A stretch of 27,554 bases of DNA, taken from the IMG/VR virus record IMGVR_UViG_3300012349_000015, positions 1 through 27,554 of that record; one strand, given 5' to 3'. The translations under genes were made by a program, and so were the position numbers. The notes under the pieces are model-generated. The model was given only the letters and a program-made list of their open reading frames with translations, made no database searches and was not told the origin of the DNA. The stretch is from a virus. Every line of letters starts with the position of its first letter. Position 1 is the first letter of the stretch. Of the stretch, positions 1 through 27,554 are shown piece by piece.

Positions 1-658
1 CGGTGACGATGTTCTTGTTGCCACTGGAGAAGAACGTCGCGTTGGGTCCGGTACTCGATGCGAACAGGGCGGTGGCGAACTGCTCCTCGGTGCGCCGCGC
101 CGCCAACGCGAGGGCCTGCGGCAGTTCGGTGAACGCGCCCAGGTCGTCGTTGACGATCGACTCCCACGAGATGTCGATCTCGGCGCCGTACTTGTCCACC
201 GAGTACTCGTACTTGCCGTCGGCCACCGGGCGGGCGGTGTACGGGGCGAGTTCCTTCACCTTGGCCAGCAGCGCCTTGCCGCCGTCCAGGGTGAACCGGC
301 GCACCAGGCGGAAGTCCCGGACCCGCCCCCGCTTCGCCCAGGCGTCCCACTGGATCGGCATCGTCGCGTACGCGGCGAGCAGCTGCCGGTCAATGACGTC
401 GGCGAACAGGTAGGAGAAGTCGGAGCGGGTCAACGCCTCCTGGAAGTCCAGGGCGGCCCGGCGGGAGCCGGACATGACCGACTCGTACATCCGCATGACC
501 TCCGACAGGCCCCGCTGGTAGGCGGGGTCCTGCCGGCGCTGAACGCGCCGGCCTTCCCCGGCGAAGATGCGTTCGGTGGCAGCGTCGTCGGTGCCGCCCT
601 CGAACGTGGCCAGCCGGTTCAGGCCGGTACCGATGCCGGGCAGGGTTGCAGTCGTCAT
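1..658 (-). CDS. Major capsid protein, HK97-fold type (3' end outside window)
   Basis: Open reading frame of about 219 codons from an ATG at 658 running off the left edge, with no stop. The product starts MTTATLPGIGTG and contains a charged N-terminal arm, then a region around DFSYLFADVIDRQLLAAYA and WDAWAKRGRVRDFRLVRR, and a segment ending EIDISWESIVNDDLGAF. This pattern (long N-arm, aromatic helix, then the E-loop and P-domain) is what actinophage HK97-like major capsid proteins look like. The ATG sits one base after the stop of the DUF2190 gene, the usual decoration-capsid gene pair. The role is the main shell subunit of the head. The assignment rests on order and sequence character; the C-terminal half is not visible. 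Confidence 0.82.
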   Translation of the reverse strand, partial: MTTATLPGIGTGLNRLATFEGGTDDAATERIFAGEGRRVQRRQDPAYQRGLSEVMRMYESVMSGSRRAALDFQEALTRSDFSYLFADVIDRQLLAAYATMPIQWDAWAKRGRVRDFRLVRRFTLDGGKALLAKVKELAPYTARPVADGKYEYSVDKYGAEIDISWESIVNDDLGAFTELPQALALAARRTEEQFATALFASSTGPNATFFSSGNKNIVT

Positions 659-659
659 G

Positions 660-1016
660 TCAGAACCCCACCTGGACTCGGATCGTGGCCGTTGCGGCGG
701 AAGTGACAGCGGCGCGGGCGTAGCCGAACCGGACCCCGCCGGTGGCCTTCTTCGACAGTTTCGGGGTGTCGCCGGTCTGGTAGTAGATGATGTCGCCGTC
801 GGCGACAGCCGAGTTACCGGCCGAGTCGATACCCTTCACCGACAGGTTGAAGTCGCCGTCCAACGCGACGGTGGTGTTGCCGGCGGCGTCCTCGGTGGTC
901 AACGCCACCCCGGGGCACTGCCCGTTGATGACCGGATCCCCCGAGTTGGGGGTGGCCGGGTCGGAGCAGGCGAAGGAACGCGTCTTGGTCCACTTGACGA
1001 CCATGTTGGCTGACAT
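660..1016 (-). CDS. DUF2190-like capsid decoration (cement) protein
   Basis: 118 residues starting MSANMVVKWTKTRSF. The sequence is beta-rich and ends in a segment around GVRFGYARAAVTSAATATIR, the hallmark of DUF2190 proteins, which also end in a GxA.....A....VR strand pair. DUF2190 proteins are small head-stabilising proteins encoded directly before the major capsid gene, which is exactly this position. The start codon overlaps the stop of the upstream protease gene (TGATG), implying translational coupling and co-expression with protease and capsid. Two cysteines (CSDP, QCPG) are not part of a recognisable metal site. It acts on the outer surface of the capsid by family analogy; this is inference from family and order. 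Confidence 0.75.
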   Translation of the reverse strand: MSANMVVKWTKTRSFACSDPATPNSGDPVINGQCPGVALTTEDAAGNTTVALDGDFNLSVKGIDSAGNSAVADGDIIYYQTGDTPKLSKKATGGVRFGYARAAVTSAATATIRVQVGF

Positions 1017-2914
1017 CAGCGACGACCTCCCGCCGCGACGAGCGCCGCATCGCTGCTCATCCCAAGACGTTTGAACGACTCGGCGAGGCTGGTCTCGAAC
1101 TGCTTCGTCGCGTCCGGGCCAGCGGTGCCGGCGCCCAGGCCGGCGCCCACTCCGGTTACCCGGCCGTCCCCGGCGGCCTCCCGCAGCGACGCCACGTAGG
1201 TTTCCTCCGCCTTCGCCGCCTCGGCGACCGCGGTGCGGAACGTCGCCTCGTCGAGGCGCAGCACCTTCACCGCCGCCCCGTCGCGCAACTCGTCGGCCTC
1301 CGCGAGCGGCACATCCCGCACCGCCGCGGCCAACACCCGGTCCCGGGCGGCCAACGGAAGGTTGGACTCGGAAAGGATGCTCGACGCGATCGGCCGGGCC
1401 GCCTCCACGGCGGTCAGCCGGGCCAGCGACTGGCGCATCTCCTGCGCCTCCCGCACAGCGGTGTCGCGTTCCTGCTCGGCCTTCACGCGAGCCTGCTCGG
1501 CTTCGGTGACAGCGGCCGGCACCACGGCGGTGGCCTCGGTTGCCCCCGCCGCACCCGGCGCCGGGCCGGTGTTGGTTCCAGACACGCTGGACTCCTTCTC
1601 GGGTGGGTTGGGTTCGGCCGGCGGGGCGCCGCCCGTGACATCAGTGAGGGGAGGGGGTTCGGTCATCGGCTCGTCGGCCTCGACAAGTCCGGCACCGGTA
1701 CAGGCCGGCACAGCGGCCTCGCCCATGCCAGCCATCCGCAGCAGCGACGGCGGCGGGTCTTCTTTCAACTGGGACCGGTACAGGCCGACCAGTTTGCGGG
1801 CGGCGGCCTTCTTCGCATCCGCAGACGCGTTCACCCCGCCCCGGCCACCGGCCAGCGCCGACGCAGCTGCGTGCACCCCGTTGCGGTTGACGGTGCCGTC
1901 GGGCTGCTTGACGGGTAGCTTGTAGCGGTCTTTCGAATCCGGGGAGCCCTGCCCGGTGTCGAGCAGGCATGCCCGCCGGTACTGCTCCGGGGTGTAATCC
2001 GAGGCCGAGAATTGCGACCACGGGGTGTCGCTGACCTCACTCAGCGACAGAGCGGCCTCGGACACGGCCGTGCCGTCCTCGGGCGGGCCATCGTAGAGAT
2101 CCCTGGTGAAGAGCTGACCTGCATCTTTCTCGACCCGGGCCGTCCACGCCTGCAAGGCGTCGCCGACCGCGTTGGACAGGGTGATCCGCTCATCGCGGGT
2201 CAACTGGCCGTTGCCGTACATCTGGTCCGCGATGTCGGTCAGCGCGCTGTGCAGTTGGGCTTCGATCCAGGCGCCGATGTTGCGCGCCTCCCGGATCTGC
2301 ACCCCACCCTCGCGGGCCGCCTCCACCAGGGAGACGAGCTTCCCGCCGGCGCCGGCCTTCGTCACGAAATCCACGGAGTAACCGCGGTCGATGGACTCGA
2401 TGACGATCCCCGACCGGTCGCCGACCTTCCCGACCGTGCCGGACCCGTCGCCGCGCACCGACAGGCCGACCGCATCGGCCAGCGCCTCCACCAACGGCAC
2501 GGCGTGGGGGAAGACTTCGATGTCGGCGTACAGGCCATCACCCTCGTAGACGGGGGTGGACACGACGCGGCCGGCGAGGTCGCGGACGGACCGCTCTGGC
2601 CGGTCCGCAGACTCGGCGATCGACGGGTGATCCAGAAAGACCTGCGTGGTCCCCGCGGGCCAGGCCGTAGGGCCATCCCGCTCGAGCACCTTCGCTGGCC
2701 AGTAACCCGACGTCCCCCACCGGTCCCCTTCGATCAGCCGCGCCCGGTACCGTCGCCCACCGGCCGGCGTGAGGCTGCCCATGGTGGCCTCGGCGATGGC
2801 AACCCGCTCGACGGTGGCCGCCGACTCGCGCAGTTGCACCGGAACCGGGAACGCCTTGCCGGGGGGCACCACGGCACCCCAGCCGGGGCGGCGCAGCTTA
2901 CGGCGGTTCGACAC
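1016..2914 (-). CDS. Capsid maturation protease / scaffold polyprotein with DUF6582-like middle domain
   Basis: 632 residues, GTG start with GAGGGAG about 10 nt upstream. The N-terminal domain (about 35-200) resembles HK97/U35-type prohead proteases: a VFLDHP segment (His96) followed by a DLAGRV strand and GLSVRG (Ser152) are the likely catalytic His and Ser. A middle block (about 300-393) with SKDRYKLPVKQPDG and NRNGVHAAASALAG resembles DUF6582. Then come a Pro/Ala linker (400-470), a coiled coil rich in Glu, Ala and Arg (about 470-505) and an alanine-rich C-terminal part, which fit an internal scaffold. It lies immediately before the decoration and capsid genes. Protease and scaffold in one chain is known in phages; the DUF6582-like insert makes it unusually long. 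Catalytic residues are inferred, not proven. Confidence 0.72.
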   Translation of the reverse strand: MSNRRKLRRPGWGAVVPPGKAFPVPVQLRESAATVERVAIAEATMGSLTPAGGRRYRARLIEGDRWGTSGYWPAKVLERDGPTAWPAGTTQVFLDHPSIAESADRPERSVRDLAGRVVSTPVYEGDGLYADIEVFPHAVPLVEALADAVGLSVRGDGSGTVGKVGDRSGIVIESIDRGYSVDFVTKAGAGGKLVSLVEAAREGGVQIREARNIGAWIEAQLHSALTDIADQMYGNGQLTRDERITLSNAVGDALQAWTARVEKDAGQLFTRDLYDGPPEDGTAVSEAALSLSEVSDTPWSQFSASDYTPEQYRRACLLDTGQGSPDSKDRYKLPVKQPDGTVNRNGVHAAASALAGGRGGVNASADAKKAAARKLVGLYRSQLKEDPPPSLLRMAGMGEAAVPACTGAGLVEADEPMTEPPPLTDVTGGAPPAEPNPPEKESSVSGTNTGPAPGAAGATEATAVVPAAVTEAEQARVKAEQERDTAVREAQEMRQSLARLTAVEAARPIASSILSESNLPLAARDRVLAAAVRDVPLAEADELRDGAAVKVLRLDEATFRTAVAEAAKAEETYVASLREAAGDGRVTGVGAGLGAGTAGPDATKQFETSLAESFKRLGMSSDAALVAAGGRR

Positions 2915-2940
2915 GACAGCGGCTCCCTCGGACGTGAAAG

Positions 2941-2968
2941 AGCCCCGACACGGGCTTGTGTCGGGGCT
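2941..2968 (-). terminator. Perfect 11-bp hairpin between HNH and protease genes
   Basis: Arms AGCCCCGACAC (2941-2951) and GTGTCGGGGCT (2958-2968) pair perfectly around a 6-nt loop. It lies just after the stop of the endonuclease gene and just before the protease GTG, so on the minus strand it would end or attenuate transcription of the endonuclease gene. No real T-run follows (only CTTTC), so it may be an attenuator or RNA-processing site instead. Confidence 0.5.
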
Positions 2969-2982
2969 CAGGTGGGTGACCG

Positions 2983-3783
2983 CTAGGCGGCTAGATCGGG
3001 GGTCAGAAGAGCAGGGCCTGATGAGTCAGCGCAGGGCGAGCGCCCTTGCTGCTGTTGCAGTGCCTGCACGCTGGGACGATCGGCCTTCCGGCGCAGATAG
3101 TCGACAGCGGCGAGTAGCCGCTCAGGACTGTCCGCGAACATCCCGATCCCAACATTGCATTGAGGACATAGGAGTCCTCGGACCTGTCCACCAGCATGGC
3201 AGTGGTCGACTACAAGGTAGGCTTCGGTGCTTCCGCAGGCTTCGCAGCCGTTTGCCTCGTCGAGCATCTTCCTGAACTCCGGCACAGAAAGGCCGTACGT
3301 CCAGGCGCGGCGGGCGATGCCCTTGCACCTCATCGAGCAGTACATGGACCCCAGCGTGAACTCTTCACCTAAAGGGGCATCGCACATTACGCACGAGAGG
3401 ATGCGGCCAGGGACGCCCATCCGAGATCTGCGACGACAGAGGCCGTCGCAGAAGATCTGCTTCCGACGCACGGCCACGCCGCAATGATGGCAGGAGCCGC
3501 TGGGTTTCCGAACCATCGTTACCGTTGGGCTTCCGTGCCTGTAGTTGCGCATGTAATGGCGTTCGCACCACGGACCCTTGGTCGAACGCTTGAACCTGTC
3601 ACATCCGGCTATCTCGCACTGCCCAGCGGCTAGGAGCCGATCTCTGCGCCGCTCAGTTATTTCGGCCCGCTTGCACTGCACGGAACAGTGGACCGGCGGC
3701 CTGCCCTGCGTCTTCCGCGCGAACTCACTACCGCAGCGGCGGCAAGTCCCTCGCCTCGGTGCGGTAGGCGTAAGCTTCCGCAT
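2983..3783 (-). CDS. Endonuclease VII-like HNH nuclease with multiple zinc knuckles, inserted in head operon
   Basis: 266 residues from the ATG at 3783, chosen over an in-frame TTG at 3795 because GGAG lies 7 nt upstream of the ATG. The C-terminal domain (about 165-235) matches recombination endonuclease VII: Cys180-x2-Cys183, the VVDHCH motif (His194, His196), RGLLCPQCN (Cys206, Cys209, Asn210), and a C-terminal helix ending in DYLRRK. The N-terminal half carries several Cys pairs (around 14-37, 56-74, 98-116, 131-153) that look like repeated zinc-binding DNA-recognition fingers. It interrupts the usual MuF-to-protease order, is flanked by hairpins, and its DNA is visibly less GC-rich than its neighbours. 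This suggests a recently acquired free-standing homing-type nuclease rather than a structural gene. Target site unknown. Confidence 0.82.
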   Translation of the reverse strand: MRKLTPTAPRRGTCRRCGSEFARKTQGRPPVHCSVQCKRAEITERRRDRLLAAGQCEIAGCDRFKRSTKGPWCERHYMRNYRHGSPTVTMVRKPSGSCHHCGVAVRRKQIFCDGLCRRRSRMGVPGRILSCVMCDAPLGEEFTLGSMYCSMRCKGIARRAWTYGLSVPEFRKMLDEANGCEACGSTEAYLVVDHCHAGGQVRGLLCPQCNVGIGMFADSPERLLAAVDYLRRKADRPSVQALQQQQGRSPCADSSGPALLTPDLAA

Positions 3784-3810
3784 GTTCGACTCCAACTAGT
3801 CGGACCACAG

Positions 3811-3838
3811 CCCGGGAGCGTCACCAGCGCTCGCCGGG
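3811..3838 (-). terminator. Hairpin downstream of the MuF-like gene
   Basis: CCCGG-GAGCG (3811-3820) pairs with CGCTC-(G)-CCGGG (3828-3838), a 10-bp stem with one bulged base and a 7-nt loop. It lies between the stop of the MuF-like gene (3915) and the start of the endonuclease gene. No T-run is present, so a transcription end is possible but unproven. With the hairpin at 2941-2968 it brackets the inserted nuclease gene. Confidence 0.35.
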
Positions 3839-3914
3839 CCCTTACGTGCCCATTATGCCGTACACATGTGCCATCCGACGGCCAACACCCTTGCGGCCCA
3901 ACGACTTCTCTCGG

Positions 3915-5003
3915 TCAGGCGGCGAGACGGGAGCGCTGGTTGGCGAGGCGTTGCAGGTCCCGCAGCGGCGTCGGCACGTAGGACGGTCGCCATGCGCTGG
4001 ACTCGCGGCGGGTGGCCAGGTCGTCCCACGTGATCCGGCCAGCGCGGAGAAGATCCAATCTGGCCGCGCCGAGGATGCCTACCTGGACCTCTTCGGACTG
4101 GGCGTCGAACCAGGCACGTGCGTCGGGGAACTGGTCGGGTGGTTCGTCGTCGCCGAGGCCCAGTTCGCGCCACGACTTGAGGGTGGGCACCCGCTGACAG
4201 CGGCCCTGCTGGTGGTCGATCGGACCGGCCTCGGACAGGGCGTGCTGCGATCCATCCATCGACAGGCATGAGGCACAGACCCGGCTGTCGATCTTTGCCG
4301 ACCAGCGCCACCCGGCGAGCACGTCGGCGTTGGCCATGTCCACGTACTGCCCCGCGACACGGTGCGAGTCGAGGATCTCGGTACGCGAGATGATCAACGC
4401 CCGGGTGAGACCGCCACCCTCGAAGGCGCCCTGTACCCGGTCCACCATCGCCTTCGCCACGGTCTCCGGGTCGTCGCCCAACGCCACCCCGCGGACCAGT
4501 TCCCGGCGCATCGCCTCACCGGCCTGCGCCGACAGGGGGCGGGCGGCCGATTCGATCTGCTGCCCGCAGCGAGCGACCATCACATCCACGGCGCGCGGCG
4601 GGATCTTGCCGGCGACCCGGGCCGCTGCATCGGCGCGCTGCGCGGCGGGTAGTTGGGAGGCGATCAGCCGGGCCTCGCCCTGTACCGTCGCCTCAACAGC
4701 CCTCGCTGCGGCGTCCTTCACCGATGTAGCGGTGCGCAACCCCAACCGGTCCAGCGCATCCGATGCGGCGGCGAGAACCGTCTGCACGCCGGGGATGCGG
4801 GCCAGTTCCCACCGGCCCGGCCAGCGTCCCGCACGTACCGCCGTCACGGCGACCGAAGTTGCGGCAGCGAGCATCGGCGGGGTTAGCAGCGCCCAGGCGG
4901 CCACCCATGCGGCGGTCAGGTCCCGGGTGGTGCCGTCGGCTTCGGTGCCCACGTCGTTGCGTAGTTGCGCCGAGTCCTGAAGCGTGGCGGCGGTGACCGG
5001 CAC
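3915..5003 (-). CDS. MuF/SPP1 gp7-like head morphogenesis (minor capsid) protein
   Basis: 362 residues; GTG start immediately abutting the portal stop codon. The N-terminal half is alpha-helical and Ala-rich. The C-terminal half carries the Phage_Mu_F signature: ISRTEILDSHRVAGQ (about 205-219), then GWRWSAKIDSRVCASC with Cys243 and Cys246, then a GPIDHQQGRC segment with His264 and Cys269. Together these form the characteristic metal-binding or ADP-ribosyltransferase-like core of this family. Such proteins bind the portal inside the procapsid and may be ejected with the DNA. Position directly after the portal gene agrees with all known orders. The length is normal for a single-domain MuF protein; no toxin fusion is visible. 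Confidence 0.88.
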   Translation of the reverse strand: MPVTAATLQDSAQLRNDVGTEADGTTRDLTAAWVAAWALLTPPMLAAATSVAVTAVRAGRWPGRWELARIPGVQTVLAAASDALDRLGLRTATSVKDAAARAVEATVQGEARLIASQLPAAQRADAAARVAGKIPPRAVDVMVARCGQQIESAARPLSAQAGEAMRRELVRGVALGDDPETVAKAMVDRVQGAFEGGGLTRALIISRTEILDSHRVAGQYVDMANADVLAGWRWSAKIDSRVCASCLSMDGSQHALSEAGPIDHQQGRCQRVPTLKSWRELGLGDDEPPDQFPDARAWFDAQSEEVQVGILGAARLDLLRAGRITWDDLATRRESSAWRPSYVPTPLRDLQRLANQRSRLAA

Positions 5004-6683
5004 CTACGTGCTCGCTGGCTGGGTCACGGCGCCGTCCGGGTTCCCGTCGGCGGTGGTTCCGTCCCCCGGTGGGGTGTCGGCCCCCGACATTGGCCCTGTT
5101 CCGGCCGTAGCGGGGTCCTGCCCGGTGCGGGCCAGCCCTGCGGCCGTCTGCCCGAGACTGGTAGGCGCGGACGGCCAGATGAAGTTCCCGTCCTCGTCGA
5201 CCTGCGCGGCCACCAGCTCATCGGTTCTGGCCACCCCCATCGCCGTCAAAAGCAGCCGCAGGATCTCCTCGGGCCGGACGGTGCCGGTCGAGTCGGCCTG
5301 CACGATCGCCTGCACCAGCGACAGCGGATCCACCGTCGCCAACTCCGGCCAGGTGATGTCGATCGTGTCGGGGGTGTCCCCGTCCAGGATCACCGTTTCC
5401 CGGTCGTTCTCATCCCGCGTGATCCTGCCCTTGAGGGCGCCCTTCGGCGCGCGCACCGACTCGGCGATCACATGGTCGAGGATCGAGCGCAGGAACTCCG
5501 ACCACAGGGTTTGGCGTTGCGCCATCTCCAGTTCGGTCGGCTGGTCCAGGGTTTCCGCGGTTGCCCGCGCGCCGGTCTGGCCGGGGTCGGCCAGCAGCAT
5601 CGTCACCGGCACACCCAACGCCGCAGCGACCATCATTGCCAGGGGCCGGCCGGATTCGGCGTCGATGGTGGCACCGGACTTGGGGATGGCCTCCAGTGAC
5701 GCATCGGCCGGCATGATCGCCGTCGCCCCCGACGACAGCGGCAGCCCGGTCGCCGGGTCGATCGACGGCGCAGCGGCTATCTTCGCCCTGGCCTGACCTG
5801 CGGCCTGACCCTTCGCGGTCAACCTCCACGCAAACCGCGACAGCGACTTGACCAGCCTCGCCCAGTCCTCCAGGAACTCCTTGTACGCCTTCGCCCAGTC
5901 GATCGCGGCATACACGTCCGGTACCCCACGGCGCCAGCCCAGCGGCACGTTGACGGCGAGGTGCACGATCGGGGAGTCCCACGCGATGGGGATCCCGCCG
6001 AACGCCGCCGGCCGCTGCGTGGGCCGGTAGCCGACCGCGGGGTAGAACCGTTCCCGCAGCGTCGGGTTCACGGTCCCCGTCTGGTTGTCGAGGGCCATCT
6101 CGTTCCAGCGGCGGTGGTAGTACCACGGTTCGGTGGCGTCGTCCGGGTTGCAGATCACGTCGGCGATCTCGTCGGCAACCACCGTCCGTGCCTGCACGGT
6201 GCCCGTCAGGGGCTTCGTGAACAGGACCACGAAGATTTCCCCGTCGTGGCCAAGTGCCCGCTCCAACTGCTCCCGCGCGGCCGGACCCGTCACGGCACGC
6301 CGGTTGCCCCGGTCGTCGAGGAAGGCTTGGATGACCGCGTTGACGTCCTGCTCACCGCTGTTGCGCCCATCGGCGCGGGCGGCGAGCTCGACCCCCTGGC
6401 CATGGACATATGCGACCTTAAGGGACAACCCCCGGCGCACCAATGGGCTCTTCAGGGCGTATATCCGGCATATCGCCCGAAGTTGGCGCAGACCCTCGGG
6501 GCGGAACTCGACCTCGGCCAGCGCTGTGAGTCGCACCCAGCCTGGGTCAAAGAGCTGGCGCTCAAGGTCAACTAGACTTTCCTGGAGCAATTCCACTGTG
6601 GACCGTTCGCGGTCCAGATCCTCCCGCAGTTCCGCCTCGCGCATCTTGCGCTTCGACGGGGCAGCGAGGGCAGGGGTGGACAC
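5004..6683 (-). CDS. Phage portal protein
   Basis: 559 residues with a GTG start preceded by a GGGGG run. The N-terminus has a charged coiled coil (about 12-45) and then the typical portal opening around RAICRIYALKSPLVRRGLSL, followed by HGEIF-like core sequence (LGHDGEIFVVLF), PDDATEPWYYHRRW, and the stem-region text LGWRRGVPDVYAAIDWAKAYKEF. A later segment, ALGVPVTMLLADPGQT, is a common portal motif. The C-terminus is Pro/Gly/Thr-rich and probably disordered. Portals form the dodecameric DNA channel at one capsid vertex and dock terminase. It lies between terminase and MuF-like genes, as expected. The C-terminal tail abuts the next gene with no gap. Confidence 0.9.
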   Translation of the reverse strand: MSTPALAAPSKRKMREAELREDLDRERSTVELLQESLVDLERQLFDPGWVRLTALAEVEFRPEGLRQLRAICRIYALKSPLVRRGLSLKVAYVHGQGVELAARADGRNSGEQDVNAVIQAFLDDRGNRRAVTGPAAREQLERALGHDGEIFVVLFTKPLTGTVQARTVVADEIADVICNPDDATEPWYYHRRWNEMALDNQTGTVNPTLRERFYPAVGYRPTQRPAAFGGIPIAWDSPIVHLAVNVPLGWRRGVPDVYAAIDWAKAYKEFLEDWARLVKSLSRFAWRLTAKGQAAGQARAKIAAAPSIDPATGLPLSSGATAIMPADASLEAIPKSGATIDAESGRPLAMMVAAALGVPVTMLLADPGQTGARATAETLDQPTELEMAQRQTLWSEFLRSILDHVIAESVRAPKGALKGRITRDENDRETVILDGDTPDTIDITWPELATVDPLSLVQAIVQADSTGTVRPEEILRLLLTAMGVARTDELVAAQVDEDGNFIWPSAPTSLGQTAAGLARTGQDPATAGTGPMSGADTPPGDGTTADGNPDGAVTQPAST

Positions 6684-6698
6684 TCGGCACCCCCAGCG

Positions 6699-6878
6699 TC
6701 AGTCGAACAGGTCCGGATCGCAGCGGGTACAGCCACCGAAGGCGCCGAGGGGCTGCGGGCCGCTGTCCATCAGGGCGTACACGTCAACGACGAGGCGGGC
6801 CGACGTGAGGCAGCGGTCGCACCACTCCCGACGCGGCTCACCCGTAGCCGTGTGGATGTAGACCACCTGCTCGGCCAC
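6699..6878 (-). CDS. Small zinc-ribbon-like protein between terminase and portal
   Basis: About 59 residues from a GTG at 6878 with AGGGG about 6 nt upstream; a longer upstream reading frame has no ribosome site and runs through the inserted element, so it was not used. The product has two Cys pairs, CDRC and CTRC, about 30 residues apart, which is the layout of a zinc ribbon, and ends DPDLFD. Small proteins of this type are common between actinophage terminase and portal genes and have no known function. It begins 17 nt after the stop of the interrupted gene and ends 16 nt before the portal start. Confidence 0.7.
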   Translation of the reverse strand: MAEQVVYIHTATGEPRREWCDRCLTSARLVVDVYALMDSGPQPLGAFGGCTRCDPDLFD

Positions 6879-6960
6879 GCCCACCCCTTGCCGCTCAGAC
6901 CCGCTCCGGCCAGTGCCACGTGCCGCCGTGGAGTTTGGCCTCGCGCCATCCGCAGGAGCA

Positions 6961-7164
6961 TTGACTTCCTCCACCGCCGTGAACGGCGGGGATTCCCTCC
7001 GTGCTGCGCGTGGAACGCACAACGCCCGGGTGGGTTCCTGGTTCATCGCAGTCCGCCCGGGCAAGCCCAGGTCTTACGTCTACTCCGCAGGCGTTTTCCG
7101 TCTCCGCAAGCCCTGCGGCGACGTTTGGTGCGTCGGGCTCCAGCTTGGTTATCGCTGGAGCCCG
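6961..7164 (-). ncRNA. Candidate omega-RNA (TnpB guide-RNA scaffold)
   Basis: In TnpB elements the guide RNA overlaps the 3' end of tnpB and the right end, and its guide is the flanking DNA just past the element. Here that region survives. It contains an uninterrupted 11-bp hairpin CGGGCTCCAGC/GCTGGAGCCCG (7134-7164), a further GC-rich pairing around 7023-7063, and the terminal hairpin at 6971-6991, ending ...GGAGGAAGTCAA at 6961. The predicted guide would be the adjoining minus-strand phage sequence beginning TGCTCCTGCGGATGG. Structure and end match the family; transcription and any functional use are inference, since no TnpB gene is present in the window. Confidence 0.55.
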
Positions 7165-7253
7165 GCCGGACGGTACCACAGTCAAGGGCACTGCTCGGGC
7201 CCTTGGCGGCCCTCCCAGCGCGGGCCTTCACCCCCGCCCTCAAGGGCGGAGCA
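6961..7253 (-). mobile_element. Miniature IS200/IS605 (TnpB-type) element, no intact ORF
   Basis: A 293-bp insert inside a phage gene, bounded by a 6-bp direct repeat TGCTCC (minus strand; plus-strand copies 6955-6960 and 7248-7253). Read on the minus strand, the last 159 nt encode AAGLAETENACGVDVRPG, continuing to GIPAVHGGGGSQ. This is the sequence type seen at the C-terminus of actinobacterial TnpB proteins as they run into the element's right end. The right end is a hairpin CCGCCG-TTCA-CGGCGG followed by GGAGGAAGTCAA. The left end has the palindrome CCGCCC-TTGA-GGGCGG (7234-7249). No RuvC-containing part of TnpB remains, and no TnpA. Either a deletion derivative or a non-autonomous element mobilised in trans. 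No target motif such as TTGAC is seen next to the left end, so the exact left boundary is uncertain. Confidence 0.72.
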
Positions 7254-7564
7254 CTGGCCCGCATCCCGGTAGCGCATGGGGTTGCCGTGGATCTCCGGGT
7301 TCAGGCAGTCGGGTGATTCGGGCTCCTCTGCACCCTCGTCGTACCGGCAGCCACCGGCCGCGAGCGAATGCAGGAAGATGCCCGTCGGGTTCAGTACCGC
7401 CAGGACAACGCGCTCGCCGCCGAGACTGCGCGGCACGCCAAGCTCGACCTCGGTCACGATGGCTGCGCGGCACTCTGACCTGAACTCGCCACCCGGGGTT
7501 CCGAACGAGACATAGTGCACGACGCGGCCGACCGACGGCTGCTGGTCAACCACAGGCGCTCCGT

Positions 7565-9057
7565 TCAGTACAGGCTGATCAGCGCCTCGTCCTCGGTGTC
7601 TTCCTCTTCGAGGACCCGGTCGTCGAGCAGCAGCGGGTTGAGTAGCAGCCGGTTCAACGCCTGCGACATGGCGTCCACCCGGTCATCGTTCGCCGAGAAG
7701 GGGAAACCTGCGCATTCCTCCACAACCTCGCCGACCCACGGGGCCAGTTCGGGGGCCGGCAAGAACACGTTGCCGGCCTGGACGAACGGCGACACGGCTG
7801 CGGCACGGGCCTTCTTCGACCCGTCCGGCTCGACCGGGATCAGCCCGGCGACGGTGCGCCGCAGGGCGTTGACGACGGCTGGGCCGTTGGCCTTGTCCTC
7901 AACGAGTTTCGCGGCAGCCTGCGGCCAGCGGGCCGAAAGCGTACGGACCTTCAGGCAGGTGGTGACGAAGTCCATCCGGTCGTGCACCTGGTCAAGCAGG
8001 TACGCCTGCACGCCACGGCGGCCCCACACCTGCCCGCACACGAAGTCTGTCCCGGCAGAGTCCTTGAAGGTCATATCCCACGAGGCGATCAGCTCATCGA
8101 AACCGACCGCGATCCGGGTACCCTCGTCGCGTTCCGTCCACTGCGGTGTGTCGTAGTAGCGCCACCACTCGCGTTGGAAGATGTTGCCGGCGACCGGGTT
8201 GGGCTTGCCCTGAAACAGGGCCGTCCACGACTCGGCGCCGACTTCCTTCTTCTTCTTCTCCCAGTCGACGACGGTACGGCCGCGGGTGGACTGCATGTAC
8301 TCGCCGGGCTGCCGGCCCAGCGGGTCCGTCTCGCCCTTCTCGGGGCGGTGGTCGGCCTGGGCCGGGATGTTGATGACCCGCCAATGGTCGGGGCCGTCTT
8401 CCTTCAGCCGCCAGCCGGTCAGGTCGTCATGCGTCCAGCGCGTCTGGATGATCACCACGGCGACACCGGGGCCGAGTCGGGGGATCGCCACATCGGTGTA
8501 GAAGTCCTCGACGGTTTCCCGCCACGCCGGGGATTCGGCCGCCTCACGGTCCTTGTACGGGTCGTCGATGATCAGCAGGTCGACGGGGCGGGACGTGAGC
8601 GAGCCACGGATCCCGACGCAGTACACGCCACCCTGACGGCTGGCGATCTCCCACTCGTTCGCCGCCGCCGAGTCGGGGTTGACCGACAGGCCGAGACGGT
8701 CGCCGTGCAGCATGATGTCGTCGCGGATGAACCGGCCCCACCGGCGGGCGACGGTGTGGGCGTAGGACACGATCGCGATGCGGGTGTCCGGGTTGCGGTG
8801 CAGCACCCACTCCGGGAAACGCCGGGAGGTGCGCTGGCTTTTCCCTCCTGAGGCGCCAGGGAGATCATTAACCGTTCGCAGCGGCCCTCGGCCACGTCAA
8901 TCAGCGCCGCATCGATCAGGCCAAGGGCTGGCGTCTGGACGGTACGCGGGTCGAGCGCCCTGGCAAGGTCACCCGGTGTCGGCCACTGCGACACCCGGGG
9001 GCCAGTCGGCTCGAATAGGCGTGCCGCAGCCTCCCACGCGGACAACGTCCCGGTCAT
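7565..9057 (-). CDS. terL: Terminase large subunit, split by a -1 frameshift in Walker A
   Basis: Two overlapping frames together encode about 497 residues. Frame one starts at ATG 9057 (ATGA overlap with the small terminase) and reads to SLAPQEGK (residue 73). The chain continues only in the -1 frame from 8839 as SQRTSRRFPEWVLHRNPD. The join completes the ATPase P-loop APQEGKSQ. Downstream are Walker B (LLIIDDP), coupling motif IIQTRWTHDDL, and a nuclease domain with ASWDMTFKDS, KLVEDKANG and ANDDRVDAMSQALNRLL. It is the ATP-driven DNA packaging motor and nuclease. The shift occurs at GGGAAAA (8845-8839), in phase for -1 slippage. Without shifting, translation ends near 8572 as a 161-residue protein lacking the motor and nuclease. 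The family call is firm; whether it is expressed full-length is open. Confidence 0.88.
8839..8845 (-). other. Candidate -1 ribosomal slippery heptamer GGGAAAA in terL
   Basis: Read 5'-3' on the minus strand, G GGA AAA is in the zero-frame phase X XXY YYZ. After slipping, the next codon is AGC and the Walker A motif becomes EGKSQ. Ten nucleotides further on, CTCC(C)GG (8828-8822) can pair with CCGGAG (8815-8810) around a 6-nt loop, a possible stimulatory hairpin. The same arrangement would arise by losing one G or A from an ancestral GAGGGGAAAAGC, so deletion or sequencing error is the competing explanation. Confidence 0.5.
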
Positions 9058-9659
9058 GCCGCCACCGCCCTCAGGTGCCGAGGGACCACCGTCGCAACCT
9101 TCGCCTGCTGCTCCGCAGACAGGCCGAGGTCGTCGAGGATGGCCCGGATCACCGAGGCGAGTAGTTGGCCCTGTTGCTCGGCCAGCCGCACCCGGCGTTC
9201 CTCCACGCCAGCCTGGATGGCCGCCTTGCACACGTCGAGCAGGTGCCGGCGTTCTTTGTAGTACAGGTCCAGCCACACGTTCGGCGCCGCAGCATGGGTC
9301 ACGTCAACCCCGACGAACTCCCCGGCGCCCTTGTCGACCTCTTCCGTCTTCCCCCAGACCAGCGCATCACGTTCGATGGCCTGGACCTGCTGGCGTAGCC
9401 ACGCCACATGCCCGGCGGTCCACTTCACCTCGTCGAGAAGAGCCTCCGTAGGGGACACATCGACGGGAAGGCCGTAGGTCTGTACCGCCTGCTCCGCCGC
9501 CTCGTCCTGAAGCCGCCGTTCGGCGGCAGCCAGGGCGCGAGGCGAGTTGCCGCCGTGAGACTCGCACACCTGCTGGCCGTGGCGGGGCCACTTGCCGCAC
9601 GGCTGGCCGTTGCGCTTCCTGGCCTTGCACTTCGACCTAGGTCCGATGGGTTCGCTCAT
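9054..9659 (-). CDS. terS: Terminase small subunit (HGG zinc-finger type)
   Basis: 201 residues from ATG 9659, chosen because it overlaps the upstream stop (ATGA) and starts right before the conserved domain; longer in-frame starts add low-complexity sequence. The N-terminus has the C-x9-C-x10-C-x2-H pattern (Cys11, Cys21, Cys32, His35) in KCKARKRNGQPCGKW and VCESHGG, typical of actinophage small terminases and related DNA-binding proteins. The rest is helical, with an LLDEVKWTAGHVAWLRQQV segment and a C-terminal LGLSAEQQAKVATVVPRHLR. It recognises the packaging site and loads the large subunit. Its stop overlaps the terL ATG, so the two are translationally coupled. Confidence 0.85.
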   Translation of the reverse strand: MSEPIGPRSKCKARKRNGQPCGKWPRHGQQVCESHGGNSPRALAAAERRLQDEAAEQAVQTYGLPVDVSPTEALLDEVKWTAGHVAWLRQQVQAIERDALVWGKTEEVDKGAGEFVGVDVTHAAAPNVWLDLYYKERRHLLDVCKAAIQAGVEERRVRLAEQQGQLLASVIRAILDDLGLSAEQQAKVATVVPRHLRAVAA

Positions 9660-9889
9660 GCCGCTGGGTCCGATGGGTTGACGGAACGGGGAGCGCCGTC
9701 CCGGGCCTCGACGTGCGTCACGTAGGCGTCCCGCCACCTGCGGGCGGCGTCCTGCCACTCGGGGGTCTGCGACTCCCAGCCGCCGTCAACGGAGGTGATC
9801 AGCCCACAGGCGGTGTCCAGCAGCCACTCGGCGGCAGCGTAGGAAACGGTCACATCCGGGCCGGGTGGCCGTCCCCTGCGACGCGACAT
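9656..9889 (-). CDS. Hypothetical protein upstream of small terminase
   Basis: 77 residues from ATG 9889 (MSRRRGRPPGPDVTV). A basic N-terminus (RRRGRPPG, AT-hook-like) is followed by a helical region with AAEWLLDTACGLI and EWQDAARRWRDAYVTHVEA. The RGRPPG stretch suggests minor-groove DNA binding, which would suit a packaging-linked accessory role, but this is inference. Its stop overlaps the terS start, and its start lies 8 nt after the preceding stop. A longer reading frame extends to 10009 but is Ser/Thr/Pro-rich with no ribosome site. Confidence 0.65.
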   Translation of the reverse strand: MSRRRGRPPGPDVTVSYAAAEWLLDTACGLITSVDGGWESQTPEWQDAARRWRDAYVTHVEARDGAPRSVNPSDPAA

Positions 9890-9896
9890 GGCCCGT

Positions 9897-10022
9897 TCAG
9901 GCCCGGACGGTGATGGCGTAGCCGATGACGGTCGGGTCGTCGTCGGAGCGGGTGATCCGGCCGACATCGACGAACGCCTCGAAGTGCTCGTGGGGGCAGG
10001 CGCGGTCAAGGTCGGCGGTCAC
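9897..10022 (-). CDS. Small hypothetical protein (41 aa)
   Basis: Starts at a GTG overlapping the stop of the nuclease-like gene (GTGA at 10022-10019), which decides the start. The product includes ACPHEHFEAFVDVGRIT and then DDPTVIGYAITVRA. The CPHEHFEAFV segment and a beta-rich tail are, from memory, a recurrent small-protein type in actinophages with no assigned function. One Cys and two His could bind metal but the set is incomplete. Coupled on both sides to neighbouring packaging-region genes. Confidence 0.62.
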   Translation of the reverse strand: MTADLDRACPHEHFEAFVDVGRITRSDDDPTVIGYAITVRA

Positions 10023-10429
10023 AGCGCGGTCCCTTCCGGTCGTGGCCACGGCGGTACCGGCTTCGGCCCGCTCCCGCTCCACGGTGCCAGCCACTGCTCG
10101 GCGATCAGCCGCGCCACCAGGTCGGTCCCGTCGGGCAGGGTGATCCGGGCGTCGCGGCGCGGGTCGTACTTGTCGGCGTGCAGCACCGTCACCGTCACCG
10201 CAGTCCCGGCAGGGAGTAGGGCTGCGAGGTTGTCGCGGGCCTCCGGACCACCCGGCTGGGCGAGCTCGCGGGCGTTGCAGCCGGCCAGCCGGATCGGTAC
10301 GTCATGCGCCCACAGCGCCACGCCGAGCAGCGGCTTCGTTGCCAGGTCGAGGGAGACGGCCAGGGAGTCGCCGTCGTGGACGTGGGAGACGACGGCGGAG
10401 GTTGGGGCAGACAGGAGGGCGTCGAGCAC
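10019..10429 (-). CDS. Thermonuclease-like (SNase fold) protein
   Basis: About 136 residues from a GTG at 10429, 6 nt after a GGGGG run; the adjacent GTG at 10432 is possible. The SNase/OB-fold pattern is clear: HVHDGDSLAV (Asp19, Asp21), VPIRLAGCNAREL (Arg47, Glu55), GPEARDNLAALLPAG, then DKYDPRRDARI with Arg91/92 and DGTDLVARLIAEQWLAPWSG. These positions correspond to the Asp, Arg, Glu and Arg of micrococcal nuclease, so it may be active on DNA or RNA. No signal peptide is visible, so it acts in the cell. It sits first in the packaging operon, diverging from a ribbon-helix-helix gene. Phage SNase-like proteins have no settled role. Confidence 0.78.
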   Translation of the reverse strand: MLDALLSAPTSAVVSHVHDGDSLAVSLDLATKPLLGVALWAHDVPIRLAGCNARELAQPGGPEARDNLAALLPAGTAVTVTVLHADKYDPRRDARITLPDGTDLVARLIAEQWLAPWSGSGPKPVPPWPRPEGTAL

Positions 10430-10504
10430 CACGCACCCCCGGCTTTCACCCGTCTCGGGTATGGCATTCAGCCGGTATCCGCACCCTTGGAAGGGACGCC
10501 CCTC

Positions 10505-10711
10505 ATGCCCGTCAAGCTCACCGTCAGCCTGTCCGAGCAGGTCGTCGACGCCCTGAAGGAACTCGCCGACGAGCAGGGGACCTCGGTCACCGAACAGTTG
10601 CGGCGGGCCGTGGCGCTGCAGAAGTGGGTCAGCGACACCCGCAGCCAGGGTGGGCGGGTGCTGGTCGAGGATCCGACCGGGGGCACCCGGGAGTTGGTGT
10701 TCCTCGGCTAG
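10505..10711 (+). CDS. Ribbon-helix-helix (CopG/Arc-like) DNA-binding protein
   Basis: 68 residues from ATG 10505, with GGAAGGGA upstream. The start reads VKLTVSLSEQVVDALKELADEQGTSVTEQLRRAV, a classic ribbon (KLTVSL) followed by two helices with the SVTEQLRRAV turn, so a dimeric RHH fold that binds palindromic or tandem operators. The C-terminal 25 residues form a short hairpin-like extension ending RELVFLG. It is one of the few plus-strand genes and faces the nuclease-like gene across a 75-bp divergent region with two GGTAT direct repeats 16 bp apart (10458 and 10474), a possible autoregulatory operator. No toxin gene is next to it. Its stop shares CTAG with the convergent protease gene. Confidence 0.8.
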   Translation: MPVKLTVSLSEQVVDALKELADEQGTSVTEQLRRAVALQKWVSDTRSQGGRVLVEDPTGGTRELVFLG

Positions 10712-11436
10712 ACCTTCGGGACCGTCACGTCGGCCTGCTGGGCGCGTAGCGTCTCCCAGTCTGACAGGCGCAGCCGGAATGATCCACTCACGCCCCACCG
10801 GTCCGACCACGAGTTATCCGCAGTCAGGTAGCCCTCCTGGCCGCCGACCCCCGGCTCGTAGCCGCGCACCAGGTACTCATGCCCACCTCGGATGTCCCCG
10901 TCGGGGTGGACGTAGCCGTCCCGGTCGGGATGGTCCATCGATGATGTCCACACGCTGCCGACCAGAACCGGCGACGCTTGTAGGGCGTGCAGCAGCCCCC
11001 AGGTCGTGAACGCCCACCCGTAGGAGGAGATGAGCCCGGTCCGCTTCGCCGCCTTCGCGACCGCGACGCCCGTGCTGCCGGAATCGACGGACGCCGGATC
11101 GCCGGGAAGGTAGTAGCCGGGGATCCGGTCGTACCTCGTGGCCAACTCGTACAGCTTGACCGCCATCGCCTCGTCGTAGCGGGGCGCGTCGGTGGTGCTC
11201 TGGCAGTGCGGGGCGCAGCCAAGCCAGCCCGCCATGGCATTCCCGGTGCAGCTGCCGACCGACCCCTGGTCCAGAATCGGCGAGTAGCGGGGCCAGAGGA
11301 TCGGGCCGGGGACGTAGGCAGGTACGGCCGCCTCGACCGCGAACGCGCGGGAACGGGGGTCGTGTTCGACGTGCCGCCCCAAGCGACCGGCGCCGGGAAG
11401 TTCGTCGGCGTAGATCACCGTTGTGATCGCCACCAC
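10708..11436 (-). CDS. Papain-like (C1 family) cysteine protease
   Basis: 242 residues, GTG start after GGGGGG. The catalytic pattern is complete: DQGSVGSCTGNAMAG gives the oxyanion Gln57 and nucleophile Cys63, GGHEYLVRGYE gives His186, and YLTADNSWSDRWG gives Asn208 in the NSW context typical of C1 peptidases. The central part (YELATRYDRIPGYYLPGD and STGVAVAKAAKRTGLI) matches the substrate-groove region of the same family. No signal peptide or pro-domain is visible, so it probably acts in the cell or in the virion. Possible roles include processing of phage proteins or host targets; none is known. It lies upstream of the packaging genes in the late direction. Confidence 0.85.
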   Translation of the reverse strand: MVAITTVIYADELPGAGRLGRHVEHDPRSRAFAVEAAVPAYVPGPILWPRYSPILDQGSVGSCTGNAMAGWLGCAPHCQSTTDAPRYDEAMAVKLYELATRYDRIPGYYLPGDPASVDSGSTGVAVAKAAKRTGLISSYGWAFTTWGLLHALQASPVLVGSVWTSSMDHPDRDGYVHPDGDIRGGHEYLVRGYEPGVGGQEGYLTADNSWSDRWGVSGSFRLRLSDWETLRAQQADVTVPKV

Positions 11437-11471
11437 GGAGCCCCCCGATCAGCGGTTCAAGCGAAGGCGGG

Positions 11472-11717
11472 TCAGTGCTTCCGGTAGCGGTAGAAGAGCT
11501 CGTTGGGCAGCGCCTCAAGGCTAAACGCCTCGGCGTCCGGGTCGAGCGTTGCCGGGTGCACCAACTCCCGGGTCTGGCCGACCGTGAACGTCACCGCGTT
11601 GACCGAGTGGTACTTGGCCAGTTCCTCCACGAAGCCCTTCAGCATCGCGTCGGCGTCGTCCGGCCGTCCGTTGTCGTGGATGCCGCCGCCCTCGATGTGC
11701 ATCGACCACTGGCCCAT
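11472..11717 (-). CDS. Hypothetical phage protein (81 aa)
   Basis: ATG start at 11717 with AGAGGA about 11 nt upstream. The product reads MGQWSMHIEGGGIHDNGRPD, then DADAMLKGFVEELAKYHSVN and a beta strand AVTFTVGQTRELV. Alternating helix and strand suggest a small compact alpha/beta fold. From memory, a MHIEG...HDNG..DDA pattern recurs in small proteins of actinophages, always unassigned. It is separated from the protease gene by 35 bp and from the next gene upstream by a stem-loop region. Confidence 0.65.
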   Translation of the reverse strand: MGQWSMHIEGGGIHDNGRPDDADAMLKGFVEELAKYHSVNAVTFTVGQTRELVHPATLDPDAEAFSLEALPNELFYRYRKH

Positions 11718-11753
11718 GCCCGGTCACGTCCTCTCGCGTGCGGTTGGGGATCA

Positions 11754-11796
11754 CCCGCCGGCCGGTCGATGCCCCTCAACACGGCCGACCGGCGGG
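11754..11796 (-). terminator. GC-rich stem-loop between 12158-11829 gene and 11717-11472 gene
   Basis: GCCGGTCG (11761-11768) pairs with CGACCGGC (11786-11793) with a 17-nt loop; alternative outer pairing CCCGCCGG (11754-11761) with CCGGCGGG (11789-11796) is also possible. It lies in a 111-bp intergenic gap. No T-run follows, so it could be an attenuator or processing site rather than a strong terminator. Confidence 0.35.
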
Positions 11797-11828
11797 CGAC
11801 CTCATCCCCCCTGCGGATGCCCTTCGGC

Positions 11829-12158
11829 TCAGACCACCAGCATCGCGGTGACGCTGGTCGTCGCCGAGTAGTTGACGGTGACCTTGTTCGTCGAGTCGAC
11901 GAAGTTGCCGAGTTTGCCGAACGCGCGGGACGTGTTCGCCCCGACGGTCACGCCGGTCTGGGCGGCGGCCAAGGTCCCAGCGGGTGTATGCCCCGGATCG
12001 ACGATCGTCACCGTGGTCGGCGTCGCGGCCGCAGTCACGATCAGGACCGCGCCGTTGGCGACATCGTTGGCGTTGATGGTGTCCCCCGAAGCGACGGCGA
12101 CGCCCGTGCAGACGGGGCCGGTCGGGTCGCCGGTGACGGCCGTGTACAGGGTGGTCAT
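11829..12158 (-). CDS. Small beta-rich protein, possibly virion-associated
   Basis: 109 residues from ATG 12158, chosen because GAGGAGG lies about 11 nt upstream; a further upstream start has no ribosome site. The sequence is Thr/Ala/Val-rich with few charges: TTLYTAVTGDPTGPV, AVASGDTINANDVANGAVLIV, then alternating strands ending SATTSVTAMLVV. This composition resembles small Ig-like or decoration or fibre-tip proteins of phage virions. The GDTI.A.D.ANGAVLIV text is the kind of beta-sandwich core seen there. No catalytic motif. A structural role is inferred from composition only. Confidence 0.6.
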   Translation of the reverse strand: MTTLYTAVTGDPTGPVCTGVAVASGDTINANDVANGAVLIVTAAATPTTVTIVDPGHTPAGTLAAAQTGVTVGANTSRAFGKLGNFVDSTNKVTVNYSATTSVTAMLVV

Positions 12159-12245
12159 GGCGAAGGGCCTCCTCGGCGGTCGGGGGTCGGTGACCGCCAA
12201 GGAGGCGGCAGGGGGTCAGGTCAGCGATTGCGGCAGCCACCCGAC

Positions 12246-12470
12246 CTAGAGAGGGTCAGAGGAGTCGGCCTTGCGGCCACCCAGGGCCGCGACAGCCCCG
12301 ACGGCATGCTCCAGCACGATCGCGTACAAGGAGACAAAAACCAAAAACGGCACCGAGGAACGCCACGCGGTCATTCCCGGTATGCACAGTCCGGCCCAGA
12401 CGACGGCGCCGATGGCATGCACCCAGAACCAGACCCGGGGGCTGGTCAGCGGGTGGCGGACCCGGGGCAT
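12246..12470 (-). CDS. Two-helix small membrane protein (holin-like topology)
   Basis: 74 residues from ATG 12470 with GGGAGGG about 3-5 nt upstream. Two transmembrane segments are evident: VWFWVHAIGAVVWAGLCI and VPFLVFVSLYAIVLEHAVGAV, joined by a short turn with PGMTAWRSS. The N-terminus is basic (PRVRHPLTSPR) and the C-terminus polar (GGRKADSSDPL). Size and topology fit class II holins and also generic actinophage membrane proteins. No lysin is in the window, so a holin role is only a possibility. Located between a small virion-like gene and a DNA-binding protein gene. Confidence 0.68.
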   Translation of the reverse strand: MPRVRHPLTSPRVWFWVHAIGAVVWAGLCIPGMTAWRSSVPFLVFVSLYAIVLEHAVGAVAALGGRKADSSDPL

Positions 12471-12698
12471 CCGCCCTCCCGGGGGGTTGTGGGTGCGCGG
12501 CCGGACGGCGAGGTTCCAGCCGCGCACGTTGGGAGGGTCCGGGCCAGCCAGGGGGGCTCGCGGCGAGCATGGGTACAAGACGCGAGAACTACGCCAGCCA
12601 GCTAGCCCGGACCATCCGGGAGGTGTGAACCGGCGCATTCGATGCCAGCGGGCGCAGAACGGTCCACGCTAGGCAGCCTTGCTCATCTGGGGTCAGGG

Positions 12699-12947
12699 TC
12701 AAGCGACACGCCGGTCCCTCTTGCCCAGTTTTTTCCCGGTTCGGTAGGGCCTCGCCTGAATCCCGGCCAGGAGGTCCAGGGCGAGCAGGTTGTCGTACAG
12801 CGGCCGCCCCGTCGCCCGGTCGTACTCGGCGGCCGGGCAGTAGCGGCGGACCGTGGCTTCGGACACCGCCAGGTCGTGGTAGCGCAGCAGCGCTTCGGCG
12901 TCCATCAGCGCGTAGTTGCGGGCGGGGTCGATCGGCAGCACGATCAT
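12699..12947 (-). CDS. Small helix-turn-helix-like protein
   Basis: 82 residues from ATG 12947. It reads LMDAEALLRYHDLAVSEATVRRYCPAAEYDRATGRPLYDNLLALDLL. The segment LAVSEATVRRYC resembles the turn and recognition helix of a MerR- or excisionase-like winged helix-turn-helix, and the following DRATGRPLYD would be the wing. The C-terminus is strongly basic (RPYRTGKKLGKRDRR), supporting nucleic-acid binding. It could be a regulator or the recombination directionality factor that a tyrosine integrase of this phage would need. The excisionase idea is inference, favoured by size and by lying about 2.4 kb downstream of the integrase. Confidence 0.6.
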   Translation of the reverse strand: MIVLPIDPARNYALMDAEALLRYHDLAVSEATVRRYCPAAEYDRATGRPLYDNLLALDLLAGIQARPYRTGKKLGKRDRRVA

Positions 12948-12986
12948 CTTCCGATCGTGGCACCGACTGGAGCCGGGCGCAGGCGG

Positions 12987-13157
12987 TCAGGCTGACTTCC
13001 AGCCCTTCGGCATGTTCCGCTGCGCGTAGGCGAGCATCCGTCGGATCATCTCCGAGCGGTTCACGTCCTCAGTCGTGGCGCGCTGGTCGATCCAGTCGAT
13101 GCCGTCCTGGGCGAGTTTGATGGCAACGAGGGGGCGCCGAGGCCCCGGGCGGGGCAT
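12987..13157 (-). CDS. Small ribbon-helix-helix-like protein (56 aa)
   Basis: ATG at 13157 overlaps the stop of the gene before it (TGATG), and the TGA stop is at 12987. The product reads RRPLVAIKLAQDGIDWIDQRA, then DVNRSEMIRRMLAYAQRNMP. A beta strand (PLVAIKL) followed by helix, a VNRSEMIRRML turn-helix, is the ribbon-helix-helix layout; the NRSEMIR motif is particularly typical. It may repress its own operon from the palindromic promoter at 13582-13625, two genes upstream in the same transcript. That link is inference from position. Confidence 0.7.
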   Translation of the reverse strand: MPRPGPRRPLVAIKLAQDGIDWIDQRATTEDVNRSEMIRRMLAYAQRNMPKGWKSA

Positions 13158-13414
13158 CAGGTGCCCCGCCCGACCTTGTCACGAATCCGGCCAGCCACCG
13201 ACGCGGCGTACTCCCGCACCTGCTCGTCCGCATCAGCGGCGTCATCCACGATCCACTGAGCAAGTTCAGTCATTGGGCTTGCGCGCCCGACATCGACACC
13301 AGCACAGAACGCCTCGCGGATCGCGTACATGACGGCCTTGGAACTCCGGTCGCCCTCACGTACCCATCGGCTGTAGATCCGATGCGCCTCAGGACTGAAC
13401 GGTGCCGCGCTCAT
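13157..13414 (-). CDS. Hypothetical protein (85 aa)
   Basis: ATG at 13414 overlaps the preceding stop (ATGA). The sequence is largely helical: FSPEAHRIYSRWVREGDR, AVMYAIREAFCAGVDVGR, and ELAQWIVDDAADADEQVREYAASVAG. No metal site or catalytic motif is visible. It is the middle gene of a three-gene leaderless operon with a zinc-knuckle-like protein before and a ribbon-helix-helix protein after it. Function unknown. Confidence 0.65.
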   Translation of the reverse strand: MSAAPFSPEAHRIYSRWVREGDRSSKAVMYAIREAFCAGVDVGRASPMTELAQWIVDDAADADEQVREYAASVAGRIRDKVGRGT

Positions 13415-13581
13415 CGTGCGGCCCCCTGGCAGTCAGCGCAGTTGGAGGGCCGGGCCGAAGGCCGGATCTTGCCGTGGATGAGCGCACCACAGAGCGCGGT
13501 GTTGGAGAACGTCGGCACGATGTGAATGGTGCCGGTGTGGACGATCTGAATGTTGTCGGTGGTGGCCCAGGTCTTCGTCAT
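13411..13581 (-). CDS. Small Cys-containing protein, first gene of a leaderless operon (56 aa)
   Basis: ATG at 13581, TGA at 13411, overlapping the next ATG. The product starts MTKTWATTDNIQIVHTG and ends with SNCADCQGAAR. The C-x2-C near the end, with a third Cys at LCGALIHG, resembles a degenerate zinc ribbon. There is no ribosome-binding site: the start codon lies 7 nt after a TAGTGT -10 box whose -35 is TTGACA, so the transcript probably begins at the AUG. Function unknown; it is the first gene made when this promoter fires. Confidence 0.65.
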   Translation of the reverse strand: MTKTWATTDNIQIVHTGTIHIVPTFSNTALCGALIHGKIRPSARPSNCADCQGAAR

Positions 13582-13625
13582 GTGTATAACACTACACCCG
13601 CTAGGCGGATAGTGTCAAACACTAT
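13582..13625 (-). promoter_or_regulatory. Leaderless promoter overlapped by two palindromic operators
   Basis: On the minus strand a consensus -35 TTGACA (13618-13613) is followed, after 18 nt, by -10 TAGTGT (13594-13589), and the ATG starts 7 nt later. A 7-bp inverted repeat ATAGTGT-TTG-ACACTAT (13609-13625) covers the -35. A second, GTGT-TAT-ACAC (13582-13592), covers the -10 and the start point. Both share the half-site AGTGT/ACACT. A bound dimer at either would block polymerase, so this is a strong candidate for a phage repressor operator. Confidence 0.72.
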
Positions 13626-13930
13626 GAGACGGCGGGGTCCGGCATCGCCAGCCCCAGCGCGGGCACGCCCAGGATCTCACCGGCCCGGTACGTCTGCCCG
13701 TACAGGACCGTCCCCGGGGCGACGTGCACGTCCAGCAGCCACAAGCCACCGGGAGCCGGCAGGAACGGACCACCCTCGGGGGCCCGACCCACCACCTCGG
13801 CAAGGCAGATCACCGACGGGGAGTCGTCCTCCACCGCCGCAGCGCGACCTACCGCCACCATGACGGCCAGGCCAGGCTTCAACATGCCCGGGGGAACCCC
13901 GAGCCCTTCCCAACGGTCGGTATCTGCCAC
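13622..13930 (-). CDS. Hypothetical protein (102 aa), probably leaderless
   Basis: GTG start at 13930 with a TAGCCT -10 box (13937-13942) 6 nt before it and no ribosome site, so the transcript is probably leaderless. The product is Gly/Pro/Val-rich: LKPGLAVMVAVGRAAAV, SVICLAEVVGRAPEGG, LWLLDVHVAPGTVLYGQ. Repeated short strands suggest a small beta-barrel. Its stop codon lies inside the operator palindrome of the next operon, so the two units are physically interlocked. Function unknown. An ATG at codon 16 is an alternative start. Confidence 0.6.
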   Translation of the reverse strand: MADTDRWEGLGVPPGMLKPGLAVMVAVGRAAAVEDDSPSVICLAEVVGRAPEGGPFLPAPGGLWLLDVHVAPGTVLYGQTYRAGEILGVPALGLAMPDPAVS

Positions 13931-14019
13931 GGGATCAGGCTAGCGGGCGGCGGCGGAGAACCAGGGAAGGCGCCGCGGCGGCCAGCGGACTACGCCGACC
14001 GCCGCAGGCTCTACAGTGA

Positions 14020-14148
14020 TCAGATGCGCGTCGCCACGATGTAGACGGACACAGCCACAACGACGATGACGCAGAGTCGGACGGTCCGGGAGTTGCCAGC
14101 CAGCGCGTACCGGATCGTCCGACCCACCTCCCCGAAGAGGGTCTTCAC
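14020..14148 (-). CDS. Single-helix small membrane protein (42 aa)
   Basis: GTG at 14148 with the strong site GGGAGGTGA 3-6 nt upstream; the stop is at 14020. The product reads KTLFGEVGRTIRYALAGNSR, then TVRLCVIVVVAVSVYIVAT and a short tail. The second half is one clear transmembrane helix, and the basic N-terminal half should stay in the cytoplasm. Such proteins can be superinfection-exclusion or lysis-control proteins, but nothing more specific is visible. A perfect hairpin abuts its ribosome site, suggesting translational control. Confidence 0.68.
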   Translation of the reverse strand: MKTLFGEVGRTIRYALAGNSRTVRLCVIVVVAVSVYIVATRI

Positions 14149-14157
14149 GTTTCACCT

Positions 14158-14182
14158 CCCCTCACGCTAGATGCGTGAGGGG
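14158..14182 (-). promoter_or_regulatory. Perfect hairpin abutting the ribosome site of the small membrane gene
   Basis: CCCCTCACGC (14158-14167) and GCGTGAGGGG (14173-14182) are a perfect 10-bp inverted repeat with loop TAGAT. In the minus-strand RNA the downstream arm ends in GAGGGG, which is directly continuous with the AGG of the Shine-Dalgarno sequence, so folding would cover part of it. It could be an RNA switch, a protein-binding operator or an upstream terminator. Confidence 0.5.
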
Positions 14183-14186
14183 CACC

Positions 14187-14402
14187 CTAACCCCGCCCCG
14201 TTCCGTCCCCATATGTCCCGATCTTCCGGAGCTCGTCGGAGGCCAGCCGACCAACGGGTCGCCGCTGAGCCGCCAGAACGGCTCGGGGGTATACCGGGGC
14301 ACCGTCCGGCGAGGCGGCCGCGGCAGAGGCTCTGGCGTGGATCAAGGCGTCTGACGAGCGGGAATGCGGCCACTCCGGGAGCCAGGTTCTACCGTCTGAC
14401 AC
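14187..14402 (-). CDS. Possible small gene (71 aa), weakly supported
   Basis: A GTG at 14402 opens a frame reading SDGRTWLPEWPHSRSSDAL, then HARASAAAASPDGAPVYPR, and ending RKIGTYGDGTGRG. Third-position G/C is about 75 percent, lower than the neighbours, and no ribosome site is visible. It occupies the 272-bp region between the small membrane gene and the divergent gene at 14421. It may be noncoding; the region otherwise holds a hairpin and the CATATG motif at 14208-14218. Confidence 0.25.
   Translation of the reverse strand: MSDGRTWLPEWPHSRSSDALIHARASAAAASPDGAPVYPRAVLAAQRRPVGRLASDELRKIGTYGDGTGRG
14208..14218 (-). promoter_or_regulatory. GGACATATGGG motif, copy 1
   Basis: Minus strand GGACATATGGG followed by GACGG. 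The same 11-mer occurs at 19771-19781 followed by ACGCG. Both lie upstream of a minus-strand gene (60 bp and 19 bp before the start codons). CATATG is palindromic, so a dimeric regulator or a -10-like element is possible. Confidence 0.3.
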
Positions 14403-14420
14403 AATGACCAGGTGACGCGC

Positions 14421-14681
14421 ATGTTCTACTTCGGCCTCGGCTGCTTCGTTGCCGGATGGGTTTTGGCTGGCTGGCTGGAACACAACCACATCGCCATCGG
14501 ATGGGACGCGCTCATCCTCGTCGCGTCGCTGCTCGTCATGGCTGCGGTTCACGACCGGTTGGTCCGACGTCCGACTCGTCGCGATCGTGAGCAAACAGGC
14601 CAGCGAGAGCATTCGCCGCCAGAGACGCCGCCTGGAAACTGTCACCCATCCAACGCAAACAGATCTCGTCGGTTGACCTGA
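14421..14681 (+). CDS. Two-helix small membrane protein, plus strand
   Basis: 86 residues from ATG 14421, preferred over the in-frame GTG at 14412 because AGGTGA lies 5 nt upstream of the ATG. It begins FYFGLGCFVAGWVLAGWL, one transmembrane helix, then HNHIAIGWDALILVASLLVMAAV, a second, then a basic tail RLVRRPTRRDREQ and an unstructured Pro/Asn-rich end. A TACCGT hexamer at 14389-14394 could be its -10. The last 146 bp overlap the convergent minus-strand gene ending at 14536, so the C-terminal tail may be subject to antisense control or be partly fortuitous. Function unknown. Confidence 0.55.
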   Translation: MFYFGLGCFVAGWVLAGWLEHNHIAIGWDALILVASLLVMAAVHDRLVRRPTRRDREQTGQREHSPPETPPGNCHPSNANRSRRLT

Positions 14682-14910
14682 TTAGGATGTCCCGGACGAA
14701 CCGAGCCTCGGGCGTCGTGACGCCTCCGCAATAGTCAAGCGCGGTATATCCGGGCCGCTCGTGCCCCAGGAGTGCGGACACCGCGACCATTTGAATCAGT
14801 GTGGCCGCCAGGCGGTTGCCGTCGAGGTCGCAGACAGGTGGACGACCCCCGTTGGGTATTGATCCACCATCGCTGGATGCTGTCCGCACCTCGCCAAAGG
14901 CTGTTGTCAC
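14536..14910 (-). CDS. Hypothetical protein (124 aa) coupled to endonuclease VII-like gene
   Basis: GTG at 14910 overlaps the stop of the endonuclease gene (GTGA), and AGAGGA lies about 9 nt upstream, so both coupling and a ribosome site support this start. The sequence has a DLDGNRLAATLIQMVAVSALLG helix, ERPGYTALDYCGG, and RFVRDILIRSTDEICLRWMG. No domain was recognised. The gene lies directly downstream of an HNH-type nuclease and may be its partner. The final part overlaps the plus-strand membrane gene. Confidence 0.62.
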   Translation of the reverse strand: MTTAFGEVRTASSDGGSIPNGGRPPVCDLDGNRLAATLIQMVAVSALLGHERPGYTALDYCGGVTTPEARFVRDILIRSTDEICLRWMGDSFQAASLAANALAGLFAHDRDESDVGPTGREPQP

Positions 14911-15314
14911 AGTCCGATTCCTCTCATGGGGTTGTCGCGCCACATGTCGTACTCCACCGGGGGCGTCGGCTCAGCCCACCCGGTTAGCGGCGACCAGTAC
15001 CGCGCCACGATCCCGAGAATCACCGCCGGTGAGCGCTCGCGGTACTCCTGGAAGACGCCAGTCCGCCACCGCCACTCTCGGTTGTTACATGAGCGACACA
15101 GCCACCCTCGGATACTGCCCGTCTGGTGGTCGTGGTCAAGGACCTCCAAGGTGTCCGCGCACACTGCACATCGGCCGGCTTGCCATTCGGCGAGGACGGA
15201 GTCTCCCGTGAAGTCGGTGGCGGCTGCGGCTGCGGCACGGACGCCATCGCTGATTGGCCACTCCCAGCATGCCGGATGCTCCGGGGCGGGCCGCCAGTAA
15301 AATACGTCAGTCAC
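14907..15314 (-). CDS. Endonuclease VII-like HNH protein
   Basis: 135 residues from GTG 15314, which overlaps the integrase stop by 8 bp. The core (about 47-80) is AGRCAVCADTLEVLDHDHQT and RGWLCRSCNN: Cys49-x2-Cys52, the DHDH segment with His61 and His63, and Cys73-x2-Cys76-Asn77. This is the zinc-bound beta-beta-alpha-metal fold of recombination endonuclease VII. The rest of T4-type endonuclease VII is absent, so it is a short form. Possible jobs are resolving branched DNA before packaging, or homing. It forms a unit with the integrase and the following gene. Confidence 0.8.
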   Translation of the reverse strand: MTDVFYWRPAPEHPACWEWPISDGVRAAAAAATDFTGDSVLAEWQAGRCAVCADTLEVLDHDHQTGSIRGWLCRSCNNREWRWRTGVFQEYRERSPAVILGIVARYWSPLTGWAEPTPPVEYDMWRDNPMRGIGL

Positions 15315-16311
15315 GATCCACCCCGGCGGTGGCGGCAGCCACGAGGTAGGACGGGTCGCGGTCGAGGGATGCGCGGGCACGGTCGTAGCGCTGGGTGGTG
15401 CGCGGGTCGGCATGGCCTAGGGCGTACTGCCGCTCCTCCAGCGGCGCGCCGCGTTCCCGGGCGATGGTTGCCCAGGCATGCCGGAACGAGTGCGGGGTGA
15501 TCCTCGCCCAGGAGTTGATGCCAGCCGCTTTCGCCGAGCGGCGCACGAAGGCGGCCACCTGGAAGCGGTTGATCCGTCGCCCGTCCTCGTCAAGGAACAG
15601 CGGACCGGTCGTCCGGTCGCCGACGTATGCGGCCAGCGCGGCGGCCAAATCCGGGGGAACCGCCCGGGTACGGACCTTCCCGCCTTTCATCTGAAGAGCG
15701 GCCGTGCGGTGCCCCGAGTCGTGGCCAAGGTGCTCAACATCGAGGGCGCAGATCTCCGACACCCGGGCGCCGATCTCGACGAGGAACCCGGCAAGAGCCG
15801 CCCCGCAGGCCGGGCCGAGGAAACGGTCCTTCCTCGCCGCTTCCCGCAGCGCGGTTGCTTCGTCGGCGTTCAGCCCGATGGTGGTCGTGTGGTCCTTATC
15901 CACTCGCGGGCGCCGGACTCGCCCGCACGGGTTCGCGGTGACCTTCCCCGCGTCGAGCAGGTAGCCGTACCACGACGAGACGACCGACAGGCGCCGCGCA
16001 AGACTCGCCGGGGAGAGCGGGCGGCCGGTTCGGGGGTTGGGGAGGTTGGCGAGCATCGCGGCGAACGCATCGACGTGGGGGCGCCGGGCGGTGAGCGGGT
16101 CCAGTGGCGGTTGGCGTTCGGCGCACCAGGCGAGCCACGCGGTGATGTCGCGGCGGTAGGCGCCACGGGTGTCGGCTGATTCCCGGAATGACAGGAGCCA
16201 CGCGGCGGTGAGCGACTGGAGGTCATCGCCCTCGACCGCGGCGACCGGGTCAACGATCTCCCCGTGGATGACTGGAGCTAGCGCGGTTCTCCCGAGATCG
16301 AGATCGGTCAT
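15307..16311 (-). CDS. int: Tyrosine recombinase / phage integrase
   Basis: 334 residues from ATG 16311; a longer in-frame start lacks support, and a TACCCT -10 box 7 nt before the ATG suggests a leaderless transcript. The N-terminal SAM-like core-binding domain spans about 30-130 (TRGAYRRDITAWLAWCAERQ). The catalytic domain follows with Arg183 in EIGARVSEICAL, HSFRHAW (His274, Arg277), LGHADPRTTQRYDRAR (His300, Tyr309) and a probable catalytic Lys near KGGKVRTR. All active-site residues are present, so it should be functional. It would integrate the phage at attB by strand exchange. It sits between early and late gene blocks, as in many unintegrated actinophage maps. Confidence 0.93.
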   Translation of the reverse strand: MTDLDLGRTALAPVIHGEIVDPVAAVEGDDLQSLTAAWLLSFRESADTRGAYRRDITAWLAWCAERQPPLDPLTARRPHVDAFAAMLANLPNPRTGRPLSPASLARRLSVVSSWYGYLLDAGKVTANPCGRVRRPRVDKDHTTTIGLNADEATALREAARKDRFLGPACGAALAGFLVEIGARVSEICALDVEHLGHDSGHRTAALQMKGGKVRTRAVPPDLAAALAAYVGDRTTGPLFLDEDGRRINRFQVAAFVRRSAKAAGINSWARITPHSFRHAWATIARERGAPLEERQYALGHADPRTTQRYDRARASLDRDPSYLVAAATAGVDRD

Positions 16312-16361
16312 AGGCCCGAGGGTAGGCGTCGAGTGGCGTCCGTCGATTGTGCCGCGCCGCA

Positions 16362-16381
16362 CACATAAGGGGAATTATGTG
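16362..16381. promoter_or_regulatory. AT-rich inverted repeat upstream of integrase
   Basis: CACATAA-GGGGAA-TTATGTG, a perfect 7-bp inverted repeat in the roughly 200-bp region between the integrase and the divergent gene at 16513. The region also has repeated TCACC blocks (near 16405, 16432, 16439 and 16467). Either a control-protein operator for the two divergent promoters or part of attP; neither is proven. Confidence 0.4.
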
Positions 16382-16512
16382 AGGCTCGGGGTGGCGGATC
16401 GATCACCGTAACCAGCTAGATCGACAGCCGTTCACCGGATCACCCTTGCGTAGGACATCGCCTACCTGTCACCATCGATTTCAACGGCCAGCGAAATCCG
16501 GGGAGGAGGACC

Positions 16513-16740
16513 ATGGCGATCCGCCTCGTGCGTGGCGTCCTCACCGACGGCGCCGTGGACATCAAGATCTGGAACGCACTCGTCGCCGCCGGGGTGTCCG
16601 TCGCCGAATGCTCGTGCGGGGAGAGCGCCGACGGGGACCCGATCACCGAAGGGCGGGGGCTGACGTTCGCCGCCGTGAAGTGCCGGGGCTGTGGGGTAGA
16701 GGCGTGCCGGCCCGTCAGCCCGAGGACGGTTGCGGCCTGA
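16513..16740 (+). CDS. Small zinc-ribbon-like protein, divergent from integrase
   Basis: 75 residues from ATG 16513 with GGGGAGGAGG 3-6 nt upstream, one of the strongest ribosome sites in the window. It reads IRLVRGVLTDGAVDIKIWNAL, then CSCGESADGDP and VKCRGCGVEACRP. The C-x-C and C-x2-C pairs, about 28 residues apart, plus a further Cys make a probable zinc ribbon. As a divergent small gene beside the integrase it could be a regulator of lysogeny, but it lacks a recognisable helix-turn-helix. An inverted repeat GAGGTTG/CAACCTC (16757-16778) 17 bp past its stop may end its transcript. Confidence 0.72.
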   Translation: MAIRLVRGVLTDGAVDIKIWNALVAAGVSVAECSCGESADGDPITEGRGLTFAAVKCRGCGVEACRPVSPRTVAA

Positions 16741-16842
16741 CGACTCCGACCGCGCGGAGGTTGTACAGCCTCAACCTCTTGTCGTGGGCTCATCGGTCAG
16801 CTCCCAGGAGACCCCCGGCTTTAGCCGTGGGGAGGAAGTCAA
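16741..16842 (+). mobile_element. Right-end remnant of a TnpB (IS200/IS605) element
   Basis: The plus strand ends with the hairpin CCCCCGGC-TTTA-GCCG(T)GGGG (16812-16832) and GGAGGAAGTCAA, identical over its last 12 nt to the right end of the insert at 6961. The frame before it reads ETPGFSRGEEVK, a common way for actinobacterial TnpB proteins to end as they read through this hairpin. Only about 50-100 bp remain; the left limit is unclear. The would-be guide is the sequence after 16842, starting AAGTGCACCCAC. Orientation is opposite to the first element. Confidence 0.6.
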
Positions 16843-17006
16843 AAGTGCACCCACACCCCCTTCCCCCCGCGACTGTGATCGGCGTCACAGAGAAAGATTG
16901 TCGGTGCGGGCTGATTCGGGTCGTCCCAGTCGGCGATGTCGTGGACCACGCCAACGTGCGGGCAGGGCGGGTCGTTCGGGCACAGCCACCAGCCGGACTC
17001 GCTCAC
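16839..17006 (-). CDS. Cys/His-containing hypothetical protein, stop provided by TnpB-type end (possibly 3'-truncated)
   Basis: 55 residues from GTG 17006, overlapping the preceding stop (GTGA). It reads SESGWWLCPNDPPCPHVGVV, then HDIADWDDPNQPAPT and CDADHSRGGKGVWVHF. Two Cys pairs with His (CPNDPPCPH and CDADH) suggest a metal site. The TGA stop at 16841-16839 is formed by the GTCAA of the mobile-element end, and the last codon straddles the boundary. So the original protein may have continued; the missing tail was not found on the other side of the remnant. Function unknown. Confidence 0.6.
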   Translation of the reverse strand: MSESGWWLCPNDPPCPHVGVVHDIADWDDPNQPAPTIFLCDADHSRGGKGVWVHF

Positions 17007-17191
17007 GCCGGGCGCCACTCTGCCCATTCGCGAAGCTGGCGCTGCGCCTCGGGGCTGGCCATCACGCCATCCACATAGTGCCGGCGCAGGTGGTCGATGC
17101 CCTCGTCTGGCATCCCGTCGCTTCGTAGGCCCGGCTCGTCGTTCTCGGCGAAGTAGCGCGCCGCGAGTGCCCGCATCTCGTCGTCGCTCAC
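17003..17191 (-). CDS. Hypothetical protein (62 aa)
   Basis: GTG at 17191, four bases past the preceding stop, is preferred over an ATG at 17227 that would overlap the upstream gene by 32 bp. The product reads SDDEMRALAARYFAENDEPG, then GMPDEGIDHLRRHYVDGVM and ASPEAQRQLREWAEWRPA: acidic and helical, with an ARYFAE...HLRRHYVDG layout. No metal or catalytic motif. Coupled to genes on both sides. Function unknown. Confidence 0.62.
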   Translation of the reverse strand: MSDDEMRALAARYFAENDEPGLRSDGMPDEGIDHLRRHYVDGVMASPEAQRQLREWAEWRPA

Positions 17192-17195
17192 CGGC

Positions 17196-17897
17196 TCACC
17201 GTACCTTCCGGGGTTCCCACGTTCCATTGCCTTCGTCGCCCCCCAGCCGGACCTGCTTCGCCGAGTCGGCCAGATCGCCCCAGGGGATGCGGACCGGCAG
17301 TTTGTCCGCCTCGGTGTGCGCCTTGTCGTAGTCGGCTTCGCTGAGGTACCACAGCCGGCAGCCCTTGCCGTCGTCGCGGAACCGGATGCCCTCGCCGCGC
17401 TCGAAGGTGAACGACCAGCCGATCGCCCTCGGGGCGCCGCCGTAGTCGAGGCGATCGGCGAGACGACGCAGCCGTTCCCCCAGCCAGCGCCTCACGGTTC
17501 TGCCCAGTAGAGCATGCCGACCAAGCAGTGGGTCCCCACCCTCGGCGAGGTGCGCCAGGGCCTTGTCAACGCCCGTGCGGCACGTCGTACAGTCGGGGCG
17601 GCCGTGCATCCCCCGCTCCTCCACGATCGCCGGATCGTCGGTGATCACCCATTCGGCGTGGTGCAGGATCTCCCCCAGGTTGGTCGACAGCTTCTCGCTG
17701 ACCTTCCGGAGCAGCCGGCCGAGGACGGCCACGTTCACCGCCGGCGGACCGTCACCCAACTGGACGTAGATCCCGTCCGGGACCGACGCGATGCACGAGT
17801 CCCCACCGGCGACGGACCGGTGCTCGTTGGTGGTACGGATGGAGTACACCGGCAGGGCTGCGCCGACCTCCAAGACTGCGCCGTCGTCGGGATCCAT
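17196..17897 (-). CDS. Hypothetical early-region protein (233 aa)
   Basis: ATG at 17897 with AAGGAG 8 nt upstream. The N-terminal half is strand-rich (VLEVGAALPVYSIRTT, GDSCIASVPDGIYVQLGDG). The middle has a helical pair with DPAIVEERGMHGRPDCTTCRTGVDK, split here as HGRPDCTTC with a C-x2-C. The C-terminal part has IGWSFTFERGEGIRF and GCRLWYLSEADYDKAHTEAD. No known domain was recognised. It is first in its transcript after a strong hairpin terminator upstream. Function unknown. Confidence 0.68.
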   Translation of the reverse strand: MDPDDGAVLEVGAALPVYSIRTTNEHRSVAGGDSCIASVPDGIYVQLGDGPPAVNVAVLGRLLRKVSEKLSTNLGEILHHAEWVITDDPAIVEERGMHGRPDCTTCRTGVDKALAHLAEGGDPLLGRHALLGRTVRRWLGERLRRLADRLDYGGAPRAIGWSFTFERGEGIRFRDDGKGCRLWYLSEADYDKAHTEADKLPVRIPWGDLADSAKQVRLGGDEGNGTWEPRKVR

Positions 17898-17962
17898 GCC
17901 GCACTCCTTGCGTGGGGGGACAGGAGGTTAACGACCGAAAGCGGCGCAGGAATCGGACGGCC

Positions 17963-17991
17963 GTGGCCCGCGTCGACGGGACGCGGGCCAC
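17963..17991 (-). terminator. Perfect 12-bp hairpin terminator-like element
   Basis: GTGGCCCGCGTC (17963-17974) pairs with GACGCGGGCCAC (17980-17991) around a 5-nt loop. It lies in the 179-bp gap between the stop at 18077 and the next start at 17897, the right place to end the upstream transcript. There is no T-run, but high-GC actinobacterial terminators often lack one. It is the strongest hairpin of this region. Confidence 0.6.
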
Positions 17992-18076
17992 TTGGCCGAG
18001 TGCCAGAAGCCGACTCTTCCTGGCCGGGGTTCCGGCGCTCAAGGGTCAAGTTACCGACGACGGGCACGGCGGTCAG

Positions 18077-18529
18077 TCACCCGTCCGGGGGACGCGGGTC
18101 GGTGGCCACGTCGGGCTCCGGGTCGTCCACGTACGTTCCCTCAGCCATCCGGCGGGTGTCGCACGGCCACGGTTCGCGGCACTCGTTGCAGTAGTCGTCG
18201 AACATGCCGCCCGGCGCGGACATCCGGGAGTGCCAGTCGGCGATCCGCTCCAAGCGCTCCTGAAGGTCACTGATCAGGGTGATGGCCCGCCAGGTGCGGG
18301 CGTCGAGATCCCGCTCATACCCTTTGCCGTGCGGGATGCCGGCCATGTCGAGGAGGTGGTGGGAGTTGCGGGCCTCCTGGAACACCTCGCCGGTCCACGC
18401 GATCGGGATGCCGCAGATCTGGGCCTCGAAGTCCTCGGCGATGTGCAGCAGCGGATGCGGTTTGGTGCTCAACTCGGCCAGAAGTTGGAAGTTGACCTCG
18501 CTCACGCCGCCGCCTCCCATGTCTGCCAT
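18077..18529 (-). CDS. Hypothetical early-region protein (150 aa)
   Basis: ATG at 18529 overlaps the stop of the large Cys-rich gene (TGATG). The sequence starts ADMGGGGVSEVNFQLLAELS and continues with PHPLLHIAEDFEAQICGIPI, EVFQEARNSHHLLDMAGIPH, TWRAITLISDLQERLERIADW and a C-terminal CNECREPWPCDTRRMAEG. The C-x2-C...C cluster with EPWPCDTRR near the end is a recurring feature of small actinophage proteins. GTG at residue 8 is an alternative start. Last gene before the hairpin at 17963-17991. Function unknown. Confidence 0.65.
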   Translation of the reverse strand: MADMGGGGVSEVNFQLLAELSTKPHPLLHIAEDFEAQICGIPIAWTGEVFQEARNSHHLLDMAGIPHGKGYERDLDARTWRAITLISDLQERLERIADWHSRMSAPGGMFDDYCNECREPWPCDTRRMAEGTYVDDPEPDVATDPRPPDG

Positions 18530-19752
18530 CACACCACCCACGCCGGAACGTCGACATAGGGCCGCTCAACCTGCGCCGCTGGCCGTGGCGGGCGAGGCAG
18601 CGACGAACGGCGCAGACGCGGCCGGACCAACTCCTCCTCCGACCAGATCTCCAACTGGGCGGCCCGCAGCGGCAGGAACTGGTTGCGGTGCACATCGGTA
18701 CGGTGGCAGCGCCGGCAGTAGATCCTCGACACGGACTCGTCGGCGTCCTTCCACAGGTCCGCCCCGCACGGCGACTCGACTTCCCGGCCCTCGTCGTCGA
18801 GCGTCTTCAGCGTTGCCGGGCAGCGTCCGCAGTACCAGTCGCCCCGGTCCGCCTCGCCGAGCACGGCGCGGGCAGCACCACCCAGGCACCGCAGGCCGTC
18901 GATGAAGCCCCCGATGTCCGGGTGGCGTTCGTCGTCGTCGCAGGCCCGATCAAACCAGACGGCGAGGTAGCCGCAGCCGGTACCCAGCGCGAACCCCTCC
19001 AGGGCCTGCCCGTAGCGGTGGGTGAGGCGCTGCTCCTGCGGGTCGTCGGGACGGTCGGCGGGTTTCGGGGCGGCACCGAGGCCGAGGACCACCCGGCCGC
19101 CTTCCGCCGCCGCCCGCTCGCGGGCCGCCTGCCACTCCCGCAGGGCCGCCTCGTGCCGCTCCCGGGCCGCTCGGATCTCCGGCCACGGGAGAGGCTTGCC
19201 CTGCCCGTCGCGGACGCTCGGGCGCTGCGGCGCCGGCGGCAACTCCGGCACCACACCCGGATGCGCGTCGACCAGCGACGGCCGATGGTGGGCATGCCGC
19301 CGACGCCACGCCCCCGCCCAGCCGCCCACCCACTCGGGGATGCTCAGGTCCGCCTCCTCCGGGGTCCAGTCAGGGCGGCGGCGCCAGCCCGGCTGGGCCA
19401 ACCGTTGGGAGGTTCCCCGCAGCGACAGGGCCGCCAGAGTCGCTGCGGTCCGGGAACCCGGGGAGGATGTGCTGACCTTCTCCCCCGCACCCTGCCCGGG
19501 CACCAGTTCCACATCCAGCCGCCGGTACAGGGACGGCACGTCGGCGATCCACTCCTGGACCCGCTGCCGGCACGTCGCGCACACCCGGTCCGGGACCGGG
19601 CGTTTCCGGCCGCATAGGAGGCAGGTCAGTGGTGGGCCGTCGCCGGCCAGGTTGCCGTACCCGTCGCACCCGTGGCTCCCGCAGCCGCCGTTCATCGTGC
19701 AGGCTGGCCGAAACGCACCCCCCACGTGACACCCACAGTTGCAACCCGGCAT
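18529..19752 (-). CDS. Large Cys-rich zinc-binding protein (407 aa)
   Basis: ATG at 19752 with GGGGGG about 9 nt upstream; a longer upstream frame lacks support. The N-terminus is unusually Cys/His-rich: PGCNCGCHVGG, CGSHGCDGYGN, then TCLLCGRKRPVPDRVCATC. A long helical middle (about 145-250) is Arg/Ala-rich. The C-terminal third carries DWYCGRCPATLKTLDDEG, SPCGADLWKDADES and IYCRRCHRTDVHR, a second set of four Cys pairs. Two zinc-finger blocks at the ends suggest a DNA- or RNA-binding protein, perhaps linked to replication or regulation. No enzyme motif was recognised. Confidence 0.68.
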   Translation of the reverse strand: MPGCNCGCHVGGAFRPACTMNGGCGSHGCDGYGNLAGDGPPLTCLLCGRKRPVPDRVCATCRQRVQEWIADVPSLYRRLDVELVPGQGAGEKVSTSSPGSRTAATLAALSLRGTSQRLAQPGWRRRPDWTPEEADLSIPEWVGGWAGAWRRRHAHHRPSLVDAHPGVVPELPPAPQRPSVRDGQGKPLPWPEIRAARERHEAALREWQAARERAAAEGGRVVLGLGAAPKPADRPDDPQEQRLTHRYGQALEGFALGTGCGYLAVWFDRACDDDERHPDIGGFIDGLRCLGGAARAVLGEADRGDWYCGRCPATLKTLDDEGREVESPCGADLWKDADESVSRIYCRRCHRTDVHRNQFLPLRAAQLEIWSEEELVRPRLRRSSLPRPPRPAAQVERPYVDVPAWVV

Positions 19753-19770
19753 GTCGTGATCCCCCCGCGT

Positions 19771-19781
19771 CCCATATGTCC
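19771..19781 (-). promoter_or_regulatory. GGACATATGGG motif, copy 2
   Basis: Second copy of the 11-mer also found at 14208-14218, here 19 bp before the ATG of the large Cys-rich gene and 29 bp past the hairpin at 19810-19843. It lies where a promoter must be, so it may be part of the -10 region or an operator. Confidence 0.35.
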
Positions 19782-19809
19782 TATGCTGGTCGGCGCTGGA
19801 AGCGGTGAG

Positions 19810-19843
19810 ACGGCCCGGGGGTCGAGGGGTGGCCCCGGGCCGT
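19810..19843 (-). terminator. 11-bp hairpin between two early operons
   Basis: ACGGCCCGGGG (19810-19820) pairs with CCCCGGGCCGT (19833-19843) with a 12-nt loop. It lies 28 bp past the stop of the 20432-19872 gene, so it probably ends that transcript. No T-run follows. Confidence 0.58.
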
Positions 19844-19871
19844 TGCCGTACCCCGGACGATGGCCTAACGA

Positions 19872-20432
19872 TCAAGCGTCGGATCGGTCGCCGTCCCCGG
19901 GCGGGTCGGCTGCCTCGCCGCTCATGCAGGCGGCGGTGGCGTACGGGTGCTCCTCGATGAGCGCCCCGGCCCGGCGGGCGATCTCCACGTGCTCGTCGCA
20001 GGACGCAAGCCCAACCAGCCCGTAGTGCGCGCTGTCGGTGACGACGTGCCGGGTGGCCGGTTCACCGCAGGCAGGCTGCCCGTGGCGTTGACTGTAGGCG
20101 CAGACCGGCCGGGTTTCGTCGGCCTCGGGGCCGACCGTCGCCGGTAGCCGGCGCTTGGTGCTCACGTCCCCCTCCTCGATCGGCTGAGCGGGCAGCCGGA
20201 TCACCACCTGCGAGTGAGTGGCGTACTCGCTGTCTGGTGCGACATCGAACGTGAAGCCCGACGTGGCGACGGCTTGGCGCTGCTCGCTGACCTCGACGCC
20301 AGGCGCGGACAGGATCGCGTCGGCGACACAGCGCGAGCAGGCCAACATCGGTACGTGGCCACAGGGGTCGATTGCGCGAACCAGCTCGGCGAGCCGGGTG
20401 CGGGCGGCGGCGTGGGCGTCGCTGGTCACCAT
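19872..20432 (-). CDS. Hypothetical Cys/His protein (186 aa)
   Basis: ATG at 20432 overlaps the stop of the gene before it. The N-terminal helix carries DPCGHVPMLACSRCVADAI, a CGH...C-x2-C cluster. The middle is beta-rich. The C-terminal half has RPVCAYSQRHGQPACGEPAT, then RHVV and GLASCDEHVEIARRAG. The C...C-G-x-P-A-x-RHV...C-D-E-H spacing is a repeated small-domain layout in actinobacterial and phage proteins that looks like a zinc site. Function unknown. It is the last gene of its transcript. Confidence 0.66.
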   Translation of the reverse strand: MVTSDAHAAARTRLAELVRAIDPCGHVPMLACSRCVADAILSAPGVEVSEQRQAVATSGFTFDVAPDSEYATHSQVVIRLPAQPIEEGDVSTKRRLPATVGPEADETRPVCAYSQRHGQPACGEPATRHVVTDSAHYGLVGLASCDEHVEIARRAGALIEEHPYATAACMSGEAADPPGDGDRSDA

Positions 20433-21229
20433 GACTCCCGGTCGCCGTCATCAGGGGCGGCGGCAAATCGCGTGGGCACGCCGTCTACGTCCTGCCCGCC
20501 GGCCGGCGTGGCGTCGGTGAGCGGGCGGCCACCCCATACCGAGCCAGCACCGATGCCGTACGCCTGCACCCATTCCATCGGCTCTCCGGTGCGGCCACGC
20601 ATGACGATGCGCCACCCGGTGTTGTCCGGTTCCCGGTCGAGCCAGATCGAGTTGTCTCCCGGGTACCGCTCGACGGGACGCAGGCGGCGAACCTCCGGTC
20701 CGGGTTCGTCGGGTAGCGCCCAGGTGCGCGGCACGTCCGGCACGGCCTCGGCCTCCTCGTGGCAACGGCAGATGCAGGCCCGGTCGTCGCAGCCATCCAT
20801 ACCATTGAGGCAACAAGGCGACATGTAGCCGCTCATGAATTCGGCGACGTGACGGACTTCCCGTGCAACCGCGTCGGCGGCGATCAGTAGTTCCTGTGGC
20901 GTCCAAGAACACAGGCAGTCGGGCCGGTGGCAGCCGGGCTGGCCTCGCTCGTCGTCTGGCCAGTGCGCCTTCGTCGGGTGAGTGCAGCGCGGGCAGGGCA
21001 CGTCGTAGCGGGTCGCGGTGTTGACGGCGACCTTGAACCAGAAGTCGGCCCAGTCCGGTGCGGCGGCCTGCCCGGCGCGGTACGCCGACTCGACAGCGGC
21101 GCGGAAGCCGAGGCGCTTCGACTGCTTCAGGGTGGCGTCGGACAAGAGCGGTCGGTGCGAGAACAGCACCTCGACGTGGGCCTTCGCCGCATCGAGGAAC
21201 ACCTGCTCGGGGATCTGGTCACTGCTCAT
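20426..21229 (-). CDS. Hypothetical protein with Cys/His-rich middle (267 aa)
   Basis: ATG at 21229 with GGAGG 6 nt upstream. The N-terminal part is helical (SDQIPEQVFLDAAKAHVEVL, KRLGFRAAVESAYRAGQAA). The middle has CPRCTHPTKAHWPDDERG followed by GCHRPDCLCSW and later CCLNGMDGCDDRACICRCH, a dense metal-binding region. The C-terminus contains RYPGDNSIWLDREPDNTGW and MRGRTGEPMEWVQAYGIG, resembling a small beta domain. From memory, a CP.C.H....W.DDE.G..GCH..DC.C pattern recurs in actinophage early genes. No function is known. Confidence 0.66.
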   Translation of the reverse strand: MSSDQIPEQVFLDAAKAHVEVLFSHRPLLSDATLKQSKRLGFRAAVESAYRAGQAAAPDWADFWFKVAVNTATRYDVPCPRCTHPTKAHWPDDERGQPGCHRPDCLCSWTPQELLIAADAVAREVRHVAEFMSGYMSPCCLNGMDGCDDRACICRCHEEAEAVPDVPRTWALPDEPGPEVRRLRPVERYPGDNSIWLDREPDNTGWRIVMRGRTGEPMEWVQAYGIGAGSVWGGRPLTDATPAGGQDVDGVPTRFAAAPDDGDRESW

Positions 21230-21407
21230 CGCTGGCCTCCGTGACGAGCTGGAGTTCCACGAGTTTGCCTGCGACGGGCTGGTTGCTCGTCGGTTGGCTC
21301 GCGGCCCGGTACCCGGCGGCGTAGCCGTTCCGGCAGCCGCGCCCGTAGTCGCTGTCCTGGTCATCTGGGTCGTCACAGATCTCGGCGAGGTGGTCGATGT
21401 CACCCAT
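21219..21407 (-). CDS. Small hypothetical protein (62 aa)
   Basis: ATG at 21407 with AGAGGA about 7 nt upstream; it overlaps the previous gene by 8 bp and the next by 11 bp. It reads GDIDHLAEICDDPDDQDSDY, then GRGCRNGYAAGYRAASQPTS and a strand VAGKLVELQLV. The RGCRNGYAAGYRAA stretch looks like a short amphipathic helix. Function unknown; translationally linked to its neighbours. Confidence 0.6.
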   Translation of the reverse strand: MGDIDHLAEICDDPDDQDSDYGRGCRNGYAAGYRAASQPTSNQPVAGKLVELQLVTEASDEQ

Positions 21408-21735
21408 GCCCGTTCCTCTCGTCGGCACCCTGCGGCACGGTGGGGAACCACTCGGCGAGGTAGTCGGCCAGGTGGTGCCGGACCGTGGACGACGGGTACT
21501 CGGGGCGCGGCCCGGTCAGCGCCCGGCGCCAACTGGGGAATGCCTCCTCGTCGCGTAGGGCGTCCAGCACCTCGGCCAGCGGCACCCAGCCGGCGGCGCG
21601 CATGAACCGCACCACCTCGACCGCCATGCCGGCACAGTCCTCGGTGTCCACCGGATCGACCACGCTCGGGCACCCGAGGTAGCGGAAGTGTTCGTACAGC
21701 GCCAACTCGACGCCGGTCAGCGACTCGTCAGCCAT
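21400..21735 (-). CDS. Hypothetical protein (111 aa)
   Basis: ATG at 21735, overlapping the previous gene by 8 bp; a longer frame reaching 21876 lies inside that gene's coding sequence and was rejected. The product starts ADESLTGVELALYEHFRYLG and continues CAGMAVEVVRFMRAAGWVPL, AEVLDALRDEEAFPSWRRAL and RHHLADYLAEWFPTVPQGA. It is mostly helical with conserved-looking aromatic residues and no metal site. Function unknown. Confidence 0.62.
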   Translation of the reverse strand: MADESLTGVELALYEHFRYLGCPSVVDPVDTEDCAGMAVEVVRFMRAAGWVPLAEVLDALRDEEAFPSWRRALTGPRPEYPSSTVRHHLADYLAEWFPTVPQGADERNGHG

Positions 21736-23155
21736 TGTCGCCTGCCTTTGGGCCGGTGTTTGGGGGAAGTGACACAGCGTCGGCAGCCTCAACGTCGGGG
21801 GTACGTTCGGCCGACTTGGCGTCACTCGGTGTCGCCGACGGCTGCAACCCGGCGTCCAACTGGACGGTGGCCGCATCCAGGATCTCGTCGAGCGCGTCGG
21901 CGTTCTCGGTGTGGCCGGGTCGGTGATACCACAGGTCGCGCAGCCACCTCAACCGGGTCATCACCTCGGCCAACTCCTCCACACGGGCGAGGGCGCGGTT
22001 CAGCGCAGCGCCCGTGCGGGCCAATTCATCGAGGGCGGTCCGGGTTCCGGCACGCGCGGCCTCCACCTCGGCGGCCGGCACGTACCCCAGCCGGGCCGCC
22101 AGCGCGTCGGTGTCGTCGGCCTGCCCGTCGGGGCCACGCTCGGCCAGCCGCTGCTCAGCACCGGCGAGCATCGCCCGGACCTCGGTGCAGTACCGGTGCT
22201 CGGCGACCACCTGGGCGGCCAACTCCGGGGAGAGCATTGATCCGATCGGGATCTCATGTTCGCCGTGCCGCCGGAACAGGTGAACCGGGGGCTCGGTCGG
22301 ACGGAGATGACCGGCAACCCACGGCGCCTCGTCGGGCCGGGGCGCGAACGCATCTGACGTGAACTGTTCTCCGGCGCCCTCGGGTGTGTGCCGGCAGCCT
22401 TCGTCGCCGTACCGGTAGCCGGGGCCACAGTGGCGGCACTGAGCCCGTCCCTCCCGCTTCGGTGCCTCCCGTCCTACCGCCGGGGCGGGTTCGGCTGGCA
22501 CGCGAGCGCTCAGGGCGGTCGGTGGGGTGGTGGTTGCGGCGTGATGACCGGCAATCTCGGCCGCGCGCTCGATCAGCAGATATCCGCCGGGCAGCGGTAC
22601 CGACGAGTCCGGTCCAACCGCCAGTTGTGGCCGCGCTCCTGCGATGTCCCAAGCGATCTCTTCGGCGACCTGCCGGCGGTGGGCGGGCAGCACGGCGGCG
22701 AGGACGGCGTCGGCGATGGCAAACTGGTCCTCGCGTCGAGCAAGCTCACCCGGCGGACGAACCCTGCCGTGGCGGATCGCCTCGGCGGCCAGGGTGCGCA
22801 GGTCCGGGGTGTCGGTCACGTCGCCTCCTGGGGCGGGGACGTGCTTGTGGTCAGGCAGCTTCACCCGTTCGGGGTGGCGCGCCTGCCATTCGGCCATCTC
22901 ACGGAAGGCGAGTTCGACCTGAGCCGCCTGCTCGTCGAGTCCATGCCGGACGCATTCGCGGCGGTAGGCGTCGACGATGCCCGGGGCGAGCACGTCCTGG
23001 CCCTTGAGGACGAACACCGGCTTCGGGTCGCCCGGCTCGCGGACCTCGACGTGCCACAAGTCCTGACAACGGATCGGCTCATTGCCGCCGAGGGTCCTGT
23101 CGACGATCCGGGGTTCCCCGATCGAGCGGCACGACGGGCAGGAACGGGGCTTCAT
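21728..23155 (-). CDS. Probable in-frame fusion of two early proteins (475 aa)
   Basis: ATG at 23155 overlaps the preceding stop (ATGA). Residues 1-112 start KPRSCPSCRSIGEPRIVDRT with a C-x2-C and contain FVLKGQDVLAPGIVDAYRR and RVKLPDHKHVPAPGG. The latter ending resembles the C-terminus of a free-standing actinophage protein. At codon 113 there is a perfect in-frame Shine-Dalgarno and GTG (GGAGG then GTG at 22819), so a second protein of about 363 residues may also start there. The rest has helices, CRHCGPGYRYGDEGCRH (a metal cluster), a long coiled region (about 360-425) and an acidic tail. Function unknown. Confidence 0.62.
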   Translation of the reverse strand: MKPRSCPSCRSIGEPRIVDRTLGGNEPIRCQDLWHVEVREPGDPKPVFVLKGQDVLAPGIVDAYRRECVRHGLDEQAAQVELAFREMAEWQARHPERVKLPDHKHVPAPGGDVTDTPDLRTLAAEAIRHGRVRPPGELARREDQFAIADAVLAAVLPAHRRQVAEEIAWDIAGARPQLAVGPDSSVPLPGGYLLIERAAEIAGHHAATTTPPTALSARVPAEPAPAVGREAPKREGRAQCRHCGPGYRYGDEGCRHTPEGAGEQFTSDAFAPRPDEAPWVAGHLRPTEPPVHLFRRHGEHEIPIGSMLSPELAAQVVAEHRYCTEVRAMLAGAEQRLAERGPDGQADDTDALAARLGYVPAAEVEAARAGTRTALDELARTGAALNRALARVEELAEVMTRLRWLRDLWYHRPGHTENADALDEILDAATVQLDAGLQPSATPSDAKSAERTPDVEAADAVSLPPNTGPKAGDNG

Positions 23156-23400
23156 GCGGCACCACCGGAGCGCTCCTGCAGATTGCGGAGGTACTCGCCC
23201 GTCGCGCGACCGGCGTCGAACGCCCACTGCGCGTGCTCGGTGCGTTCCCGCTCCAAGGTGGCACGCAGCCGCTCGACCTCGGCAACCAGCGCCGGAACGT
23301 CGGCGATGACCTCCCATGGGTCGCTGGACACCCAGTCCACGGCGGCGCTGGACTCGATGTACCGAGCCTTGATCGGCGCCAGGTCCAGCGGTTCGGCCAT
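23152..23400 (-). CDS. Short coiled-coil protein (82 aa)
   Basis: ATG at 23400, sharing TGATG with the previous stop and with GGAGG about 8 nt upstream. It reads EPLDLAPIKARYIESSAAVD, then VPALVAEVERLRATLERERT and EHAQWAFDAGRATGEYLRNL. The central heptads (VAEVERLRATLERER) are a typical parallel coiled coil. From memory, a LDL..IKARY........DV..L.AEVERLRA layout is a common small actinophage early protein. Function unknown. Confidence 0.68.
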   Translation of the reverse strand: MAEPLDLAPIKARYIESSAAVDWVSSDPWEVIADVPALVAEVERLRATLERERTEHAQWAFDAGRATGEYLRNLQERSGGAA

Positions 23401-23690
23401 CACTGCGCCTCCTCGGGAACGGCTGGGATCGCACCCAACGCCCGCAGCACCGGCAACACCCGGGCCACGGCAACAGTCCACTTGCCGCCCGGTCCGGTCA
23501 GGGTGTACCCGGACGCGAGGAAACCGTCGAGATGGACCGACCAGACACCCGCCGGGGTGCTCCACGTCCACGTCGCCTGCCCCATGCCGAGCAGCGGCAT
23601 GGAGACGTGGGTATGCTCGGGTAGGGCCTCGGCGAGGATGCGCGCGAAGGACCTCGGCTCCGTCTCAGCGGTCTTCTCTTCGGTGCTCAT
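23400..23690 (-). CDS. Hypothetical protein (96 aa)
   Basis: ATG at 23690 overlaps the previous stop (TGATG), with GGAGGG upstream; a longer frame to 23804 lies inside that upstream gene and was rejected. The product reads STEEKTAETEPRSFARILAE, then ALPEHTHVSMPLLGMGQATW and TWSTPAGVWSVHLDGFLASG. A small strand-rich domain with several aromatic residues follows an acidic N-terminus. No recognised domain. Confidence 0.62.
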   Translation of the reverse strand: MSTEEKTAETEPRSFARILAEALPEHTHVSMPLLGMGQATWTWSTPAGVWSVHLDGFLASGYTLTGPGGKWTVAVARVLPVLRALGAIPAVPEEAQ

Positions 23691-24064
23691 CAGGCCCTCC
23701 ATACGGTGACCGGGAACGAGTAGTAGTCGTGCTGTGGGGCATCCCAGCGGATCAGCCAGTCCTCCGGGTCGGCGTGGGGAACCTCCCAGTACACCCACGC
23801 CCAACGGCGTTCCAACTCGTCGGCGACAACCACGCCCGGTTTCCGCTGCCCGTCGTAGATGTCCTCGAAGCCGCAGTGGCGGGCGGCCTTGTTGAAGGCG
23901 GCGATCACCCGGCGCGGCTCGTGATGGCCAAGCGCGAGTAGGAACTCCGCGTCGTCACCGACGTAGCACACCTTGACGCTGTAGAAGGTTCCGAAGCCGG
24001 GCAGGTTCTTCGGGTCGCGGTAGTGGCTGCGGGGTAGGTCGAGAGACAGGGTTCCGGTGGTCAT
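23690..24064 (-). CDS. Hypothetical protein (124 aa)
   Basis: ATG at 24064 with AGGAG about 8 nt upstream. It reads SLDLPRSHYRDPKNLPGFGT, YSVKVCYVGDDAEFLLALGH and PRRVIAAFNKAARHCGFEDI, then RWAWVYWEVPHADPEDW. The alternation of aromatic-rich strands and a helix suggests a compact alpha/beta fold. No motif identifies an activity. It is separated from the next upstream gene by a 62-bp gap without clear signals. Confidence 0.65.
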   Translation of the reverse strand: MTTGTLSLDLPRSHYRDPKNLPGFGTFYSVKVCYVGDDAEFLLALGHHEPRRVIAAFNKAARHCGFEDIYDGQRKPGVVVADELERRWAWVYWEVPHADPEDWLIRWDAPQHDYYSFPVTVWRA

Positions 24065-24126
24065 GCGGTGCTCCTAGCGAGGGGTCGGGAAGGTAACGGT
24101 TCGGGTAGGGATGTGGAATCGGGAGG

Positions 24127-24849
24127 TCACGCCGGCACCTCTGCGACATCGAACTCCGTAGCCATGGCCAGCAGCACCGAGCATGGCGCCGAGAGGATGC
24201 GTTCGTACTGGCCCTGCCACTCGCCCGCCCACGACCCGGCCTGAAGCGAGCAGGCGGAACAGGCCACCGTAAACGAGGCGGTGAGGCACTCCACCTCGTC
24301 GCCGTGGTCGCAGCCACCCTCCGCGCAGTCCTCCGAGACCAGCATTTCCGGCTGGTGCGCGCAGATGTAGCCGAGCAGCTGTGCCCAGCGGGGGCTGTCC
24401 GCGTCGTAGTCCTTCTCCTGTCGCCGCTGGTCGAGGATCACGCGGCAGATGCGCAGGAGCAGCGTCGGATCTGCCCCGAGTCGCCGGTAGGCCGTTTCCT
24501 CGGTGGGGGTTGGCGCGAGCGCCGCCAGTTCCTCGTCGGTGCGGTCCTGGTCGAGTGCCACTACCCAGGCGCAGCGGGGACACACCCGATGTGTGGCCAG
24601 GTGCTCGTTGCCGCGCCGGAACTCGCCCCACTTCCGGGCGACGATCACAGCGAGGCCGCACTCTGCGCCGACGTACGGCCAAGGGGAGTCGTCGCCCGCC
24701 TGTCCGGCCGCTCGGACGGCATGGTCGCGGGGAACCGCATGCAGCCCGCCAAGGTCGCGGGCGATGCCGATGACGTAGGGCACGTCGGGGACTGCGGTGA
24801 CCGGGAAAGCGCCCGTCAGGTCCCGGGCCTCGGTGGACGGGTCAGACAT
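24127..24849 (-). CDS. Hypothetical Cys-containing protein (240 aa)
   Basis: ATG at 24849, overlapping the previous gene by 8 bp. Features: a small N-terminal domain, HRVCPRCAWVVALDQDRTDEE, a helical TLLLRICRVILDQRRQEKDY, and a C-terminal Cys-rich stretch DCAEGGCDHGDEVECLTA and VACSACSLQAGSWAG. The VCPRCAW with HLATHR before it looks like a zinc knuckle. From memory this combination (PRWAQLLGYICAHQPE in the middle) recurs in early regions of actinophages. Function unknown. Confidence 0.65.
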   Translation of the reverse strand: MSDPSTEARDLTGAFPVTAVPDVPYVIGIARDLGGLHAVPRDHAVRAAGQAGDDSPWPYVGAECGLAVIVARKWGEFRRGNEHLATHRVCPRCAWVVALDQDRTDEELAALAPTPTEETAYRRLGADPTLLLRICRVILDQRRQEKDYDADSPRWAQLLGYICAHQPEMLVSEDCAEGGCDHGDEVECLTASFTVACSACSLQAGSWAGEWQGQYERILSAPCSVLLAMATEFDVAEVPA

Positions 24850-25642
24850 CGATGCCGCTCCCGTCCACGGGCGCCTCGGCTGCCTCGTCCGTCTCGCCTG
24901 CGCCGGGCTGGACCTCCACCGCAACCTCGGGCAGGCCGTACTCGCGCGCCCAGTCGTACGTCAGTTCGTGCACCGTGTCGCCAGCCTCCCAGGCCAGCCA
25001 GATCTGCCGGGCGGCGTGATCGGCGGCCTGCGGGTCGGCCTTGGCGAAGGCGCGCAGCACCGACGCCAGTCCCCATTCGGCGACCAGCGCCGCCGAGTTC
25101 TGGAAGTAGATGGCGCGGCCGTCGTCGTCCTCCCGTTTGATGAGTTTCCAGACTTCGGCGCACCGGTGCTGGACTGAGCGGACGAGGCCCCGGGCGATGG
25201 CGTCGGCAGTGGCCTGCGCTTCCGTGTTGGGGTAGGGTGCCGGGCCTTCGCCGGGGACGGCGTCGTCGCGGTCGGGTACCGCAGGCGGGTACTCGGCGGT
25301 GCGGCGGGCTGCGGTGACGGCCTCCTGGTGCTCCGCGACCTGCATCCGGATCGAGTCGACATCGCCGGTCCAGTCGACTGGCGTCGCACCGAGCGCATCG
25401 GCGGTGCGGCGGGCCAGGTCGATGTCGTCGGCGTCCCAGCCCAGCGGGATCGCAAGCCCGCTCGCGGCGTGGGTCAGCGCCCACGAACCGGACAGGCCGC
25501 CGTTGCGCAGCATCGGGGTGACAACCAGCCCCGGGGTTCGGGTCGGCTCGGCAACCACCGCCACCTTGCGCCAGCCGGTGTCCGATGCCTCGTCACGGAC
25601 GGCGACCTCACACGTTGCTGGGTAGTCCTGGTCTTCGGTCAT
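24842..25642 (-). CDS. Hypothetical protein (266 aa)
   Basis: ATG at 25642 with GAAAGGA about 7 nt upstream. The N-terminal third is strand-rich and begins with TEDQDYPATCEVAVRDEASD. It continues with TGWRKVAVVAEPTRTPGLVV and GSWALTHAASGLAIPLGWDA. The middle has a helix VDSIRMQVAEHQEAVTAARR and a Pro-rich linker. The C-terminal third is helical, with LVRSVQHRCAEVWKLIKRED and DHAARQIWLAWEAGDTVHEL. Two-domain layout; no recognised family. It lies first in a group of coupled genes after a 57-bp gap. Confidence 0.65.
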   Translation of the reverse strand: MTEDQDYPATCEVAVRDEASDTGWRKVAVVAEPTRTPGLVVTPMLRNGGLSGSWALTHAASGLAIPLGWDADDIDLARRTADALGATPVDWTGDVDSIRMQVAEHQEAVTAARRTAEYPPAVPDRDDAVPGEGPAPYPNTEAQATADAIARGLVRSVQHRCAEVWKLIKREDDDGRAIYFQNSAALVAEWGLASVLRAFAKADPQAADHAARQIWLAWEAGDTVHELTYDWAREYGLPEVAVEVQPGAGETDEAAEAPVDGSGIDV

Positions 25643-25699
25643 CTCGGGTTCCTTTCGGTGAGGGGTTTGTAGGGCAACGACGGAAAGGGGGGTGGAGGT

Positions 25700-25861
25700 T
25701 CAGGGATCGTCGGGGAGTCCGAGGCGTCTTCGCTCCCGCCGGTCGGCGCGGGCTTGCCACCAGTCCAGGAGGCGGAAGCCGAAGAACGTGTAGGCGATGC
25801 CAAGGGCGGCGGAAGCGAGGGCGACCGTCATCCAGATCGTGTTAGCCACGCCCGCCACCAT
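25700..25861 (-). CDS. Small single-helix membrane protein (53 aa)
   Basis: ATG at 25861 with GAGG about 7 nt upstream; a GTG at 25849 is an alternative. The product reads VAGVANTIWMTVALASAALG, then IAYTFFGFRLLDWWQARADR and a basic tail RERRRLGLPDDP. The hydrophobic span from about 8 to 30 is one transmembrane helix, with the basic tail in the cytoplasm. It overlaps the previous gene by 20 bp. Function unknown; such proteins can modulate the host membrane during infection. Confidence 0.6.
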   Translation of the reverse strand: MVAGVANTIWMTVALASAALGIAYTFFGFRLLDWWQARADRRERRRLGLPDDP

Positions 25862-26135
25862 TCGCCGCCTCGGCCCAAATACCCCGGCAAAGCACCTCAG
25901 CGAGCGTTGGGCCCTTGATCCCGGCTCCGTCGTCGCTCGGGCCGTCCGGCAGACGCAGGGACTCCAGAAGCGACCACAGGGCGATGTCGTGATCCTCCGG
26001 TTCCAGCCCGGCGGCGACACACGCCAGACGGTGGACGTTGACCCCCTGCGCCAGTTGACGGACCAGGTCGGCGTACCGGTCGGCACGAGACGGGGGAAGG
26101 GGGACGTGAGCGAAAGGATCGGCGAAGGAAATCAT
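25842..26135 (-). CDS. Hypothetical protein (97 aa)
   Basis: ATG at 26135 overlaps the stop of a 33-residue ORF (ATGA), which supports this start over longer frames. It reads ISFADPFAHVPLPPSRADRY, ADLVRQLAQGVNVHRLACVA, AGLEPEDHDIALWSLLESLR and GPTLAEVLCRGIWAEAANGG. Mostly helical, with an LPPSRADRYADLVRQLAQGV opening; no known motif. Function unknown. Confidence 0.6.
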   Translation of the reverse strand: MISFADPFAHVPLPPSRADRYADLVRQLAQGVNVHRLACVAAGLEPEDHDIALWSLLESLRLPDGPSDDGAGIKGPTLAEVLCRGIWAEAANGGGRG

Positions 26136-26233
26136 GCAGCACTCCGGTCGTAGTCGAAGAGGGTGTTGTGGTCGTCGGCCTGCGGACGGGCGGAACCTTC
26201 GGGGCGGAGGAACGGTGGCGGCCGGATCGTCAA
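26132..26233 (-). CDS. Candidate very small protein (33 aa), TTG start
   Basis: A TTG at 26233 opens a frame reading TIRPPPFLRPEGSARPQADD and HNTLFDYDRSAA, ending in a TGA that overlaps the next ATG (ATGA). The ordered charged and aromatic ending and the tight coupling suggest real translation, but the start codon is weak and no ribosome site is obvious. An alternative overlapping frame from ATG 26255 runs into the next gene instead. Confidence 0.4.
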   Translation of the reverse strand: MTIRPPPFLRPEGSARPQADDHNTLFDYDRSAA

Positions 26234-26251
26234 CGGTCGCGCCGACCCGGG

Positions 26252-26668
26252 TCATGCGGCCACGTCCTCGGTGCGAAGGCACTCGCACTCGCGGCACGCC
26301 GGGAGCAGGCCGTACAGGTGGGCCACGGCAACCTCGAACGCCCGCGACGACCGCAGGGTCTCCTCCGCCACCGTCGACACTGGGCGGGTCCACCGGTGCT
26401 CCCCCTCCAACACTCCCAGGGCGCCGCGCACGTCCAGGAACGTCCAGGGATCGGCGTGAAGCTCCGGTGGGTCGGCCGCATTCTCCGGGGCCTTCCCCCG
26501 CTCCCAGCCGACCAGCGGCAGCAACAGGGGCTTCACTGTGGACGCCCAGAACGCGGCGGCGCACCAGTTGCGGTCGTCGGGGCGGATGTTCTCGGCTGCG
26601 ATGGTGACCAGCCGGGCGAGGGCGGTAAGACGCGGCTCCCGGTCGGCGAGGAAGGTGAACGTGGTCAT
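26252..26668 (-). CDS. Hypothetical protein (138 aa)
   Basis: ATG at 26668 with AGGAG about 6 nt upstream, 9 bp after the helicase stop. It reads TTFTFLADREPRLTALARLV, TIAAENIRPDDRNWCAAAFW, ASTVKPLLLPLVGWERGKAP and EETLRSSRAFEVAVAHLYGL, ending with PACRECECLRTEDVAA. Two helical halves flank a loop; the CRECEC near the end could bind metal. Immediately downstream of the DnaB-like gene, so perhaps replication-linked. Function unknown. Confidence 0.65.
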   Translation of the reverse strand: MTTFTFLADREPRLTALARLVTIAAENIRPDDRNWCAAAFWASTVKPLLLPLVGWERGKAPENAADPPELHADPWTFLDVRGALGVLEGEHRWTRPVSTVAEETLRSSRAFEVAVAHLYGLLPACRECECLRTEDVAA

Positions 26669-26677
26669 GCGGCGCTC

Positions 26678-27554
26678 CTAAACGATGGCCATGTCAACGA
26701 AGCGGGACAGGTGCAGTTGGGCGGCCACGGTGATCGTGTCGGTCGCCCCGTTGCGGTGCTTCTCCACCAGGAAATCCGCCTCCCCCGCCCGGGGGGATTC
26801 CTTGTCGTAGTAGTCGTCTCGGTGCAGCAGGATCACAATGTCGGCGTCCTGCTCCAACGCTCCCGAACCGCGAAGGTCCGCCAGCGATGGCCGCTTGTCG
26901 GCGCGCTGCTCCGGGCCGCGGTTCAACTGGCAGACGGCCACCATCACCACGTCGAGTTCTTTCGCCAGCAACTTGAGCGACCGGCTGATCTGCCCGGTCT
27001 GCTCCTGGGTCGTCTCCCGGCCGGTGCCCTTCGCTGCGGTCACCAGTTGGAGGTAGTCGACCACCACCAACTTCAGGCCGTGCTGGCGTTTGATCCGCCG
27101 GCAGCGTGCCCGGATGTCAGCCACCGTCAACCCGGGGGCGGTGTCGATCCACAGCGGGGCGTCCTCGGTGTCGCCGGCCATCCGCGCGATGCGGGACCAG
27201 TCCTGATCGTCGAGGTTTCCGGTGCGGACCGAGTCGAGCGGCACCCGGGCGCCGGCCGAGATCAGCCGCCGGGCGATTTCGTCCTGGGCCATCTCCAGGG
27301 AGAACGCCACGGTCGGTTGCCTGCCGCTCCCGCGGAAGCTGAACGCGGTTGCGGCCACGAGGTCGCCGGAGGCTGCCACACTTTTTCCCATGCCAGGTCG
27401 TCCGGCCACCAGCACCAATTGGCTGGTCCGCAGACCGCCACCGAGGAGCCGGTCCAGGTCGGCGAAGCCGGTCGGCAGCACATCCGTCGAGGTCTCCCCA
27501 TCGCCGTCGCGCTCGATGGCGTTCAACGTCACCGGCAGGATGTCCCGCCACGCC
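26678..27554 (-). CDS. dnaB: DnaB-type replicative helicase, C-terminal RecA domain (5' end outside window)
   Basis: The frame is open to the right edge (AWRDILPVTLNAIERDG), so the true start lies beyond it; the GTG at 27532 has no ribosome site. The domain begins TGFADLDRLLGGGLRTSQLV and carries Walker A GRPGMGKS, FSLEMAQDEIARRL, Walker B LVVVDYLQL, the QISRSLKLLAKELDVVMVAV segment with the sensor QLNRGPEQR, DLRGSGALEQDADIVILLHR, and the C-terminal beta strands. These are all DnaB-family motifs in order. It unwinds phage DNA ahead of the fork as a hexamer. The N-terminal primase-binding domain cannot be judged. A Thr in the usual GKT is replaced by Ser, which is tolerated. Confidence 0.92.
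   Translation of the reverse strand, partial: AWRDILPVTLNAIERDGDGETSTDVLPTGFADLDRLLGGGLRTSQLVLVAGRPGMGKSVAASGDLVAATAFSFRGSGRQPTVAFSLEMAQDEIARRLISAGARVPLDSVRTGNLDDQDWSRIARMAGDTEDAPLWIDTAPGLTVADIRARCRRIKRQHGLKLVVVDYLQLVTAAKGTGRETTQEQTGQISRSLKLLAKELDVVMVAVCQLNRGPEQRADKRPSLADLRGSGALEQDADIVILLHRDDYYDKESPRAGEADFLVEKHRNGATDTITVAAQLHLSRFVDMAIV

Follow-up and report, generated by a model that had tools for sequence, protein, structure and literature searches.

A mini-element without a protein gene but with an omega-RNA-type right end splits a small phage gene

INTRODUCTION

TnpB is thought to hold its own transposon in place, and MITEs are parasites of transposases. A 2023 study of Geobacillus IS605 elements by Meers et al. 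reportedly discusses elements without protein genes. Palindrome-associated transposable elements (PATEs), which are already known, are derivatives of IS200/IS605 elements that consist of the ends only (PMC7290912). For ISDra2, the reRNA or omega-RNA is described as ~150 nt long and made up of the tnpB end and the element's right end, with ~16 nt of flanking sequence as guide and a target-adjacent motif, and the insertion of IS200/IS605 elements as taking place 3' of a fixed motif without duplication, the motif being TTGAT for ISDra2 and TTAC for IS608 (PMC8612924). A gene drive by TnpB has been described for plasmid IS200/605 elements, in which an element gains from the cutting of copies that lack it (PMC11870625, a preprint).

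The locus described here lies in a virus record of 27.5 kb, the whole of which was analysed and is referred to as the window, and it consists of an insert without a protein gene, one of ten related elements that we call minis. Whereas PATEs are described as ends only, the mini has kept its omega-RNA scaffold in full, together with a TANNNT box and an additional hairpin on the 5' side. The mini and ISDra2 are alike in an RNA that comes, or for the mini would come, from the tnpB end and the right end, in a flank serving as guide and in a motif beside the target, but ISDra2 has tnpB within the same element, whereas the mini would need TnpB from elsewhere. The TnpB gene drive was shown in plasmids with TnpB in the element, whereas a drive by a TnpB-less element in a phage is what we would extrapolate from it. 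The literature matches listed, with partial coverage as titles and abstract starts, include no omega-RNA-only TnpB element in actinobacteria or phages, nor a family of such elements that has a promoter-like box and a 5' hairpin of its own. Our favoured reading, to which we assign a probability of roughly two-thirds, is that the insert is a mobile non-autonomous omega-RNA-only derivative of an actinobacterial IS200/IS605 element with TnpA and TnpB, which relies on TnpA to move and may make use of a TnpB supplied in trans.

RESULTS

The split gene and the phage contigs

In the window, a small minus-strand phage gene is split between the genes for the terminase large subunit and the portal protein (Table 1). 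Relatives of the first part of this gene are encoded at 12 viral loci; at 11 of them the gene is uninterrupted, ending GGTWHWPERV or a variant of it, though all 11 lack the stretch of the gene in which the insertion point lies. The claim of the first-pass annotation that a conserved small phage gene is interrupted by an insert is confirmed, and the insert is not ordinary conserved coding DNA, being absent from homologs of the gene. The twelfth locus (L010) is a second contig of the window's own phage (G001, 85.7 kb), which is 100% identical, as rounded by the tool, to window positions 1-16915 and 16916-19999 and carries the insert in a copy one base shorter than that of the window. Because this contig also has the insert, the insert is not the error of one assembly. 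At window position 16915/16916 the G001 contig contains 173 extra bases, and the two are otherwise colinear over the 20 kb compared.

Among the loci compared, no insert-free allele of the window's own phage lineage was seen, which counts against the favoured reading. The joined C-terminal peptide gave no match to phage records. When window positions 6700-7500 were compared with phage records, 42 Mycobacterium phage records matched over 53 bp, and among the 20 Mycobacterium phage matches listed these lie under genes annotated as transposase or hypothetical. The host of the window phage is probably a member of the Micromonospora family, because minis occur in that family.

Table 1. Positions of the insert, its parts and the neighbouring genes in the window
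Feature	Position	Strand	Evidence
Terminase large subunit (context)	7565..8806	-	phrog_38, E 1.9e-80
Portal protein (context)	5004..6683	-	phrog_10963, E 9.1e-121
Split small phage gene, 5' part (phrog_2293, unknown function)	7269..7553	-	
Split small phage gene, 3' part (CSCGWREAKLHGGTWHWPERV*)	6895..6960	-	
Complete mini-element, 308 bp, left end 7268, right end 6961, without a protein gene	6961..7268	-	Homologs, joined frame, left-end logo, TCAA
GCTAC, putative target/transposon-adjacent motif	7269..7273	-	Precedes left ends
IS200/IS605-type left end with hairpin (about 7232-7251)	7181..7268	-	90% over 90 nt to L028
TACCGT, TANNNT -10-like box before the 5' hairpin	7170..7175	-	Position; matching place in minis
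5' hairpin, loop GATAACCAA, type A; possible 5' start of the RNA	7134..7164	-	In seven type A minis
Omega-RNA scaffold and right end	6961..7126	-	R1 model, 145.5 bits, E 6.7e-34, all 165 positions
Putative guide flank (about 16-20 nt)	6941..6960	-	Directly 3' of the right end; role by analogy with the ISDra2 reRNA (PMC8612924)

Borders and target motif

The insert had been given a size of 293 bp on the strength of a TGCTCC repeat, which proved to be wrong; this border was rejected because the left end extends to 7268, after GCTAC as in other left ends. Three homologs that do have this stretch of the gene, without interruption, read HGDPFRY/CTCGWREA (L027), HGNPFRY/CACGWREA (L105) and QPFRY/CACGWREA (L106), with the slash at the junction, and joining the window flanks at 7269/6960 produces a single open frame that reads RY/CSCGWREAKL and ends ...HGNPMRYCSCGWREAKLHGGTWHWPERV*. 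Because the three homologs and the joined frame agree, we place the insert at 6961-7268. A further locus, L107, was excluded as it is not a homolog of the split gene.

The insert is preceded by GCTAC and terminates in TCAA, and target duplication is absent; insertion 3' of a short fixed motif without target duplication is of the kind seen in non-autonomous IS200/IS605 elements. Among the distinct left ends, that of the window included, GCTA precedes 23 of 23 and GCTAC 21 of 23, the GCTAC bases lying outside the search patterns used for these 23 left ends. Exact GCTAC is found before only five of the ten minis (the window, L063, L088, L091 and L039), which counts against the favoured reading; one-base variants stand before L057 (GCTAT), L087 (GCTAG) and L089 (GCTGC), and in L090 and L058 the left end is not intact.

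Ends and parent elements

Both ends of the insert are homologous to those of an autonomous element, L028, which lies in a viral contig and has two frames that match Y1_Tnp (E 2.9e-40) and three Pfam TnpB domains. The left end also matches the left ends of Streptomyces tnpA/tnpB elements (92% over 37 nt) and that of L097 (92%), and the right part, positions 6961-7126, matches the right ends of L028 at 72% and of L097 at 79%. Missing from the insert are TnpA and nearly all of TnpB; OrfB_IS605 has no match in the window, and the element contains no effector gene. The first-pass annotation had held that only the C-terminal residues of TnpB and the right end (...GGAGGAAGTCAA) were kept. Both of these are real, but a complete left end is present as well, and the likeness to IS200/IS605 ends on which that annotation depended is borne out. 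Because both ends are kept, we regard the insert as a transposable unit and not as mere leftover RNA.

The full-length actinobacterial IS200/IS605 elements (L028, L037, L040, L097 and L098) resemble the mini in having GCTAC before the left end, a left-end hairpin, the omega-RNA fold and a right end in TCAA. They differ from it in carrying a TnpB frame of ~400 aa, and all but one of the five also have TnpA, as a frame or a fragment, whereas the mini retains only about the last 50 TnpB codons, as decayed sequence. When viral left-end stretches were examined, 4 of 12 looked like left ends (L028, L029, L030 and L048).

Identity of the right end

The covariance model R1 was built from 12 TnpB-linked right ends, with the window and the minis excluded, and has 165 positions and 42 pairs. 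It finds one full-length match in the window, on the minus strand, the next best, at 11.8 bits, being the left-end hairpin. A minus-strand match to TnpB omega-RNA by a model built without the window supports the earlier proposal of a TnpB-less, non-autonomous element with an omega-RNA-type right end. Scores of the same model are 96.8-157.3 bits for the other nine minis, 97.5 bits for the TnpB right end in Mycobacterium phage Jarcob and 57.4 bits for that of G001's own TnpB, and the model has between 2 and 36 matches in each of the five mini-bearing genomes and G001. The minus strand also folds better than shuffled sequence (z -4.26 for 6961-7253 and z -3.75 for 6961-7165), with 0 of 200 shuffles as good in either case. 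The right end accordingly has both the sequence and the structure of a TnpB-element right-end RNA, and a chance origin for it is ruled out by the sequence matches and the R1 model.

At gathering scores, Rfam returned no family in the window. A hit to RAGATH-18, the IS607 TnpB reRNA, at 7035-7091 (23.2 bits, E 0.049) falls below the gathering score of 44.9 and was treated as chance. A weak HgcC match is common to the window and its relatives.

A family of mini-elements

Including that of the window, there are ten minis, eight of them in the Micromonospora family and one in Solihabitans fulvus. A scan of one genome per species with a left-end core pattern gave 16 stretches, 14 of which resemble left ends, L032 and L044 being chance matches; a stretch of Micromonospora sp. 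ATA32 is 84% identical to the insert over nearly the whole length. The search of the Micromonospora family yielded eight minis in 5 of 354 genomes (E <= 1e-32), and a class-wide sample yielded 1 of 394 genomes at E <= 1e-25, namely the centre genome itself. The small size of the family counts against the favoured reading, and the copy counts are lower bounds because the family scans scored two candidates per genome.

All ten minis have in common a junction at GTCGCC between the 5' module and the TnpB remnant. Two of them, L087 and L090, lie at distant sites of one genome and are 98% identical over 290 nt, and this near-identity therefore points to recent movement of the mini form itself; the mini is thus present in more than one copy with evidence of movement. 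One scan of viral contigs for other minis, with the exact junction as pattern, matched G001 only. Contig C302 of G003 contains at 1074-1422 another element of this kind that has lost part of its interior but still holds a fragment of TnpA; its deletion seems to have arisen independently.

RNA structure and protein frame

An alignment of nine minis and 15 other right ends (A2) gave a structure of 37 pairs in which 96.7% of cells are paired and 23 pairs have changed on both sides; none of these measures is reached by any of 500 shuffles, and slid versions pair at 38-47%. With the A2-derived structure, the nine minis by themselves are 96.7% paired with eight pairs changed on both sides, again with 0 of 500 shuffles reaching this and with slid versions at 36-51%. 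Relatedness among the sequences survives the shuffling and can inflate this test; the slid control preserves relatedness but, for both of these A2-derived counts, favours a structure taken from the same alignment. Because the A2 structure came from the alignment in which it was scored, the count was repeated on the minis only, using a structure derived from the 12 TnpB-linked right ends, in an alignment holding the minis and the TnpB-linked rows. Here 96.5% of cells are paired in the nine minis and 7 of 42 pairs have changed on both sides, with the shuffles averaging 1.9 such pairs, 0 of 500 reaching 7 and slid versions pairing at 32-52%; when the terminal hairpin is left out, 6 of 32 pairs have changed on both sides in the minis. 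The pairing of the omega-RNA has been kept, then, through changes on both sides of the pairs. Divergence in the minis is 0.129 in paired columns and 0.114 in unpaired ones, so that the pairing columns are not more conserved, which counts against the favoured reading, and the case for selection on the RNA rests for this reason on covariation.

The protein frame behaves differently from the pairing. Divergence of the TnpB frame at codon positions 1, 2 and 3 is 0.109, 0.149 and 0.127 in the minis, without an excess at the third position, and 0.185, 0.239 and 0.272 in the non-mini rows, with a mild excess; in three minis the frame is broken, by a stop in L058 and by frameshifts in L088 and L089. 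A kept RNA shape together with a decaying protein code in nine relatives suggests an RNA that works with a borrowed enzyme.

The structure and codon counts cover nine of the ten minis, as L039 is in alignment A1 but not in A2. From 26 right ends, A2 leaves out L074 and L079, which were aligned over 38 nt. Right-end hits that stopped short of query position 120 were skipped; the second hit of L001 was dropped for want of a recognised end, as were L040 and L068; and duplicates were removed, namely L047, L029, L010 and three copies of the window (L002, L023 and L024). Alignment A6 has 12 rows, these being the 15 non-mini rows of A2 minus L073, L082 and L086, for which TnpB was not found in the stretch examined; the TnpB frames of L077, L083 and L099 are partial, and L007 is TnpB-linked by annotation.

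Promoter-like box and 5' module

A TANNNT sequence lies upstream of tnpB in 13 of 14 full elements, its end 6-7 nt from the GTG, an arrangement like that of a leaderless message (L045 has none). Eight of the ten minis carry TANNNT at the equivalent position, as judged by eye, post hoc and without a chance estimate, and it stands there directly before the structured 5' module; L089 and L058 have no exact TANNNT, and no -35 box was identified, points that count against the favoured reading. In seven minis, the window among them, the module is of type A, with the loop GATAACCAA or one base different from it. The 11-bp perfect stem reported for the window in the first-pass annotation is indeed there; across the seven minis one pair of this stem is A-U in four and G-C in three, and a few pairs are broken in single sequences, which counts against the favoured reading. 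The type B module of L091, L063 and L039 has other hairpins, as judged by eye. It is unrelated to type A, yet is joined to the same scaffold.

From the positions of the box and of the stem, an RNA of ~205 nt is predicted, not counting the guide. Over its first 12 nt, the putative guide matches no site but its own among the loci collected in this analysis, as is to be expected if the target is the empty allele.

DISCUSSION

The main rival to our reading is a plain MITE, which would be moved by TnpA in trans and for which the DNA end hairpins alone would matter, the scaffold being an idle passenger. TnpA requires the element ends only; the ends of the mini are intact, TnpA genes are present in four of the five host genomes, and the equal divergence of paired and unpaired columns is what a passenger would be expected to show. 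Against these points, six pairs outside the terminal hairpin have changed on both sides and still pair in the minis, the protein frame has been lost while pairing remains at 96-97%, and both a promoter-like box and a structured 5' hairpin have been kept, on which grounds we consider a passenger scaffold rather unlikely. It is very improbable that the insert is a dead remnant, that is, a decayed IS605 copy in one phage that is wholly inactive. The insert does lack both transposase and TnpB, and it was found in only one phage lineage, with a one-base difference between its copies in two contigs, but nine relatives share its junction, including a pair within one genome at 98% identity, and its ends and its insertion 3' of GCTAC are exact. 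The first-pass annotation had argued for retention rather than random decay, and a structure kept with two-sided changes, along with those nine relatives, bears this part of it out.

TldR systems pair an inactivated TnpB-like protein with its own guide RNA beside it, and the TldR guide matches a regulatory target elsewhere. The same annotation had likened the insert to a domesticated guide-RNA locus; a phage locus of this sort, in a TldR-like manner, would regulate or attack a target. The element has no effector gene that could play the part of the TldR protein, and the window has no OrfB_IS605 match. Its place among structural genes, and the TnpB with all three TnpB domains in the longer phage contig, would suit such a role, but the first 12 nt of the putative guide match only their own site among the loci collected, related phage genes are without the insert and the insert breaks the gene in which it sits. 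With a single phage lineage, a broken gene and relatives in bacterial genomes (two of them near-identical in one genome), domestication is unsupported, and we give it next to no weight.

If the insert is, as we favour, a mobile omega-RNA-only derivative, a Y1 transposase of the host cell would move it in single-stranded form. Transcription driven by the TANNNT box would start near the 5' hairpin, and the resulting short RNA would run through the right end into the flank. TnpB supplied in trans would then bind the RNA of the mini and cut GCTAC plus flank, which is the empty allele, and repair would either restore the mini after excision or copy it into sister phage genomes that lack the insert. 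The phage tolerates the loss of the small gene, perhaps thanks to an intact paralog. A bolder form of the same idea is a selfish gene drive in phage that consists of a guide RNA only: with its own promoter and a 5' hairpin cap, the element would have a borrowed host or phage TnpB cut insert-free sister genomes during co-infection or replication, and would spread by repair without encoding a protein. We hold this version tentatively, as a possible outcome that we would sooner doubt than expect.

Were our reading true, a guide RNA alone could parasitise the TnpB of other elements, much as MITEs do with transposases. The minis would also provide natural scaffolds of ~205 nt that have been freed from coding duty, with which it can be asked which parts of an omega-RNA matter, and the specific prediction follows that the empty allele of the split phage gene is the target.

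Candidate helper proteins are at hand in the bacterial genomes, with TnpA (PF01797) in four of the five mini-bearing genomes and TnpB (PF07282) in all five. TnpA was not detected in the window, G001 or G002, and was not found in the mini-bearing genome G005; its absence from the phage contigs and from G005 counts against the favoured reading. G001 itself encodes a TnpB frame of ~425 aa with all three TnpB domains. The RuvC-type residues of this frame, judged by eye, look complete. This TnpB adjoins an intact paralog of the split gene, so that both TnpB-type insertions of this phage involve copies of one small gene, lying either within the copy or next to it. The right end of the G001 TnpB is 84.5% identical to that of the mini, a value that refers to the aligned part of a gapped alignment only. 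Given this gapped identity and an R1 score of 57.4 bits, as against 145.5 bits for the window, the G001 TnpB may not use the RNA of the mini.

The TnpB element beside the intact paralog lies within L026 (G001 14500-21000). In the window, a hairpin region at 16789-16842 matches the left end of this G001 TnpB element (49 bp, 98%) and the tip of its right end (31 bp, 94%). It terminates in GTCAA and looks like a fusion of the left and right ends of that element, and its hairpin sits where a minus-strand ORF (16440-16793) has its start codon.
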